Below, piece after piece: positions 1 through 64,000 of a stretch of DNA of 64,000 nt (the first letter of the stretch is position 1; every line of letters begins with the position of its first letter). The notes under the pieces are model-generated. The model saw only the letters and a list, made by a program, of their open reading frames with translations. It was not told where the DNA came from and ran no database searches. Location: NCBI RefSeq assembly GCF_022023855.1, contig NZ_CP059450.1, forward strand, positions 1,727,001-1,791,000. Direction: 5' to 3'. Both the position numbers and the translations under genes were made by a program. This DNA comes from Azospirillum brasilense. GTDB taxonomy: Bacteria > Pseudomonadota > Alphaproteobacteria > Azospirillales > Azospirillaceae.

Positions 1-445
1 TGGCCTCGCGGCGCCCGACCTCCGCCTCCAGCCGCGCGGTGTCGGCGGACAGCGAGCCGAGGCGCAGCTTCAGCTCCTCCAGGTCGGCGCGGATCTTGGT
101 CTGATCCAGCTCGACCAGCGCCTGGCCGGCGGTGACCGAATCGCCTTCCTGCACCAGGATGTCGCGGACGATGCCGCCCTCGAAATGCTGGACCGACTGG
201 TTGTAGGACAGAGGCACCACGTCGCCGGGCGCGCTGCTGGAGACGTTCAACTCGGCGATGGCCGCCCAGCCGAGTGCCGCGAGGAAGGCGGCGATGCTGA
301 CCGCGAACAGGCCGTCGCCGAAGCGGCTTTCGGTGTCCGCGGCCTGCGTTCCCATCAGGGCGGCCGGGATGGCTGTCGGAATGGCGGTCGGCGCGGATGC
401 CGGGCCGGCGGCGGGCTTGCGGGTGAGCAGGGGAAGCGGCTTCAT
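1..445 (-). CDS. HlyD-family type I secretion adaptor (5' part only)
   Basis: Periplasmic membrane-fusion subunit that would bridge the inner-membrane ABC ATPase and TolC. The first 148 codons are present and the gene runs off the left edge. A basic, Pro/Ala-rich cytoplasmic tail is followed by one transmembrane helix (about residues 45-65), then a lipoyl-type half motif (FEGGIVRDILVQEGD) and the start of a coiled coil rich in Leu, Glu and Arg, the normal HlyD order. The ATG overlaps the ATPase stop as ATGA, so translation is probably coupled. It is the last gene of the adhesin-secretion set. The family is clear; the C-terminal beta-barrel region cannot be seen. Confidence 0.88.
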   Translation of the reverse strand, partial: MKPLPLLTRKPAAGPASAPTAIPTAIPAALMGTQAADTESRFGDGLFAVSIAAFLAALGWAAIAELNVSSSAPGDVVPLSYNQSVQHFEGGIVRDILVQEGDSVTAGQALVELDQTKIRADLEELKLRLGSLSADTARLEAEVGRREA

Positions 446-2124
446 GGCGTCACCAGCCCCGCCGGCTCGCGGACGGTGGCCGCGCCGTTCGGCTGGTCGA
501 GGTCGAGCACCAGCGAGGCGCCCTGGAGGATGCGCGGGTCGTGGGAGGCGATGATCACCGTGTGACCGCTCCGCGCCAGCTCGATCAGCGTGCGGTAGAC
601 GGTGGCGGTGCCCTCGGAGTCCAGCCCGTCGGTCGGCTCGTCGAGCAGGATCAGCCGACCGCCGACCGCCAGGGCGCGGGCCAGCGCCAGCCGGCGGCGG
701 TGGCCGGTCGGCAGCTCATGGCCGAAGTTGCGCAGCGGCGTGTCGAGGCCCTGGGCGCAGTCGGCCACCGTGCGGTCGGCCCCGGCGCGGTGCAGGACGG
801 CGTGAAGCTCTGTCTCCGACAGGCGCGGGTTGGCGAGCAGCAGGTTCTCGCGGATCGTGCGGTTGAGGAACACCGGCTCCTGCGGCAGCAGCCCGATCTG
901 CTGGCGCCACCAGGAGGGGGCGAACTTGCGGATGTCCACCCCGTCGGCGAGTACGGCGCCCTCCTGCGGGTCGGCCAGACCGGCGATCAGGCGGATCAGC
1001 GTCGATTTGCCCGAGCCGTTGCGCCCCTTCAGCACCAGGATGTTGCCGGCGGGCACCGACAGGTTGAGACGGCGCAGCAGCGGCGTGACGCCGCCCGGCG
1101 GGGTGAAGGTCAGGTCGCGCAGCTCCAGCGTGCCGGCGTAGCGGGGCAGGCTGGTGCCGCCGGTCGGCTCGACCGCGGTGCGGGCGAACTGCTCCAGCCG
1201 GACCTGCGCCTGCCGGGCCATCGCCAGGGACTCGCCGATCTGGGCCAGCCGGGTGAAGGGCGCCAGCGCGCGGCCGACCAGCAGGTTGATGCCGATCAGC
1301 GACCCGACGTCCAGCTCGCCGCGCACCACCAGGACGGCGCCGGTGGCGATCACCGCCACGCCCTGGAGCGCCTGGAGGCTCTGCGCCGCCGACTGGGCGC
1401 GGCCCTGGCGCATCGACATGCGCTCGCGGACCACGCGCAGGGCCTTGGCCGCGCGCTGCCAGTCGCCGAGGAGCGGCTTGGCGCCACCGAACAGGGCGAC
1501 CGCGTCACGCCCGACGATGGCGGTGGTGACCAGCCCCTGGGCGTCGGCGCCGGCCTGGGCGAGATCGCGCCCGACCGCGCGCATGTCCGCCTGGGCCAGC
1601 AGTCCGGCGGCGATGGCCAGCAGAGTGAAGACGAGGCAGATCGCCGCCAGCGGCCAGGAGATCAGCGCCACCACGAGGATGAAGCCGAGCGCGAAGGGCA
1701 GGTCGAACAGCGTCGCCAGATTGGCGGAGCCGAGCGCAGAGTCGATCTGCTCCGGCGCCCGCAGCGCCTCGCGCCGGGCCGCGTCGCCCTCCGCCGATCC
1801 GGCGCCGCTGCGCGCGGTCATCAGGATGCCGAAGGCCCCGGTGGTCAGACGCTCGTGCTCGGCCCGCCCGATGCGTCCGGCGATGCCCAGCCGGACGTGG
1901 CGGAACAGATGCTCGAAGGCGATGGACAGGACGACGCCGACGGTCAGCGCCGCCAGCGTGGAGTCGACGCCGTGCGTCACGTACCGGTTCAGCACCAGCA
2001 TCGTGTAGAAGGACGAGGCCAGCCCGAGCAGGTTCGCCGCCAGCGACGCCGCGAAGACGCGGGCGGTCAGCCGCAGGTTGGCGCGCAGCCGCAGCACCAG
2101 CAGACCGATGGCGCCGCCGCTCAT
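442..2124 (-). CDS. Type I secretion ABC transporter (fused membrane and ATPase domains)
   Basis: 560-residue inner-membrane exporter of the PrtD/RsaD type, expected to drive export of the adjacent adhesin. The N-terminal 300 residues hold about six hydrophobic helices with no C39 peptidase domain. The ATPase domain from about residue 330 shows Walker A GRNGSGKST, Q-loop LLPQEP, Walker B LILLDEPTDGLD and switch His in ASHD. The ABC signature is unusual: LPTGH where most relatives have LSGGQ. The start is the ATG that overlaps the TolC stop (ATGA); the same frame stays open upstream to 3507 but that part lies over tolC and is not coding. The stop overlaps the HlyD start. Confidence 0.92.
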   Translation of the reverse strand: MSGGAIGLLVLRLRANLRLTARVFAASLAANLLGLASSFYTMLVLNRYVTHGVDSTLAALTVGVVLSIAFEHLFRHVRLGIAGRIGRAEHERLTTGAFGILMTARSGAGSAEGDAARREALRAPEQIDSALGSANLATLFDLPFALGFILVVALISWPLAAICLVFTLLAIAAGLLAQADMRAVGRDLAQAGADAQGLVTTAIVGRDAVALFGGAKPLLGDWQRAAKALRVVRERMSMRQGRAQSAAQSLQALQGVAVIATGAVLVVRGELDVGSLIGINLLVGRALAPFTRLAQIGESLAMARQAQVRLEQFARTAVEPTGGTSLPRYAGTLELRDLTFTPPGGVTPLLRRLNLSVPAGNILVLKGRNGSGKSTLIRLIAGLADPQEGAVLADGVDIRKFAPSWWRQQIGLLPQEPVFLNRTIRENLLLANPRLSETELHAVLHRAGADRTVADCAQGLDTPLRNFGHELPTGHRRRLALARALAVGGRLILLDEPTDGLDSEGTATVYRTLIELARSGHTVIIASHDPRILQGASLVLDLDQPNGAATVREPAGLVTP

Positions 2125-3518
2125 CGCTGGTCTCCCGTGCCGCGCCGGCCCGGATCGCGCTGACCCTGATCGCGGAAAGCGCCGCGGCCCGGCGCGGTCA
2201 GCTTCGGCATCGGCTTGGTCTGGATGTCGGTGGCCTTCAGCCGGCCCATGGCGGCGAGCAGGCGGTAGCCGGCCAGCACCAGCTCCGTCTCCGCCGCCGC
2301 GGCGTCGCTGCGCGCGTTGATCAGCGTCGTCTCGCCCGACAGGATGTCGATCAGCGACCGGGTGCCCAGCTCGCGCTCCGACCGCGCCACGTCGAGGAAA
2401 CCGGCGGCGAGGCTCGCCTGATCGTTCAGCAGCTGCACCTGAGCGCGGGCGCTTTCCAGCCGGTTCCAGCTGTTGCGGACGGTCTCCAGCACCGTGCGCT
2501 CCTGGTCGGCCCAGGTGGCGTCGGCGGCCCGCAGGTCGGCCTCGGCCAGACGGATGCTGTTGAGCGCGGTCAGGCCGGTGTTCAGCGAGAAGGTGACCTG
2601 GAGCTTGAACAGAAGCTCGTTCTGCCGCCCGGACTGCCCGGCGACGTCGCGCTTGATGTTGTGTTCCACGAAGCCGTCGATCCGCGGGTAGAGGGTGCGG
2701 CCGCGCACCGAGGTCACCGCTTCCTGCGCCGCCGCGGTGGTCAGGGCCAATTCCTGAAGGCGCGGGTTGTGGCGGCGCGCCTCCTCCACCGCCGCGTCCA
2801 TCGAGACGGGCAGGCCGGCGCGCGTCATCGCCAGGACTTGGGCGTTGCTGACCTGGAAGGGAACATGGCCGAAGAAGGCCTGGAAGCGGCTCTGCGCGTT
2901 CTGCGTCGCCTCCTCCGCCGCAACGCGGCGCGCCTGGGCGCCGGCCAGCTGGCTCTTGGCCTGGAGAACGTCGGTGGAGAAGCCGAAGCCCTCCTGAAGC
3001 CGCACCTCCTCCAGCCCGGTCTGACGCCGGATGTTGTCCTCGGACTGGCGCGCGAAGGCGAGGAGCTGATGGGCGCGGACGAGTCCGGCGTAGGCGGTGA
3101 GGCCCTCCACCAGCAGCTCCTGCCGGGTGCGCTCCACCGCGATGTCGGCGCGGACCAGCGTCACCTGGGCGCGCCGGATGTCGGCGTTGGTCGCGTCGAA
3201 ATCCCAGATCAGCTGCGTCGCCCGCGCCGAAAACTGGGACGCGTTCATGTCCGTGTTGGGCAGGCCGGCCGGCTTGGTCGTGCTCTCGCGCCCGCCGTTG
3301 GCCGACAGGCTGAGCGTCGGGAACCAGCCGCCATGGCTGACCCGCAGGGCGTTGCGGGCCCCGTCGGCGGCGGCCTCCGCCCCGCGCAGGCGGTCGTGGG
3401 TCTCCGTCGCCTTGCCGATCAGCGCCACCACCTCGTCGCGCGGTGCTGCAACTAGAGATTGTGGTGCCCCGGTCAGGAGCGGAAGCGCAACCGTGGCGAT
3501 AAGACAAAACTTGTGCAT
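2121..3518 (-). CDS. TolC-family outer membrane efflux protein
   Basis: 465 residues with an N-terminal signal peptide (hydrophobic core IATVALPLLTG, likely cleavage near residue 25) and long heptad-rich helices typical of the two OEP repeats. It would form the outer-membrane channel of the type I secretion system. The ATG has AGGA five bases upstream. The C-terminal tail is polar and basic and stops in an ATGA overlap with the ATPase gene. It follows the adhesin gene by 134 bp on the same strand, so substrate and secretion genes are probably one transcription unit or two adjacent ones. The family assignment is secure; exclusive use by the adhesin is inferred from position. Confidence 0.92.
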   Translation of the reverse strand: MHKFCLIATVALPLLTGAPQSLVAAPRDEVVALIGKATETHDRLRGAEAAADGARNALRVSHGGWFPTLSLSANGGRESTTKPAGLPNTDMNASQFSARATQLIWDFDATNADIRRAQVTLVRADIAVERTRQELLVEGLTAYAGLVRAHQLLAFARQSEDNIRRQTGLEEVRLQEGFGFSTDVLQAKSQLAGAQARRVAAEEATQNAQSRFQAFFGHVPFQVSNAQVLAMTRAGLPVSMDAAVEEARRHNPRLQELALTTAAAQEAVTSVRGRTLYPRIDGFVEHNIKRDVAGQSGRQNELLFKLQVTFSLNTGLTALNSIRLAEADLRAADATWADQERTVLETVRNSWNRLESARAQVQLLNDQASLAAGFLDVARSERELGTRSLIDILSGETTLINARSDAAAAETELVLAGYRLLAAMGRLKATDIQTKPMPKLTAPGRGAFRDQGQRDPGRRGTGDQR

Positions 3519-3652
3519 GAGGGTCCTGGAGATCGCCGCATGTCTAGGCTCTTTGGCCTACAGCGATGATGATCTTAGTCGAGAACTCTCATACTCATTT
3601 AGGACAAAACAGTATCCAAATACCTAAAAATGCGTCGAATTCTGTCAGTCGA

Positions 3653-6600
3653 TCATGAATTTTCAGCGACCGGCACAATCGTCGATGCATGGGTTGTGGT
3701 GTGGTGTGTGTCCGCGGTGTGAAGCGCCATCGCCCAGTCTCCGCTGTGTGCATCAAGACTGCTTTGCACAACCGGAACGGTGTCCGGCAGGCCCAGGCCG
3801 GAGGAGAGAAGTGCTGCGTAGTCGAAGCGCCCGTGATCGGCCTGAGACGACGGAAATGGCGACGGAGATGGCGACGCGGCCAGCGGCTGGCTGTGCAGCT
3901 GCGCCGCGACGGTGGCCTGCGCGTCGAAGGCGACGCCGGCCACCAGGCGGCTGCTGCCGTCGGCCATGGTCATGCTGGTGGTGCCGAGGATGTGGTTGCC
4001 GGCCAGCGTCGTGTCTGTCGGGGTGGCCGTGGTGGCAATGGACAGGATTCCGGCGTCGGTCAGCGTGCGCAGTTCGCCCGGCTGGCTCACCCCGTCGCCG
4101 TCGGCGTCCTGCCAGACCTGGAGCGTGGCGAAGCTCTCGTCCGCGGCGTCCAACCGCCCGTCGTGGTTGGTGTCGAGCGAGGCGAGGGCCTCCAGGCTGC
4201 TGTTGAAGCCTTTTCCGAAATGCTCCGACACCAGCTCGCGCCCGTCGTCGATCTGCCCGTTGTGGTTGTCGTCGCGCACCAGAAGGGCGTTGCCCTTGCC
4301 GACCCAGCCGGTCCGGTCGGCCACGCCGTCGCCGCTGACGTCGAACAGGACTCCGTCGGTCAGCGCCCGCAGGGCCAGCCCGTCGCCGGCCATGTCCAGC
4401 ACGATGGGGTCGCTGGCGACGGTGGTCAGCTTGACGTTGTCGACGCGCAGGATCGGGTTGACGCTGTTGTCGCTGGTGTCGGAGGTGCCGAAGCCCAGCG
4501 ACAGGGTGCTGTTGGCCGCGATCACCACGCTGAATTTCCCGCTGGCGCTCGCGTCCTTGGCGAGCAGGGTCACCACCCCGTTGACGCTGACGAAGGCGAA
4601 GTCGTGATAGCCGGGGTCGGAGAAGATGAAGGTCCAGTCGAAGGTCAGCGTCGTGTCCTTCGTCACCGTGACGGTGGTGGCCAGCTTCATTGCGTTGCCG
4701 AAGGATGGAATGGTCCCGGTCGCCGTGGCGATGGAACCGTGGGCAAGGCCGAGGAAGTCCTCGAGCTGCGTCGGCGTCCGGCCGCCCGCGGAGGTCAGGG
4801 TGCCCTCATGCCCGTCGCCGGTCGCGCCCACCGTGGCGCCGCCGGTGTAGCTCCAGCCGGTTAGCCCCTTGTCGAAGGTGCCGTTGGGGATCAGCACGCC
4901 GGGATGCAGGGTGACGGTGTCCGTCGCGGCGGAGAAGGCGCTGCCGTCGCCGAGGGTGACGGCGACCTTGGATCCGGCGCTGCCCGTGGTCTGGTCCCAG
5001 GCGCGGATGGTCAGGGCGCCGTTGACGGTGGCCGGCACCGCGGCGCTGGGCTGGAAATAGAGCCGGTCGGTGGCGCGCAGCAGAAGGGCTGAGTCGCTGT
5101 CGTTGACCGCGCCGACGAGGCTCCAGGTCGCACCGTTGTCGGTGGAGAACCACCAGCGGCCATAGCTCTCGTTGGTGCCGGTCAGGGCGATGCCGACGAC
5201 AGCCCCGGCGTCCGTGTCGGTGACGTTGGCGGGGCCGCTGCCGTTCAGCCCGACCAGCTTCGATACCGCGAAGCCGACCGTGCCCGCGGTGGGGGCGGCC
5301 AGGGCCTCCGCCGCCACGGCCACGTCGAGGTTGGTGTCGATCAGGACGGGGGAAGCGTTCGGCGGCGCCACGGTGACTCCGATGGTGGCGGTCGCGGTCA
5401 GCGGTCCGCCGGCCCCGCCGTTGCCCAGGTCGTTCACGACGATCCGGATGGCGTCGGCCCCGGTGTAGGAATTGGCCGTGTAGAGGAGCCCGTTGGCGGC
5501 GCCGAGCAGCCCGTTGATGGTGGCGAGGGTCGCGCGGACGGTGACGCTGTCCGTTCCGTTGCCGGTGATGACGGCGTCCCACCCGGCGTCGGCCAGGGTC
5601 AGCGTGCCGTGGCCGGCGGTCAGCGTGACCTGCATCGGCAGCGCGCCGGCGTCGACGTCGGACACCGACAGGCCGGTGACCGCCACCGCCACGCCCTTCA
5701 TCGTCGCCAGCGCCGTCGTGCCGGCGGTGATCTGCGGCGCGTCGTTGACGGGGGTGACGGTGCCGGCCAAGGCGATGGTGTCGGCGCTGTAGACGGTGCT
5801 GCCGCCGACGCCGGCCGTCAGGTCGACGCGGCCGCCGGTGACGACGGGGGCGCCGCCGTCCTCGATCAGCCGGACGGTCAGGGCCGGGGTGGTGCCGTTC
5901 CAGTCGGCGGCGGGAACGAAGCGCAGCATCGCGTTGGCGGCGACGACCAGCGCCGCCCCCTCCGCCACCGCGCCCACGGTAATCCAGGCGGAACCGGACC
6001 AGTATTGCCAGACGCCCTGCCCGGCGGTCGCCGCGTTGCCGACGATGGCGACGCCGGCGAAGCCATTGGCGGAGGAGCCGCCCGCCACCGCGTCCGCCGG
6101 GTCGGAGAACAAATGGCCGAACAGGGCGGTGACGCTGGTGCCCGCGGGGTTGGCGGTGTCCTCGGCGATGGTCGGCAGGGTCGCCGCCGTGCCCGTCGCC
6201 ACCGGGGCGTCGTTGACCGGAATGACGGTGCCGGTCAGCGCGATGGTGCCGGCGCTGTAGGCCGTGCTGCCGCCGACGCTCGTCGCGTCGACCCGCGCGC
6301 CGCTGGCGATCGGGCCTTGCGACGTGTCGACCAGCCGGACGGTCAAAGCCGGGGTGGTGCCGTTCCAATTGGCGGCGGGAACGAAGCGCAGCGCCGTGTT
6401 GGTGGCCAGCAGCAGGCCGTTGCCGCCGCTGACCGCGCCGATGTCGGCCCAGGCGGCGCCGGTCCAGTACTGCCACGCCCCTTGCGCCACGGTGGCGGCG
6501 TTGCCGACCACCACCACGCCGGCCAGTGTGTCGGCCGCCGACCCGCCGCTGACCGTGTCGGCGGCGTCGGAGAACAGGTGGCCGAACAGGCTGGAGACGG

Positions 6601-9600
6601 TGGTGCCCGCCGGGTTGGCGGTGTCCTCGGCGATGGTTGGCAGGGTGGCCGCAGGGCCGGTGGCGACCGGCGCGTCGTTGACGGGGGTGACGGTGCCGGC
6701 CAGCGCGACGGTTCCGGCGCTGTAGGCGGTGCTGCCGCCAACGCTTGTCAAGACAACCCGTCCGCCGCTGGTCACGGCCCCTTGCGAGTCGTCGATCAGC
6801 CGGATGGTCAAAGCCGGGGTGGTGCCGTTCCAGTTGGCGGCGGGAACGAAGCGCAACGCCGTGTTGGCGGCCAGCAGCAGGGCGTTGCCGTCCGAGGCGC
6901 CCCCCACGGCGGTCCAGCCCGTGCCGGTCCAGTATTGCCAGACGCCTTGCGAGGTCGCCGCGTTGCCGACGATGGCAATCCCGGCGAAGCCGTTGGCGGC
7001 GGACCCGCCGCTCACGGCGTCCGCCGGGTCGGAGAACAGGTGGGCGAACAGGTTGGAGACGGTGGTGCCCGCCGGGTTGGCGGTGTCTTCCGCGATCGCC
7101 GGCAGGGTAGCAGTCGCTCCGGTGACGACCGGCGCGTCGTTGACCGGGGTGACGGTTCCGGTCAGCACGATGGTCCCGGCGCTGTAAACCGTGCTGCCGC
7201 CAACGCTTGTCAAGACAACCCGTCCGCCGCTGGTCACGGCCCCTTGCGAGTCGTCGATCAGCCGGACGGTCAAGGCGGGCGTGGTGCCGTTCCAGTTGGC
7301 GGCGGGAACGAAGCGCAACGCCGTGCTGGCGGTCAGCAGCAGCCCGTTGCCGTCGCTCGCCGCGCCGATGCCGGCCCAGCCCGTGCCCGTCCAGTACTGC
7401 CACGTTCCTTGCGCAACGGTGGCGGCGTTGCCGACCACCACCACACCGGCGAAGCCGTTGGCGGTGGACCCGTCGCTTACCGCGTCGGCGGCGTCGGAGA
7501 ACAGGTGACCGAACAGGGCGGAGACCGTCGCGCCCGCCGGGTTGGCGGTGTCCTCGGCGATGGTCGGCAGGGTGGCCGCCGTGCCTGTCACCACCGGAGC
7601 GTCGTTGATCGCGTTGACGGCGGTGCTCAGGGCGATGGTGTCGAGGCTGTAGCGACTGTCGCCGCCCGCGCCCGTCACGTCCGCCCGCTCGCCGCTGGTC
7701 ACGGCCCCTTGTGAATCGTCGATCAGGCGAACCATCAGGCTCGGCGGCACGCCGTTCCAGTCGGCGGCGGGAACGAAGCGCAACGCCGTGTTGGCGGCCA
7801 GCAGCAGGGCGTTGCCATCCGACACCACCCCCACGGCAGCCCAGGCCGTGCCGGTCCAATACTGCCAAGCACCCTGCGCGGTCGCCGCGTTGCCGACGAT
7901 GGCGATGCCGGCGAAACCGTCCGCGGCGGAGCCGCCCGCCACGGCGTCCGCCGGGTCGGAGAACAGGTGGGCGAACAGGCTGGTGACCGTGGCGCCCGCC
8001 GGGTCGGTGGCGTCTTCCGCAATGGTCGGCAGGGTGGCGGTCGTTCCGGTGACGACCGGCGCGTCGTTGACCAGGGTGACGGTTCCGGTCAGCGCGATGA
8101 TGCCGGCGCTGTAGGCCGTGCTGCCGCCGACCCCACCGGTCAGGTCGACGCGGTTGCCAGTGACCAACGGCGCGCCGCCGTCCTCGACCAGCCGGACCGT
8201 CAGAGCCGGAGTGGTGCCATTCCAGTTGGTGGCGGGAACGAAGCGCAGTGCCGTGTTGGCGGCCAGCAGCAGCCCGTTGGCGTCGCTCGCCGCGACGATG
8301 TCGGCCCAGGCGGTGCCGGTCCAATATTGCCACGTTCCTTGCGCCACGGTGGCGGCGTTGCCGACCACCACCACGCCAGCGAAGCCATTGGCCGCCGCTC
8401 CGCCGCTCACCGCGTCGGCGGCGTCGGAAAACAGATGACCGAACAAGGCGGAGATGGTGGCGCCCGCCGGGTTGGCGGTGTCCTCGGTGATGGTCGGCAG
8501 GGTGGCCGCCGTGCCCGTCGCCACGGGGGCATCGTTGACCGCGCTGACGGCGGTGGTCAGGGCGATGGTGTCGAGGCTGTAGCGACTGTCGCCGCCCGCG
8601 CCCGTCACGTCCGCCCGCTCGCCGCTGGTCACGGCCCCTTGTGAATCGTCGATCAGGCGAACCATCAGGCTCGGCGGCACGCCGTTCCAGTCGGCGGCGG
8701 GAACGAAGCGCAGCTTGGCGTCGGCGGCCAGCAGCAGGGCGTTTCCGTCCGACACCGTTCCTACGGCGACCCAAGCGGTGCCGGTCCAATACTGCCATTG
8801 CCCCTGGGCGGTGGTTGCCGCGTTGCCGACCACCGCCACCCCGGCGAAGCCGTTGCCAGCGGAGCCGAACACCGCGTCGGTGGGGTCGGAGAACTGCCCG
8901 CCGAACAGCGACGCGACGCCGGCGCCCGCCGGATCGGCGCTATCTTCCGCGATGGGGGCCAGGACCGCTTGTGCGCCGGTCGCCACCGGGGCGCCGTTCA
9001 CCGGGGTCACCTCCAGCGTCAACGGGGCGATATCCCCTGACAGCGGGGTGGTGCCGCCGACGCCGGCCAGCGTGAACAGCCGGTGCCCGGCGCCGCTGAA
9101 GCCCTCGGCCCATTCACTGTTCACCGCCCGCAGCCCGAGCGACGGCGCGGTGCCGTTCCAGTTGGCGGCCGGCAGGAAGCGCAGCAGGGCGCTGTCCGGA
9201 AGCACGAGCGCCGAGCCGTCGCCGACCGTGCCCACCGCCTGCCACACGTTGCCGTCCACGCTGTACTGCCAGACGCCGAATGGGGAGTCCGGGTTCGCCA
9301 CCACGGCGACGCCTATCACGCTGCTGCCGGACTCGCCGGGCCGGAACATCGCCTCGATCAGGTGGAAGACGGCGAAGCCGGCCGGGGCCGCGGTGCCCTC
9401 GGCGATCGCCAGGGCCTTCGCGAAGGCCGCCGCGTCGAAGCCGGCCGAGAGGGTGGGGGCCGCCACCGGCGGCACCGTCGCGGGCAGGGTGGCGGCGGCC
9501 GCCTCGATGGCGCGGGCCACCTGCTGCTGGATCTGCGCGGCGACGGCAAAGGGGTCGCTGGTCAGCGCCTTGGTGACCGCCGGGGCGGCGGGCGGGGCGC

Positions 9601-9823
9601 TGGTGGTGGGCGTGGGGGCGGTGGCGCTCGGCGCGGCGGTGTCGGCGCTCTTGGCGGTTCCGGCCGCGTCGAAGCTGATCGGCTTCAACGCAGGTTCGCT
9701 TCCCATGCTGGATTTGGCCGCGGCCGGAGACGCCTCGCCCTCCGCCGAGGAGGCGTCGGTGGTCTTATCGGCGGCTTCGCCCTTCGCGTCCTCCTTGGCC
9801 CCATCCTCCTTGGCCCCATCCAT
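3653..9823 (-). CDS. Giant repeat adhesin, main (C-terminal) part, downstream of frameshift
   Basis: This frame encodes about 2056 residues of what should be a 2582-residue secreted protein; the first part is encoded at 9765-11405 in another frame. In order: Gly/Ala/Lys/Glu-rich linker; a Pro/Thr/Ala hinge; one divergent and seven complete tandem modules of 154-156 residues (about residues 277-1361) each carrying LPTIAEDTANPAG, GxWQYWTG, LRFVPAxxWNG and VNDAPV; a cadherin/VCBS-like module; a Gly/Ser/Thr-rich carbohydrate-binding-like region; and from about residue 1800 a DPIVLDMAGDG block with DDNHNGQIDDG, DTNHDGRLD and DADGDGVSQPGE calcium loops, the usual pre-C-terminal region of type I-secreted proteins. 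No cleavable signal peptide, as expected for that route. The ATG at 9823 is created by the duplication; whether it is used is unknown, since its Shine-Dalgarno-like AAGGAGG abuts it directly. Confidence 0.85.
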   Translation of the reverse strand: MDGAKEDGAKEDAKGEAADKTTDASSAEGEASPAAAKSSMGSEPALKPISFDAAGTAKSADTAAPSATAPTPTTSAPPAAPAVTKALTSDPFAVAAQIQQQVARAIEAAAATLPATVPPVAAPTLSAGFDAAAFAKALAIAEGTAAPAGFAVFHLIEAMFRPGESGSSVIGVAVVANPDSPFGVWQYSVDGNVWQAVGTVGDGSALVLPDSALLRFLPAANWNGTAPSLGLRAVNSEWAEGFSGAGHRLFTLAGVGGTTPLSGDIAPLTLEVTPVNGAPVATGAQAVLAPIAEDSADPAGAGVASLFGGQFSDPTDAVFGSAGNGFAGVAVVGNAATTAQGQWQYWTGTAWVAVGTVSDGNALLLAADAKLRFVPAADWNGVPPSLMVRLIDDSQGAVTSGERADVTGAGGDSRYSLDTIALTTAVSAVNDAPVATGTAATLPTITEDTANPAGATISALFGHLFSDAADAVSGGAAANGFAGVVVVGNAATVAQGTWQYWTGTAWADIVAASDANGLLLAANTALRFVPATNWNGTTPALTVRLVEDGGAPLVTGNRVDLTGGVGGSTAYSAGIIALTGTVTLVNDAPVVTGTTATLPTIAEDATDPAGATVTSLFAHLFSDPADAVAGGSAADGFAGIAIVGNAATAQGAWQYWTGTAWAAVGVVSDGNALLLAANTALRFVPAADWNGVPPSLMVRLIDDSQGAVTSGERADVTGAGGDSRYSLDTIALSTAVNAINDAPVVTGTAATLPTIAEDTANPAGATVSALFGHLFSDAADAVSDGSTANGFAGVVVVGNAATVAQGTWQYWTGTGWAGIGAASDGNGLLLTASTALRFVPAANWNGTTPALTVRLIDDSQGAVTSGGRVVLTSVGGSTVYSAGTIVLTGTVTPVNDAPVVTGATATLPAIAEDTANPAGTTVSNLFAHLFSDPADAVSGGSAANGFAGIAIVGNAATSQGVWQYWTGTGWTAVGGASDGNALLLAANTALRFVPAANWNGTTPALTIRLIDDSQGAVTSGGRVVLTSVGGSTAYSAGTVALAGTVTPVNDAPVATGPAATLPTIAEDTANPAGTTVSSLFGHLFSDAADTVSGGSAADTLAGVVVVGNAATVAQGAWQYWTGAAWADIGAVSGGNGLLLATNTALRFVPAANWNGTTPALTVRLVDTSQGPIASGARVDATSVGGSTAYSAGTIALTGTVIPVNDAPVATGTAATLPTIAEDTANPAGTSVTALFGHLFSDPADAVAGGSSANGFAGVAIVGNAATAGQGVWQYWSGSAWITVGAVAEGAALVVAANAMLRFVPAADWNGTTPALTVRLIEDGGAPVVTGGRVDLTAGVGGSTVYSADTIALAGTVTPVNDAPQITAGTTALATMKGVAVAVTGLSVSDVDAGALPMQVTLTAGHGTLTLADAGWDAVITGNGTDSVTVRATLATINGLLGAANGLLYTANSYTGADAIRIVVNDLGNGGAGGPLTATATIGVTVAPPNASPVLIDTNLDVAVAAEALAAPTAGTVGFAVSKLVGLNGSGPANVTDTDAGAVVGIALTGTNESYGRWWFSTDNGATWSLVGAVNDSDSALLLRATDRLYFQPSAAVPATVNGALTIRAWDQTTGSAGSKVAVTLGDGSAFSAATDTVTLHPGVLIPNGTFDKGLTGWSYTGGATVGATGDGHEGTLTSAGGRTPTQLEDFLGLAHGSIATATGTIPSFGNAMKLATTVTVTKDTTLTFDWTFIFSDPGYHDFAFVSVNGVVTLLAKDASASGKFSVVIAANSTLSLGFGTSDTSDNSVNPILRVDNVKLTTVASDPIVLDMAGDGLALRALTDGVLFDVSGDGVADRTGWVGKGNALLVRDDNHNGQIDDGRELVSEHFGKGFNSSLEALASLDTNHDGRLDAADESFATLQVWQDADGDGVSQPGELRTLTDAGILSIATTATPTDTTLAGNHILGTTSMTMADGSSRLVAGVAFDAQATVAAQLHSQPLAASPSPSPFPSSQADHGRFDYAALLSSGLGLPDTVPVVQSSLDAHSGDWAMALHTADTHHTTTHASTIVPVAENS
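5739..9001 (-). repeat. Seven tandem 462-468 bp coding repeats
   Basis: The same GCGTCGTTGAC-like landmark (encoding VNDAP) recurs near 5739, 6207, 6672, 7134, 7599, 8061, 8529 and 8991, giving periods of 462-468 bp, always a multiple of three. Units are highly similar at DNA level, with long blocks shared between neighbours such as 6729-6800 and 7191-7262. Two module flavours alternate irregularly: one with LIDDSQGAVTSG, one with VEDGGAPLVTG/IEDGGAPVVTG. Copy number could change by recombination. Confidence 0.95.
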
Positions 9824-11405
9824 CCTCCTTGGCCCCATCCTCCTTGGCGCCGTCCTTCTCGCCGCCCTCTTCCTTGCCTCCTTCCTTGCCCTCGGCCGGG
9901 GCTTCGGCGACTTGCTCGGCGGCCTTCTCCCCGCCGCTCTTGTCACCGTCTTCCTTGGCGCCGTCCTTGGCCGACTCCCCCGCGGGCGGCGGGTTGGCGA
10001 GATCGGCCAGCGCCTTGTTCTCGGCGGAAACGGGAACCTCGCTGCCCTGGGCATTCTGCTGCACCGTCTCCGCGGTCTGGCGGGCGGCGGCGAGCGCCTG
10101 TCCAGGGGCGCGCCCGTCCGCCAGCGCCTGACCCAGCGCGGCGTTGAAGGCGGCGCCGGAGCCGCCCAGCGCCTGCACCGCCTGCTGGACGTTCTGCCCG
10201 CTGGCGAGCGCCGCGATCAGCCCGTCGCTCTTGACGCCCTTCGCGGTTTCGGCGGACAGGGCCAGCGCGGTGGACACGGTCTGCTGCGCCGAGCCCAGCG
10301 CGCCGGACATCTCCTGCCCGCTGGACAGGGCCCGCCCCAGCGCCTCGCCGAAGCCGTCGGCCGCCGCGCCGTCGAGCCCGGCGGCGGCGGCGAAGGTCTT
10401 GACGGTGGCCGCCACATTCTGGCCGGACGACAGCGAGGCGACCAGCGCGTCCGCCGGCTTGGCCGGAACGGCGGCGGCCTCCTGCCGGGCCGCCATGTCC
10501 GTCTGCGCCCGGGCCGAGGCGCCGAGCGCCGCGTCGGGTGGCGCGCCCTGCGCCAGCGCGTCGTTCAGGACGCTGGTGAAGGCGGGGTTACCGGCCAGCG
10601 CGCCGCCCGCACCGTCCGTCTTTCCGGCGGCGAGGGCGCCGAGCAGTCGCGCGCCGTCGGTCTGTTCGACCGCGACGGAATTGGTCTGGACCGCGCCGGC
10701 GGCGCTCTGCGCCTGCGCCGCGGTGATGGCGCCGGCGGCGTCGGCGCCGCTGGACAGGGCGTGTTCCAGGGCTTCGGCGAAGTGACCACCCGATCCGGGG
10801 CCGAGCGCCGTCACCGCGTCCTGCACCCCCACGCCGGAGGCGAGCGCCGCGGCGAGCTTGTCGGACGGCGAGACGGGAGCGGCGTCCGGCATCGCCGGGG
10901 CGGTGGGGGGAGCGGTCAGAGCCTGCGACAGGGCGGCGATTGGGTCGGCGGCGCCCGCCGGGCGGGCCGCCGGGTCCATCACCCCGCTGAACAGCGCCGC
11001 CGACAGGTCGGCAGCCGTCTTGGAATCGTTCGCGCTGCTCGGCCCGATTCCCTGTCCCTGGGCCAGGGCGACGGCCAAGCGTTGCTCCCCGGTCAGTGCC
11101 GCGGTTTCCTGGGCGGCTTGCGCCATGCGCGCTGCGGTGCCCGCGGCGATCCGGCTCGCCTGGGCGATGGCGTCGTCGGGCGTGGCGCTGGCGCCGACCC
11201 CCGCCGCGACGTCGCGCATCCAGCCGTCCGCGACGCTGCCCGCGGCGCCTTCCGGCAGGCCCTGTCCGGTCAGCGCCGCCGCCAGCTTCTCCTGCACGGC
11301 CTTCAGCGCGCCGGGATCGCCACCCAGCAGCACCGCCGCCGCTTCGGACGCCAGGGCATCGGGGATGGTCAGGAGCGGGGCGGTGGCGTCCAGGGTGTCC
11401 GGCAT
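9765..11405 (-). CDS. Giant repeat adhesin, N-terminal part, ends at frameshift
   Basis: 546 codons. ATG at 11405 has GAGAGGG about six bases upstream; a TTG further up at 11456 lacks such a site. The region is very Ala/Gly-rich, with related segments of about 60-100 residues recurring between residues 170 and 430, each resembling L(I/V)AALASGQNV, then GFGEALGRALSSG, then an Ala/Gln helix. It ends in an acidic/basic low-complexity tract with GAKED repeats. Removing the extra CATC at 9821-9824 joins this frame to the downstream one as four consecutive GAKED units. As it stands it reads GWGQGG repeats for a short way and stops at 9765. Probably the cytoplasm-emerging or retention end of the adhesin; I do not recognise a named domain. 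Confidence 0.8.
   Translation of the reverse strand: MPDTLDATAPLLTIPDALASEAAAVLLGGDPGALKAVQEKLAAALTGQGLPEGAAGSVADGWMRDVAAGVGASATPDDAIAQASRIAAGTAARMAQAAQETAALTGEQRLAVALAQGQGIGPSSANDSKTAADLSAALFSGVMDPAARPAGAADPIAALSQALTAPPTAPAMPDAAPVSPSDKLAAALASGVGVQDAVTALGPGSGGHFAEALEHALSSGADAAGAITAAQAQSAAGAVQTNSVAVEQTDGARLLGALAAGKTDGAGGALAGNPAFTSVLNDALAQGAPPDAALGASARAQTDMAARQEAAAVPAKPADALVASLSSGQNVAATVKTFAAAAGLDGAAADGFGEALGRALSSGQEMSGALGSAQQTVSTALALSAETAKGVKSDGLIAALASGQNVQQAVQALGGSGAAFNAALGQALADGRAPGQALAAARQTAETVQQNAQGSEVPVSAENKALADLANPPPAGESAKDGAKEDGDKSGGEKAAEQVAEAPAEGKEGGKEEGGEKDGAKEDGAKEDGWGQGGWGQGGREGRSRR
9791..9854 (-). repeat. 15-bp GAKED-coding repeat with CATC duplication
   Basis: On the plus strand, units of ctccttggccccatc begin at 9791, 9806 and 9825, and a variant at 9840. 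An extra catc at 9821-9824 separates the second and third units, making CCATCCAT. It shifts the reading frame by +1 on the minus strand and splits the adhesin gene. Confidence 0.95.
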
Positions 11406-11739
11406 AGTGGCCCTCTCGCCATCGCGGCGGTCGCGTATCGGGAAGGCCAATAACAAAGTGATTTGTTAAAGAAATTCTGAACGCTGCCGGTCTTTCGGCC
11501 GATCGGAAGTTAATTCTGCTTGGGTCGGTGGTCATACAACAACGAAATCCCCGCAGGGCGGGGATGGTTACTGCATGAATTTTGACTCATGCAGAAGAAA
11601 ATTGTCGATTATTGATGCATTTGAGACTTCGGTTGTAAAAGAGAGGAAGGCACCTTTCTGAAAAGTGGTGTTCAAGAACGGCGCCGCCTTTGTCATTCCA
11701 CCTGGGGATGCAGAGGCGGCGCCGTCCGTGCGGATCGCG
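11406..11739 (-). promoter_or_regulatory. Upstream region of the adhesin operon with several inverted repeats
   Basis: A 334-bp gap, clearly AT-richer than its neighbours, between the end of the sugar-ABC operon and the adhesin start. It holds AACAAA-GTGA-TTTGTT (11452-11467), an 8-bp stem ATCCCCGC/GCGGGGAT (11547-11565), and CTGCATGA/TCATGCAG with an 8-nt spacer (11571-11594). These may be regulator sites or 5' leader structure. I saw no convincing sigma-70 boxes. Confidence 0.45.
11679..11724 (-). terminator. Strong stem-loop after the sugar ABC operon
   Basis: Perfect 11-bp inverted repeat CGGCGCCGCCT/AGGCGGCGCCG with a 24-nt loop, 16 bp after the ATPase stop. There is no good T-run after it, so it may terminate weakly or protect the transcript's 3' end. 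Confidence 0.55.
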
Positions 11740-12975
11740 TCAGGAGGCCGTCCGGATGGTGCCGACGCGCCCGCCGGCCAGGAAGTCCTCCGCGGCCCGC
11801 CCGCCGACGCGGAGGCCGCTGTCCTTCTCGAACAGGGAGAAGTCCTTCAGCAGGCAGTCGATGCCGACCGCCTCGCCGACGCGCAGCTCGCTGTAGCCGG
11901 GGACGGAGACCATCACCTCGTCCGTCAGGCCGCCGTCGTCGTCGTGGGCGGTGTGGACGCCGGATAGCTTCACCGAGATCAGCGATTCCGCCCCCACATG
12001 CTCGACCAGGGTGACGGTGCCCGGCAGGCTCTTGCCCTGGCCCGGCGGGACGACGGCGAGCGCGCCGGGGCGCAGGCCCAGCCACACCTTCATGCGGCTG
12101 CTGCCGCCCACCCGCTCGGTCCCAGGGCGCTCGGCCTTGTCGGGCAGCGGCAGGACGCTGTTGCCGATGCGCACGGTCATGCCCTCGACCTCGGCGTCGA
12201 TCAGGTTCATCGGCGGCGTGCCGATGAAGCGGGCGACGTAGGTGTTGGCCGGCTTCTCGTAGATCTCGCGCGGGGTGCCGTACTGCTGGAGATGTCCGTC
12301 GCGCATCAGCGCGATGCGGGTGCCCATGGTCATCGCCTCGATCTGGTCGTGGGTGACGTAGACGAAGTTGCCGCCGACCCGCTGGTGGAGCTGGGTGATC
12401 TCCGCCCGCATGGCGGTGCGCAGCTTGGCGTCGAGGTTCGACAGCGGCTCGTCCATCAGGAAGGCCGACGGCTCGCGCACCATGGCGCGGCCGAGCGCCA
12501 CGCGCTGGCGCTGGCCGCCCGACAGGGTGCGCGGGTGGCGGTCCAGCACCTTGGTCAGGGCCAGCGTGTCGGCGGTGCGCTCCACGAGGTCGCGCACCTC
12601 CGGCGAGTTCTCGATGCGGCGCTTGAAATAGTCGCCAATGAAGGGGATGTGGAACCACCAGCGGAACTGCCGCATGATCAGCGGGAAAGCGATGTTCCGG
12701 CGCACCGTCATGTGCGGGTAGAGCGCGTAGGACTGGAAGACGAAGGCCATGTCGCGGTCGCTGGGCGGCAGCTCGTCCACCCGCTTGCCGCCGAGATGGA
12801 TCTCGCCGCTGGTCACCGTCTCAAGCCCCGCGATCATGCGCAGGATGGTGGACTTGCCGCAGCCCGACGGGCCGAGCAGCACCAGGAATTCGTCGTCGCC
12901 GGCCTCCAGGCTCACGTTGTCGATCACGGTCAGGGAACCGAAGGACTTCGTGACGTTCTGCAGTTTGATAGCCAT
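11740..12975 (-). CDS. Sugar ABC transporter ATPase, MalK/UgpC type
   Basis: 411-residue cytoplasmic ATPase that powers uptake by the two permeases just upstream. Walker A GPSGCGKST, signature LSGGQRQRVALGRA, Walker B FLMDEPLSNLDAK and switch VTHDQ are all canonical, and a C-terminal TOBE/MalK-like regulatory region follows residue 270. It is longer than the usual 360-370 residues, partly because of an aromatic and charged insertion between residues about 105 and 135 (RQFRWWFHIPFIGDYFKRR), inside the helical subdomain. It is the last gene of the ten-gene operon, 61 bp after the second permease. The exact substrate cannot be read from it; a sugar or sugar acid fits the operon. Confidence 0.93.
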   Translation of the reverse strand: MAIKLQNVTKSFGSLTVIDNVSLEAGDDEFLVLLGPSGCGKSTILRMIAGLETVTSGEIHLGGKRVDELPPSDRDMAFVFQSYALYPHMTVRRNIAFPLIMRQFRWWFHIPFIGDYFKRRIENSPEVRDLVERTADTLALTKVLDRHPRTLSGGQRQRVALGRAMVREPSAFLMDEPLSNLDAKLRTAMRAEITQLHQRVGGNFVYVTHDQIEAMTMGTRIALMRDGHLQQYGTPREIYEKPANTYVARFIGTPPMNLIDAEVEGMTVRIGNSVLPLPDKAERPGTERVGGSSRMKVWLGLRPGALAVVPPGQGKSLPGTVTLVEHVGAESLISVKLSGVHTAHDDDGGLTDEVMVSVPGYSELRVGEAVGIDCLLKDFSLFEKDSGLRVGGRAAEDFLAGGRVGTIRTAS

Positions 12976-13036
12976 GGGCTTTTCCCTTTTATCTCTCGGG
13001 CGTGTCGGTGCAAGGGGGGGCGGGATCGGCCCACGG

Positions 13037-13858
13037 TCAGCCCTTGACGCCGCCGGTCGTCATGCCGGCGACCACGTAGCGTTGGACGAACAGGTAGAAG
13101 ACGACCGCCGGCAGCGTGTAGATGAAGCCGACCGCCATGACCGTGTGCACCGGGGTGCTCAACTCGCCCACGAAGCTGGCGAGGCCGACCGAGGCGGTGC
13201 GCAGGGCGTCGTCGCTGATGAAGGTCTGGGCGAAGACATACTCGTTCCAGCCGTGGAAGAAGGCGATCACCGCCGCGGCGGCCAACGTCGGCGCGATCAG
13301 CGGAACCACCACCGCCAGCACGATGCCGAGGCGGGAGCAGCCGTCCACCCTTGCGGCCTCCTCGATCTCCGACGGCACGCCGTCGATGGCGCCCTTCAGG
13401 ATCCAGGTCACCACCGGCACGGTGAAGGCCGTGTTGGCCAGGATCAAGCCGAGCAGCGTGTTGAGCAGCGACAGCTTGGTGAAGATGTCGTAGAGCGGCA
13501 CCACCAGCATCGCTTCCGGCAGCATCTGCGTCATGAACAGCGCGAAGCCGAGCAGCAGCTTGCCGTTGAAGGTCAGCCGCGACAGCGCGTAGGCCGGCAG
13601 CACCGACAGCAGGATGCTCAGCACCGTCGTGCCGACCGCGACGATCAGGCTGTTGATCAGCCATTGGCGCAGCGAGGTCTCGGTGAAGGCGTCGGCGTAG
13701 GTGCCGATCTGCGACAGCGTCGGCAGCAGGTTCGGCGTGTCGTCGAACAGCCGCTCCGACGGGGTGAGCGAGGTCACCAGCATCCAGTAGAGCGGGAAGG
13801 CCGCCACCCCGAGGAGGACCAGGACGGCGAGCGTGCGGGCCGTGGAATTGTGCTTCAT
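13037..13858 (-). CDS. Sugar ABC transporter permease, MalG type
   Basis: 273-residue inner-membrane protein with six predicted helices and the EAA loop EIEEAARVDGCSRLGI near residue 165-180, which contacts the ATPase. ATG at 13858 lies five bases after the stop of the first permease. Belongs to the CUT1 carbohydrate uptake group together with its neighbours. The first hydrophobic segment (TLAVLVLLGVAAFPLYW) follows a short basic N-terminus. Confidence 0.92.
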   Translation of the reverse strand: MKHNSTARTLAVLVLLGVAAFPLYWMLVTSLTPSERLFDDTPNLLPTLSQIGTYADAFTETSLRQWLINSLIVAVGTTVLSILLSVLPAYALSRLTFNGKLLLGFALFMTQMLPEAMLVVPLYDIFTKLSLLNTLLGLILANTAFTVPVVTWILKGAIDGVPSEIEEAARVDGCSRLGIVLAVVVPLIAPTLAAAAVIAFFHGWNEYVFAQTFISDDALRTASVGLASFVGELSTPVHTVMAVGFIYTLPAVVFYLFVQRYVVAGMTTGGVKG

Positions 13859-13863
13859 GGGGA

Positions 13864-14802
13864 TCACCGTTTCCCGGCGGCCTTTTCCGCCCGCGTCGAC
13901 AGCCAGAAATAGACCAGCGTCACCAGGATCGCGACGACCAGCCCGATGATGCCGACCGCCGCCGCGCGGCCGAGGTCGAGATAGACGAAGGCGCGGCGGT
14001 AGAGGTCGATGACCAGCGTGTTGGTCTCGCCCAGCGGGCCGCCCTGGGTCATCAGCCAGATCACGTCGAAGCGGCGCAGCGACCACACCGTGATGAGCAG
14101 GGTCAGCAGGGCCACCGACGGGCGGATGGTCGGCCAGGTGACGGCGCGGAAGATGCTGAGCCGGTCGGCCCCGTCGATCACCGCCGCCTCGCGCAGCTCC
14201 GACGGCACGCCCTGGAGGGCGGCCAGGATGACGACGGAGGAGAAGGGGAAGATCTGCCAGATCGTGGTGATCAGGATGGCCGGCAGGGCGAAGGACGGCT
14301 CGTCCAGCCAGTTCACCCCGCCGTCGGCGAAGCCCAGGAACTGGGCGAGGTGGCTGAACAGGCCGTACTGCGCGTTGAACATCCACACGAAGATCAGCGC
14401 CGCGGCGACCGGCGGGGCGGCCCAGGGGATGGTGACCAGCGCGCGGGCGATGCCGCGCCCCCGGAAGGTGCCGTCGAGCAGCAGCGCCGCCAGCAGGCCG
14501 AGCCCGATGGAGGCGACCACGCAGACCAGCGTGTAGACCGCGGTGACGCGCAGGACCTGATGGAACTCCGGGTCGAAGACGAGCTCGCGGTAATTGTCCA
14601 GCCCGACGTAGGTCTGCTGGCCGGGCGAGAGCAGCGAGGTGGAGGTGACGCTGAGCAGGAATTCCTGCACCAGCGGGTAGCCCTGGAAGACCAGGAGGTA
14701 GAGCGCCACCGGGGCGACGAAGAGTGCGGGAACCCAGCGGCCATGGTCGATCGGCGCGCGCCGCGCGGCGGCCCTGGGCTGGCTCACGGTCCTGCTCATC
14801 AT
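13864..14802 (-). CDS. Sugar ABC transporter permease, MalF/UgpA type
   Basis: 312-residue inner-membrane subunit paired with the MalG-type permease. Six predicted helices, an extended cytoplasmic N-terminus rich in Arg/Ala, and the EAA motif SELREAAVIDGADRLSIF around residue 200. Two adjacent ATG codons (14802 and 14799) could start it; no strong ribosome site favours one. It lies 54 bp after the binding-protein gene, the usual order binding protein, permease, permease, ATPase. Confidence 0.92.
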   Translation of the reverse strand: MMSRTVSQPRAAARRAPIDHGRWVPALFVAPVALYLLVFQGYPLVQEFLLSVTSTSLLSPGQQTYVGLDNYRELVFDPEFHQVLRVTAVYTLVCVVASIGLGLLAALLLDGTFRGRGIARALVTIPWAAPPVAAALIFVWMFNAQYGLFSHLAQFLGFADGGVNWLDEPSFALPAILITTIWQIFPFSSVVILAALQGVPSELREAAVIDGADRLSIFRAVTWPTIRPSVALLTLLITVWSLRRFDVIWLMTQGGPLGETNTLVIDLYRRAFVYLDLGRAAAVGIIGLVVAILVTLVYFWLSTRAEKAAGKR

Positions 14803-14856
14803 GATGCGGTATCCGGAGTTGGGACCGGCGGCGCCGGGGCGCCGCCAGTGAAAACC

Positions 14857-16122
14857 TTACTTCTGGGCGAGCACGCGGGCGGTGATCAGGCGCTGCGCCT
14901 CGTCCATGGCGGTCTGCGGGGCGACGCCGCCCTGGAGCACCTTGAGGAGCTGCTGGACGATGATCTGCTGGATCTCCGGCGCCTTGGTCTCAAGCCCCTG
15001 CGGCAGGGCCGGCACGCTGTTCGGGGTCTGCGCGTCGTAGACCTTCAGCCAGGGCATGGCCTGAAGCTCCTCCGGCGTGCGCTCCACCGTCGTCGCGACG
15101 TTGGCGGCGCCGAGCAGGGTCTGGAGTTCCTGCTGCTGCTGGGGCTGGAGCGCCCATTGCAGGAACTTGCCGGCGGCGTCCTTCACCTTGGTGTTGGCGT
15201 TGATGGTCACCGGAGCCAGGATCATGCCCTGCTCCTTGTGCGGGAAGGGCGACGGGGCGGCGGCGATGGGGTGCGCCTTGCCCTGCGAGGTCAGGATGGT
15301 GGCAACGCCGCCGTTGTCGATCTCCATGGCGACCTTGCCTTCCCAGAACATCCGCCGGTAGGTGGCGGCGTCGGTGCCCTTGGGGATCATGCCGGCGTCA
15401 TAGACGGTCTTGTAGGCGGCGACACCCGCCACGACCTCCGGGCTGTTGAAGGTCGGTGTGCCGTCCGGCTTGGACCAGCGCCCGCCGAAGCCATAGACGA
15501 AGTTGGTCAGGTCGTACCAGACGCCGCCGCGTTCGGCCATCGTGGCGCGGAAGGCGAAACCGTAGTTGCCGTCCTTCGTCGCCTCCTTGCCGAGCTTCAC
15601 GAACTCCTCGAAGGTCTTGGGCGGCGTGCCGTTGGGCAGCAGCGCGGCGTTGTAGACCATCGCGTAGTTGGCGGTGTCGAAGGCGAAGCCGTAGCGCTTG
15701 CCCTCGACCTTCATGTACTGGTCGGCGGCGGTGAAGGGATAGGCGCCGTCCTTCACGATGTCGTCGATCGGCAGGACCGACTTGGCGGCCACCGCGGCGT
15801 AGAACTCCGGTAGGTCGAAGCGGATCACGTCGGGGCCGCCGTTGCCGCCCATCTGCGTGAAGATGGTGGTGGCGAAGGAGGAAAAGGGGATGGTGACCGG
15901 CTTGACCTCGATGTCGGGCTGCGACTGGTTGAACTTTTCCACCCAGGCCTTCAGCCGGTCGCCGCGGCCGACCTCGGCGAAGTGGGACGCAGCGAAGGTC
16001 ACCACCGTCTTTCCGGATGACTGGGCCAGGGCGACCGACGCGGTGCCCAGCGCCAGGGCCGCGGCCAGCCCGCCGGCCAGAAGGGGGGTAATGCCCGTGA
16101 TTGCGCTCAGAAACGGCTTCAT
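14857..16122 (-). CDS. Sugar ABC transporter periplasmic binding protein (family 1)
   Basis: 421 residues with a signal peptide (hydrophobic core LLAGGLAAALALG, cleavage likely after SVALA near residue 34) and the layout of the MalE-like family: DVIRFDLPEF, then the hinge WYDLTNFVYGFGG and the C-terminal alpha lobe. It would capture the sugar or sugar acid in the periplasm for the permeases downstream. The ATG at 16122 has AGGAGGA upstream. A 101-bp gap with a possible stem-loop separates it from the dehydrogenase, so it may have an extra promoter. Confidence 0.92.
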   Translation of the reverse strand: MKPFLSAITGITPLLAGGLAAALALGTASVALAQSSGKTVVTFAASHFAEVGRGDRLKAWVEKFNQSQPDIEVKPVTIPFSSFATTIFTQMGGNGGPDVIRFDLPEFYAAVAAKSVLPIDDIVKDGAYPFTAADQYMKVEGKRYGFAFDTANYAMVYNAALLPNGTPPKTFEEFVKLGKEATKDGNYGFAFRATMAERGGVWYDLTNFVYGFGGRWSKPDGTPTFNSPEVVAGVAAYKTVYDAGMIPKGTDAATYRRMFWEGKVAMEIDNGGVATILTSQGKAHPIAAAPSPFPHKEQGMILAPVTINANTKVKDAAGKFLQWALQPQQQQELQTLLGAANVATTVERTPEELQAMPWLKVYDAQTPNSVPALPQGLETKAPEIQQIIVQQLLKVLQGGVAPQTAMDEAQRLITARVLAQK

Positions 16123-16171
16123 GCTGCGTCCTCCTCTGAATTTGTTCGTTTGCTGTCTTTTTTTGGTTGGT

Positions 16172-16211
16172 TTAGCCCGCAATCCCGGAACCATACCAGA
16201 GTATGCGGGCC
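16172..16211 (-). other. Possible stem-loop between dehydrogenase and binding-protein genes
   Basis: GCCCGCA/TGCGGGC, 7 bp, with a 26-nt loop, followed on the minus strand by an A-rich leader up to the ribosome site of the binding-protein gene. Could tune relative expression of catabolic and transport genes. It lacks a T-run. Confidence 0.35.
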
Positions 16212-16223
16212 GGTGATCGGGGT

Positions 16224-17804
16224 TCAGTGCCGGCCCAACGCTCCGTCGACCCGGCGCCACAACCCCAGCGGGTTGCCGTCGCGCAGGGCCTCCGGCAGCA
16301 GGTCGGCCGGGATGTCCTGGTAGCAGACGGGCCGCAGGAACCGCTCGATGGCCGCCGTGCCGACCGAGGTGGTGCGGCCGTCGGACGTGGCCGGGAAGGG
16401 GCCGCCATGGACCATGGCGTGGCAGACCTCGACGCCGGTCGGCCAGCCGTTCGCCAGGATGCGGCCGGCCTTGCGCTCCAGCGTCGGCAGCAGGACCGCC
16501 GCCGCCTTCGTGTCCGCCGTGTCCATTTGCAGGGTCGTTGTGAGCTGGCCGTCCAGCCTTTCCGCCACGGCGCGCAAAGACTCCAGATCCGGGCAGCGGA
16601 TGAGCAGCGAGGCGGCACCGAACACCTCCTCCCGCAGGGCCGGGTCGTCGAGGAAGGCGTCGGCGGTCGTGGCGAACAGCGCCGCCCGGCACCGGTTGGG
16701 AGCGTCGCCATCCAGCCCGCGCGCCAGCGTCTTCACGCGGGCGTTGCCGGCCAGGGCCGCCACCCCGGCGTCGAAGGCGGCGTGGATGCCCGGCGTCAGC
16801 ATGGTCGGCGCCGCGCTGCCGCCCAGCGCCTCCACGGCGGCGCTGACGAAGCGGTCGAGGTCCGGCCCGTCCACCGCCAGTAGGATGCCGGGGTTGGTGC
16901 AGAACTGCCCGGCGCCCATGGTCAGCGAGGCGACGAAGCCCCGGCCCAGAGCCTCCGCCCGCGCAGCGAGCGCCGCCGGCAGCAGGAAGACCGGGTTGAT
17001 GCTGCTCATCTCCGCGTAGACGGGAATCGGTTCCGGCCGCTTGGCCGCCACCTCCATCAACGCCACGCCGCCGCGGCGCGACCCGGTGAAGCCGACCGCC
17101 TTGATGCGCGGGTCGGCGACCAGCGCCGTGCCCACCGACGAGCCGGCGCCGAAGATCAGCGAGAAGACGCCCTCCGGCAGGCCGCACTCCGCGACGGCGG
17201 CCTGGACGGCGCGGCCGACCAGCTCCGACGTGCCGGGATGGGCGGAGTGGGCCTTGACCACCACCGGGCAGCCGACGGCGAAGGCCGAGGCGGTGTCGCC
17301 CCCGGCCACCGAGAAGGCCAGCGGGAAGTTGCTGGCGCCGAACACCGCGACGGGGCCGAGCGGGATACGGCGCTGGCGCAGGTCGGGGCGGGGCAGCGGC
17401 GCCCGCTCCGGCAGGGCCGGGTCGATGCGGGCGCCAAGCCAGCTTCCCTCCCGCACCACCGCGGCGAAGAGGCGGAGCTGGCCGACGGTGCGGCCCCGCT
17501 CCCCCTCCAGCCGGGCGCGCGGCAGGCCGCTTTCGGCCATGGCGCGGACGATCAACTCGTCGCCGAGGTCGAGGATGTTCCGGGCGACCGCCTCCAGGAA
17601 GACGGCCCGGTCCTCCGGCGCGGTCTCGCGGAAGCGGTCGAAGGCGTCCCAGGCGAGCTGGCAGGCGCGGTCCACCTCCGCCGTCCCGCCGCCGCCGAAG
17701 GCGGGTTCCAGCTTTGCCCCGGTGGACGGGTCGATGGCGTAGATCTCGCCGATGCGGCCGCGGTGGCTCTCGGCGCCGATCAGCATCATGCCGGTGAGGG
17801 TCAC
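16224..17804 (-). CDS. Alpha-ketoglutaric semialdehyde dehydrogenase (aldehyde dehydrogenase family)
   Basis: 526-residue soluble enzyme predicted to oxidise 2-oxoglutarate semialdehyde to 2-oxoglutarate with NAD(P)+, the last step of the non-phosphorylative pentonate and hexarate routes. Seen: [20 protein letters not shown] (cofactor region, near residue 155), catalytic Glu in [11 protein letters not shown] (near 270), catalytic Cys in [10 protein letters not shown] (near 305). This YAEMSSINP form and the length are those of the KGSADH subfamily known from Azospirillum sugar-acid pathways rather than generic aldehyde dehydrogenases. GTG at 17804 is chosen because AAGGA lies seven bases upstream; ATG at 17789 is an alternative. 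It follows the XylX-like dehydratase by 46 bp, its expected metabolic partner. Confidence 0.9.
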
Positions 17805-17850
17805 GGGCGGGTCCTTTCCTGGTCTCGGTGCTCTTGGTCTCGGGGCGGCA

Positions 17851-19035
17851 TCAGCCGAGCAGGCCGCGGCCCGCGAGGTTCCGCATCAGCGCGGCGGCGC
17901 CGAAGTCCCAGGGCGCGCAGTCGGCGCAATGGCGGACCCGGTTGGTCAGGCTGCCCAGCGCCGGGGCGGTGATGGTCACCACGTCGTCCAGCTTGTGGGT
18001 GAAGCCCTCGCCCGGACGGTCGCGGTCCTCGACCGGCGCGAACATGGTGCCGAGCAGCAGGACGAAGCCGTCCGGATACTGGTGGTTCTCCCCGATGGTG
18101 GCCTCCACCAGCTCCACCGGGTCGCGGCTGATCTGCGACATGGAGCTGGAGCCCTCCAGCCGGAAGCCGTCGCTGCCCTCGACCACCAGCCCAAGCTCGG
18201 CGCTGCGCACGCCGTCGAGCGTGAAGCGGTCGTCGAACAGGCGGATGAACGGACCGATGGAGCCGCTGGCGTTGTTGTCCTTCGCCTTGCCGAGCAGCAG
18301 GGCGGAGCGCCCCTCGACGTCGCGCAGGTTCATGTCGTTGCCGAGCGTCGCGCCGACGATGTCCCCGCGGCTGGAGGCCAGGACGGCGATTTCCGGCTCC
18401 GGGTTGTTCCACACGGAATAGGGCGGGATGCCGACATGGGCGCCGGTGCCGACCGCCGACATCGGCTGGCCCTTGGTGAAGATCTCGGCGTCGGGGCCGA
18501 TGCCGACCTCCAGATACTGCGACCACACCCCGCGGGCGATCAGCGCCTTCTTGACCTCCATGGCCTCCGGCGAGCCGGGCTTCAGGCTGGACAGGTCGCG
18601 CCCGATCAGCGCGTCGATGTCGGCGCGGATGGCCAGCGCCTTCTCCGGGGCGCCGCGCGCCTGCTCCTCGATGACGCGCTCCAGCAGGCTGACCACGAAG
18701 GTCACGCCGGACGCCTTCACCGCCTGGAGGTCGATGGGGGCCAGCAGCCAGGGCCGCTCCGGGTCGCGCCGGTCCTCGTCGGAGTTGGCGAGAAGCGTTG
18801 CAGCGGTGCCGATCCATTCACCGGGCAGGTCGCGGGCGATGGCCGCGGCGGCGCCGGTCTCCACCAGATCGCGCACGGTGGGCGCGTCGCGGCTGGTGAT
18901 GTCGAAGACGTCCCGGCCGCGCACGGCGATGACCGAGGGGCCGACGCCCGGGCGCCAGGCGCGCCCGACCAGCAGCGCGCCCTCGTCCGCCGGCAGGGCG
19001 GCGGCGGGGTCGAGGGGAAGGGGTCGCTTGCTCAT
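17851..19035 (-). CDS. FAH-family 2-keto-3-deoxy-aldonate dehydratase, XylX-like
   Basis: 394-residue soluble protein. The C-terminal two thirds is a fumarylacetoacetate-hydrolase fold with the metal-site region [20 protein letters not shown] and [20 protein letters not shown], then [18 protein letters not shown]. From memory this agrees closely, in length and motifs, with Caulobacter XylX, which dehydrates 2-keto-3-deoxy-D-xylonate to 2-oxoglutarate semialdehyde; the next gene encodes the dehydrogenase for that product. The ATG has GAGGAGAGGA upstream. The substrate sugar acid (xylonate, arabonate or another) cannot be fixed from sequence. No aldonate dehydratase or sugar dehydrogenase is present in the window, so earlier steps must be elsewhere or use the CoA genes. 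Confidence 0.85.
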
Positions 19036-19066
19036 GATTTCCTCTCCTCTTGCTTGCGCCGGGTCG

Positions 19067-19864
19067 TCACTTGCGCCGGAAGACCGGGCTGCGCTTTTCC
19101 TTGAAGGCGGCGCGCCCTTCGGCGGCGTCCGCGGTGGCGAAGCAGATGGTCTGCAGGTCGCGCTCGTACTCGATGGCCTTTTCCACCGGCATGGTGTGGG
19201 CGGCCTTCAGGTTCAGCTTCGCCGTCTCCGCCGCGATGGGCGCGCGGCTGGCGACGATGGCGGCGATCTCCTGCGCGCGGGCGAGCAGACGGTCGGCGGG
19301 CACGACCTCGCTGACGAGGCCCCAGGCCAGCGCCTTGTCCGCCGGGATCGGGTCGCCGGTCAGGATCATCATCGCGGCGTTGGAGGTGCCGATGGAGTGC
19401 GAGAGGAAGGCCGCCACGCCGCCGCCGCCGATCCAGCCGAGCTTGATCTCCGGCGCGCCGAACTGGGCGTTCTCCGACGCGATGCGGATGTCGCAGCTCA
19501 TCGCCGTCTCCAGCCCGCCGCCGAAGGCGTAGCCGTTGACCGCGGCGATGCTGGGCTTGCGCAGGCCGCGGATGGCGTCGCAATAGTCCTCGCGGTTGCG
19601 GAAGTTCCAGGCGGTGTCGTAGCGGTCCAGCTCGCGGATGTCGGAACCGCAGCAGAAGGCGCGCGGCCCGGCGCCGGTCAGCACGACGCAGCGGATGTCG
19701 TCGTCGGCGTTGCAGCGGGCGACGGCGGCGACCAGCTCCGCGGCCATCTCCGGGGTCACCGCGTTCAGCTTCTGCGGGCGGTCGAGGGTGATGGTGGCGA
19801 CGAAGCCGTCCACCGTGACGGTGACCGCGCCAAGCGCCGGATCGGGGGTGTTGAGCGAGTCCAT
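19067..19864 (-). CDS. Enoyl-CoA hydratase/isomerase family (crotonase) protein
   Basis: 265-residue soluble crotonase. Oxyanion-hole segments AFCCGSDIREL (near residue 70) and NGYAFGGGLETAMSCD (near 110) are present, and the first catalytic-type Glu in FGAPEIKLGW is kept. The position that carries the second Glu in classic hydratases (the MEMVLTG-like segment) reads AAMMILTG, so Met replaces it. That argues against simple 2-enoyl-CoA hydration and for an isomerase, lyase or thioester hydrolase role. It lies between the binding-protein-like gene (10 bp) and the XylX-like gene (31 bp), so it is surely co-transcribed. The physiological substrate is unknown. Confidence 0.88.
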   Translation of the reverse strand: MDSLNTPDPALGAVTVTVDGFVATITLDRPQKLNAVTPEMAAELVAAVARCNADDDIRCVVLTGAGPRAFCCGSDIRELDRYDTAWNFRNREDYCDAIRGLRKPSIAAVNGYAFGGGLETAMSCDIRIASENAQFGAPEIKLGWIGGGGVAAFLSHSIGTSNAAMMILTGDPIPADKALAWGLVSEVVPADRLLARAQEIAAIVASRAPIAAETAKLNLKAAHTMPVEKAIEYERDLQTICFATADAAEGRAAFKEKRSPVFRRK

Positions 19865-19874
19865 GGGATGGGCC

Positions 19875-21038
19875 TTATCGTTCGGCGCCGCCCGGTCCGG
19901 ACGTGTCCGGGCGGCTGGCGGCGTAGCGGTGTTGCAGACGGTCGAGCAAGGCGGCGTGCGGCGTGCCGTCGGCCAGCGCGTCGCGGATCATCGCGGCGGC
20001 TTCGGCCTGGAAAGCGATGTAGCCGGCGTGGCGCGGGCGGACATAGGCGGCCTCCAGCGTCGCGGCGGTGTTGCGGTAGAAACCGCCCCAGCGGGTGTTC
20101 ACCGCCGCGTCCGCCCAGGCGTCGCGGCGGCTCGGCTGGCCGTCATGGGCCGGGATGAAGCTCCGTTGCGCCTCGGCGCCGAGCAGCCAGCGCAGATGGT
20201 TGAGCAGGGCGGGCGTTACCTCGCAGCGCACGGAGACGCCGATGCCGGTGCCGCCCAGCGTCGAGCCGGGGCGCCCGTCCGCCGTGGCGCGCGGCGCGTC
20301 GGCGAAGGTCAGCGGCTTCTCGCCCGCTGCGGTGGGGGCCGCGTAGTTGACGTAGCCGTAGACCAGCGGGCAGAGCGCCACGTCGTCGGTGCGGGCCATG
20401 TGGCCGAGCAGCCCGATGGGGTTCAGCCCGCGCACCGCCGCCGGCACCCGCCCGGCCAGCGTCGCCATGAGGTCGAGCGCCTGCGTCCCCACCTCTGCCG
20501 AGACCAGCCGGTCGGGATCGGCCACCGCGGGCGGATCGCCGAAGGCCGTGGCCATGGACAGGAAGGTCAGGCAGGCGTGCGGCCCGGCCAGCGACAGGGC
20601 GACCGGCGCCCGCTCGGACAGGCTGGCCACCTCCGCCCAGGTGACGGGGATCGGCCCGTCCAGAAGGTCGACGCGGCAGGCCGTGACCTGCGTCGCCGCG
20701 TCGAGCGGCAGCGCCCAGTGCCGGTCGGCGAAGCGGTAGCTGGCGAGGCTCGGCCCGATGCTGTCGCGCTGCCAGCCGGCGAGGTCCCCGGCGGTGAACA
20801 GATCCTCCAGCGGGATCAGGCCGCGCTCCGCGACCGCCTCCCCGACATGGGGGTGGTCGAGGACGATCAGGTCGTAGCGGGCGCAGAGGTCACCGATCGG
20901 ATGGGCCTCGAAGCCTTCGAGCGGCTGCTTGTCCCAATCGATCGCGAGCCCGTCGCGCGCCTCGTCCAGCCCGGCGGCGGCTGCCGCCAAGGCGTTGTAG
21001 CCGCGCGGGTGGTCCCAGGTCAGCGCGCGGTAGCGCAT
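19875..21038 (-). CDS. Binding-protein-like protein without signal peptide
   Basis: 387 residues. The fold reads like a family 1 extracellular solute-binding protein (DLIVLDHPHVGEA, WALPLDAATQV, LCPLVYGYVNYA, GGTGIGVS), but the N-terminus MRYRALTWDHPRGYNAL is polar with no hydrophobic core or lipobox, and no better upstream start exists because the gene overlaps the CoA-transferase gene by 19 bp. It should therefore stay in the cytoplasm. A cytoplasmic ligand-binding or chaperone role for the CoA-transferase is possible; this is inference from position. The call as SBP-like is moderately sure, the localisation well supported. Confidence 0.75.
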   Translation of the reverse strand: MRYRALTWDHPRGYNALAAAAAGLDEARDGLAIDWDKQPLEGFEAHPIGDLCARYDLIVLDHPHVGEAVAERGLIPLEDLFTAGDLAGWQRDSIGPSLASYRFADRHWALPLDAATQVTACRVDLLDGPIPVTWAEVASLSERAPVALSLAGPHACLTFLSMATAFGDPPAVADPDRLVSAEVGTQALDLMATLAGRVPAAVRGLNPIGLLGHMARTDDVALCPLVYGYVNYAAPTAAGEKPLTFADAPRATADGRPGSTLGGTGIGVSVRCEVTPALLNHLRWLLGAEAQRSFIPAHDGQPSRRDAWADAAVNTRWGGFYRNTAATLEAAYVRPRHAGYIAFQAEAAAMIRDALADGTPHAALLDRLQHRYAASRPDTSGPGGAER

Positions 21039-22267
21039 GCCCGAACCTCCTCTTCCTCCGCATCCGGCTCGGTGGCGGCGACGACGCCGGCGGCCAGCAG
21101 GCGGTCGATGACCTCAGCGGTGAAGCCGGCGGCCTCCAGCACCTCACGGGTGTGCTCGCCGGTCAGAGGGGCGCCGCGCTCGACCTCCGACGGGGTCTTG
21201 GAGAACCGGATGGGGAAGCCCGGCGTCTTGACGCGGCCCTCGGTCGGGTGGTCGTACTCGACGAAGGTGCCGTTGTGCTTGATCTGCGGGTCGTTCACGA
21301 GGTCGGCGTAGCCGTAGACCGGCCCGGCCCAGACCCCGGCGGCGTTGAACAGTTCCAGCCATTCCGCGGAAGTCTTCGCGGTCAGCCGGGCGCGGGTCTT
21401 GGCGAAGATCTCGTCACGGCGCGACCAGCTGTCGGTCTCGTCCTCCATGTCGAGGAAGGACGGCTCGCCGATCAGTTCGCCCAGCAGCTTCAGCGGCGGG
21501 AAGGCCACGATGATGAAGCCGTCGCTGGTGGCGAAGGCGCCGTAGGGGGCGCGGATGTAGACATGGGCGTGCGGCTCGGCGGAGCGGGTCTGCGGCTTGC
21601 CGCCGACCGTGAAGACCGACAACTCCTGCATCTGGATCGTCGTGATGGCGTCCAGCATGTTGACCTGGACGAGTTGGCCCTCGCCGGTGCGCTCGCGGTG
21701 GAGCAGAGCGGCCAGCACGCCTTCGAAGGCGGTGTAGCCGGTGATCGCATCGACCAGATATTGGCCGGCGGGGGTCGGGGCCTCGCCCTCGCGGCCCGCC
21801 GACAGCATGGCGCCGGACATGCCCTGCAACAGCAGGTCCTGGCCCGGACGCTGGACGTAGGGGCCGGTCTCGCCATAGCCGGAAATCGACAGGTAGATCA
21901 GGCGCGGGTTGATCGCCGACAGCGATTCATAGTCCACGCCCAGCCGCTTGGCGACGCCGGGCCGGTAGTTCTGGAGGAACACGTCGGCGGTCTTGACCAG
22001 CTCCATCAGCAGGGCCTTGCCCTCGGTGTTCTTCAGGTCGACGGCGAGCGAGCGCTTGTTCCGGTTCAGCGACAGGAAGGAGACGTTCACCTTGTTGCCG
22101 GTGATGCCGCCGGCCGCGGTGTGGCGCTGCCACTCGCCGGTCACCGGCTCCACCTTCACCACGTCGGCGCCGAGGTCGCCCAGGCGCTGCGCCGCCAGCG
22201 GGCCGGCCATGGCGATGGAGCAGTCGAGCACACGGTAGCCGCTGAGGATGTTGCGTTTCTTGTCCAT
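21020..22267 (-). CDS. CaiB/BaiF-type (class III) CoA-transferase
   Basis: 415-residue soluble enzyme that would move CoA between carboxylic acids. Family marks: GYRVLDCSIAMAGPLAAQ at the N-terminus, LGADVVKVEP (near 33-41), NRNKRSLAVDLK, LQNYRPGVAKRLG, ISGYGETGPY, and LVDAITGY with Asp173 at the place of the family's catalytic Asp. The C-terminus has an acidic run. ATG at 22267 begins the homologous part; the same frame continues open further upstream but there covers the SDR gene. Its presence in a sugar-acid operon implies that a CoA thioester is made, which is not part of the standard oxidative pentose pathway. Confidence 0.9.
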   Translation of the reverse strand: MDKKRNILSGYRVLDCSIAMAGPLAAQRLGDLGADVVKVEPVTGEWQRHTAAGGITGNKVNVSFLSLNRNKRSLAVDLKNTEGKALLMELVKTADVFLQNYRPGVAKRLGVDYESLSAINPRLIYLSISGYGETGPYVQRPGQDLLLQGMSGAMLSAGREGEAPTPAGQYLVDAITGYTAFEGVLAALLHRERTGEGQLVQVNMLDAITTIQMQELSVFTVGGKPQTRSAEPHAHVYIRAPYGAFATSDGFIIVAFPPLKLLGELIGEPSFLDMEDETDSWSRRDEIFAKTRARLTAKTSAEWLELFNAAGVWAGPVYGYADLVNDPQIKHNGTFVEYDHPTEGRVKTPGFPIRFSKTPSEVERGAPLTGEHTREVLEAAGFTAEVIDRLLAAGVVAATEPDAEEEEVRACATAR

Positions 22268-22335
22268 GATGTCCGGGTCTTGTTGCCGTGGATCCGCCGG
22301 CCATGGCGGAAGGATGGGGCGGAAGGATAGGTTGG

Positions 22336-23100
22336 TCAGCCGTTGGTCGCCGGGGCTTGCGCGAAGAAGGCGCGGTTCCAGACGGGGCTGATGAGGATTT
22401 CGTTGACGCAGACGTGGGGCGGCATCTCGGCCACGAAGCGGATGGTGCGGCCCAGATCCTCGGGCTGGAGCAGGCGCGCCATCTCCTCCGCCGGAGGCGG
22501 GGAGGGGCGCTGGCCCAGCAGGTCGGTCGCCACCTCGCCCGGCATGACCACGCAGGAGCGCAGGCCGTTGCGCCATTCCTCCATGTTCAGGCTGTGGCTC
22601 AGCGTCACCAGCGCCTGCTTCGTGGCGTTGTAGCCGGGTCCGCCGAGGACGAGCGCGTGCCGCCCGACCCAGGAGGACACGATGATGACGGTGCCGGACC
22701 GGCGGTCCCGCATGGCGGGCAGCACCGACTGGATGGCGTGCATGGTGCCGTTGAGGTTGACGTCGACCAGCCGCCGCCAGCCCTCCGTCCCGAGGTCGCG
22801 GAAGCTGCGGTTGGGCAGGTTCATCCCGGCGCTGGCGACCAGCGTGTCGATTCGCCCGTGGCGATCGAGGATCGCCGCCGCCACGCGCCGCACCGCCGCC
22901 TCGTCGGCCACATCGAGGACCGCGGTCTCGGCCCTGCCGCCGGCGTTGCGGATGGACTCCGCCACGCGGTCGAGCGCGTCTTCGCGCCGTCCGGACAGGA
23001 CGACGGTGGCGCCGCCCTGCGCCAGCGCCCGCGCGCCGGCCTCCCCGATTCCGCTGCCGCCGCCGGTGACCCAGGCGACGCTGTTCGCAAGAACGCTCAT
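22336..23100 (-). CDS. Short-chain dehydrogenase/reductase
   Basis: 254-residue Rossmann-fold oxidoreductase, first gene of the operon. NAD(P) motif TGGGSGIG (residues 12-19), NAG-like ASAGMN, catalytic Ser in IVSSWVG and YNATK. Arg after the second strand (SGRRED) hints at NADP preference. ATG at 23100 is taken because the fold starts there; the open frame upstream to 23253 has low-complexity coding quality and would overlap the operator region. It probably oxidises or reduces a hydroxyl of the sugar-derived substrate before or after CoA transfer. Confidence 0.9.
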   Translation of the reverse strand: MSVLANSVAWVTGGGSGIGEAGARALAQGGATVVLSGRREDALDRVAESIRNAGGRAETAVLDVADEAAVRRVAAAILDRHGRIDTLVASAGMNLPNRSFRDLGTEGWRRLVDVNLNGTMHAIQSVLPAMRDRRSGTVIIVSSWVGRHALVLGGPGYNATKQALVTLSHSLNMEEWRNGLRSCVVMPGEVATDLLGQRPSPPPAEEMARLLQPEDLGRTIRFVAEMPPHVCVNEILISPVWNRAFFAQAPATNG

Positions 23101-23212
23101 GTCTTGCCTGCTTCGTTGCTTGTCTTTGTTGCTTGCCCGCCGTCCGGCCATCGGGCCGCCGCGGTGTCCCTCCCAGCGCCCCCCGGAACGTCCGCCTTCG
23201 CGTCCGTTCCGA

Positions 23213-23302
23213 GTGACCGCTAACGTGACCGGTAACATGATTGGTTGGGGCAATCAAGCATCTTCGGCGAGCGATAACGTTAGCGTTCGCGTGACCGCTA
23301 AC
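23213..23302. promoter_or_regulatory. Operator array between LacI-type regulator and catabolic operon
   Basis: GTGACCGCTAAC at 23213-23224 is directly abutted by GTGACCGGTAAC at 23225-23236; an exact GTGACCGCTAAC recurs at 23291-23302; GATAACGTTAGC lies at 23273-23284. The second copy extends to ACGTGACCGGTAACAT, close to the palindromic CCGG-centred operators of GntR/LacI-type regulators. The 332-bp gap between divergent genes (23101-23432) contains nothing else I can identify except this AT-richer core. Confidence 0.7.
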
Positions 23303-23432
23303 ATGAAATGCGCTATGGATTGTGGAAATGGCGCCGCGCCCGGCTTGCAACGGCGGGCGCGGCCATGCACAAGAAGGCGGCCGGTTCGTGCCCGAAGGCG
23401 GGCCGGCGGAGGCAGGAAAGAGGTCATCCCAG

Positions 23433-24494
23433 GTGTCGGACGAAGGACAGCTTTCGCTCAGAAAGGCGGAGTCACGGCGGCGCTCCGCGACCCGCGCGGT
23501 GACGATGGCCGATGTGGCGCAGGCCGCCGGCGTCTCCACGCAGACGGTCTCGCGCGCGCTCCGCGATCCGCGCAGCGTCGGCCCGGACACGCTCGCCCGC
23601 ATCGAGGAGGCGGTTCGCGAAACCCGCTACGTGCAGAACCTGGCGGCGAGCCACCTCGCCTCCAACCGCAGCATGACGGTGGCGGCGATCATCCCGACCA
23701 TCTCCGCCTCGATCTTCGCGGAAACCATCCAGGGCCTGACCGACGTCCTGCTGCCGGAGGGCTATCAGGTCTTCCTCGGCCACACCGACTACATGGCCGG
23801 GCGGGAGGAGTCGCTGGTCCGCAGCTTCAGCGGGCGGCGCCCCGACGGCTTCTTCATCATCGGCACCCGCCACACCCAGGAAACCACGGCCCTCCTGAAG
23901 CGCACCGGGGTTCCGGTGGTCGAAAGCTGGAGCTGGACGAACCGCCCCGTCGACATGCTGGTCGGCTTCTCCAACCACGCCGCCCTGATGAGCGTGGTCG
24001 ACCATCTGGTGGGGCGCGGCTACCGCCGGTTGGCCTTCACGGGTGTCATGAAGCCGGGCGACCACCGCGCCAAGGAGCGTCTGAAGGGCTTCCAGGACGC
24101 CCATGAGCGTCATTTCCCGGGCGTGACGCCGCGCGTCGTCACGGTCGCCAGCGGACCGATGGTAATGGCGACCGGCGTGGAGCTGCTGAAGCTGGTCCGG
24201 GAACAGCATCCCGACACCGACGCCGTGGTGTTCGTCAGCGACGTGCTGGCCTCCGGCGCCCTGCTGGCCTGCAGCGGCCTGGGAATCTCGGTGCCGAAGG
24301 ATCTGGCGATCACCGGTTTCGGCAATTACGACATCGCCGGGCAACTGACGCCGGGCCTGACCACCATCGCCATCGCCAGCCGCAAGATCGGCACGGAATC
24401 CGCCAACCTCCTGTTGCGGCGGATGCAGGGCGGCGAGGTGGAGAACCGCACCCAGGACGTGGGGTTCGAACTGCTGGTGCGGGGCAGTGCCTGA
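23433..24494 (+). CDS. LacI-family transcriptional regulator
   Basis: About 353 residues. LacI helix-turn-helix TMADVAQAAGVSTQTVSRALRD with hinge helix NLAASHLAS (about residues 24-72), then a periplasmic-binding-protein-like ligand domain (VAAIIPTISASIFAETIQG, ITGFGNYDIAGQLTPGLTTI). The GTG at 23433 has GGAAAGAGG nine bases upstream; ATG at 23322 in the same frame would add a long basic, Gly-rich tail and place coding over the operators, so it is less likely. It is divergent from the ten-gene catabolic operon and probably represses it until a sugar-acid inducer binds; the array between them fits. Confidence 0.9.
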   Translation: MSDEGQLSLRKAESRRRSATRAVTMADVAQAAGVSTQTVSRALRDPRSVGPDTLARIEEAVRETRYVQNLAASHLASNRSMTVAAIIPTISASIFAETIQGLTDVLLPEGYQVFLGHTDYMAGREESLVRSFSGRRPDGFFIIGTRHTQETTALLKRTGVPVVESWSWTNRPVDMLVGFSNHAALMSVVDHLVGRGYRRLAFTGVMKPGDHRAKERLKGFQDAHERHFPGVTPRVVTVASGPMVMATGVELLKLVREQHPDTDAVVFVSDVLASGALLACSGLGISVPKDLAITGFGNYDIAGQLTPGLTTIAIASRKIGTESANLLLRRMQGGEVENRTQDVGFELLVRGSA

Positions 24495-24630
24495 GCCTGT
24501 CGGCGCGTCGGTCAATCCTTCTCCCGCATCTCGCGCCCGCATGCGGGCGCTGACGTCGCCCGCGAAATTCCCCTAAAGAATTCACGGACATAAAGGCGCA
24601 AACGATCACCAGGACGGTGACGTTGCCCCC

Positions 24631-24660
24631 TTGCGCAATCCGTCGGCTGATGCTTAGAAT
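24631..24660 (+). promoter_or_regulatory. Putative sigma-70 promoter of the iron cluster
   Basis: TTGCGC at 24631-24636 and TAGAAT at 24655-24660 with an 18-bp spacer. The -10 box is covered by the Fur-like site. Confidence 0.5.
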
Positions 24661-24673
24661 GAAAATCATTCGC
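24655..24673 (+). promoter_or_regulatory. Fur-box-like site
   Basis: TAGAATGAAAATCATTCGC keeps the palindromic core AATGA-A-AATCATT of the 19-bp Fur consensus. Overlap with the predicted -10 box would allow iron-dependent repression of the TonB receptor and the genes behind it. Confidence 0.65.
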
Positions 24674-24775
24674 ATTCACGCGATCAGCGCAGATGTTCGG
24701 CTTATTTGAAACGGACAGGGTGCCGGTCGCTGACGCTACGCCACATATACACCTTTTGGTAGAGGAACTGGCTCA

Positions 24776-27259
24776 ATGTCTCAATCTTGCGGCAAGGACG
24801 CTCTGCGCCTGACCGTCCGCCGCCGCGGCGCCGCGCATGACGTCTTCGCACCGGGTCTGCGCCCGGTCGCCATGGCCGTTTGCTTTGCCAGCGCCGTCCT
24901 CGCGGGCAGCCTTCCCTTCGCGCCGGCCGCGCAGGCCCAGACGGCGGCGGCCCGCACGGTCGACGCCAACGTGCCGGCAGGGCCGCTGGACGCCGCGCTG
25001 CGCAGCTTCGCCGCCCAGGCCGGGGTGAGCATTGCCGTGGACCCGGCGCAGGTCCGGGGCAAGACCTCCCAGGGGCTGCGCGGAACGACGACGGTCGAGG
25101 ACGGCTTCCGCCGCCTGCTGGACGGCAGCGGTTATCAGCTCGCGGGCACGTCCTCGGGGTACGGCCTCGTCGCGCAAGGGTCCTCGCCGGTTGTGAACGC
25201 CCCGGCCGGGGCAACGGTGCTGCCCTCCGTCCAGGTTTCGGCCAGCGCCGGCACGCTGCCGGGCGAACCGCCGCCGCCCTACGCCGGCGGTCAGGTGGCG
25301 CGCGGCGGGACGCTGGGCCTGCTGGGCACCAGGAACACGCTGGACACCCCGTTCAGCACGACCAACTACACCTCCGAGCTGATCGAGAACCAGCAGGCGC
25401 GCACCGCGGCCGACACGCTGGTCAACGATTCGTCGGTGCGCACGACCACCGGCGGCAACGGCTTCGACGACACGTTCCAGATCCGCGGCTTCGCGGTTCC
25501 GTCCGGCGACGTCGGCTTCAACGGCATGTACGGGCTGGTGTCCTCCAACCGCGTGCCGTCGCAGATCATCGAGCGGATCGAGCTTCTGAAGGGGCCGGGC
25601 GCGCTGATGAACGGCATCGCCCCCGGCGGCAGCATCGGCGGCGGCATCAACATCCTCAGCAAGCGGGCCGGCGATCAGCCGCTGACCCGCGTGACCGGGC
25701 TCTACCAGAGCGATGCCAATTTCGGTGTCCATGTCGACACCGGGCGCCGCTTCGGCGAGAACAACGCCTGGGGCGTGCGCTTCAACGGCCTGCTGCGCGG
25801 CGGCGAAGCCTCGATCGAGGACGGCGACGTGAAGACCGGCCTCGGCTCGCTGGCGGTGGATTACCGGGGCGAGCGGCTGCGCTGGTCGCTCGACGGCATC
25901 ATCCAGCGCGACGACACCGACAATTTCCGCCCGCAGATCAGCATCCTGTCCACGACGACGGCCATCCCGTCGCCGCCCGACGCGCGGAGCAACTGGTACC
26001 CGAACACGACGCTGGTCCAGAAGGACAAGACCATCGCCTCGAACATCGAGTTCGACGTGACGGACTGGCTGACCGCCTACGCCGGCATCGGCTACCGGGA
26101 CGGCACGAACGATCAGGTGTTCCCGCAGTCCAACCCCGCCGTGAACGCGCTCGGCAACTTCACGGTCCGCAACTCCTACTACGACTCCTACAGCGAGACG
26201 GTCAGCGGCACGGCCGGTGCGCGCCTGCGCTTCGAGACGGGTCCCGTCCGCCATCAGGTCAACATCGGCTACACCGGCTTCCAGCGGGAGGAGGGCAACG
26301 CCTACATCCAGGCCGCCGGCTCGGCCCCGTCAAACATCTACAACCCGGCGCCGCTGCCGGTCATCACCGCGCCGCGCACCGACCCGCGCAAGTCGGCCGA
26401 GACGACGCTCAGCAGCATCGCCATCGCCGACACGCTGTCCTTCGTCAACGACCGCGTCCTGCTGACGCTCGGCGTGCGCGACCAGACGGTGAAGGTGAAG
26501 GGCTACAGCACCACGACCGGCGCGCAGACCAGCAACTACGACGCCAGCGCCACGACGCCGCTCGCCGGTCTGGTCGTCAAGCCGCTGGAGAATGTCGCGG
26601 TCTACGGCAACTACGCCGAGGGCCTGTCGCGCGGCACCATCGTCGGCGCCGGCTACGCCAACACTGGCGCGGTGCTCGAACCCTACAAGTCGAAGCAGCT
26701 CGAGGGCGGCGTCAAGGTCGATTGGGGCACCATCACGACCACCGCCGCGGTGTTCCAGATCACCCGCCCCAGCTCGATCCGCACCGCGTCCAACGAGCTG
26801 GCCTATGACGGCGAGCAGCGCAACCGCGGCCTGGAGCTGTCCGCCTACGGCGAGATCCTGCCCGGCCTGCGCGCCATGGCCAGCGCGACCTTCCTGAAGC
26901 CGGAGCTGACGAAGACCGCCGTCGCCTCGGAAGAAGGCAACGACGCCGCCGGCGTGCCGGACAAGAGCTTCTCCGCCAGCCTGGACTGGGACACCCCGTG
27001 GGTCGAGGGTCTCGCCCTCAACGGGCGCGTGATCCACACCTCCGGCTCCTACCTGACCAACGCCAACACGCTGCGTTTTGACGGCTGGACCCGCTTCGAC
27101 ATCGGTGCCCGCTACACCACCGACGTGTCGGGCAAGCCCGTCGTGCTGCGCGCCAGCGTCGAGAACCTCTTCGACAAGGAGTACTGGCTGACCACCGGCA
27201 CCTACGTGACCGTCGGTTCGCCGCGGACCGTGCTGCTGTCCGCCACCGTCGATTTCTAA
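24776..27259 (+). CDS. TonB-dependent siderophore receptor with STN domain
   Basis: 827-residue outer-membrane receptor of the FecA/FpvA class. Extended signal peptide (cleavage after AQA near residue 54), STN signalling domain at about 60-115 (VPAGPLDAALRSFAAQAGV ...), plug domain about 165-275 (LVNDSSVRTTTGGN, RGFAVP, IELLKGPGALMNG), then a 22-strand-type barrel ending in the aromatic TVDF. The STN domain usually talks to a FecR-type anti-sigma factor, but no fecI/fecR pair lies nearby, so the signal partner is elsewhere or lost. ATG at 24776 follows AGAGGA by ten bases. It opens a Fur-controlled cluster with the PepSY and small membrane proteins. Confidence 0.93.
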   Translation: MSQSCGKDALRLTVRRRGAAHDVFAPGLRPVAMAVCFASAVLAGSLPFAPAAQAQTAAARTVDANVPAGPLDAALRSFAAQAGVSIAVDPAQVRGKTSQGLRGTTTVEDGFRRLLDGSGYQLAGTSSGYGLVAQGSSPVVNAPAGATVLPSVQVSASAGTLPGEPPPPYAGGQVARGGTLGLLGTRNTLDTPFSTTNYTSELIENQQARTAADTLVNDSSVRTTTGGNGFDDTFQIRGFAVPSGDVGFNGMYGLVSSNRVPSQIIERIELLKGPGALMNGIAPGGSIGGGINILSKRAGDQPLTRVTGLYQSDANFGVHVDTGRRFGENNAWGVRFNGLLRGGEASIEDGDVKTGLGSLAVDYRGERLRWSLDGIIQRDDTDNFRPQISILSTTTAIPSPPDARSNWYPNTTLVQKDKTIASNIEFDVTDWLTAYAGIGYRDGTNDQVFPQSNPAVNALGNFTVRNSYYDSYSETVSGTAGARLRFETGPVRHQVNIGYTGFQREEGNAYIQAAGSAPSNIYNPAPLPVITAPRTDPRKSAETTLSSIAIADTLSFVNDRVLLTLGVRDQTVKVKGYSTTTGAQTSNYDASATTPLAGLVVKPLENVAVYGNYAEGLSRGTIVGAGYANTGAVLEPYKSKQLEGGVKVDWGTITTTAAVFQITRPSSIRTASNELAYDGEQRNRGLELSAYGEILPGLRAMASATFLKPELTKTAVASEEGNDAAGVPDKSFSASLDWDTPWVEGLALNGRVIHTSGSYLTNANTLRFDGWTRFDIGARYTTDVSGKPVVLRASVENLFDKEYWLTTGTYVTVGSPRTVLLSATVDF

Positions 27260-27289
27260 CTCCGCCAAGCCATTCCTTTGGATGACGTC

Positions 27290-28018
27290 ATGAACAAACT
27301 GTCGCTCGCCTTCATCGCCGCGCTGGGCTTCGCCATGCCCGCCCAGGCCCACCAGATCTGGATCGAGCAGCCCGACCAGGGCAACGCCACGATCCGCTTC
27401 GGGGAGTTCGGCGAGAACCTGCGCGAAGTCTCGCCCGGCCTGCTCGACAAGTTCGGCAAGCCGGCCGGCACGCTGCTCTCCGCCAAGGGAGAGCAGAAGG
27501 TCGAGGCCGCCAAGACCGCGGACGGCTTCGCGCTGCCCTTCAAGGCCGCCAACGGTGAGAGCATCGTCGCCGAGGACACGCTCTACCCGCTCTACACGTG
27601 GAAGCAGGGCGACAAGGAAACCACCAACTGGTTCCACCCCGCTGCGCGCCTGATCACCGGCTTCGCCGAGCAGACGCCGAAGCTGACGCTGGATCTGGTG
27701 CCCACCGGCAAGCCGGGCCAGTTCAAGCTGGTCTTCCAGGGCCAGCCCAAGGCCAAGACCAAGGTGATGCTGGTCACCCAGTCCGGCTGGGCCAAGGAGG
27801 AGCACAGCGACGAGCAGGGTCTGGTCACCTTCGACCTGCCGTGGAAGGGCACCTACGTGGCCGAGGTCAGCCTGAACGAGCGCACCCCCGGCGAACGCCA
27901 GGGTGCCAACGGCGCCGAGAAGTATGACGGCGTCAGCTACGTCACCACGGTGACCTACGTCCACCCCGAGGGTCTGGCGCCGGTCCCCGCCGGCCCGGCG
28001 GCGACGCCCAACAAATGA
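27290..28018 (+). CDS. DUF4198-like periplasmic protein
   Basis: 242 residues with a clean signal peptide (LAFIAALGFAMPAQA) giving a mature N-terminus that begins HQIWIEQ. DUF4198 proteins accompany metal-uptake genes; a mature N-terminal His, with further His residues, suggests metal binding. The rest is beta-rich (LTLDLVPTGKPGQFKLVF, GTYVAEVSLNE). ATG at 27290 is preferred to an in-frame TTG at 27278. It follows the TonB receptor by 30 bp and overlaps the next gene as ATGA. Role inferred: periplasmic partner of ferric-siderophore import. Confidence 0.8.
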   Translation: MNKLSLAFIAALGFAMPAQAHQIWIEQPDQGNATIRFGEFGENLREVSPGLLDKFGKPAGTLLSAKGEQKVEAAKTADGFALPFKAANGESIVAEDTLYPLYTWKQGDKETTNWFHPAARLITGFAEQTPKLTLDLVPTGKPGQFKLVFQGQPKAKTKVMLVTQSGWAKEEHSDEQGLVTFDLPWKGTYVAEVSLNERTPGERQGANGAEKYDGVSYVTTVTYVHPEGLAPVPAGPAATPNK

Positions 28019-28296
28019 CCTCCGTGGCCGGACGGGTCCGTTCTGTCGGTCCGCTCGTCTCGCGCATAGCCGCCGCCCTGTTCGGCGGCTATGCGCTGGC
28101 CGCGCTTGCCAGCGTGGCGGTGCTGGCGCTTCCCATGAGCACGCCGCAGGCGGTGCTCACCGGCGAGATGGCGAGTTTCCTCGTCTACGCCGCCGCCGTG
28201 ATCTGGGTCTTCGCGGTCCGCAGCGCGCTGCGCGCCTGGGCGGGCCTTCTTGTCGTGGCCGCGCCGCTGCTGCTGGCGGCGTGGTCGGTCTGGTGA
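28015..28296 (+). CDS. Small membrane protein, DUF3649-like
   Basis: 93 residues with three hydrophobic segments (ALFGGYALAALASVAVLALP, FLVYAAAVIWVFAV, AGLLVVAAPLLLAAW), matching the small DUF3649 proteins that sit between TonB receptors and PepSY proteins. ATGA overlap with the DUF4198 gene. Probably a subunit or assembly factor of an inner-membrane iron reductase; function not proven in the family as far as I know. Confidence 0.8.
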   Translation: MTSVAGRVRSVGPLVSRIAAALFGGYALAALASVAVLALPMSTPQAVLTGEMASFLVYAAAVIWVFAVRSALRAWAGLLVVAAPLLLAAWSVW

Positions 28297-28309
28297 TGGG
28301 GAGCCGAGC

Positions 28310-29956
28310 GTGAAGACGGATCAGGAAGCGCGCCCCGACGGCCGCGGCCTCCGCCAGAGCATGTCCGACCTGCACAGCTGGGTCGGGCTGCTTCTCGGCT
28401 GGGTGCTCTACGCGATGTTCCTCACCGGGACGGTGTCCTACTTCAAGGACGAGCTGTCGCAATGGATGCGTCCCGAACTGCCGGCGCAGAGCGGGGTTCC
28501 GGATCAGGCCATGGTCGCCCAGCGCGTGGCCGACGAACTCGTCGCCCTGGTGCCGGGCAGCCCGCAATGGAGCCTGCGCCTGCCGGACGCCCGCAACAAC
28601 AGCGTCTACGCCTTCTGGCGCACCGCCGGGGCGGCTCCCGGCCAGCGCGCCTTCGGCGAGGGCAACTTCGACCCGGCGACCGGGCAAACGGTGTCGTCCC
28701 GCGCGACGCTGGGCGGCGACTTCTTCTACCGCTTCCATTTCCAGTTCCATTACATGCCGGTGGTGTGGGGACGCTGGATCGCCGGCATCGCGGCCATGTT
28801 CATGCTGGTGGCCATCGTCAGCGGGGTCATCACCCACAAGAAGATCTTTGTCGATTTCTTCACCTTCCGCTGGGGCAAGGGGCAGCGCTCCTGGCTCGAC
28901 GCGCACAACGCGCTGTCGGTGTTCGGGCTGCCGTTCCACGCCATGATCACCTACACGGGGCTGGTGACGCTGATGGCGCTCTACATGCCCTGGGGCCAGC
29001 AGGCAGGGATCAAGACCGCGGCGGATCGCCAGCAGCTCAACGCCGAACTCAGCGCCTTCATCCAGCCGGGCAAGCCCAGCGGCGAGGCGGCCCCGCTTGC
29101 CTCGATCGAGGAGATGGTGCGCCACGCCCAGGAGCGCTGGGGCCGCGACGGCGTCGGGCGGGTCACCGCCACCCATCCCGGCGACGCGGCGGCGCGGGTG
29201 GCGGTGGCGCGCGGCGACGGCGGGCGCGTCTCGATGAGCCCGCAATATCTGGAGTTCGAAGGGACCACCGGCAAACTGCTGGCCGTCCATGAAGGGGTGG
29301 GACCGGCGGCGGAGACCCGCGGCGTGCTCTACGCCCTGCATCTGGGGCGTTTCAGCGACTCGGTGACACGCTGGCTCTATTTCCTCGTCAGCCTCGCCGG
29401 CACCGCCATGGTGGGGACCGGTCTGGTGATGTGGACGGTGAAGCGCCGGCAGAAGCTGCCCGATCCGGCCCGGCCCCATGTCGGCTTCCACGTCGTGGAG
29501 CGGCTGAACATCGCCAGCATCGCCGGTCTGTCGGTCGCCATGGCGGCCTTCCTGTGGGCGAACCGCCTGCTGCCGGAGACCCTGGCGGACCGCGCCAACT
29601 GGGAGATCCACAGCTTCTTCATCGTCTGGGCGCTGACTCTGCTGCATGGCGTGCTGCGTCCCGCGAAGAAGGCCTGGGTCGAGCAGTTGTGGCTGGCCAC
29701 CGCGCTGCTGGCGCTGCTGCCCGTTCTCAACGCCGCGACCACGCAGCGCCCGTTATGGCGCAGCCTGGCCGAAGGCGATTGGGTGTTCATCGGCATGGAC
29801 CTGATGTGCTGGGCGCTGGCGGCGCTTCACGCCGTCCTGGCGGTCCGCACGCTCCGCCACCAGCCCAAGACGCGGCCCGCCCGCAAGCCGGCCCCCGAAA
29901 CCGTTAAGCAACCCGTCAATAAGCCGGCCGGCGGCGCCGTTCTGCGCGAGGGATGA
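28310..29956 (+). CDS. PepSY-associated iron-regulated membrane protein
   Basis: 548 residues. A first helix (LLLGWVLYAMFLTGTVSYF) follows a basic tail with the conserved DLHSW; then a periplasmic domain, RFHFQFHYMPVVWGRW before the second helix (AAMFMLVAIVSGVITHK), DAHNALSVFGLPFHAMITYTG, a second PepSY-like periplasmic part, and a cluster of C-terminal helices. Several His residues at helix ends could hold haem, as proposed for PepSY reductases that strip iron from siderophores. GTG at 28310 has GGGAG about nine bases before; ATG inside at DLHSW is less likely. Confidence 0.88.
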   Translation: MKTDQEARPDGRGLRQSMSDLHSWVGLLLGWVLYAMFLTGTVSYFKDELSQWMRPELPAQSGVPDQAMVAQRVADELVALVPGSPQWSLRLPDARNNSVYAFWRTAGAAPGQRAFGEGNFDPATGQTVSSRATLGGDFFYRFHFQFHYMPVVWGRWIAGIAAMFMLVAIVSGVITHKKIFVDFFTFRWGKGQRSWLDAHNALSVFGLPFHAMITYTGLVTLMALYMPWGQQAGIKTAADRQQLNAELSAFIQPGKPSGEAAPLASIEEMVRHAQERWGRDGVGRVTATHPGDAAARVAVARGDGGRVSMSPQYLEFEGTTGKLLAVHEGVGPAAETRGVLYALHLGRFSDSVTRWLYFLVSLAGTAMVGTGLVMWTVKRRQKLPDPARPHVGFHVVERLNIASIAGLSVAMAAFLWANRLLPETLADRANWEIHSFFIVWALTLLHGVLRPAKKAWVEQLWLATALLALLPVLNAATTQRPLWRSLAEGDWVFIGMDLMCWALAALHAVLAVRTLRHQPKTRPARKPAPETVKQPVNKPAGGAVLREG

Positions 29957-30246
29957 GCATGATCCATCTGTCGTCCTTCATCCTGTGCCTGACGGGCTTC
30001 GCCGCGCTGGCCTTCGCCATGGACCGCCCGCAGCACGACCTGTTCGGACGGTCCCTGCCGGCCCCCGCGACGGCCGCCCTGCGCGTCGGCGGGGCGGTTT
30101 CCCTGCTGGGGGCGCTGGGCCTCCTCGTGACGTGGCAGGGCTGGGGACTCGGCCTCGTCATGTTCAGCGGCCACACCAGCCTGGGCGCCGGAGTCGTCCA
30201 TGGCACCCTGATCGTTCAACGGCGGTGGGCTGCCCGCCCGAATTGA
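29953..30246 (+). CDS. Small membrane protein, DUF3325-like
   Basis: 97 residues, three predicted helices, with MDRPQHDLFGR after the first helix and GHTSLGAG near the end, the features I associate with DUF3325 proteins of iron clusters. ATGA overlap with the PepSY gene. Last gene of the iron cluster. Confidence 0.8.
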   Translation: MSMIHLSSFILCLTGFAALAFAMDRPQHDLFGRSLPAPATAALRVGGAVSLLGALGLLVTWQGWGLGLVMFSGHTSLGAGVVHGTLIVQRRWAARPN

Positions 30247-30360
30247 GGGTACGCCTTATTTTTGACCCATTTTGTCGCGACCGGCGAGTTTGCTCTTCCC
30301 GTTCGGGCGTGATGAGAGGATGATTCTCCATCGTTTTCATCAGGTTCATCGTGCTTTTCA

Positions 30361-30375
30361 ACGATTGCGAATCGT
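30361..30375 (+). promoter_or_regulatory. Inverted repeat in front of cstA
   Basis: ACGATT-GCG-AATCGT is a perfect 6-bp inverted repeat that ends just before the GGGAGGAG ribosome site of cstA. It may be a regulator site or a leader hairpin controlling initiation. Confidence 0.4.
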
Positions 30376-30390
30376 TTGGGAGGAGTACGC

Positions 30391-32457
30391 ATGCCCCGCA
30401 TCCTCAATCACGCGCCGTGGCTGGTCCTCGCCGTGCTGGGCGCCTTTGCGCTCGGCACCGTCGCCCTGGCGCGCGGCGAGACCATCAACGCCCTTTGGCT
30501 GGTCGTGGCCGCCGTCTGCACCTATCTGGTGTCCTACCGCTACTACAGCCTGTTCATCGCCACCCGCGTCATGCGGCTGGACCCGGCGCGTCCGACTCCG
30601 GCGATGCGCCACAACGATGGGTTGGATTACGTCCCGACCAACCAGTACGTCCTGTTCGGCCATCACTTCGCGGCCATCGCCGGCGCCGGCCCGCTGGTCG
30701 GCCCGGTGCTGGCGGCCCAGATGGGCTATCTGCCGGGCATGCTGTGGATTCTGGCCGGCGTGGTGGTCGCCGGGGCGGTGCAGGACTTCATGATCCTGTT
30801 CGTCTCGATGCGCCGCGACGGGCGGTCGCTCGGTGAGCTGATCAAGGCCGAACTGGGGGACATCCCCGGCGTCATCGCGCTGTTCGGCACCTTCATGATC
30901 ATGGTCATCATCCTGGCGGTGCTGGCCCTGGTCGTGGTCAAGGCGCTGACCAACAGCCCGTGGGGCTTCTTCACGGTCGCCGCCACCGTGCCGATCGCCC
31001 TGTTCATGGGCGTCTACATGCGCTTCCTGCGCCCCGGCCGGATCGGCGAGATTTCCATCATCGGCTTCTTCCTGCTGATCGCGGCGATCCTGCTCGGCGG
31101 GCAGGTGGCGCAGAGCGAGACCTGGGCGCCGGTCTTCACGCTGACCGGCGTGCAGATCACCTGGATCCTGATCGGCTACGGCTTCGTGGCGTCTGTGCTG
31201 CCGGTGTGGCTGCTGCTGGCGCCGCGCGACTATCTGTCGACCTTCCTCAAGGTCGGCACCATCGTGATGCTGGCGCTGTGCATCCTGCTCGTCGCACCGC
31301 CGATGAAGATGCCCAGCGTGACCCGCTTCATCGACGGCACCGGCCCGGTGTGGTCGGGCAGCCTGTTCCCGTTCCTGTTCATCACCATCGCCTGTGGCGC
31401 GGTGTCGGGTTTCCACGCCCTGATCTCCTCCGGCACCACGCCTAAAATGGTGGAGAACGAGGTCCACACCCGCTTCATCGGCTACGGCGGCATGCTGACC
31501 GAGTCCTTCGTCGCCGTCATGGCGCTAGTCGCCGCCTCCTGCATCGAGCCGGGCATCTATTTCGCCATGAACAGCCCGCCCGCATTGCTTGGCACCACGG
31601 CGGAGTCGGCGGCCCAGGTCATCAACAACTGGGGCTTCGTCATCACGCCGGAGATGATCACCCAGACGGCGCAGGACGTCGGCGAGGTGAGCATCCTGTC
31701 GCGGGCCGGCGGCGCGCCGACCCTGGCGGTCGGCATGGCGCAGATCTTTTCCGAGCTGTTCGGCGGCAAGGGCATGATGGCCTTCTGGTACCATTTCGCC
31801 ATCCTGTTCGAGGCGCTGTTCATCCTGACCGCCGTCGACGCCGGCACCCGCGCCGGGCGGTTCATGCTCCAGGACCTGCTGGGCGTCTTCTTCAAGCCGC
31901 TGCAGCGCACGGCGTCCTGGGCCGGCAACCTGATCGCCACCGGCCTGTGCGTCGCCGCCTGGGGCTACATCCTCTACCAGGGGGTGGTCGATCCGCTGGG
32001 CGGCATCAACACCTTCTGGCCGCTGTTCGGCATCTCCAACCAGATGCTGGCGGGGATCGCGCTGATCCTGGCGACGGTGGTGCTGTTCCGGATGAAGCGG
32101 GAGCGCTACGCCTGGGTGACCATGGTGCCGGCGGCGTGGCTGCTGATCTGCACCCTGACCGCGGGCGTGCAGAAGGTCTTCCACAGCAACCCGGCGATCG
32201 GATTCCTCGCCCACGCCGAGCGTTTCAGCACCGCCGCCAACGAGGGCCGGCTGCTCGCCCCGGCGACCTCGATGGAGCAGATGCGGCAGGTGATCTTCAA
32301 CGATTACCTGGACGCGGCGCTGGCCTCGCTGTTCGTTCTGGTGGTGCTGGCGGTGCTGGTCTTCGGCGTCCTGTCCTGTCTGAAGGCGCTGCGCAGCGAC
32401 CGCCCGACCACCCGGGAAATCCCGACGGGCGGCGCCACCGCGCGGGCGGGGGATTGA
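30391..32457 (+). CDS. cstA: Carbon starvation protein CstA
   Basis: 688-residue polytopic inner-membrane transporter of the CstA family, which imports pyruvate or peptides during carbon limitation in studied bacteria. The conserved N-terminal pattern (TYLVSYRYYSLFIA, RHNDGLDYVPTNQYVLFGHH, AGAGPLVGPVLAAQMGYLPG) and GAVQDFMILFVSMRRDGRS are clear, with about 16-18 helices. ATG at 30391 follows GGGAGGAG by five bases. The next gene is the small partner usually needed for transport. There is no sign of a two-component system beside it. Confidence 0.95.
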   Translation: MPRILNHAPWLVLAVLGAFALGTVALARGETINALWLVVAAVCTYLVSYRYYSLFIATRVMRLDPARPTPAMRHNDGLDYVPTNQYVLFGHHFAAIAGAGPLVGPVLAAQMGYLPGMLWILAGVVVAGAVQDFMILFVSMRRDGRSLGELIKAELGDIPGVIALFGTFMIMVIILAVLALVVVKALTNSPWGFFTVAATVPIALFMGVYMRFLRPGRIGEISIIGFFLLIAAILLGGQVAQSETWAPVFTLTGVQITWILIGYGFVASVLPVWLLLAPRDYLSTFLKVGTIVMLALCILLVAPPMKMPSVTRFIDGTGPVWSGSLFPFLFITIACGAVSGFHALISSGTTPKMVENEVHTRFIGYGGMLTESFVAVMALVAASCIEPGIYFAMNSPPALLGTTAESAAQVINNWGFVITPEMITQTAQDVGEVSILSRAGGAPTLAVGMAQIFSELFGGKGMMAFWYHFAILFEALFILTAVDAGTRAGRFMLQDLLGVFFKPLQRTASWAGNLIATGLCVAAWGYILYQGVVDPLGGINTFWPLFGISNQMLAGIALILATVVLFRMKRERYAWVTMVPAAWLLICTLTAGVQKVFHSNPAIGFLAHAERFSTAANEGRLLAPATSMEQMRQVIFNDYLDAALASLFVLVVLAVLVFGVLSCLKALRSDRPTTREIPTGGATARAGD

Positions 32458-32468
32458 GTAGGGGCACA

Positions 32469-32502
32469 CCGTTCCCTCACTCCTTCGGGAGTGAGGGAAC
32501 GG
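32469..32502 (+). other. 15-bp perfect stem with TTCG loop between cstA and its partner
   Basis: CCGTTCCCTCACTCC, loop TTCG, and the full reverse complement. The hairpin begins 12 bases after the cstA stop and ends 21 bases before the next start. It has no T-run, so it may act as a processing or stability element rather than a terminator. Confidence 0.85.
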
Positions 32503-32523
32503 CATATTGGAAAAGGACAACCG

Positions 32524-32727
32524 ATGAGCGGCTTGAAAAGCAACCTCAGCCGGTTCCGCGGTTACTTCGAACAGACGGCCAAGCTCATGATCGGGGTGCC
32601 GGATTACGACACCTATCTGGAGCACATGCGGACCCGGCACCCCGACCAGCCGGCGATGACCTACACCGAGTTTCTCGACAACCGTCTGCAGGCTCGTTAC
32701 GGCGCCGGCAAGGCGGGGTGTTGCTGA
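32524..32727 (+). CDS. YbdD/YjiX-family CstA partner protein
   Basis: 67 residues with the family pattern MIGVPDYDTYLEHMRTRHPD, MTYTEFLDNRLQARYG and a Cys-Cys end. In known systems this small cytoplasmic protein is required for CstA-type pyruvate uptake. ATG at 32524 has AAAAGGAC upstream. An in-frame ATG at 32491 would start inside the hairpin's 3' arm and is unlikely. Confidence 0.92.
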   Translation: MSGLKSNLSRFRGYFEQTAKLMIGVPDYDTYLEHMRTRHPDQPAMTYTEFLDNRLQARYGAGKAGCC

Positions 32728-32751
32728 ACTGGAAGTGCTATTTCGTTGCCC

Positions 32752-32868
32752 CCTCTCCCCCTGGGGAGAGGGTTTAGGGTGAGGGGGGTGCGCGTGGCGC
32801 TACGTCCGGCAAAAGCGCAACCCCCTCACCGGCCCTTCGGGCCACCCTCTCCCCAGAGGGGAGAGGGG
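32752..32868. repeat. Compound palindromic intergenic repeat
   Basis: Two inverted copies of a GC-rich element. Each arm contains CCCTCTCCCC/GGGGAGAGGG; the right arm adds GGCCC-TTC-GGGCC. The stretch 32801-32829 matches the reverse complement of 58682-58710 at 28 of 29 bases. It fills the gap between the convergent ends of the cstA partner and the membrane-protein gene, and could also serve as a bidirectional terminator. Confidence 0.85.
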
Positions 32869-32876
32869 TATTCATG

Positions 32877-33404
32877 CTAATTCGCCCCTGCGGGTTCGAA
32901 GCGCAGGATGGCCGGGGTCCGCATGTCGGCGGGGATCGGGGCGTCCTTGGCCGCGCCGCGCATGGCGGCGGGCGGGCGCGGCAGGCCGGTGCGGTCACTG
33001 TAGTCAGGGGGCGGCGTCCAGGCCGTCGCCTCCTCCCGGTGCAGCATCGCCGTGCACAGCACGTCGAGCGCCGTCACCGCCGCGACCGCGCCCAGCGCCG
33101 TGGCGACATTCTCCCGGCGCGGGTTGCCATCGTGATGCGCCGACGCCAGCGTGGCGAGGTCCAGCGCGTCCCCGGCGACCCGCCCCCACATCCAGGGGCG
33201 GGCGTCGCCCATCGCAAGCAGCCCGACGCCGGTCGCCACCTCGCGCGCGCCGTAGGCCCGGATCAGACCGGCCTGCTCCTCCATCCCCATCCAGCGGGCA
33301 AGGCGGCGGGCGGCCACCAGTTCGGCGACACCCAGCCCGATGCTGAACCAGCCCAAACCACGGGCCATCCGGTCCGCCGACGAATTCCTGCGGTAATACG
33401 CCAT
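32877..33404 (-). CDS. Uncharacterised small membrane protein
   Basis: 175 residues. A basic N-terminus is followed by hydrophobic segments GLGWFSIGLGVAELVAARRL, an Ala/Gly helix with YGAREVATGVGLLA, and ALGAVAAVTALDVLCTAML; the C-terminal 45 residues are Pro-rich and hydrophilic. Proteins of this kind are often labelled cyclase/dehydrase or DUF4267 in relatives; I would not assign an activity. It lies 14 bp after the alcohol dehydrogenase, so is probably third in the EcfG-promoted operon. SD GGGAGG precedes the ATG. Confidence 0.8.
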   Translation of the reverse strand: MAYYRRNSSADRMARGLGWFSIGLGVAELVAARRLARWMGMEEQAGLIRAYGAREVATGVGLLAMGDARPWMWGRVAGDALDLATLASAHHDGNPRRENVATALGAVAAVTALDVLCTAMLHREEATAWTPPPDYSDRTGLPRPPAAMRGAAKDAPIPADMRTPAILRFEPAGAN

Positions 33405-33418
33405 GGTGCGCCTCCCTG

Positions 33419-34591
33419 TTACGGCTTGAGCACGACCTTGATGCAGCCGTCCTGCTTGTCCCGGAAGGTCTGGTACATGCCCGGCCCGTCGGCCAGACCC
33501 ACAGTGTGGGTGATGACGAAGGACGGGTCGATCTGGCCCTCCTGGATGCGGCGCAGCAGGTCGTCGGTCCAGCGGTTGACGTGGGTCTGGCCCATGCGCC
33601 AGGTCAGGCCCTTGTTCATCGACATGCCGAAGGGGACCTTGTCGATCAGCCCGCCATAGACGCCGGGAATCGACAGCGTGCCCGCCGGGCGGCAGACATA
33701 CATCATCTCGCGCAGCACATGCGCGCGGTCGGATTCCAGCATCAGCGCCTGCTTGGCGCGGTCGTAGATGGAATCGAGCGTGGCGGTGGCGTGCGCCTCC
33801 ATGCCGACGGCGTCGATGCACTTCTCCGGACCCTTGCCGCCGGTCAGCTCGTTCAGCCGTTCGACGACGCTTTCCTCCTCGAAATTGATCGTGATGGCGC
33901 CGCCGGCCTTGGCCATGGACAGGCGTTCGGGCACGCGGTCGATGGCGATGACCTGCTTGGCGCCCAACAGGATGGCGCTGCGGATCGTCATCTGCCCGAC
34001 CGGGCCGCAGCCCCAGATCGCCACCGTGTCGGTCGGCTGGATGTCGCACTGCGCCGCCGCCTGCCAGCCGGTGGGGAAGATGTCGCCGAGGAACAGCACC
34101 TGCTCGTCGCTCAGCCCGTCCGGGATCTTCACATGGGTGCGGTCGGCGAAGGGGACGCGCACATATTCCGCCTGCCCGCCCGCATAGCCTCCGGTCAGGT
34201 GGGTGTAGCCGAACAGCCCGGCGGTGGCGTGGCCGAACAGCTTGTCGGCCATCGCCTTGTTGCGGTTGGAGCGCTCGCAGACCGAATAATTGCCGCGGCG
34301 GCACTGGTCGCACTCGCCGCACCAGATGGTGAAGGGAACGACGACGCGGTCGCCGACCTTCAGGGCGCTCTTGGCCTCGGCCCCGACATCGACGACCTCG
34401 CCCATGAACTCGTGGCCCATGATGTCGCCCTTCTCCATGCCGGGCATGAAGTGGTCGTAGAGATGCAGATCCGAACCGCAGATGGCGCAGGACGTGACCT
34501 TGACGATGGCGTCGCGGGGCTGCTCGATCTCCGGGTCGGGGACGGTGTCGTAACGGATGTCAGCGGTGCCGTGCCAGACCAGGGCTTTCAT
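33419..34591 (-). CDS. Zinc-dependent alcohol dehydrogenase
   Basis: 390-residue medium-chain dehydrogenase. Catalytic zinc ligands in [11 protein letters not shown] and GHEFMGEV, structural zinc Cys set [18 protein letters not shown] motif GCGPVGQ. The length and the [21 protein letters not shown] segment place it with the formaldehyde-dehydrogenase-like/threonine-dehydrogenase-like group often found in stress operons. Start ATG has GGAGGAG upstream. Sits 48 bp after the SDR gene. Substrate unknown; detoxification of aldehydes or general redox balance would fit the predicted stress promoter. Confidence 0.9.
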
Positions 34592-34639
34592 GGGAAGCTC
34601 CTCCGTGGGGGTGGTGGAAGGGGGCCGGGCGGGTATCGA

Positions 34640-35431
34640 TCAGTGGTGGCCGGAACCGGGCTCGGCCTGCTTGCGGTGCTGCTCGGCCAGCACGCCGGAG
34701 GGCGTCACGGCGGCCATGGCGGTTTGCAGCTTGTTCTTCCAGCCGGCCACCACGTCGCCGTCGCCGCGCATCATCGCGTCGAAGCCAACCTTGGCGACCA
34801 TCGCCGGGTCGTCCTTCTTGCCCTGGCCGATCTTGGTGTCCTCCATGCCGGCGCGCTCGAAGAACTCGGTGTCGGTGGCGCCCGGCATCAGGCAGGTGAC
34901 CGTCACCCCGGAGTCCTTGATCTCGTGGCGCAGCGCGAAGGAGAAGGAGTCGATGAAGGCCTTGGTGCCGTTGTAGACCGCCTGATAGGTGCCGGGCATG
35001 AAGCCGGCGATCGAGCCGGTGATCAGGATGCGGCCCTGCTTGCGGTCGCGCATGCCGCGCCCGACCTTCTGGATCAGGTACAGCGTGCCGGTGATGTTGG
35101 TGTCGATGACGTGGCGGGCCTCCTGGAAGTCCTGGTCGAGGAAGCCGTGGCCCAGCCCGTGGCCGGCGTTGGCGAGCAGGGCATCGACCGGCCGGCCCTT
35201 CACCGCTGCGAGGAGTTTGTCGACGCCGTCGAGGGTGGCGAGGTCCGCCTGCAGCGTCTCCACCGTGACGCCGAGCGTGCGCAGTTCCCTGGCGGCCTCC
35301 TCGATGGCCGGGTCGTCGGCGGCGATCAGGAGGTCGAAGCCATTCCGGGCGCATTGCCTGGCGAGTTCGAGGCCGATGCCGGTGGACGCGCCGGTGACGA
35401 TGGCAAGGGAATGGGTGGCTGCACGAGCCAT
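34640..35431 (-). CDS. Short-chain dehydrogenase/reductase
   Basis: 263-residue Rossmann enzyme: TGASTGIG (residues 14-21), NAGHG, catalytic ITGSIAGF with YNGTK. Similar to SDRs that follow general-stress promoters in Alphaproteobacteria. ATG at 35431 with AGAGGA upstream is chosen; the open frame upstream to 35566 would begin before the predicted promoter. First gene of a likely three-gene operon with the alcohol dehydrogenase and membrane protein. Confidence 0.9.
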   Translation of the reverse strand: MARAATHSLAIVTGASTGIGLELARQCARNGFDLLIAADDPAIEEAARELRTLGVTVETLQADLATLDGVDKLLAAVKGRPVDALLANAGHGLGHGFLDQDFQEARHVIDTNITGTLYLIQKVGRGMRDRKQGRILITGSIAGFMPGTYQAVYNGTKAFIDSFSFALRHEIKDSGVTVTCLMPGATDTEFFERAGMEDTKIGQGKKDDPAMVAKVGFDAMMRGDGDVVAGWKNKLQTAMAAVTPSGVLAEQHRKQAEPGSGHH

Positions 35432-35472
35432 GGGAACGGTCCTCTTTACAAAGCGGGAGAGTCCCTCAACCC

Positions 35473-35498
35473 AACTGGCACCGGCAGGCGTTGGTTCC
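35473..35498 (-). promoter_or_regulatory. EcfG-type general stress promoter
   Basis: On the minus strand GGAAC (35498-35494), 17 bases, then AGTT (35476-35473). This fits the alphaproteobacterial EcfG consensus GGAAC-N16/17-cGTT. It would give a short leader to the SDR start at 35431. Confidence 0.6.
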
Positions 35499-35668
35499 GC
35501 CTTTTCCGCCGTCGTCTCTCGCCATTCGGAGCAAGCGCAACGAAGCGGTGCTGCAGAAAAGTGCATAAGGCTTAATCAGGTCGTCTCGATGCCCAATTTT
35601 TGATCGAAACAAGAGGCGGACCCCAGCGTTTCCGCGCCTTTCCGGTTGGCACGCCGCTTGCTCAACAG

Positions 35669-35682
35669 TCTTGTATACAAGA
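35669..35682 (+). promoter_or_regulatory. Palindromic GntR/FCD-type operator
   Basis: TCTTGTATACAAGA is a perfect 14-bp palindrome 16 bp before the regulator start. TTGTATACAA-like cores are typical of FCD-group GntR regulators, so autoregulation is likely. Confidence 0.75.
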
Positions 35683-35698
35683 TTGGTGCGGCAGCCTG

Positions 35699-36376
35699 AT
35701 GACCCAGCTTCCCGACAGCATCGAAGACAGCGTGATCTCCGCCATCCTGGGCGGCCGGCTGCGGCCCGGCACCCGGCTGGGGGAGGCGAAGCTGGCCGAG
35801 GTCTACGGTGTGTCCCGCACCCGCGTGCGCGAGGCGATGATGCGGCTGGAGACGCGCGGCATCGTCCATGTCAGCGCCCGGCGCGGCTGGTTCGTCGTCG
35901 AGCCCTCGGCGACGGAGGCGCGGGCCGCCTTCCAGGCGCGGCGGGTGATCGAGACCGGGATGCTGCGCGATCTGCACACGCTGCCCGGCGACGCCGTCGC
36001 CCACCTGCGCGCCCATGTCGAGGAGGAGCGCGAGGCGCTGCACACCGGCCATGTCGGGTCGCGCACCTGCCTGCTCGGCGACTTCCACATCCACCTTGCC
36101 CACGCCTTCGGCAACGCCTTCCTGACCGACATCCTGCGCGACCTGACCGCGCGCACGACGCTGGTCTCGATGCTCTACCAGTCCGACCAGGACGCCGCGG
36201 CGTCCAGCGACGATCACGCCGGCATCGTGACGCTGCTGGCCGACGGCGATTTCGCCGGGGCGGCGCGGCTGATGGACGAGCACATCCGGCGCGTCGAGGA
36301 CGGCCTCGACCTCGCCGCCGCCCCCGATCCCCTGGCCGGCCTGCGCGAGATCCTCTCGCCCGGCGCCCCCGCCTGA
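35699..36376 (+). CDS. GntR-family regulator, FCD type
   Basis: 225 residues. N-terminal winged helix with ILGGRLRPGTRLGEAKLAEVYGVSRTRVREA and RRGWFVVEPS, then an all-helical FCD ligand domain with the metal-site His pattern (GDFHIHLAHAFGN ... DDHAGIVTLLADGDF ... DEHIRRVEDG). ATG at 35699 follows the palindromic operator; the open frame upstream from 35600 lacks domain sequence. It precedes the amino-acid ABC genes by 47 bp on the same strand and probably controls both itself and them. Confidence 0.9.
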   Translation: MTQLPDSIEDSVISAILGGRLRPGTRLGEAKLAEVYGVSRTRVREAMMRLETRGIVHVSARRGWFVVEPSATEARAAFQARRVIETGMLRDLHTLPGDAVAHLRAHVEEEREALHTGHVGSRTCLLGDFHIHLAHAFGNAFLTDILRDLTARTTLVSMLYQSDQDAAASSDDHAGIVTLLADGDFAGAARLMDEHIRRVEDGLDLAAAPDPLAGLREILSPGAPA

Positions 36377-36423
36377 CCCCTTTCAAGCAACCCATTCCAT
36401 CCAGAACCGGAGGAGTTAGAGAC

Positions 36424-37215
36424 ATGAAGCGCAGGACCCTGCTCGCCCTGGCCGTCGCCGCCGTCGCCGGCCTTTCCATCGCCCAGGCCCCTGCCGCGCG
36501 GGCCGACGCCCTTCAGGACATCACCAAACGCGGCACGCTGCGCGTCGCCGTCCCGCAGGACTTCCCGCCCTTCGGCTCGGTCGGCCCGGACATGACCCCG
36601 CTCGGCTACGACATCGACGTGGCGAAGCTGATCGGCGCCAAGATGGGCGTGAAGGTGGAGCTGGTGCCGGTGACCAGCGCCAACCGCATCCCCTTCCTGC
36701 AGACCAACAAGGTCGATCTGGTCATCTCCAGCCTCGGCAAGAACGCGGAGCGCGAGAAGGTCATCGACTTCACCGACGCCTACGCGCCCTTCTTCAACGG
36801 CGTCTTCGCCCCGGCCGGCGTCACCGCCGCGAAGCCGGAGGATCTGGCCGGCAAGACCGTCGGCGTGACCCGCGGCGCCATCGAGGATCTGGAACTGACC
36901 AAGATCGCCCCGGCCGACGCGGTCATCAAGCGCTACGAGGACAACAACGGCACCATCTCCGCCTTCCTGTCCGGTCAGGTCGAGGTGGTGGCGACCGGCA
37001 ACGTCGTGGCGGCGGCGATCCTCGCCCGCAACCCGCCGAAGCGGCCGGAGCTGAAGTTCCTCATCAAGAACTCCCCCTGCTACATCGGCCTGAGCAAGGA
37101 GCAGCCGGCCCTGCTGGAGAAGCTGAACGGCATCCTGGCGGCGGCCAAGGCCGACGGCTCGCTGAACGCCATCGCGCAGAAGTGGCTGTCCGCCGACCTG
37201 CCGAAGGACCTCTGA
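36424..37215 (+). CDS. Polar amino-acid ABC transporter binding protein
   Basis: 263-residue periplasmic protein of SBP family 3. Signal peptide LLALAVAAVAGLSIAQAPAA, then ITKRGTLRVAVPQDFPPFG, GYDIDVAKLIGAKMGV, QTNKVDLVISSLGKNAERE and DFTDAYAPF, the characteristic amino-acid binding pattern. GGAGGAG precedes the ATG by eight bases. Followed by a strong intercistronic stem-loop, as is common where the binding protein must be made in excess. Substrate probably a polar or acidic amino acid or related compound. Confidence 0.93.
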   Translation: MKRRTLLALAVAAVAGLSIAQAPAARADALQDITKRGTLRVAVPQDFPPFGSVGPDMTPLGYDIDVAKLIGAKMGVKVELVPVTSANRIPFLQTNKVDLVISSLGKNAEREKVIDFTDAYAPFFNGVFAPAGVTAAKPEDLAGKTVGVTRGAIEDLELTKIAPADAVIKRYEDNNGTISAFLSGQVEVVATGNVVAAAILARNPPKRPELKFLIKNSPCYIGLSKEQPALLEKLNGILAAAKADGSLNAIAQKWLSADLPKDL

Positions 37216-37223
37216 CGATAGCA

Positions 37224-37267
37224 GGGCCGGGGCGCCGCGGGTGGCTTCGGCCCCCACGGCGGCCCGG
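37224..37267 (+). other. Intercistronic stem-loop after the binding-protein gene
   Basis: GC-rich inverted repeat GCCGCGGGTGG/CCACGGCGGC with one bulge and a small TTCG-containing loop. Likely a 3'-end stability element that keeps binding-protein mRNA above permease mRNA. Confidence 0.55.
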
Positions 37268-37294
37268 CGTGTGGAGGGCTGACCGGAGGGCCGC

Positions 37295-37966
37295 ATGACC
37301 TACCGCTTCGATTATTCGTGGATCGCCGAATACTGGCCCGTCATCCTGAAGGGGCTGGTGACGACGGTCGAACTGACCCTGATCGGCACCCTGTTCGGGG
37401 TGGCGTTGGGCATCGCCTGCGCCTGGACGCGGTCGCTCGGGCCGCGCTGGCTGCGCCCGCCGGTCGTCGCCTATATCGAGCTGATCCGCAACACGCCCTT
37501 CCTGATCCAGCTCTTCTTCATCTTCTTCGGCCTGCCGTCGCTCGGCGTGCAGATGACCGAGTTCCAGGCGGCGGTGCTGGCGATGGTCATCAACCTCGGC
37601 GCCTACAGCGGCGAGATCATCCGCGCCGGCATCGAGGCCACCCCGCGCGGCCAGTTCGAGGCCGGGGCCAGCCTCGCCATGACGCGGTTCGAAACCTTCC
37701 GCCACGTCGTGCTGATCCCGGCGCTGCAACGGATCTGGCCGGCGCTGTCGTCGCAGATCGTCATCGTCATGCTCGGCTCGGCGGTGGTGTCGCAGATCGC
37801 GGCGGAGGACATCACCTTCGCCGCCAACTTCATCCAGTCGCGGACCTTCCGCGCCTTCGAAAGCTATTTCCTGACCACCGGCCTCTATCTGCTGCTGGCT
37901 CTGGCGCTGCGGCAGGCGCTGCGCGGCGTCGGGATGCTGCTGTTCCCGCGGAGGGCCGCGCGATGA
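37295..37966 (+). CDS. Amino-acid ABC transporter permease 1 (HisM/GlnP type)
   Basis: 223-residue inner-membrane protein. Hydrophobic helices from residue 15, RNTPFLIQLFFIFFGLP after the third, and the cytoplasmic loop IEATPRGQFEAGASLAMTRF that contacts the ATPase. SD GGAGG is well placed before the ATG. The stop overlaps the next permease as ATGA, so the pair is likely to form a heterodimer. Confidence 0.93.
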   Translation: MTYRFDYSWIAEYWPVILKGLVTTVELTLIGTLFGVALGIACAWTRSLGPRWLRPPVVAYIELIRNTPFLIQLFFIFFGLPSLGVQMTEFQAAVLAMVINLGAYSGEIIRAGIEATPRGQFEAGASLAMTRFETFRHVVLIPALQRIWPALSSQIVIVMLGSAVVSQIAAEDITFAANFIQSRTFRAFESYFLTTGLYLLLALALRQALRGVGMLLFPRRAAR

Positions 37967-38622
37967 TGACCTTCACCCTGTGGGACATCCTGCGCAACCT
38001 GCTGCTGGCGGCGCGCTGGACGGTGGTCCTCTCGCTGGTCTCCTTCATCGGCGGCGGGCTGCTGGGGATGGCGCTGCTCTATCTGCGGATCGGCAAGGCG
38101 CAGGCCGGACGGATGTTCGTCCAGGGCTATGTCGAGCTGTTCCAGGGCACGCCGCTGCTGATGCAGCTCTTCCTCGCCTTCTTCGGGCTCGGCCTGTTCG
38201 GCATCGACGTCCCGGCCTGGCTGGCCGCCGGGCTGGCGCTGATCCTGTGGACGGCGGCCTTCCTGGTGGAGATCTGGCGCGGTTGCGTGGAATCGGTCGC
38301 CCGCGGCCAGTGGGAGGCGTCGGCCAGCCTCGGCATGGGCTACGTCCAGCAGATGCGCTACGTGATCCTGCCCCAGGCGGTGCGCGTCGCCGTCCCGCCG
38401 ACCGTCGGCTTCTCGGTGCAGGTGGTGAAGGGCACGGCGCTGACCTCGATCATCGGCTTCGTCGAGCTGTCCAAGGCCGGCACGGTCGTCACCAACGCGA
38501 CCTTCGAACCCTTCACCGTCTACGGGCTGGTCGCCCTGATCTACTTCGCGCTGTGCTGGCCCCTGTCCAAGAGCAGCCAGATTCTGGAAAGGAAGCTCAA
38601 TGTCGCTCATCGCAATCACTGA
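37963..38622 (+). CDS. Amino-acid ABC transporter permease 2 (HisQ/GlnP type)
   Basis: 219-residue inner-membrane partner of permease 1. GYVELFQGTPLLMQLFLAFF and VESVARGQWEASASLGMGY are the family features. The ATG lies in the ATGA overlap. The gene's last 23 bases overlap the ATPase start, which completes a tightly packed transport operon. Confidence 0.93.
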   Translation: MMTFTLWDILRNLLLAARWTVVLSLVSFIGGGLLGMALLYLRIGKAQAGRMFVQGYVELFQGTPLLMQLFLAFFGLGLFGIDVPAWLAAGLALILWTAAFLVEIWRGCVESVARGQWEASASLGMGYVQQMRYVILPQAVRVAVPPTVGFSVQVVKGTALTSIIGFVELSKAGTVVTNATFEPFTVYGLVALIYFALCWPLSKSSQILERKLNVAHRNH

Positions 38623-39334
38623 GGTGAAGAAGCGCTTCGGCGACGTCGAAGTCCTGAAGGGGATCAATCTGGACGTCGAGCGCGGCGAGGTCGTTGCCAT
38701 CATCGGCAAGAGCGGATCGGGCAAGAGCACGCTTCTGCGCTGCGTCAACGGGCTGGAGATGATCGACGACGGCTCGATCATGGTGGCCGGCGCCCAGCTC
38801 ATCAACGATGACCTGCACCTGAAGGCGCTGCGGCTGAAGGTCGGCATGATCTTCCAGCAGTTCAACCTGTTCCCGCACCTGTCGGCGGGGCGCAACGTCA
38901 TGCTGTCGCAGATGGTCGTCAAGAAGACCCCGGCGCGCGAGGCGGAGGCGATGGCCCGCCGCATGCTGGAGCGGGTGGGCTTGGGCCACAAGTTCGACGC
39001 CTACCCCGATCAGCTCTCCGGCGGGCAGCAGCAGCGCGTCGCCATCGCGCGGGCGCTGTCGATGCAGCCGATGGCCCTGCTGTGCGACGAGATCACCTCG
39101 GCGCTGGACCCTGAGCTGGTGAACGAGGTGCTGGCGGTGGTGAAGGAGCTGGCCGCCGACGGCATGACGCTGATGATGGTGACCCACGAGATGCGCTTCG
39201 CCCGCGAGGTCTGCGACCGCGTCGTCTTCATGCACCAGGGCCGCGTGCACGAGATCGGCCCGCCCGAGGAGGTGTTCGGCAACCCCCGCACCCCGGAACT
39301 CCGGCAGTTCCTGGGCGCGCAACTGGTCGTCTGA
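38600..39334 (+). CDS. Amino-acid ABC transporter ATPase (GlnQ/HisP type)
   Basis: 244 residues. Walker A GKSGSGKST (near residue 36), Q-loop IFQQFNLFPHLSAGRN, signature LSGGQQQRVAIARAL, Walker B ALLCDEITSALDPE and switch VTHEMRFARE. One small variation: the usual DEPTSALD reads DEITSALD, with Ile in place of Pro, without loss of the catalytic Glu. SD GGAAAGGA precedes the ATG inside the permease gene. Confidence 0.94.
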   Translation: MSLIAITEVKKRFGDVEVLKGINLDVERGEVVAIIGKSGSGKSTLLRCVNGLEMIDDGSIMVAGAQLINDDLHLKALRLKVGMIFQQFNLFPHLSAGRNVMLSQMVVKKTPAREAEAMARRMLERVGLGHKFDAYPDQLSGGQQQRVAIARALSMQPMALLCDEITSALDPELVNEVLAVVKELAADGMTLMMVTHEMRFAREVCDRVVFMHQGRVHEIGPPEEVFGNPRTPELRQFLGAQLVV

Positions 39335-39339
39335 TAGTA

Positions 39340-39374
39340 AAAGGGTGCCGATGGCATGACCACCGGCGCCCCTT
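39340..39374. terminator. Stem-loop between convergent genes
   Basis: AAAGGGTGCCG and CGGCGCCCCTT form an imperfect stem across the convergent ends; on the minus strand it is followed by TTTT, on the plus strand by TTCC. Probably ends both the ABC operon and the SGNH gene. Confidence 0.55.
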
Positions 39375-39396
39375 CCTGGGAATGGATGATGCGGGC

Positions 39397-40152
39397 TCAG
39401 CGCGCCGCGGTCTTCTCGCTCACCACCCGCGGGGTGTCGATCATGTCGGCGACGAACTCCGCCAGGCAGCGGTAGCTGAGGTCCTTCAGGTGCAGGCCGT
39501 CGGTGCTCAGCACCTGATCGGCGGCGAAGTGCCGGCTCTCCAGCCACCACGCCATGATGCGGTAGCGGTCGAGCACCGGCACGTCGAGTTCGCGGCCGAG
39601 CGCCACCACGGTCGACGCGTAGGCGGGATAGGACTCGACCTTGGCCTCGCCGGGGAAGGACTGCGGGTTCATCAGGATGACGTCGGCGCCGGTCTTGCGG
39701 ATCCGGGCGATGCCGTCGCGAACGGTGGCGGCGAAGGCGTCGAGCGGCACCTTCTGGAAACTGTCGTTGGTCCCGACCTGCCAGATTACGAGGTCCGGCT
39801 TGGCGGCCAGCACGTCCTTGTCGAAGCGGACGAGGTTGGCCCCCGCCGTCTCGCCGCCGATGCCCTTGTTCAGGACCTGGATGGCCGAGGTGGCGTGACG
39901 CTGCTCCAGAATGGCGTCGAGCTGGGCGGGGTAGGTGGCGGTGATGGTGGTGGCCCCGACGCCTTCCGTGCTTGACGACCCCATCGCGACGACCGTCAGC
40001 GGGTGCCCGGCGGCCAGGGCGGCCCGGCTGTGCATCAGTCCGGCGGCGGTTGTATCGGCACCGGGCGGGACCGGGCACAGCGCCGACGCGGCGGCGGCAC
40101 CGCTCCACAACACCCAAGCGGCCAACACTCCGCCAAGCACCCGTCCCGTCAT
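39397..40152 (-). CDS. SGNH/GDSL-family hydrolase, secreted
   Basis: 251 residues with a signal peptide (LGGVLAAWVLWSGAAAASA). Block I reads VVAMGSSSTEGVG, with the nucleophile Ser in the GSSS form; block II NKGIGGETAGANL; block III IWQVGTNDSF; block V DGLHLKD. The four SGNH residues are therefore present. Likely a periplasmic or secreted esterase or acyl hydrolase acting on a polysaccharide or lipid; no neighbour hints at the substrate. Confidence 0.87.
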   Translation of the reverse strand: MTGRVLGGVLAAWVLWSGAAAASALCPVPPGADTTAAGLMHSRAALAAGHPLTVVAMGSSSTEGVGATTITATYPAQLDAILEQRHATSAIQVLNKGIGGETAGANLVRFDKDVLAAKPDLVIWQVGTNDSFQKVPLDAFAATVRDGIARIRKTGADVILMNPQSFPGEAKVESYPAYASTVVALGRELDVPVLDRYRIMAWWLESRHFAADQVLSTDGLHLKDLSYRCLAEFVADMIDTPRVVSEKTAAR

Positions 40153-40407
40153 GAGCCACGCTCCCCTGGTTCGCCTCGTCGAGGCACGCTGTCAGAGGGC
40201 ATGGTCGGGCGGTCATGGTTAATGCATCGCTAAGCGGGGAAGCGGCTAACCCCTCTTCGCTCCTCGTCAAAAGGGATGCCGCGGCGCGGCGCCCCGGGGG
40301 CAGGAGCCGCCGCCGCTCGGCAATGTAACCGCGAAACCAAGCCGCCGTGGTGCTGTTCATCAGGATGGGCATCCTGCCCCTGTCCGTCGCTTCGCGTGGT
40401 TGAAGGC

Positions 40408-41901
40408 ATGCATCTGGCTGATCTGTTCGTTGCGCTGCGGCACCAACTGGATCGAGACCCGAAAGAGACCGAACGCGCCGCACAGCGCCTGGAATTCGCG
40501 CCGGACGATGCGGGCAGTGTGCTGCGTCGTCTGGCAGAGTTGTTGGATGCTGACGACGGCGCCGATGCGCTCAGGGCTTGGGTCGGCTCGCCCGATGAGA
40601 AGACACAGGCGGAACGGCGTGTGCTGGCGGCCCAGGCCATCGACCTGTGGTTCGCGCCGCTGGCCTCGCGCTTCCTGGCGCGACGCGCGCTGTCCAATGG
40701 TCATCTGCGGGCACGGCAATGGTACAAGCGGCACGGGCGTCTCAACGGCGACGCCGCAGAGGGTCAGCTCATCCTGCGGCCCGGCCTGTTCGACCGCTCG
40801 GTGAACGTCCGGGAGGTCACGCCCCTGCGCGAGTCCTTCGACGCGGCCGACCTGTTCCACACCCTGCTTCTGCTGCCGCCGACCCTCGCGGCGGAGTGCC
40901 CCCATGGGGAGGACGGCGAGCGGCCCGTCTCGCTGGCCTTCCATCGAATCGCCGAGGTCGCCGACCAGTGCCCCAGCGATCCCGACTGGGCGCCGGTCGT
41001 CGGCGTCGTCCCGCTCGCCCTCGCCGAGGACGACCTCGCCCTGCGGACCTTTTTCAAGGATGGCGCGGACTGGTACGCCGCCGTTCCCGGCGATCTCGGC
41101 GCCCGCGCGGCGGCGGCCATCGACGCGTTGGCCGCCGAAGGCGCGACCATCGTCGTCTTTCCCGAGGTGACCGCCGATCCTGCCACGCTCGACGCCATCA
41201 AGGCGGCGGTGCGGCGTCACGCCGTGGACGGCCCGCTTCGCTACGTTCTCGTCGGCGTCCGGCAGGATCGGAAGGAGGGCGGCAAGCCGCGCAGCACGGC
41301 GGTCCTGCTCGACCGGACGGGAGCCGAGATTTTCCGCCAGACCAAGCTGCACTGCTGGGACCTCGATGCCGACCAGTGCCGCTCCTACGACGTGCGCGGC
41401 CCGGATGGACGGCTGCTCGACGCGGCGAAGGAGTTCATCGCGCCGGGGGACGGCGTCACCATCGTCGAGCTGCCCAACATGGGCCGGCTTGCGGTGATGA
41501 TCTGCGAGGATCTCGGGCGCGAGCAGCCGGCGGCGTGGCTGTGCCGGGCCAAGCTGTTGGACTGGATCGTCACCCCGGTGATGGACGCCGGCCTGACGGA
41601 GGAGCGGTGGCAGGCCCAGGCCGGCGACGAATCCTCCCGCGCCGGGTCGTGCCGTGTGGTGGTGGCGAACAGCATGTCCTTCTCGCACCGCTTCAACCGT
41701 GTCTGCGACGCCGATGGGGAGGATGACAAGCGCATCACCGACTGCGGGGTCGCGCTGTTCTTCCAGCCGCGCGTCGACCCGGCGCAGAGTTCGCGCATCC
41801 GGCGGCTGTCGCTTCCCATCGACGCGCCGGAGCCCGGCTGCGTCGCGGCGCGCTGGGAGCCACAACGTTGGCCGGAGCTGAACACGGAGGGCTGTCCATG
41901 A
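40408..41901 (+). CDS. Nitrilase-fold (carbon-nitrogen) hydrolase with unknown N-terminal domain
   Basis: 497 residues. The C-terminal half has the nitrilase triad: Glu in IVVFPEVTAD (near 256), Lys in RQTKLHCWD (near 313) and Cys in AVMICEDLGRE (near 367). CEDL resembles the amidase half of NAD synthetase, which is encoded nearby. The first 200 residues (starting MHLADLFVALRHQLDRD, helical and acidic, with a Trp/Arg-rich ARQWYKRHGRLNG turn) match nothing I know. ATG at 40408 begins the globular sequence; the open frame to 40276 looks non-coding. It overlaps the winged-helix gene as ATGA. An amidase coupled to a DNA-binding-like protein is suggestive of a signalling or conflict module, but this is a guess. 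Confidence 0.8.
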   Translation: MHLADLFVALRHQLDRDPKETERAAQRLEFAPDDAGSVLRRLAELLDADDGADALRAWVGSPDEKTQAERRVLAAQAIDLWFAPLASRFLARRALSNGHLRARQWYKRHGRLNGDAAEGQLILRPGLFDRSVNVREVTPLRESFDAADLFHTLLLLPPTLAAECPHGEDGERPVSLAFHRIAEVADQCPSDPDWAPVVGVVPLALAEDDLALRTFFKDGADWYAAVPGDLGARAAAAIDALAAEGATIVVFPEVTADPATLDAIKAAVRRHAVDGPLRYVLVGVRQDRKEGGKPRSTAVLLDRTGAEIFRQTKLHCWDLDADQCRSYDVRGPDGRLLDAAKEFIAPGDGVTIVELPNMGRLAVMICEDLGREQPAAWLCRAKLLDWIVTPVMDAGLTEERWQAQAGDESSRAGSCRVVVANSMSFSHRFNRVCDADGEDDKRITDCGVALFFQPRVDPAQSSRIRRLSLPIDAPEPGCVAARWEPQRWPELNTEGCP

Positions 41902-42401
41902 GTGGGGAGGCGTATCGGGCTCTGGCCGACGATATCCGGGACGCCGTCGCGGCCGGCCGCTGGGACGAGGCCGACGCGGATATCGATACCTTTGCGGAAG
42001 AGGCGGCTCTTTGCCTCGTGCAGGATCGCGCCGCCGACCTCGCCGCCCTGGCGCGGGAGGTTGCCCGCTGCCACACGGCACTGACATTGCGCGAGGACCG
42101 CGGCCCCGAGGCGATGCACCGGCTTGGGCAGCTCCGTGCCATCGCCTCCATGGTCGCCGCCGGCCGGGCAAATCGGCCCGCCCGCAGCGAGGTGGTGCTC
42201 GCCCAGGCCGGAACACCGACCGCGGCGGTGCTGCACGCCCTGGAGGGTGGTGCGAAATCCGGGCCGGCGCTGGTCGAGGCGACCGGCCTGTCGCACGACG
42301 CGGTGGCCCGCGCCTTGCCGGAGCTGCGCGCCGCCGGGCTGGTCCGCTCCTGGCCGGCCGGGCGGCTGGTGATGAACGAACGGACCGGCTCGGCGGGGTA
42401 G
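41898..42401 (+). CDS. Small protein with C-terminal winged-helix domain
   Basis: 167 residues. N-terminal 110 residues are helical, acidic and rich in Ala (DDIRDAVAAGRWDEADADID ...). The C-terminal part reads as a winged helix: VLHALEGGAKSGPALVEATG, LSHDAVARALPELRAAGLV, then a wing with SWPAGRLVMNERTG. Translation is probably coupled to the hydrolase (ATGA overlap). The pair is convergent with the NAD synthetase gene, three bases away. Possibly a regulator or a protein-interaction partner of the hydrolase. Confidence 0.78.
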   Translation: MSGEAYRALADDIRDAVAAGRWDEADADIDTFAEEAALCLVQDRAADLAALAREVARCHTALTLREDRGPEAMHRLGQLRAIASMVAAGRANRPARSEVVLAQAGTPTAAVLHALEGGAKSGPALVEATGLSHDAVARALPELRAAGLVRSWPAGRLVMNERTGSAG

Positions 42402-42404
42402 CGG

Positions 42405-44468
<2,064 letters not shown>

Positions 44469-44515
44469 CGTGATCCTCTCCCAACCGGTCCCGCGGTAAA
44501 TCCCACAGGAGGGAA

Positions 44516-44534
44516 ACCGGCGGAGGCCGCCGGT
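44516..44534 (-). other. Stem-loop between chemoreceptor and nadE
   Basis: ACCGGCGG-AGG-CCGCCGGT, a perfect 8-bp stem with 3-nt loop in the 156-bp gap. Could end the chemoreceptor transcript, though no T-run follows. Confidence 0.45.
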
Positions 44535-44624
44535 CGTCTCGCCCGCCGCATTCTGGCGGTTGCCGGCGCGCCGCTCAACCCATTGATCTGACCGATCGGC
44601 TATGGAGGATGGATTGCGTAAGGT

Positions 44625-46319
44625 TCAGGCCGTCTTCACCTCGGCGATGAAGGCGTCGACGCTGCCCTTGAGGGCCACGGCGCGGCCGGCCACCTCGCGG
44701 GCGGATTGCAGGACCTGCACCGATCCGGCGGCGGTCGATTCGGAGGCGACGCGCAGCGTGCCGATGGTCCCGGTCACCTCCGCCGTGCCCTGCGCCGCCT
44801 GAACGGCGTTGCGGCCGATCTCGGCGGTGGCCGCACCCTGCTGCTCGACGGCGGCGGCGACGGCGGTCGCCATCTCGTTCAGGCGGTAGATGACCGTGGC
44901 GATCGTCTGGATGGCCGACACAGCGCCGCCGATGGTCTCCTGCATGGCGCCGACCTGACCGCGGATCTCGTCGGTCGCCTGCGCCGTCTGGTTGGCGAGC
45001 TGCTTGACCTCGCTCGCCACCACGGCGAAGCCCTTGCCGGCCTCCCCGGCACGGGCGGCCTCGATGGTGGCGTTCAGCGCCAGCAGGTTGGTCTGGCTGG
45101 CGATGCCCTGAATGAGGTCGATCACCTCGTTGATGCGCTGGCCGGACTCGGTCAGGGCGCCGACCCGCTCCTGGGCTTGCTGGGCCTGCCGCGTCGCCTC
45201 GTCGGCGAAGCCGCGCGCCTCGTTCATCTGGCGCGACACCTCCTGAACGGTGGAGGTCATCTCCTCCGTCGCGGCGGCGACCGTCTGGACGTTGGCGGCG
45301 GTCTGTTCGGCGGCCGCGCCGACGACGGTCATCCGCTCCGACGCCTGCTCCGCCCCGGCGGACAGGGAGTTGGCGGTGGCCTCCAGCGCGGCGGCGGCGT
45401 CCTTCATGACGTGCAGGGCCTCGCCGACCTCGCGGTCGAAGCGCAGGATCGTCGCGCCGACCGCCTCGGCGCGGTTGAGCTTGTGCCGGGCCTCGGCCTC
45501 CTGCTCCGCCTGGATGCGCTGGCGGTCGAGCGCGTTGTCCTTGAAGACGGCGAGCGCCCGCGCAATGTCGCCGACCTCGTCGCGGCGGTCGGCGCCGCTG
45601 ATGACCACCGTCAGGTCGCCGCCCGACAGGCGGCGCAGGCAGGACACCGCCTCCACGATGGGGCCGACGATGCCGCGCGCCGACAGCCAGCGCCCGATCA
45701 GCCCGCTGGCGAGAATGCCCAGCAGGGCGACCGCGGCGATCAGCCACGTGGTCCGGTCGGCCAGCGCTTCCGCCTCCTCGGAGATCCGCGCCGTCTTGGC
45801 GACGGTGAGGCCGTTGTAGTCCTGAACGGCGCGGATCAGCGCCTCCACCTGCTCCTGGCTGCCGGACACGTTGTTCAGCACCTCGCGCCGGGCGTAGGTG
45901 ATGCCCATGTCGGCGTGCTTCTTCGCCGCCGCCACCGTGGCGTCCAGGCTGCTGACATAGGCGGCGTACTGCGTCTCGATGCCGTCCAGCAAGGGGCGTT
46001 GCTGAGCGTCGGCGGCGTCGCGGGCGTGCTCCAGATGGGCGCGGACCTCGGCCTTGCGGTCGGCGACGACGGCCTCGATGGTGGCGACGCTGGCCGGGTT
46101 GGCGCCCATCTGGTACTCGGCGCGGCTCAGCTCGACCAGATAGCGGTTCAGCCGGGCGCCCTGCGTCGCCTCGCGGCCCGCCCCCTCGACCCGGTTCAAC
46201 TCCCCGCCGAGCGTGGCGAGGCCGTAGCCGCTGACCAAGGCGGTGGACACCGAAACGGCGCCCAGCACCACGACGATGCCGAGAATCTTCCCGGCGATGC
46301 GCACATTTTTCAACTGCAT
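44625..46319 (-). CDS. Methyl-accepting chemotaxis protein
   Basis: 564 residues. Membrane helix 1 (about 11-33), periplasmic four-helix-bundle-like sensor (34-185), membrane helix 2 (about 186-208), HAMP, and a long coiled coil whose tip has the invariant [20 protein letters not shown] ... [20 protein letters not shown]. It would bind CheW/CheA and steer motility. The gene starts 28 bp after the ornithine-cyclodeaminase gene on the same strand, so it may be co-transcribed and sense the compound taken up by the ABC system; this is inference. No C-terminal CheR-binding pentapeptide is seen. Confidence 0.93.
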
Positions 46320-46347
46320 GTCGGCCTCGGTCGCGCCCTCTTGCGGG

Positions 46348-47331
46348 TCAGCGCGCTAAATCGATGCGGTGGATGGGTAAGCCGGCGTCGCCGGCGTCGG
46401 TGTGTGCGGCGCGGACGGCCCAGGCGGCGATCGCCAAGTCCTGGATGCCCATGCCGGTGGAATCGAAGACGGTGATCTCGTCCGCGCCGGCGCGGCGGGG
46501 CGCCTTGCCCTCCAGCACGTCGCACAGCGTGCCGCGGATGGACTCGCGGGTCAGGCCGTGCGCCAGCGCGTGCTGGCATTCGCCGAGTGCCGAGGCCTGC
46601 GCCCAGTCGTCCACCCAGACGGCGGCGCCGAGCAGGATCGCCGGGTCCAGCTCCTGCTTGCCGGCGGTGTCGGCGCCCATGGCGCAGATGTGCGTGCCGG
46701 GGCGGACCCAGCCGGCCTGGACCACCGGTTCGCGCGCCGTGGTCAGAGTGATGAGCACGTCGGCGTTGCGCGCCGCGGTCTCTGCGTCCACGACCTCGAC
46801 GGGCAGCCGCCCGGCGAAGGAGGCCGCCAGCTCCTCGGCCCGCGCGCGGTCGCGGTTGGCCACCAGGATGCGGTCGAAGCCGCGCACCAGCAGCGCCGCC
46901 TCCAGATGGTGCGCCGCCTGCCCGCCGGTGCCGATCAGGGCGAGCACCCGCGCGTCGGGCCGCGCCAGCTCGCGGATGCCGATGGCGCAGGCGGCGGCGG
47001 TGCGCAGCCCGGTCAGGTGGTTGGAGCTGACCAGCGCCGTCGGGCAGCCGGTCTCCGGGTCGGTCAGCACGGTGGTGGATTGGTGGTTGGTCAGGCCGCG
47101 GGCGCGGTTGCCCGTCCAGTAGCCGCCGATCTTCAGTCCGAGCAGCCCGATGGCGAGGTCGCCGCCGGCCTTGATGCCGTAGACGTCCGGCCCCGGCAAC
47201 AACCGTTCGCGGACCACCGGGAAGTTGCGCGCCTGCCCGCGGGAGACTTCGCGGAAGGCCATGTCCATGGCCTCGATCGCGTCGGCGGGAGACACCAGAC
47301 GGCGGGCGGCGGTTTCATCAATGACGATCAT
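46348..47331 (-). CDS. Ornithine cyclodeaminase/mu-crystallin family enzyme
   Basis: 327-residue NAD(P)-binding enzyme: substrate part with [19 protein letters not shown] and [16 protein letters not shown], Rossmann motif [15 protein letters not shown] (near 125), and a conserved Asp in [13 protein letters not shown]. Relatives deaminate ornithine or reduce ketimines and cyclic imino acids. Its ATG overlaps the stop of the formamidase-like hydrolase. Together they suggest degradation of a nitrogenous compound such as an N-acylated amino acid; substrate unproven. Confidence 0.9.
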
Positions 47332-48176
47332 TCTTTTGCTCCAGCCGCATCCAGCACCAGACGCGACAGCGCGTCGTCCGGTGTTTCCATCCGTGCCATG
47401 ATCGAGAAGTGATCCTCCCCGGCCAGCGTGTGATAGGAGCAGCGCGAGCCGCGGCCCCGGCACAGCGTGGCGAAGTCGCGCGACTGGGCGATCCAGGCGG
47501 GCGTCTCCGCCGAACCGACGACGACCGTCAGGGCCGTGGCGGTGGACGGCGGGTGGCGCATCGGGCTGACCCCGTCGACCATCTCCGGGCGCAGCCCGAT
47601 GGTCTCGTTGACGGTGATGCCCAGCACCGGCGCCAGCTCGTAGATGCCGCTGATCAGGACGGCGGCCTTGATGGCGCCATCCTCCAGCCGGTCCGCCCCG
47701 GCGTCGTCGGCCAGCGCCATGGCGATCAGATGCGCCCCGGCGGAATGGCCCGACACGGTGAGGCGGTCGGGATCGCCGCCCAGCGACGCCGCGTTGCGGT
47801 GAATCCAGCGCAGCCCCTCGCGGGTGCGCCGCGCGATCTCCGGCAGGGTCGCCGCCGGGCACAGGTCGTAGTTCATGACCACGGTCGTCACCCCGCGCGG
47901 CACGAGCGCGTCGGCGACGTAGCTGTAGTCGGCCTTGTCCCGCCCGCGCCAGTAGCCGCCGTGCAGGAAGACGTGCAGCGGGGCGCCGGGTGCGGCCGCC
48001 GGAAACACGTCGAGCGTCGAGAGCGGGCTGTCGCCGTAGGCGACGTCGTAGCGCGCGGCGTGGCGCTCGCGGACGGTCCGGCTCAGCGCGGCGGCGCGCT
48101 CGGCGTGGCGCGCGAAGTCGGGAACGGAATGGCGGGGGTTGTACTGCCACTCGTGATCGTCAGGAACGACTGACAC
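47328..48176 (-). CDS. Alpha/beta hydrolase, kynurenine-formamidase-like
   Basis: 282 residues. HGGYWRGRDKADY is the oxyanion-hole motif of arylformamidase-type alpha/beta hydrolases, and the nucleophile lies in VSGHSAGAH (near 135); the acid and His are probably in SAETPAW and GEDHFSI. GTG at 48176 has GGAGG upstream. These enzymes cleave N-formyl or related amide bonds. No other kynurenine-pathway gene is present, so an N-formyl or N-acyl amine other than formylkynurenine is quite possible. Confidence 0.85.
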   Translation of the reverse strand: MSVVPDDHEWQYNPRHSVPDFARHAERAAALSRTVRERHAARYDVAYGDSPLSTLDVFPAAAPGAPLHVFLHGGYWRGRDKADYSYVADALVPRGVTTVVMNYDLCPAATLPEIARRTREGLRWIHRNAASLGGDPDRLTVSGHSAGAHLIAMALADDAGADRLEDGAIKAAVLISGIYELAPVLGITVNETIGLRPEMVDGVSPMRHPPSTATALTVVVGSAETPAWIAQSRDFATLCRGRGSRCSYHTLAGEDHFSIMARMETPDDALSRLVLDAAGAKE

Positions 48177-48211
48177 GATGGGACCTCCTGGGTTCCGGAG
48201 AAGGGGGGCGC

Positions 48212-48982
48212 TCAGACCAGATCCATCAGCTGGGTCCACAGCTGGTGCCGCTTGGCGACGTATTCCGGCGTGTCGCGCAGCGCCTCGCCCAGGCTGGCGC
48301 GCGGGCGCGGGATGTCGATGGGCACGATCTCGCGGATGCGGCCGGGGCGGGGCGACATGACCACCACCCGGTCGGCGAGGCAGACGGCCTCGTCCACGCT
48401 GTGGGTGACGAAGAGGATCGTCTTGCCCATGCGCTCGGTCAGGCCGAGCATCTCGTTCTGCAAAATCTCGCGGGTCAGCGCGTCGAGCGCGCCGAACGGC
48501 TCGTCCAGCAGCATGATCTCCGGCTCGATCGCCAGGGCGCGGGCGATGCCGACGCGCTGCTGCATGCCGCCGGACAGCTGGTGCGGGAAACGGTCGCCGA
48601 AGCCCTTCAGCCCGACGGTGGCGAGCACGCGCTCCGTCGTCTCGCCGTGGCGGGCGGCGGGGATGCCCTTGGCCTCCAGCGCGAAGCCGATGTTCTGGGC
48701 GGCGGTCAGCCAGGGCAGCAGACCATATTGTTGGAAGACGAAGCCGCGGTCGTGGCCGGGGCCGGTGACCGGCTTGCCGTCGATGCGGATCTCGCCGCTG
48801 GTCGCCGTCTCCAGCCCCTGGATGATGCGCAGCAGCGTGGTCTTGCCGCAGCCGCTGGGCCCGACGAAGGCGATGAACTCACCCTCCTCCACGTCCAGGT
48901 CGACGCCGTCGAGCGCCGTCATCGACGGCCCTCCGGACACCGGGAAACGCTTGGTCAGGTTGCGGACGGACAGCTTGGGCAT
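48212..48982 (-). CDS. NitT/TauT-type ABC transporter ATPase
   Basis: 256 residues, Walker A GPSGCGKTT, signature LSGGMQQRVGIARAL, Walker B IMLLDEPFGALDALTRE, switch VTHSVDEA. These are the marks of the SsuB/TauB/NrtD group that imports sulfonates, nitrate, pyrimidines and similar small molecules. Belongs to the operon begun by the permease at 50965. A 35-bp gap separates it from the hydrolase gene. Confidence 0.93.
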   Translation of the reverse strand: MPKLSVRNLTKRFPVSGGPSMTALDGVDLDVEEGEFIAFVGPSGCGKTTLLRIIQGLETATSGEIRIDGKPVTGPGHDRGFVFQQYGLLPWLTAAQNIGFALEAKGIPAARHGETTERVLATVGLKGFGDRFPHQLSGGMQQRVGIARALAIEPEIMLLDEPFGALDALTREILQNEMLGLTERMGKTILFVTHSVDEAVCLADRVVVMSPRPGRIREIVPIDIPRPRASLGEALRDTPEYVAKRHQLWTQLMDLV

Positions 48983-49072
48983 GGGACGGCACCGGGTCTT
49001 GAAGCGGGACGGCGGGCGGAATGGGGCAAAGCGGGGGAGGGGGCCGGCGGTGCGGCGCCGGCCCCGACGGGA

Positions 49073-50077
49073 TTACGGCTGCTTGTAGGTGCCGATCTCC
49101 GCCAGCACCTCCTGGACGATGCTGGTGTCGAGCACCTTCTCGGCCGGGTGGACGGCCTTCTGCAGGCCGCCTTCGACGTTCAGCTCCTGCATGTACTTGG
49201 CCTGATCGGCGGTGACGGTGCCGTTCGGGTTCCAGATGCCGCCGACCTTGTAGAACTCGTAGAATTCGGCGAGCTGCTCGTCGTTGTAGTCGAAGTGCTT
49301 CTTCGCGACGTCCAGCGCGCCCTTCTCGTTGTCGAAGATCCAGCGGGTCGCCTCCAGCTCCGCCTTGACGAAGCGCTTCAGCACGTCGCGCTTCTTGGCG
49401 ATGGTCTGGTCGTTCACGTCCCAGGGGGTCATCACGTAGTTGGGCAGCTTCTTGGAAACGACGAACAGCACCTTGGCGTTCTTGTCGTGCGCGGCCTTCG
49501 GGTCGTAGTTGGAGACGGTCGCGTCGATGGTGCCGGTCAGGATGCCGTTGATGCGGGCCGAGGAGCCCTTCAGCGAGACCCACTGGACCGACTTGATCTG
49601 CTCCTCGCTCATGCCGGCCTGACGCATCAGGGCGGTGATGACGACGTGCGGCAGCGAGCCGGGGGAGGAGATGCCGACCTTCTTGCCCGGCAGGTCGGTG
49701 ACGTCCTTCACGCCCGACGCGGCGTTGGCGTAGAAGGCGTAATGCAGGCCGGTGTGGACGCCGCCGATGGTCTTGAGCGTACCGCCCTTGTCGGCCGCCG
49801 CCAGCGTCTCCGACATGCCGGCCTGGCTGATGTCCAGCTCCCCGGCGATCAGGGAGCGCACGGGGATGGAGCTGTCGGCGATGTGCACCAGCTCCACCGT
49901 CAGGCCGTTCTTCTCGTAGAAGCCCTGGTCCTGCGCGACGAACTCGACGAGGTTCAGGAACATCTTGGCCGGCATGCCGATCTTCAGCGCGTCGGCGGCG
50001 AGCGCGGCGGTGCTCATCGCCACGGAGAAGGCACCCGCCAGCAGGGCGGCCTTCAGCGAACGGGACATCATGCTCAT
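49073..50077 (-). CDS. NitT/TauT-type ABC transporter binding protein
   Basis: 334 residues. Signal peptide with LLAGAFSVAMSTAALA, then a class II binding-protein pattern: FVAQDQGFYEKNGLTVELV, LIAGELDISQAGMSE, LPGKKVGISSPGSLPHVV. Related to SsuA/TauA/ThiY-like proteins. The GTVTADQAKYMQELN region near the end would shape ligand choice, but I cannot name the ligand. SD GGAAGAGGG precedes the ATG. Confidence 0.9.
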   Translation of the reverse strand: MSMMSRSLKAALLAGAFSVAMSTAALAADALKIGMPAKMFLNLVEFVAQDQGFYEKNGLTVELVHIADSSIPVRSLIAGELDISQAGMSETLAAADKGGTLKTIGGVHTGLHYAFYANAASGVKDVTDLPGKKVGISSPGSLPHVVITALMRQAGMSEEQIKSVQWVSLKGSSARINGILTGTIDATVSNYDPKAAHDKNAKVLFVVSKKLPNYVMTPWDVNDQTIAKKRDVLKRFVKAELEATRWIFDNEKGALDVAKKHFDYNDEQLAEFYEFYKVGGIWNPNGTVTADQAKYMQELNVEGGLQKAVHPAEKVLDTSIVQEVLAEIGTYKQP

Positions 50078-50143
50078 GATCCCTCTTCCTTCCTCAATCC
50101 GGTGTGGTGTGGGGCGCGTGTGGTGCGGGGGGAGGCGGGCCGG

Positions 50144-50965
50144 TCAGCGGCGGCGCCAGCGGCCGAAACGCTCTTCGACCTTTTGAACGAGAACCGTCAG
50201 CGCGTTGGCGAGCAGGGCCACCACCAGGACCGGGGCGAAGGCCTTGGCCGTCTCGAACGCGTTGGTGTAGTTGATGATCAGGCCGCCGAGGCCGGAGATG
50301 GAGGTCAGGAACTCCGCCACGATCATCGCGATGATGCCGCGGCCGAGCGCGATGCGCAGGCCGCTCGCCACGTAGGGCAGGGCGTAGGGTGCGATGATCT
50401 GGCGGTAGACCATGAACCGCGAGGCCATGAAGGCCTTGCCGATGTCCAGATAGTGCCGGTCCACATTCTTCACGCCGGTGACCGTGTTGATGATCACCGG
50501 GAAGACCGCGAACAGGATGATGATCGTGATCTTGGCCAGGAAGCCGATGCCCACCCACAGCATCAGGATGGGGATCAGCGCCACCAGCGGCATGGCGTAG
50601 AGCGCGTTGATGTAGGGATCGAGGATCACCTCCACCGTGCGGTTCGTGCCCATCGCGAAGCCGACCACGATGCCGATGACCGAGGCGATGACGAAGCCCA
50701 GGACGAAGGTCGACATGCTGTCCAGCGTCGCCGAGAGCAGCTCGCCGTTCAGCAGCAGCTCCCAGGTCGCCACGGCGATGTCGCTGGGCACGGCGACCAG
50801 CAGCTTGTTGGCGTCGCGCGCCGCGAATTCCCAGACGGCGAGCAGCAGGACCAGCGTGCCGATTTGAAGCAGCCGCTCGCGGCGCCTCTGCCGGTTGGGG
50901 TCGGACGCGGCCTCAGGCTCGCCGGCGCTTTTTGAAACGGCGCTCGCTTGTGCACTCCGCTGCAC
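50144..50965 (-). CDS. NitT/TauT-type ABC transporter permease
   Basis: 273 residues, six predicted helices (first LLQIGTLVLLLAVWEFAA), EAA-like loop with DIGKAFMASRFMVYRQIIAPYALPY and YTNAFETAKAFAPVLVVALLANA near the end. A GTG start at 50965 follows AGGAGG by six bases. First gene of the six-gene unit; divergent from the GntR regulator at 51123. Confidence 0.92.
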   Translation of the reverse strand: MQRSAQASAVSKSAGEPEAASDPNRQRRRERLLQIGTLVLLLAVWEFAARDANKLLVAVPSDIAVATWELLLNGELLSATLDSMSTFVLGFVIASVIGIVVGFAMGTNRTVEVILDPYINALYAMPLVALIPILMLWVGIGFLAKITIIILFAVFPVIINTVTGVKNVDRHYLDIGKAFMASRFMVYRQIIAPYALPYVASGLRIALGRGIIAMIVAEFLTSISGLGGLIINYTNAFETAKAFAPVLVVALLANALTVLVQKVEERFGRWRRR

Positions 50966-51049
50966 GCCTGCCTCCTGTGTGCGAGGTGATGGTATGGTGT
51001 GGTGGGTGTGGCGTTTGGCCCTCTGGGCCGCCGCCTTGGACCGTCGTTG

Positions 51050-51107
51050 ATACGTATGCTAATCGAAGGTGGTAGTGTGGCGCAAGCAGATCGTCATACT
51101 GTCTGAC
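51050..51107 (+). promoter_or_regulatory. Possible operators before the GntR gene
   Basis: ATACGTAT (51050-51057) is palindromic and GTCA-N7-TGAC lies at 51093-51107, between the divergent permease and regulator genes. They could be binding sites for the regulator; support is only symmetry and position. Confidence 0.35.
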
Positions 51108-51122
51108 AAGAAGAGAAATTTT

Positions 51123-51797
51123 ATGTCAAATTTGCCGATAAATATTGTCCGCGTCGCCGCTCCCCTGCGTCAGCAGGTGATCGACCTGTTGCGCGCGGCC
51201 ATCGCCGACGGGCGCTATTCGCCCGGCGACCGGCTGGTCGAGCGCGAGCTGTGCGAGACGTTGCAGGTCAGCCGTCCGATCCTGCGGGAGGCGCTGCGCC
51301 AGTTGGAGGCGGAGGGGCTGGTCCACAACGTGCCCCAGCGCGGGCTGGAGGTGGTGACCCTGACGGCGGAGGATGTCCGGCAGATCTACCAGGTGCGCGG
51401 GGCGCTGGAGAGCCTGGCGGCGGCGGAGTTCATCGCCCAGGCCAACCCGGAGCAGTGGGCGATCCTCGCCGACGCCATGGCGGCCTTCGAGGCGGCGGCG
51501 GCGGAAGGCGTGCCGTCGCGCATCCGCACGGCGAAGACCATGTTCTACGACACGCTGATCGCCGGTTGCGGCAACCCGACGATGGCGCAGATCCTCAAGG
51601 CGCTGCACAACCGCATCCAGCTGCTGCGCGGGGTGTCGCTGGCCGAGCCGGGGCGGCTGCCCAACACGATCCGCGAAATCCGCGAGATCTTCGAGGCGAT
51701 GACCGCCCGCGACACGATGCGCACGCGCCAGCTCTACGACGAGCACATCGCCAGCGCCGCCCGCGTGACCATGCAGGCTTTAGCCGCCGGACGATAA
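51123..51797 (+). CDS. GntR-family regulator, FCD type
   Basis: 224 residues. Winged helix with RQQVIDLLRAAIADGRYSPG, ERELCETLQVSRPILREALR and NVPQRGLEVVTL, then an FCD-type helical domain. Some of the metal-ligand His residues typical of FCD are replaced (KTMFYDTLIAGCGNP where many have a His), so metal binding is doubtful. ATG at 51123 has AAGAGA upstream and the sequence before it is AT-rich and unlike coding. Probably controls the divergent NitT/TauT operon. Confidence 0.88.
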   Translation: MSNLPINIVRVAAPLRQQVIDLLRAAIADGRYSPGDRLVERELCETLQVSRPILREALRQLEAEGLVHNVPQRGLEVVTLTAEDVRQIYQVRGALESLAAAEFIAQANPEQWAILADAMAAFEAAAAEGVPSRIRTAKTMFYDTLIAGCGNPTMAQILKALHNRIQLLRGVSLAEPGRLPNTIREIREIFEAMTARDTMRTRQLYDEHIASAARVTMQALAAGR

Positions 51798-51817
51798 TGT
51801 CTGGGCGATAAGGGCGA

Positions 51818-51994
51818 TCAGGCGCCGCCGATGCCCTCGGTGAAGGTCTCGCCGGTCCTGGGGTCGATGTCCTCGCCGGTTCCCGGCGTGCCGGGCGCGG
51901 CCTCGTCACGGTCGCTGGCCGGTTTCCGGCTGTCGGGATCGTAGCTGCGCGGGGGATGGACGGCGGTGTCGTCCGGCTTCTTCGGGTCGCTCAT
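51818..51994 (-). CDS. Small acidic, proline-rich protein
   Basis: 58 residues, strongly hydrophilic (MSDPKKPDDTAVHPPRSYDP ... GEDIDPRTGETFTEGIGGA), no hydrophobic segment, presumably cytoplasmic and disordered. The ATG is preceded by a purine stretch AGAGGTGGCGC. Short proteins like this occur in related genomes, but I know of no function. It faces the VOC gene divergently across 99 bp. Confidence 0.6.
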   Translation of the reverse strand: MSDPKKPDDTAVHPPRSYDPDSRKPASDRDEAAPGTPGTGEDIDPRTGETFTEGIGGA

Positions 51995-52093
51995 GCGCCA
52001 CCTCTGCGAAAGGGATTGCAACCTTCCCGTCAACAAGGGCGGCGGCGTATCCTCACGCGAACCGGCGACGCACCGACAGGGAAGGGACACGCC

Positions 52094-52573
52094 ATGACGA
52101 CCGCCAAAAACACCATCTGCCTCTGGTACGACAAGGACGCGGAGGCCGCGGCCCGCTTCTACGCCACGGTCTTTCCCGACAGCGCGGTGGGGGCCGTTCA
52201 CCGCGCGCCCGGCGATTACCCGTCCGGCAAGGCGGGCGACGTGCTGACGGTGCAGTTCACGGTCGCCGGCATTCCTTGCCTTGGCCTCAACGGCGGGCCG
52301 ACCTTCAAACACAACGAAGCCTTCTCGTTCCAGATCGCCACCGACGACCAGGAGGAGACCGACCGCTATTGGAACGCCATCGTCGGCAACGGCGGGCAGG
52401 AAAGCGCCTGCGGCTGGTGCAAGGACCGCTGGGGCGTCTCCTGGCAGATCACGCCGCGCGTGCTGACCGAGGCGCTGGCGGCCGGCGGCGACGAAGCCGG
52501 GCGCGCCTTCGCGGCGATGATGGGCATGACGAAGATCGATGTCGCCGCGATCGAGGCCGCAAGGCGCGGCTGA
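52094..52573 (+). CDS. VOC/PhnB-like superfamily protein
   Basis: 159 residues with the PhnB-like pattern: TICLWYDKDAEAAARFYATV, FPDSAV, FSFQIATDDQEETDRYWNAI, GWCKDRWGVSWQITP. The fold is the glyoxalase/bleomycin-resistance fold. The name 3-demethylubiquinone methyltransferase often given to such proteins is not supported by sequence alone. No ligand known. ATG at 52094 after GGGAAGGGA. Confidence 0.85.
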   Translation: MTTAKNTICLWYDKDAEAAARFYATVFPDSAVGAVHRAPGDYPSGKAGDVLTVQFTVAGIPCLGLNGGPTFKHNEAFSFQIATDDQEETDRYWNAIVGNGGQESACGWCKDRWGVSWQITPRVLTEALAAGGDEAGRAFAAMMGMTKIDVAAIEAARRG

Positions 52574-52591
52574 CGATCCCCGGAGGGAAGG

Positions 52592-54025
52592 TTACCGGCC
52601 GGGGGCCGACGCCTCCACGGTCTCCGCCGCACCGCTCGCGGGAACGCGCAGCAGGCTGGTCAGGCCGCCCGCCAGGGTGAGGGCGGCGGCCACGGCGAGG
52701 CCGAGGCGCGGCGCGGCTTCCGGGCCGGACAGCAGCGAGAACAGCACGGTCATGAGCACCGCGCCGGCGGTCTGCCCGACCAGACGCGCGGTGCCCTGCA
52801 TCCCTCCGGCGGCGCCGCTGCGCGTCTTGGGCACGGTCAGCAGCATGTTGCGGTTGTTGGGCGTCTGGAACAGCCCGAAGCCGAAACCGCACATCACCAT
52901 GAAGGCCAGCAGCGGCCGCGCGTCCTGCCCGAGCGGCCAGACCGCCGCCAGGGCGAGACCGGCTGCGAGGAGCAGGCCGCCCAGCGCGCACAGCCAGCCC
53001 GTGCCCACGCGGTCGGACAGCCGGCCCGCGATGGGTGCGGCAACGGCGGTCGCCAGCGGCCACGGCACCAGGAACAGCCCTGCCGTGACGATGTCCTGGC
53101 CGAGCCCGTGCTGCAGGTAGAAGGGCAGGGCCACGGCGGCGGCCATCTGGCCGGTGAAGCAGAGGACGGAGGCGACGACCGACAGGCGGAAGGAGCGCAC
53201 CCGCAGCAGATCGAACGGCACCAGCGGCGCCTCGCGGTCCTTTTCGCGCCGGACCAATCCGGCGAGGCAGAGCGCCGCGGCCAGCAGCAGCGCGCCGCCG
53301 CGCAGGGGCTGCGCCGCGACGGTCTCGGCCCCCATCACCAGGGCGGCGAAAAAGCCGGCGTTGAGGGCGACGCTGGCGGGATCGAGGCGGCGCTTGGTTC
53401 CCGCGACGGCGGGCAGCGCGCGGGCGGTCGCCAGAACCACGAGGCCGACCGGGATGTTGACCGCGAACAGGACGGGCCAGGGGGCGACGGCGAGGATGCC
53501 CGACCCGATCGTCGGTCCCGCCGCCGAGGCCAGCGCGATGGCCAGCGCGTTCCAGCCGATAGCGGCGCCGAGCAACCGCTGCGGATAGACGAAGCGCAGC
53601 AGCGCGACGCCCAGCGCCATCACCGCCGCGCCGCCCAGCCCCTGCACGAAGCGCGCGGCGATCAGCCAGGGCAGCGTCGGCGCCAGGGCGCAGCCGGCGG
53701 AGGCCGCGGTGAACAGCAGCACCCCGCCGGTGAACACCCGGCGGTGCCCAAGGCTCTCGCCGAGGGCGCCGACGGGCAGGAGCGCGATCACCAGCGCCAG
53801 CTGGTAGGCGGTGATGATCCAGACGGTGTCGGCGGGCGGAACCCCGAGGGTGCCGGCGACGGTTGGCAGGGCGATGTTGGCGATGGCGCCGTCGAGCACG
53901 ACGAGCACGATCGCGGCGATGACGGACGCGCCGGCCACGGCGCGGCGGGGCATGGGCAGCCCGTCCGGATGCGGGCCTTTCGGGTGCATGGTTTCGGGCG
54001 TTCGGGCGATGGTGGAACGGGGCAT
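52592..54025 (-). CDS. MFS exporter, DHA2 (EmrB/QacA) type
   Basis: 477-residue inner-membrane drug/proton antiporter with about 14 hydrophobic segments. Motif-like GALGESLGHRRVF after helix 2, NWNAL-like IGWNALAIALASAAGPTIGS (motif C position) and PFYLQHGLGQ. ATG at 54025 has GGAGA upstream. It is divergent from the LysR gene, so probably controlled by it. Exports hydrophobic toxic compounds in known relatives; substrate unknown here. Confidence 0.9.
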   Translation of the reverse strand: MPRSTIARTPETMHPKGPHPDGLPMPRRAVAGASVIAAIVLVVLDGAIANIALPTVAGTLGVPPADTVWIITAYQLALVIALLPVGALGESLGHRRVFTGGVLLFTAASAGCALAPTLPWLIAARFVQGLGGAAVMALGVALLRFVYPQRLLGAAIGWNALAIALASAAGPTIGSGILAVAPWPVLFAVNIPVGLVVLATARALPAVAGTKRRLDPASVALNAGFFAALVMGAETVAAQPLRGGALLLAAALCLAGLVRREKDREAPLVPFDLLRVRSFRLSVVASVLCFTGQMAAAVALPFYLQHGLGQDIVTAGLFLVPWPLATAVAAPIAGRLSDRVGTGWLCALGGLLLAAGLALAAVWPLGQDARPLLAFMVMCGFGFGLFQTPNNRNMLLTVPKTRSGAAGGMQGTARLVGQTAGAVLMTVLFSLLSGPEAAPRLGLAVAAALTLAGGLTSLLRVPASGAAETVEASAPGR

Positions 54026-54136
54026 CGGCGTCTCCAACAGGGGTTGGATCAATGTCGCTCTCCCCTTGGCATGGCGGAAGACGCCGCCTGTGCAGGTTAT
54101 TCCTGCATGGAACGCCATGTGTTAACCTCGCGCTCC

Positions 54137-55042
54137 ATGGCCGATCCCGATCTCAACCTGCTCATCGCGCTCGACGCATTGCTGTCGGAGGGCAGCGTCG
54201 TCAAGGCGGCGCGACGGCTCGGCCTCAGCGACTCCGCGATGAGCCGCACCCTGGCGCGGCTGCGCGAGGTCACCGGGGACCCGCTGCTCGTCCGGGCCGG
54301 GCGCGGCCTCGTCCCGACGCCGCGGGCCATCCAGTTGCGGGAGCGGGTGCCCGCCCTCGCCGAGGAGGTCCGCGCGGTGCTGCGTCCGGCGGAGGCCATC
54401 GACATCGCCCGGCTGGAGCGCAGCTTCACCCTGCGCGCCAGCGAGAGCTTCATCGAGGTCTACGCCGCCCGGCTGGTCGGCCGCGTTGCCGCCGAAGCCC
54501 CCGGCGTCCTTTTGCGCTTCGCGCCGCGGGGGAACCGCGACGCGCAGGCGTTGCGCGACGGTCTGATCGACCTCGACATCGGGGTGCATTCGGAAACCAC
54601 GCCGGAGCTGAAGGTGCAGAGCCTGCTGCGCGACCGGCTGGTCGCCGCCGTGCGGGAGGGCCATCCGCTGACCCGGCTGGAGACGGTGACGCCGGAACAG
54701 TACGCCGCCTGCGGCCATGTGCTGACCTCGCGGCGCGGGCTGGTGCGGGATCGGATGGACGAGGCGCTGGCCGCCCTCGGCCTCGCCCGCAAGGTGGTGG
54801 CGGTGGTGCCGAGTTTCCCGGCGGCCCTGGCGATCGTCCGCGACTCCGACCTGACCGCCCTGGTGTCCGAGCGTCAGCTCGCCGCGGGCGTGGCCGGGGT
54901 CCGCACCCTGCCGCTTCCCATCTCTTTGGATGAGGTCGTGGTGACGCAGATGTGGCATCCCCGGCAGGACGCCGACCCGGCCCACCGCTGGCTGCGCGGG
55001 GTGGTGCTTGCGGCTTGTCGGGAGGCGGCGGGCGCGGCCTGA
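54137..55042 (+). CDS. LysR-family transcriptional regulator
   Basis: 301 residues. Winged helix ALDALLSEGSVVKAARRLGL ... SDSAMSRTLARLREVTGDPL, close to the NodD/LrhA-like short form, then an effector domain. ATG at 54137 is chosen; ATG at 54107 is possible. The 111-bp gap to the divergent MFS exporter is where an activator site should be, but I did not find an obvious T-N11-A pair with strong symmetry. Confidence 0.9.
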   Translation: MADPDLNLLIALDALLSEGSVVKAARRLGLSDSAMSRTLARLREVTGDPLLVRAGRGLVPTPRAIQLRERVPALAEEVRAVLRPAEAIDIARLERSFTLRASESFIEVYAARLVGRVAAEAPGVLLRFAPRGNRDAQALRDGLIDLDIGVHSETTPELKVQSLLRDRLVAAVREGHPLTRLETVTPEQYAACGHVLTSRRGLVRDRMDEALAALGLARKVVAVVPSFPAALAIVRDSDLTALVSERQLAAGVAGVRTLPLPISLDEVVVTQMWHPRQDADPAHRWLRGVVLAACREAAGAA

Positions 55043-55346
55043 TTTGACAAGCGTGAATTGGGTGGCAGGAGGCGACAGGGGAGGGTGCCGGCTGTCTGCA
55101 AAGCGCCATCACCGGACCCCAGAGCCCACCCATAATCTTGCGTTTTGACGCCCTGACCCACGCCTCGGCGCCTCCTGCCGGTCAATCTACACATTACCCA
55201 GCCGTCCACCCCCACCACACTTCGCCCGCAGGCATGGCAGCAAGTAAGAATGCGACTTGTTCGCAATTGCATATTGCCCTATAGGTCTGGCGGCTCGGGG
55301 GAGGATTCCGGGGGTCTGTTCAATCCGCTGGCTGGGAGGCCGATCC
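55043..55346. other. 304-bp gap with a long-spaced inverted repeat
   Basis: 55057-55074 and 55169-55186 are inverted at 15 of 18 bases, the perfect core being GGCAGGAGGCG/CGCCTCCTGCC. Nearer the AraC gene, TGCGA-CTTGT-TCGCA and the AT-rich stretch AATTGCATATTGCCCTATAG may belong to its promoter. I see no gene here. Confidence 0.5.
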
Positions 55347-56231
55347 ATGCCGTTCCATCCCAGAATGCAAAGCAGCACGGAAGGGTTCACCATCCTCGGG
55401 GACCTTCAGTGGCGCGCTTGGAACGGGATGATCGCCGACATCTGGAACGTCGCCTGCGACCAGAACGGCCAGGGCGAGTATGTCTCCGAAGCCCCGCGGC
55501 TGGTGGTGGTCCTCGATCAGGTGGGGGAGGGCGGGCTGCACGTCACCGCCTCGCCCGGCCGGGGCGAGGCCGGCCGGCTCAGCCGGCGCGAGCCGCTGAG
55601 CTACGTGCCCGCCGGTCTGCGGGTGTGGTCGCGCACGGTGAACGTCCGCCGGCTCACCCATCTCGATCTCCATTTCGACATGTCCGTGCTGGGGGGCCGC
55701 TTCGTGGACGGGCTGGATGTCCGGGGCATGGAACGGCCGCGGCTGAATTTCGCGGATGAGCGGCTGTTCGCGCTGGCCCGCCTGATCGCGGCGGAATGCC
55801 GGATGTCGGCGAACCTGCACGACCTCTACGGCGAGAGCCTGATGGCCGCGCTGTTCGTCGGCCTCGCGCAGGCGGAGCCCGTCGCCGAACGCAAGCGGGG
55901 GCAGTTGCCGCCGCGCCAGTTGAGGCGCGTCACCGACTACATCGAGGAGCATTGCAGTCGTCCCATCCGCCTGCAGGAACTGGCCGAGCTGACCGGCCTG
56001 TCCACCACCCATTTCTGCACCGCCTTCAAGGCCTCGACCGGCCTGCCGCCCCACAAATGGCAGATGCGGGTCCGCGTGGAGCGGGCCAAGAGCCTGCTGA
56101 CCGGATCGGACATGACGCTGGCCGCCGCCGCGGTGATGGCGGGTTTCTCCGATCAGGCGCACCTGACGCGCGTCTTCCGCCAGATCGTCGGCACCACACC
56201 CGCCGCGTGGCTGCGCAACCAGTGCGGCTGA
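55347..56231 (+). CDS. AraC-family regulator of siderophore uptake
   Basis: 294 residues. C-terminal 100 residues hold the two AraC helix-turn-helix motifs (RPIRLQELAELTGLSTTHF and MTLAAAAVMAGFSDQAHLTR, ending VGTTPAAWLRNQ). The N-terminal part resembles PchR-like siderophore sensors only loosely. ATG at 55347 has GGGAGG upstream. It precedes the TonB receptor by 196 bp on the same strand and probably activates it when the ferric siderophore is present. Confidence 0.88.
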   Translation: MPFHPRMQSSTEGFTILGDLQWRAWNGMIADIWNVACDQNGQGEYVSEAPRLVVVLDQVGEGGLHVTASPGRGEAGRLSRREPLSYVPAGLRVWSRTVNVRRLTHLDLHFDMSVLGGRFVDGLDVRGMERPRLNFADERLFALARLIAAECRMSANLHDLYGESLMAALFVGLAQAEPVAERKRGQLPPRQLRRVTDYIEEHCSRPIRLQELAELTGLSTTHFCTAFKASTGLPPHKWQMRVRVERAKSLLTGSDMTLAAAAVMAGFSDQAHLTRVFRQIVGTTPAAWLRNQCG

Positions 56232-56332
56232 GGCGGGGCATCGCCCGACGCACCGCCCGACGCCCCCTGGGACCGACGAATGCCGGAAGATTGTCCAACC
56301 CATCCAAAGACCGTTCAATCGCGCCGCTTCAT

Positions 56333-56351
56333 GCACATGCTAATCATTCGC
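56333..56351 (+). promoter_or_regulatory. Fur-box-like site before the second TonB receptor
   Basis: GCACATGCTAATCATTCGC shares the right half AATCATTCGC with the site at 24655-24673; the left half is weaker. Confidence 0.45.
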
Positions 56352-56356
56352 AACAA

Positions 56357-56395
56357 CGAAGGCGCTTCGGTACCCGCCGGTCCGAAGGCGCTTCG
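56357..56395 (+). promoter_or_regulatory. Direct repeat of CGAAGGCGCTTCG
   Basis: Copies at 56357-56369 and 56383-56395, 26 bp apart, each itself a short inverted repeat. They lie between the Fur-like site and the receptor start and could be AraC-regulator sites or leader hairpins. Confidence 0.5.
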
Positions 56396-56427
56396 CGGAT
56401 GCCGCATACAGTCCGAGGCCGATTGCG

Positions 56428-58581
56428 ATGAGTGATATTTCCAACACGCGACTGACCCGCTTCCTCTTGAACGGCACGGCGCTCGCCGCCCTGCTGGTGC
56501 CGGCGCTCGCCCAGGCGCAGGACGCGACCGCCCCGGCGGTTCTGGCTCCGGTGACCGTCGAGGGCAGCCGGGCCGTCGACACCGCGACCAGCCCGGTCCG
56601 CGGCTATGTGCCCGGCCGCTCGGCCACCGGGTCCAAGACCGACATTCCCCTGGAGGCGGTCCCGCAATCCGTCTCGGTGATCGGGCGCGAGGAGATGGAC
56701 GACCGCGGCGCGCAGAAGGTGGACGAGGCGCTGCGCTACACCCCCGGCGTCTTCAGCCAGCCCTTCGGCCCGGACAGCGACACCAACTGGATCTTCATCC
56801 GCGGCTTCCAGGCGACGCAGACCGGCATCTACCAGGACGGGCTCCAGCTCTACAGCTACGGCTTCGGCGGCCAGTTCGTGGACAGCTACACGCTGGAGCG
56901 GATCGAGGTGCTGCGCGGCGCCTCCTCCGTCCTCTACGGTGGCAGCAACCCCGGCGGTCTGGTGAATTACGTCTCCCGGCGGCCCGGCGACACGCCGGTG
57001 CGCTCGGTCGAGGCGGGGATCAACCAGCATGGCACCGCCCATCTCGGGCTGGACGTCGGTGGTGCCATCGACCCGACGCTGAGCTACCGGCTGACCGGGC
57101 GCATCGCCGGCGGCGACAGCTACACCGACTTCGCCGACGGCTTCCGCGGCACCATCTCGCCGAGTTTCAAGTGGTCGCCGAACGAGCGCAGCACGCTGAC
57201 GGTGCTGAGCAACTACACCGACATCGACGAGACGCACAACGGCGGCGCCTTCCTGCCCTATGTCGGCACGGTGAAGCCGGCCCCCTTCGGGCGCATCGAC
57301 CGCAAATCCAACTTCACCGAGCCGGACATCGACACCTACCGGCGCCGTCAGGCCTCCATCGGCTACGAGTTCGAGCACCGCTTCGACAATGACCTGACCT
57401 TCCGCCAGAACGCCCGCTATGGCTACAGCCGTGTCCACGAGGTCACGGTCTATCCCTTCGGCTACAACGGCTTCTCGGCGGTGCCGACCGATCCGAACAA
57501 CCTGCTGTCGCGCATCAATTTCGAGCACACGACCAAGGTCAACACCTTCCTGATCGACAACCAGCTCGAATCCAAGTGGCAGACCGGGCCGGTCGCCCAC
57601 ACGGCGCTGGTCGGCGTCGACTACAAGTATTTCAAGATGGATCAGGTGCAGGCGTCCGGCTCGGCCACGCCGATCAGCGCCACCAACCCGATCTACGGCG
57701 CCGCGCAGGGCCAGCGCTTCTCCTACATCGACCAGGAGCTGACGATGGGTCAGCTCGGCGTCTATCTCCAGGACCAGATGCGCTTCGGCCAGGGCTTCCT
57801 GGTGACGCTGAACGGTCGCTACGACATCGCCTCGACCGACGCCGAAGGCACGCCCGCCTACGACGGCAAGGACGGGAAGTTCAGCGGGCGCGCCGGTCTG
57901 GCCTACGAGTTCGCCAACGGCGTGACGCCCTATGTCAGCGCCTCCACCTTCTTCAACCCGGTGCTGGGATCGTCGGCGGTGGCCGGCGTGTTCAAGCCGG
58001 AAACCGGCCAGCAGTACGAGGTCGGCGTCAAGTACCGCCCGGCCTGGATGGACGCCATCTTCACCGCGGCCCTGTTCGACCTGACGCGCACCAACGTGGT
58101 GACCGGCCCCTTCAACGCCGAGACGCAGCTTGGCGAGGTCAACTCGCGCGGCATCGAGCTTGAGGCGAAGGCCAACATCACGCCGAACCTGAAGGCGGTC
58201 GCCTCCTTCACCGCGCTGGACCTCGACATCAAGAAGGACGCCAACCCGGCGCTGATCGGCAAGACCCCCTACATCGTGCCGCAGGTCCAGGGCTCGGCCT
58301 TCCTCGACTACACCTTCCGGGAAAGTGCGCTGGACGGCGTGTCGGTGGGCGGCGGCGTGCGCTACGTCGGCTCGTCCTGGGCCGACAACGAGAACACACT
58401 GAAGGTTCCCGCCGCCACCGTCTTCGACGCGCGGATCGGCTACAAGCCCGCCGCCTGGGGCGTGAATCTCGCCGTCACCAACCTGTTCGACAAGGAGTAT
58501 GTGGCGAGCTGCCAGACCCAGTTCTCCTGCGGCTACGCCGAGGGTCGGACCGCCCTGCTGACCGTCAACATGACGTGGTGA
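56428..58581 (+). CDS. TonB-dependent siderophore receptor (FhuA/FpvA-like, no STN)
   Basis: 717-residue outer-membrane receptor. Signal peptide (LLNGTALAALLVPALAQA), TonB-box region near APVTVEGSRA, plug domain about 60-190 (VPQSVSVIGREEMDDRG, RGFQATQTGIYQDG, LERIEVLRGASSVLYGGSNP) and a barrel ending LLTVNMTW. Lacks the N-terminal STN domain of the receptor at 24776, so it takes no part in sigma-factor signalling. Upstream Fur-like site and AraC regulator, and the Fhu-type ABC importer behind it, point to ferric-hydroxamate or related siderophore uptake. Confidence 0.93.
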   Translation: MSDISNTRLTRFLLNGTALAALLVPALAQAQDATAPAVLAPVTVEGSRAVDTATSPVRGYVPGRSATGSKTDIPLEAVPQSVSVIGREEMDDRGAQKVDEALRYTPGVFSQPFGPDSDTNWIFIRGFQATQTGIYQDGLQLYSYGFGGQFVDSYTLERIEVLRGASSVLYGGSNPGGLVNYVSRRPGDTPVRSVEAGINQHGTAHLGLDVGGAIDPTLSYRLTGRIAGGDSYTDFADGFRGTISPSFKWSPNERSTLTVLSNYTDIDETHNGGAFLPYVGTVKPAPFGRIDRKSNFTEPDIDTYRRRQASIGYEFEHRFDNDLTFRQNARYGYSRVHEVTVYPFGYNGFSAVPTDPNNLLSRINFEHTTKVNTFLIDNQLESKWQTGPVAHTALVGVDYKYFKMDQVQASGSATPISATNPIYGAAQGQRFSYIDQELTMGQLGVYLQDQMRFGQGFLVTLNGRYDIASTDAEGTPAYDGKDGKFSGRAGLAYEFANGVTPYVSASTFFNPVLGSSAVAGVFKPETGQQYEVGVKYRPAWMDAIFTAALFDLTRTNVVTGPFNAETQLGEVNSRGIELEAKANITPNLKAVASFTALDLDIKKDANPALIGKTPYIVPQVQGSAFLDYTFRESALDGVSVGGGVRYVGSSWADNENTLKVPAATVFDARIGYKPAAWGVNLAVTNLFDKEYVASCQTQFSCGYAEGRTALLTVNMTW

Positions 58582-58593
58582 CCAGGTTAAATC

Positions 58594-58710
58594 CCCTCTC
58601 CCCTCTGCTCACGCGCAAACACAGTTTGCGCTGACGCGACAGGCGGACCTTTGGTCCGCCGAAAGCGGGGAGAGGGTTAGGGTGAGGGGGTTGCGCTTTT
58701 GCCGAACGTA
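58594..58710. repeat. Palindromic repeat with three-way-junction potential
   Basis: Outer stem CCCTCTCCCC (58594-58603) / GGGGAGAGGG (58667-58676) encloses two perfect hairpins, GCGCAAAC-ACA-GTTTGCGC (58613-58631) and GGCGGACC-TTT-GGTCCGCC (58642-58660). The tail 58682-58710 matches the element at 32801-32829 in reverse. It sits between the receptor stop and the ABC ATPase start. Confidence 0.88.
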
Positions 58711-58722
58711 AAACCAGGACCG

Positions 58723-59514
58723 ATGAGCCAAGACCAGACCCAACCCCTCTACGACCTCGCAGGCGTAAGCTTCTCCGTTGCCGGACGGGCGATCCTGTCG
58801 AGACTGTCGCTCCGGCTGGATCCGGGGCGGATCTATGGGCTGGTCGGCCCCAACGGATCGGGCAAGAGCACGCTGATCCGCCTGCTGGCCCGCCAGCAGC
58901 CGCCGGGCGGTGGCGCCATCCGCTGCCTGGGGACGGACCTCGCGCGGATCGGCGACCGCGACTTCGCGCGCACCGTCGCCTACATGCCGCAATTCACCCC
59001 GCCCGCCGAGGGCATGACGGTGCGGGAGCTGGTGGCGCTGGGCCGCTTTCCCTGGCACGGCGCGCTCGGCCGCTTCGGGGCGGAGGACGCCGCCAAGGTG
59101 GCTGAAGCCATCGCCGAAACCCACCTCGACGCCTTCGCCGACCGGCTGGTCGACAGCCTGTCGGGCGGCGAGCGGCAGCGCGTCTGGCTGGCCATGATGC
59201 TGGCGCAGGACACGCGCTGCATGCTGCTCGACGAGCCGACCTCGGCGCTGGACATCGCCAGCCAGGTGGAACTGCTGGGGCTGGTGCGCCGGCTGAGCCG
59301 GGCGCGCGGCATCGGCGCGGTCATCGTGCTTCACGACATCAACATGGCGGCCAGCGTCTGCGACGAGATCCTGGCGATGCGCAACGGCGCGCTGATCGCC
59401 CAGGGCACGCCGGACGCCATCATGACCGGCGAGACGCTGGGGGCCATCTACCGCCTCGCCATGGCGACCGTCCCGCACCCGGTAACCGGCAAGCCGATCG
59501 GTTGCGTGCTGTGA
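58723..59514 (+). CDS. Iron-siderophore ABC transporter ATPase (FhuC/FecE type)
   Basis: 263 residues. Walker A GPNGSGKST, YMPQFTPPAEGMTVRELVALG (the LGRFPW segment of FecE/FhuC proteins follows), signature LSGGERQRVWLAMML, Walker B MLLDEPTSALDIA, switch LHDIN. It powers the fused permease downstream. ATG at 58723 has AGGA upstream; an in-frame ATG at 58699 starts inside the palindromic repeat and is unlikely. The stop overlaps the binding-protein GTG. Confidence 0.93.
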   Translation: MSQDQTQPLYDLAGVSFSVAGRAILSRLSLRLDPGRIYGLVGPNGSGKSTLIRLLARQQPPGGGAIRCLGTDLARIGDRDFARTVAYMPQFTPPAEGMTVRELVALGRFPWHGALGRFGAEDAAKVAEAIAETHLDAFADRLVDSLSGGERQRVWLAMMLAQDTRCMLLDEPTSALDIASQVELLGLVRRLSRARGIGAVIVLHDINMAASVCDEILAMRNGALIAQGTPDAIMTGETLGAIYRLAMATVPHPVTGKPIGCVL

Positions 59515-60407
59515 CGGGGCGCCCGACGATCACCCGCCGCCGCGCGCTGGGGCTGGCCGCCGGGGCGGTGCTGCTGCCCCGCCTCGGGCACGCCGCGTTC
59601 GGGCGGCGGGTCGCCGCCATCGACTGGGCGGGGCTGGAGACGGCGCTGGCCCTGGGCATCGTGCCGGTCGCCGCGACCGAACTGATCCAGTTCCGCAAGG
59701 TCGTCGTCGAGCCGGAGGTCCCAAAGTCGGTGATCGACCTCGGCTTGCGCGGCACGCCCAATTACGAGGCGCTGACGCTGGCCAAGCCGGACCTCATCCT
59801 CACCTCCAACTACTATGAGGGGCAGCGGGCCAGCCTGGAGCGGGTGGCGGAAACCCTGTCGCTGCCGATCTACCAGCCGGGCGTGCCGCCCTACACGCTC
59901 GCCGCCGAAGCGGCGCTGACCCTCGGCCGGGCGCTGGGTCGGGAGGCGGAGGCCCGCGCCTTCGTCGCCGGGGCCGACGCGGAGATCGCCCGGCTGGGCG
60001 ACTCCCTGAGCGGCACCGTCCGCCGCCCGGTGCTGGCGATCAACTTCGGCGACGCCCGCCATGTCCGCGCCTTCGGTGACGACAGCATGTTCGGCGCGGT
60101 GCTCCAGCGGTTGGGGCTGCGCAACGCCTGGGCCTCGCAATCGAGCTACAGCGCCGCGGCACCGCTGGGGATCGAGGCGCTGGCGCGCATGCCGGACGCC
60201 ATCACCGTCGTCGTTCCGCCGCTGCCCTCCGACGTGGTGCGGGGGCTGGACGACAGCGCCCTGTGGCAGGCCCTGCCGATGGTGCGGGAAAAGCGCGTGA
60301 GCGTGATCGAGCCGGTCAACCATTTCGGCGGGCTTCCGGCGGCGCTGCGCTTCGCCCGCCTCGTCACCGCCGCCCTGCTGCGGCCGGAGTCCGTCCGCCA
60401 TGGCTGA
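59511..60407 (+). CDS. Iron-siderophore ABC transporter binding protein (FhuD type)
   Basis: 298 residues. N-terminus ITRRRALGLAAGAVLLP is a twin-arginine-type signal, as in many FhuD-like proteins. The class III binding fold is shown by WAGLETALALGIVPVAA, LRGTPNYEALTLAKPDLIL and VVVPPLPSDV. A GTG start in a GTGA overlap with the ATPase gene is chosen; an upstream ATG at 59502 is possible. Captures ferric siderophore in the periplasm. Confidence 0.9.
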   Translation: MTGRPTITRRRALGLAAGAVLLPRLGHAAFGRRVAAIDWAGLETALALGIVPVAATELIQFRKVVVEPEVPKSVIDLGLRGTPNYEALTLAKPDLILTSNYYEGQRASLERVAETLSLPIYQPGVPPYTLAAEAALTLGRALGREAEARAFVAGADAEIARLGDSLSGTVRRPVLAINFGDARHVRAFGDDSMFGAVLQRLGLRNAWASQSSYSAAAPLGIEALARMPDAITVVVPPLPSDVVRGLDDSALWQALPMVREKRVSVIEPVNHFGGLPAALRFARLVTAALLRPESVRHG

Positions 60408-62388
60408 GCGCATGGCCGTCAACCGCATCCTGCTGTGGAGCGGGCTGGCGCTGGCCGCCGCCGCGCTGTCCGCTTGGCAGGTCGCCGGGCATGCCGCGGC
60501 GCCATCCATACCCTTGCCGCCGGACGCCGCGTGGCTGGACGGCGTCATCCTCTATCACGGCGTGCTGCCGCGCATCGCGGTGGCGCTGGTCGCCGGGGCG
60601 GCGCTCGGCCTGTCGGGGCTTCTGCTCCAGCGCGTGCTGCGCAACCCGCTGGCCGAACCCTCGACGCTCGGCGTGTCGGCGGGCGCCCAACTCGCCCTGA
60701 CGCTGGGGATGCTCTACGCCCCGGCACTGATGGACGGCGCGCGGGAGGGGGTGGCGCTGGCCGGCGGGTTGGCGGCGGTCGGGCTGATCCTCGCCATGAC
60801 GTGGCGGCGCGGGCTGGAGCCGGTGGCCGTCGTGCTGGCCGGCATGATGGTCGCCCTGACCGCGACGATGGGCAGCGCCGCGCTGATCCTCGCCAACGGC
60901 GAATATCTCTTCTCCATCTTCCTCTGGGGCGGCGGGGCGCTGGCGCAGCAGAGCTGGGGGCCGACGCTGACCATCGCCGTTCGGCTGCTGATCGGCGTTG
61001 GCGCGGCCTTTCTGCTGATGCGCCCGCTGGCCATCCTCGGGCTGGACGACGCCAGCGCCCGCAGCCTCGGCGTCGCCCTCAACGCCACGCGCTTCGGCGT
61101 CATCGGGGTCGCTGTCTGGCTGGCGGCCAGCGTGACGGCGGAGGTCGGGGTGATCGGCTTCGTCGGTCTCGCCGCTCCGGCGTTGGCGCATCTCAGCGGC
61201 GCGCGGACCCAAGGCCAGAGGCTGGTCGCCGCCCCGCTGATCGGCGCGCTCCTGCTCTGGTTGACCGACGGGCTGGTGCAGCTTCTGGCCGGGGTGGACG
61301 GAGAGCGGGTGCCGACCGGGGCGGCGACGGCGCTGCTCGGCGGCCCGCTGCTGCTCTGGCTGCTGCCGCGCCTGCGCATGTTCGAATGGCCGTCGCTGAA
61401 CAGCCGTCCCGCACCGTCGCACCGCAGTGCGCACCCTTACCGGCTGATCGCCCTGTTCGCCGTCTTCGGCGCGGTTGCCGTGGGCCTCGCGCTCACGGTC
61501 GGCTACGGGCCGGGCGGCTGGACGTTGTCCACCGGCCTGCTGCTCGACACGCTGCTGGGCTGGCGCGGTCCGCGCGTGGCGGTCGCCGCGGCGGCGGGGG
61601 CGATGCTGGCCGCCGCCGGAATGCTGTTGCAGCGGGTGACCGCCAACCCGCTGGCCAGCCCGGAAATCCTCGGCGTCGGCACCGGGGCGGGGGTCGGGCT
61701 GACCGCCGCGCTGTTCCTCGTCGCGGCCCCCGGCTTCGGTGTGCAGCTCGCCGCCTCGGCGGCGGGGGCGGTGCTGACTCTGGCCGCCATGCTGGCCCTG
61801 TCGCTGCGCGCCGGCTTCGGTCCGGAGCGGCTTCTGCTCGCCGGCATCGCCATGAGCGCCCTGTGCAGCGCCGTCCTGACCGCGGTCATCGCCACCGGCA
61901 CGCCGCAGGCCTTCGCGCTTCTGCGCTGGCTAAGCGGCTCGACCAACGAGGCCGGTCCGGGCGACGCCTGGTTCTGCGTCGGCACGGCGGTGCTACTGCT
62001 GGCAACCCTGCCGCTGACCGCCAAGTGGCTGGACATCCTGCCGCTGGGCGACGTGACGGCGCGGGCCGTCGGGTTGCCGGTGCGGCGCTGCCGCGTCCTG
62101 CTGGTGCTGCTGGCCGGGCTGCTGACCGCGGCGGCGGCGCTGTTCGTCGGGCCACTGAGCTTCATCGGCCTGATCGCGCCGCATCTTGCCCGGCTGGCCG
62201 GGCTGGGTCGTCCGCTCCAGCAGGGGATCGGGGCCGTTCTGATCGGTGCCGGGCTGATGGTGGTGTCGGACTGGCTGGCCCGCACCGTCGCCTTCCCCTA
62301 TCAATTGCCGCTCGGCCTATTCGCCGCGCTGCTCGCCGGCCCTTATCTGGTCTGGCTGCTCGGCCGCTCCGACGCCCGCGCCCATTGA
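60400..62388 (+). CDS. Fused FecCD-type siderophore permease (FhuB-like)
   Basis: 662 residues made of two homologous halves, as in FhuB. Each has LSGLLLQRVLRNPLAEPSTL or AAGMLLQRVTANPLASPEIL and the GFVGLAAPALAH or SFIGLIAPHLAR segment that contacts the ATPase, at about residues 68 and 255, then 405 and 590. One chain therefore replaces the usual permease dimer. Overlaps the binding-protein gene by eight bases. Confidence 0.93.
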   Translation: MAERMAVNRILLWSGLALAAAALSAWQVAGHAAAPSIPLPPDAAWLDGVILYHGVLPRIAVALVAGAALGLSGLLLQRVLRNPLAEPSTLGVSAGAQLALTLGMLYAPALMDGAREGVALAGGLAAVGLILAMTWRRGLEPVAVVLAGMMVALTATMGSAALILANGEYLFSIFLWGGGALAQQSWGPTLTIAVRLLIGVGAAFLLMRPLAILGLDDASARSLGVALNATRFGVIGVAVWLAASVTAEVGVIGFVGLAAPALAHLSGARTQGQRLVAAPLIGALLLWLTDGLVQLLAGVDGERVPTGAATALLGGPLLLWLLPRLRMFEWPSLNSRPAPSHRSAHPYRLIALFAVFGAVAVGLALTVGYGPGGWTLSTGLLLDTLLGWRGPRVAVAAAAGAMLAAAGMLLQRVTANPLASPEILGVGTGAGVGLTAALFLVAAPGFGVQLAASAAGAVLTLAAMLALSLRAGFGPERLLLAGIAMSALCSAVLTAVIATGTPQAFALLRWLSGSTNEAGPGDAWFCVGTAVLLLATLPLTAKWLDILPLGDVTARAVGLPVRRCRVLLVLLAGLLTAAAALFVGPLSFIGLIAPHLARLAGLGRPLQQGIGAVLIGAGLMVVSDWLARTVAFPYQLPLGLFAALLAGPYLVWLLGRSDARAH

Positions 62389-62429
62389 CCTCGCCTGACC
62401 CTTTCCGCTGTTCCGCAATGAGAAGAGCC

Positions 62430-64000
62430 ATGCTTCGCCGCTTCCTCTCCTACTACCGCCCCTTCACCGGCCTGCTGGTCCTCGACATCGTCTGCGCCGT
62501 CCTGTCGGGCCTGCTGGAGCTGGGGTTCCCGATGGCCGTGCGCGCCTTCGTCGACCAGCTCCTGCCGACCCAGGACTGGCCGCTGATCGTCGCCGCCACC
62601 GTGGCGCTGCTGGCGATCTACATGGCGAACGGCGGGCTGATGGCCATCGTGACCTACTGGGGCCACATGCTCGGCGTGAACATCGAGACGGAGATGCGCC
62701 GCAAGAGCTTCGACCATCTGCAGAAACTCTCCTTCAGCTTCTACGACAACAACAAGACCGGCCATCTCGTCGGGCGGGTCACCCGCGACCTGGACGAGAT
62801 CGGCGAGGTGGCGCACCACGGTCCGGAGGACCTGCTGATCGCGGTCATGACCTTCGTCGGCGCCTTCATCCTGATGGCGGTGGTGCATCTTCCGCTGGCG
62901 CTGATCACCGCGGCCATCGTACCGGTGATCGCCTTCGTGACCAGCCGCTACGGCGGGCGGATGACGAAGAACTGGCAGTCGCTCTATTCCCGCGTCGGCG
63001 ACTTCAACGTCCGCATCGAGGAGAATGTCGGCGGCATGCGCGTGGTCCAGGCCTTCACCAACGAGGACCATGAGCGCAAGCTGTTCGCCGAGGACAACGA
63101 CCGCTACCGCACCACCAAGCTCGCCGCCTACAAGATCATGGCGGCCTCGACGACGCTCAGCTACATGAGCATGCGGCTGATCCTGATCGTCGTCATGCTG
63201 ACCGGCGCCCATTTCGTGCTGGTGGGCGAGCTGACCCAAGGCGGGTTCTTCGCCTTCCTGCTGCTGGTCAACACCTTCTTCCGCCCGATCGAGAAGATCA
63301 ACGCGGTCATCGAGACCTACCCCCGCGGCATCGCCGGCTTCCGCCGCTACACCCAGCTGCTCGACACCCAGCCGGACATCGCCGACGCGCCGAACGCCGT
63401 TCCGGCCCCTCCGCTGAAGGGCGACATCCGCTACGAGGGCGTGTCCTTCGGCTACGACCCGGCGCGCCCGGTGCTGAAGGGCGTCGATCTGTCGATCAAG
63501 GCCGGCTCCACCGTCGCCTTCGTCGGGCCGTCGGGCGCCGGCAAGACGACGATCTGCTCGCTGCTGCCGCGCTTTTACGAGGTCATGGCGGGGCGCATCA
63601 CCATCGACGGCGTGGACATTCGCGCCATGACTCTGGCCTCGCTGCGCCGGCAAATCGGCATCGTCCAGCAGGACGTCTTCCTGTTCGGCGGCACGATCCG
63701 CGAGAACATCGCCTACGGCCGTCTCGGCGCCGGCGACGCGGAGATCATGGAGGCGGCGCGGCGGGCGCATCTCGACGGGCTGATCGCGTCGCTGCCGGAA
63801 GGGCTCGACACGATCATCGGGGAGCGCGGCGTGAAGCTGTCCGGCGGGCAGAAGCAGCGCCTGACCATCGCCCGCATGTTCCTGAAGAATCCGCCGATCC
63901 TGATCCTCGACGAGGCGACCTCCGCGCTCGACACCCAGACCGAGCGGGAGATCCAGAAGTCGCTGATGGAGCTGGCGGAGGGGCGGACCACCCTGGTCAT
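62430..64000 (+). CDS. ABC exporter, fused membrane and ATPase domains (3' end outside window)
   Basis: 523 complete codons are visible and no stop is met, so the gene runs off the right edge. Six-helix membrane domain with LSFSFYDNNKTGHLVGRVT and NEDHERKLFAEDNDRYR, then an ATPase domain: Walker A GPSGAGKTT (near 372), signature LSGGQKQRLTIARMF (near 475), Walker B ILILDEATSALDTQ. This is an MsbA/YojI-like homodimeric exporter. ATG at 62430 is preferred (AGAAGAG just upstream) but 62418 is also in frame. In a siderophore operon it may export a siderophore or remove iron-free ligand; inference only. Confidence 0.9.
   Translation, partial: MLRRFLSYYRPFTGLLVLDIVCAVLSGLLELGFPMAVRAFVDQLLPTQDWPLIVAATVALLAIYMANGGLMAIVTYWGHMLGVNIETEMRRKSFDHLQKLSFSFYDNNKTGHLVGRVTRDLDEIGEVAHHGPEDLLIAVMTFVGAFILMAVVHLPLALITAAIVPVIAFVTSRYGGRMTKNWQSLYSRVGDFNVRIEENVGGMRVVQAFTNEDHERKLFAEDNDRYRTTKLAAYKIMAASTTLSYMSMRLILIVVMLTGAHFVLVGELTQGGFFAFLLLVNTFFRPIEKINAVIETYPRGIAGFRRYTQLLDTQPDIADAPNAVPAPPLKGDIRYEGVSFGYDPARPVLKGVDLSIKAGSTVAFVGPSGAGKTTICSLLPRFYEVMAGRITIDGVDIRAMTLASLRRQIGIVQQDVFLFGGTIRENIAYGRLGAGDAEIMEAARRAHLDGLIASLPEGLDTIIGERGVKLSGGQKQRLTIARMFLKNPPILILDEATSALDTQTEREIQKSLMELAEGRTTLV

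What the first reader, a model, noticed from the sequence alone, without database searches (positions are those of the whole stretch)
11740..23100. Ten-gene operon joining CoA-transferase and crotonase to the oxidative sugar-acid route
Standard xylonate or arabonate operons carry a dehydratase, XylX or KdaD, and KGSADH plus a transporter. This one instead starts with SDR, CaiB-type CoA-transferase, a cytoplasmic binding-protein-like protein and a crotonase that lacks the second hydratase Glu. A sugar acid may be activated as a CoA thioester, oxidised or isomerised, and then fed to the XylX-like enzyme and KGSADH to give 2-oxoglutarate. I do not know a described pathway of this make-up.
Basis: partly seen in the sequence, partly recalled or inferred. 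Interest (0 to 1): 0.7.

Follow-up and report, generated by a model that had tools for sequence, protein, structure and literature searches.

The report
Sugar-acid operon using CoA-dependent dehydration
This soil bacterium carries an operon that appears to break down a five-carbon sugar acid by attaching coenzyme A to it and removing water with a fatty-acid-type enzyme, in place of the usual sugar-acid dehydratase; no description of such a route was found, and its core genes recur in many bacteria.

Summary
The ten-gene operon (11740-23100, - strand) is real and the family labels hold, but one stated feature is wrong: the crotonase has both hydratase glutamates, here and in 77 of 77 other loci aligned. 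CoA-transferase, cytoplasmic binding-protein-like protein (cSBP) and crotonase form a module: adjacent, in that order, on one strand in 74 of 80 GTDB loci. No IlvD/EDD sugar-acid dehydratase was found in those 80 loci; 16 of 76 XylX regions without the module have one. In most distant cSBP loci an unrelated MaoC dehydratase stands in for the crotonase; three loci without a detected CoA-transferase have an enolase-family protein instead. Module-linked XylX proteins are not one clade. Best reading: SDR makes an aldonate; CoA-transferase plus crotonase dehydrate it as a CoA thioester, as CaiB/CaiD do with carnitine; XylX and the aldehyde dehydrogenase finish to 2-oxoglutarate. This is a Weimberg-type route whose dehydratase is CoA-dependent. 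All reactions are inferred; so are the substrate (D-lyxonate, by stereochemistry) and the role of cSBP. My paper searches found nothing like it.

The parts
22336..23100 (-). SDR oxidoreductase (proposed aldose 1-dehydrogenase)
   Evidence: PF00106 159 bits; S-Y-K motif by eye; none of the 25 best NCBIfam models shown reaches its cut-off. Substrate not shown.
21020..22267 (-). Family III (CaiB/BaiF) CoA-transferase
   Evidence: PF02515 359 bits; best solved relative succinate--hydroxymethylglutarate CoA-transferase; Asp173 in 76 of 76 aligned sequences, own copy included, one short row dropped.
19875..21038 (-). cSBP: cytoplasmic protein with the fold of a sugar-binding ABC solute-binding protein, no signal peptide; overlaps the CoA-transferase gene by 19 bp
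19067..19864 (-). Crotonase (enoyl-CoA hydratase type), both catalytic Glu present
   Evidence: PF00378 219 bits; E119, E139, G73, G117 in 78 of 78 aligned sequences, own copy included; nearest solved relative 3-hydroxypropionyl-CoA dehydratase.
17851..19035 (-). XylX-like FAH-family protein, proposed D-2-keto-3-deoxypentonate dehydratase; single copy in the genome
   Evidence: 400.8 bits to 9kkt, 63.6 bits to Sulfolobus 2-keto-3-deoxy-D-arabinonate dehydratase 2q18; E184, K188, E213, E215, D234, K252 in 37 of 37 full-length module-linked relatives; single copy.
16224..17804 (-). Aldehyde dehydrogenase, proposed 2-oxoglutarate semialdehyde dehydrogenase (KGSADH)
   Evidence: 508 bits to 3v4c and 464 bits to 1eyy; none of the 25 best NCBIfam models shown reaches its cut-off. 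The KGSADH label rests on recall of the type III enzymes.
14857..16122 (-). Extracellular sugar-binding protein of the ABC transporter
   Evidence: PF01547 115 bits; N-terminal signal-like stretch by eye.
13864..14802 (-). ABC permease 1 (UgpA/MalF type)
   Evidence: PF00528 70.5 bits.
13037..13858 (-). ABC permease 2
   Evidence: Position and sequence; orthologs at 75-99% in Azospirillum, Chelatococcus and Paracoccus loci.
11740..12975 (-). ABC ATPase (UgpC/MalK type)
   Evidence: PF00005 109 bits; UgpC model 395 bits, below its cut-off of 432.
23505..24494 (+). LacI-family regulator, GntR/IdnR-like (ORF opens at 23322; 329-aa start as in the Azospirillum orthologs)
   Evidence: PF00356 52 bits; GntR (Pseudomonas) model 307 bits, below cut-off 400; ortholog in 35 of 80 module loci.
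23213..23304 (.). Operator-like repeats (23213-23226, 23225-23238, 23291-23304) between regulator and SDR
   Evidence: 7 window matches with up to 2 mismatches against 1.11 expected, 0 of 100 shuffles as many; strict pattern occurs only here in the genome, 3 hits, reversed control 1; similar sites in other LacI-bearing loci, many of them upstream of the CoA-transferase, no shuffled control.

Best explanation
The operon imports a sugar or sugar acid and degrades it by a Weimberg-type route in which the aldonate dehydratase is replaced by a CoA cycle. Steps: the ABC transporter imports the substrate; the SDR oxidises an aldose to an aldonolactone or aldonate; the CoA-transferase moves CoA onto the aldonate; the crotonase removes the C2 proton and the C3 hydroxyl, giving an enol that becomes 2-keto-3-deoxyaldonyl-CoA; the CoA-transferase passes that CoA to the next aldonate and frees 2-keto-3-deoxypentonate; the XylX-like enzyme dehydrates this to 2-oxoglutarate semialdehyde; the aldehyde dehydrogenase makes 2-oxoglutarate. 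This is CaiB/CaiD logic (carnitine to crotonobetaine) applied to a sugar acid. Shown here: gene set, catalytic residues, module conservation, exchange of dehydratase types, several lineages of XylX beside the module, a local operator. Inferred: every reaction, the CoA cycle, the C5 substrate. From recalled crotonase stereochemistry (syn elimination, 3S, trans-enoyl) plus D-selective XylX kin, D-lyxonate is the predicted natural substrate (about 0.25). cSBP most likely binds the aldonate or its lactone in the cytosol and presents it to the dehydrating enzymes.
For: (1) CoAT-cSBP-crotonase adjacent in 74 of 80 GTDB loci. (2) In the 4 genomes whose local operon lacks the CoA-transferase (L061, L062, L064, L066) an 81-84% ortholog lies elsewhere (next best 36-38%), beside a LacI ortholog (50-54%) and the same operator-like site. 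(3) 0 of 80 module loci hold IlvD/EDD; 16 of 76 XylX regions without the module do; for XylX-bearing loci 0 of 39 against 16 of 76, p = 0.0011, relatedness not corrected. (4) Of 29 further cSBP regions (one, L247, a standard module locus), 26 have a CoA-transferase and 24 of those a MaoC (17) or crotonase (8, one with both); the 3 without a CoA-transferase have an enolase-family (MR/MLE) protein (Pfam in L229). In L248 MaoC replaces crotonase while CoAT (73%), cSBP (55%), LacI and XylX stay. In L252 the gene beside cSBP is UxuA, mannonate dehydratase. (5) Module-linked XylX proteins are not one clade (AU p = 2e-43, 21 against 33 rows); one pair sits inside the IlvD-linked clade. (6) XylX keeps metal ligands and Glu/Lys residues in 37 of 37, as described in PMC6336799 and PMC9795676 (passages). 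(7) Of 80 loci, 70 hold an SDR of the counted clusters and 13 a lactonase. (8) The regulator is GntR/IdnR-like.
Against: No enzyme assay or growth datum. XylX was found in only 39 of 80 loci and the window-type aldehyde dehydrogenase in 9 of 80 (9 of the 80 loci are under 20 kb), so other loci finish differently: 15 have a hydroxyacid dehydrogenase and 15 a kinase-like gene. Family III CoA-transferases often sit beside crotonases in other pathways (recalled), so adjacency alone is weak. The exchange of dehydratases is not clean: an enolase-family protein is also present in 7 of the 17 MaoC regions, in L249 and L251, and in 18 of 80 module loci (14 of them one cluster, often beside L-fucose-type genes). 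L245 has an IlvD some 8 kb away. S. meliloti L230 and L231 have CoAT and cSBP but no hydratase found nearby. In two of the three regions without CoA-transferase (L226, L227) the contig ends within 3 kb of cSBP, so one could be cut off. The changes of XylX lineage may include losses as well as gains. No aldonyl-CoA is in the papers searched, and cSBP's role is unexplained.
Confidence: 0.6

Rival explanations
1. The CoA genes handle a non-sugar part of the imported compound (for example a hydroxyacyl substituent on a sugar), while SDR, XylX and the aldehyde dehydrogenase degrade the sugar with a dehydratase encoded elsewhere.
For: Family III CoA-transferase plus crotonase is a common fatty- or hydroxy-acid pair (recalled); the genome has 3 IlvD/EDD proteins and 8 enolase-superfamily matches, 6 over the cut-off, that could supply a dehydratase.
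Against: The strict operator pattern is found only here; exchange of crotonase for MaoC, and cSBP beside an enolase-family protein or UxuA; several XylX lineages beside the module.
Confidence: 0.14
2. The substrate is a branched or O-methylated sugar acid (such as apionate or a 3-O-methyl aldonate), and CoA activation allows a beta-elimination that metal-dependent dehydratases cannot do.
For: Would explain why a CoA route is kept; 16 of 80 module loci hold GH141-type proteins, a family used on complex pectin (recalled).
Against: XylX and the aldehyde dehydrogenase in the window point to a plain 2-keto-3-deoxypentonate; none of the ten operon genes looks like a demethylation enzyme.
Confidence: 0.12
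3. The SDR oxidises C3 of an aldonate and the CoA ester of the 3-ketoacid is cleaved by the crotonase (retro-Claisen).
For: Some crotonase-fold enzymes cleave beta-diketones (recalled).
Against: Both hydratase Glu kept in 78 of 78 aligned sequences; MaoC, a dehydratase fold, replaces the crotonase; cleavage would not feed XylX.
Confidence: 0.07
4. CoA-transferase and crotonase epimerise an aldonate by dehydration and rehydration, and an IlvD or enolase-family dehydratase elsewhere does the net dehydration.
For: Crotonases are reversible (recalled); dehydratases exist elsewhere in the genome.
Against: Dehydrating a 2-hydroxyacyl-CoA gives an enol that should tautomerise to the keto form, a poor intermediate for rehydration (reasoning); no IlvD found in 80 loci.
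Confidence: 0.07

Closest known systems
Weimberg pathway (Route II pentose oxidation; Caulobacter xyl operon, Herbaspirillum huttiense clusters)
   Same: XylX-type FAH dehydratase, semialdehyde dehydrogenase, SDR, sugar transport; end product 2-oxoglutarate (inferred).
   Different: No IlvD/EDD or enolase-family sugar-acid dehydratase in the operon; a CoA-transferase and crotonase stand in its place, plus a cytoplasmic binding protein.
CaiB/CaiD of carnitine metabolism (recalled)
   Same: Family III CoA-transferase working with a crotonase; proposed CoA recycling from product to next substrate.
   Different: Below the L-carnitine CoA-transferase model (140 bits against a cut-off of 413); no other cai-type genes in the operon; sugar context; cSBP gene in between.
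Extracytoplasmic sugar-binding proteins of ABC transporters (maltose, trehalose, SmoF binders)
   Different: No signal peptide, encoded between two CoA enzymes, hardly alike to the operon's own binding protein (BLASTP 28 bits).
COG3970 D-2-keto-3-deoxypentonate dehydratase (C785_RS13680, PMC6336799)
   Same: FAH family, catalytic Glu, Lys and acidic metal ligands.
   Different: Supply of its substrate is proposed here to be CoA-dependent.

Membership tests
Weimberg-type operon | IlvD/EDD or enolase-family aldonate dehydratase encoded with the pathway | tested here: not met
   None among the ten genes; the genome's 3 IlvD/EDD lie elsewhere. In relatives: IlvD in 0 of 80 module loci, enolase-family protein in 18 of 80.
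Weimberg-type operon | 2-keto-3-deoxypentonate dehydratase | tested here: met
   By sequence and residues only; activity not tested.
Weimberg-type operon | 2-oxoglutarate semialdehyde dehydrogenase | tested here: inconclusive
   Aldehyde dehydrogenase close to 3v4c and 1eyy, but no KGSADH model over its cut-off among those shown.
Family III CoA-transferase | PF02515 domain and catalytic Asp | tested here: met
   359 bits; D173 in 76 of 76 aligned, own copy included.
Crotonase hydratases/dehydratases | Both catalytic Glu and oxyanion-hole Gly | tested here: met
   E119, E139, G73, G117 in 78 of 78 aligned, own copy included.
Carnitine CaiB/CaiD system | L-carnitine CoA-transferase equivalog and cai gene partners | tested here: not met
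   140 bits against cut-off 413; none of the operon proteins scanned is of a carnitine-transporter, acyl-CoA dehydrogenase or CoA-ligase family.
ABC solute-binding protein | Binding-protein fold | tested here: met
ABC solute-binding protein | Export signal | tested here: not met
   Fold begins at residue 2 and the gene overlaps CoAT by 19 bp; median CoAT-cSBP gap 1 bp in the 74 adjacent loci.
COG3970 D-KDP dehydratase | Acidic metal ligands and Glu/Lys dyad | tested here: met
   E213, E215, D234, E184, K188, K252 in 37 of 37 full-length module-linked relatives.
Any of these | Demonstrated reaction and substrate | not testable with these tools
   Needs bench work.

The most novel reading that the evidence does not exclude
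There is a general, undescribed way to dehydrate sugar acids as CoA thioesters, built on a cytoplasmic sugar-binding protein and a family III CoA-transferase, with crotonase for one C3 configuration (D-lyxonate, D-mannonate type) and MaoC for the mirror configuration (L-rhamnonate, L-lyxonate, D-ribonate type), spread over Pseudomonadota, Actinomycetota and Bacteroidota and interchangeable with enolase-family and UxuA dehydratases.
Probability: 0.45. Interest if true: 0.85.

Novelty: new variant of a known kind. Interest (0 to 1): 0.74.

Why it matters
Oxidative sugar-acid routes are thought to rest on Fe-S, Mg- or Mn-dependent dehydratases. A CoA-based alternative would add a new chemistry to sugar catabolism, explain many operons now annotated as 'enoyl-CoA hydratase' and 'extracellular solute-binding protein' in rhizobia, Azospirillum, sphingomonads and streptomycetes, give an iron-free dehydration step for making 2-oxoglutarate from sugars, and raise the question of what a sugar-binding protein does in the cytosol.

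Tried and rejected
Rejected: the crotonase as a member lacking a hydratase Glu (both present). Rejected: cSBP as a mis-called exported protein (fold starts at residue 2; in most distant rows printed the shared T/AWxHxR motif also comes within about 20 residues of a likely start; exact starts of distant genes were not settled). Rejected: the module as an Azospirillum oddity (80 loci returned of 281 confirmed stretches). Left open: branched or methylated sugar acids; an L-fucose link (GH141-type, mutarotase, fuconolactonase-like and FAH genes beside the module in sphingomonads and Nitrospirillum), which looks like a neighbouring pathway. Led nowhere: cSBP in a class sample of 385 genomes (6 with a match, this genome included); DUF4432 in papers (2 papers, judged unrelated from the listing); identity of entry 9kkt (0 papers); lyxonate (45 papers, 15 listed; among the titles only PMC6336799 deals with bacterial pentonate catabolism); searches for the gene set or for aldonyl-CoA names (nothing relevant in the listings). 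The first cSBP tree held two rows in a wrong frame and was replaced.

The FastTree shows at least 3 label changes on starred branches (6 by parsimony), which can be gains or losses; an AU test on 54 rows rejects one clade. It also counted the window's own copy among the relatives (78 and 76; 77 and 75 without it).

Rows dropped before counts: L001-L006 in the count of 80; near-copies L008-L011 and rows outside the length limits (106 rows used), 21 of 34 module rows, all 16 IlvD-linked rows and 17 of 56 other rows, five long branches left out; one short CoA-transferase row (L070); XylX fragments L017 and L049 not among the 37. Of 78 XylX matches this genome's and a second partial one in G127 were not fetched (76 regions, 17 under 19.5 kb). 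L048, L049, L061, L062, L064 and L066 count as misses in 74 of 80. Of the plasmid hits I opened ten; five (L230-L234), picked by me from the divergent ones, entered the 29 regions; L218-L221 and L235 are standard module loci and were not counted there. Pfam was run on L252 only of the three UxuA-type neighbours.
Full report

A CORRECTION. It does not: E119 (GGGLE) and E139 (FGAPE) are 20 residues apart and align with the glutamates of the solved hydratases shown; both are invariant in 78 of 78 aligned sequences, one being the window's own copy, with both glycines checked. The CoA-transferase Asp173 is invariant in 76 of 76 (own copy included), and six XylX residues in 37 of 37 full-length module-linked relatives. 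For FAH-type dehydratases the literature names three acidic metal ligands and a Glu/Lys dyad (PMC9795676, passages seen), and for C785_RS13680 a specific Glu182 with a 34-fold preference for D- over L-2-keto-3-deoxypentonate (PMC6336799, section 9 read and other passages seen); the window's E184 is my candidate for that Glu, through the alignment to the Sulfolobus enzyme.

THE CORE IS A THREE-GENE MODULE. A scan of the genome collection (one genome for each of 84,980 species) with a cSBP alignment gave 281 confirmed stretches, of which 80 loci were returned. CoA-transferase, cSBP and crotonase are adjacent in that order on one strand in 74 of 80. In four Rhizobium loci (L061, L062, L064, L066) the CoA-transferase is missing from its place; all four genomes carry an 81-84% identical copy elsewhere, while the next best match listed is 36-38% identical, and that copy lies beside a LacI ortholog (50-54%) with the same operator-like site. 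In one of them (L217) the gene next to the CoA-transferase is an aldehyde dehydrogenase whose best family is 2-oxoglutarate semialdehyde dehydrogenase (549 bits, cut-off 770).

COMPANIONS. Among the 80 loci: an SDR of the counted clusters in 70, DUF4432 (aldose-epimerase-like) in 52, XylX in 39, LacI ortholog in 35, Gfo/Idh and TIM-barrel proteins in 28 each, a beta-propeller lactonase in 13, window-type aldehyde dehydrogenase in 9 (families; counts). Epimerase-like, SDR and lactonase genes make an aldonate a likely substrate of the CoA-transferase. The regulator belongs near GntR/IdnR (307 and 192 bits, below cut-offs). The strict operator pattern occurs in this genome only upstream of this operon (3 hits, reversed control 1), so the operon may hold the whole dedicated pathway; weaker sites were not searched genome-wide.

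WHERE IS THE DEHYDRATASE? Routes into XylX known to me need an aldonate dehydratase, and none is in the operon. IlvD/EDD relatives (three references from this genome) were found in 0 of 80 module loci. In a class sample of 385 genomes, 77 carry XylX; of 76 regions fetched none showed cSBP and 16 have IlvD/EDD within about 9.5 kb. For loci with XylX, 0 of 39 against 16 of 76 gives p = 0.0011 (relatedness not corrected; some regions on both sides are cut by contig ends). In a FastTree of 106 XylX rows the module-linked ones fall in separate places: starred branches force at least 3 label changes, parsimony gives 6 (gains or losses), and a Sphingopyxis pair sits inside the IlvD-linked clade. An AU test on 54 of these rows rejects a single clade of module-linked XylX (p = 2e-43). 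So more than one XylX lineage lies beside the same module.

THE EXCHANGES. 29 further cSBP regions were examined: five from the first class sample, five picked from divergent plasmid hits and 19 from a phylum sample of 398 genomes (L225-L234, L236-L254); L247 among them is a standard module locus. Where measured against the window, the divergent cSBPs in L225-L234 are 35-42% identical. 26 regions carry a family III CoA-transferase; 24 of these also carry an acyl-CoA dehydratase: MaoC in 17, crotonase in 8, one (L240) with both. The two without are pSymB of two S. meliloti strains (L230, L231). The three regions without a detected CoA-transferase (L226, L227, L229) have no MaoC or crotonase but an enolase-family protein, a family that includes aldonate dehydratases (Pfam checked in L229); in L226 and L227 the contig ends within 3 kb of cSBP. 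In L252 the gene adjacent to cSBP is UxuA, D-mannonate dehydratase, with a more distant type of CoA-transferase and crotonase 6-8 kb away; L253 and L254 look alike but were not scanned. L248 is the sharpest case: CoA-transferase 73%, cSBP 55%, LacI and XylX as in the window's branch, but a MaoC with a GD-x(3)-H motif and no crotonase found in 19.9 kb. On the cSBP tree of 35 rows the crotonase-linked rows are one side of a branch (support 100) and the rows without CoA-transferase another (99). MaoC and crotonase have different folds (recalled); what they share is dehydration of 3-hydroxyacyl-CoA. That CoA-transferase plus either enzyme stands where other cSBP loci have a classical sugar-acid dehydratase is the main argument for CoA-dependent aldonate dehydration. 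Against it: an enolase-family protein is also present in 7 of the 17 MaoC regions and in 18 of the 80 module loci, so the exchange is not exclusive.

HOW IT WOULD WORK. Dehydrating an aldonyl-CoA across C2-C3 gives an enol that tautomerises to 2-keto-3-deoxyaldonyl-CoA; handing its CoA to the next aldonate yields the same product as a classical dehydratase, with CoA only catalytic. This is the carnitine CaiB/CaiD scheme (recalled). Stereochemistry (recalled: syn elimination, 3S product, pro-2R proton, trans-enoyl): C2-OH and C3-OH must lie on the same side, on the left in a Fischer drawing. Among D-pentonates only D-lyxonate fits, and its product is D-2-keto-3-deoxypentonate, which the characterised XylX relative prefers. 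The C6 analogue is D-mannonate, the substrate of the UxuA found beside one divergent cSBP. MaoC-type hydratases give 3R (recalled) and would take the mirror set (L-rhamnonate, L-lyxonate, D-ribonate); 6 of the 17 MaoC regions hold an L-rhamnose-mutarotase family gene (L225, L228, L232, L236, L242, L246), and L234 holds RhaT. This is inference, not a test; D-lyxonate gets about 0.25.

WEAK POINTS. Half of the module loci show no XylX nearby and most lack the window's aldehyde dehydrogenase, so downstream routes differ; 15 have a 2-hydroxyacid dehydrogenase and 15 a kinase-like gene. One further region (L245) has IlvD some 8 kb from cSBP. cSBP's function is open: it occurs with four unrelated dehydratase types, so it probably deals with the sugar acid and not with CoA; a lactonase or epimerase activity is not excluded.

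LITERATURE. All ten searches of the open-access library were used. Those aimed at the gene set, at class III CoA-transferases with aldonates, at aldonyl-CoA names, at MaoC with mutarotase and at cytoplasmic binding proteins gave nothing relevant (listings only). Two papers were opened, for passages and one section. Subscription papers and preprints are not covered.

VERDICT. A real, widespread and, as far as these searches go, undescribed catabolic module. It fails one tested defining feature of the Weimberg pathway (no conventional dehydratase in the operon) and would work like CaiB/CaiD without being a member of that system.

Noticed in passing
window 3653-10054 (-): Very long repeat-rich ORF (2133 aa) with many alike repeats, by eye probably a secreted adhesin; the neighbouring ORF 9765-11456 may be its N-terminal part or a partner.
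   Followed up: no
window 24776-27259 and 27278-28018 (+): By eye a TonB-dependent receptor with an N-terminal signalling-type domain, followed by a small secreted-looking protein, just beyond the regulator.
   Followed up: no
   Followed up: partly
L252, 9426-11872: cSBP relative directly beside UxuA (D-mannonate dehydratase); L253 and L254 look alike by homology search but were not scanned.
   Followed up: partly
L014-L020, L026, L034, L043, L044, L050, L053 and relatives: In many of these the module lies beside GH141-type and pectin-lyase-like proteins, L-rhamnose-mutarotase family, fuconolactonase-like, enolase-family and FAH genes, as in an L-fucose route, plus 2-hydroxyacid dehydrogenase and kinase-like genes.
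   Followed up: partly
L230, 10830-13122 (S. meliloti 1021 pSymB): CoA-transferase and cSBP pair with no hydratase found within about 10 kb; in strain ml45 (L231) an IS21 element lies just downstream.
   Followed up: partly
loci with DUF4432 (cluster c4, 52 of 80): A DUF4432 aldose-epimerase-like protein is linked to an SDR and to the module; only 2 papers in the library mention DUF4432 and, from the listing, neither is about its function.
   Followed up: partly
PDB entry 9kkt: Solved FAH-family protein very close to the window's XylX (400.8 bits) with no paper found in the library; its deposited name gives no function.
   Followed up: partly
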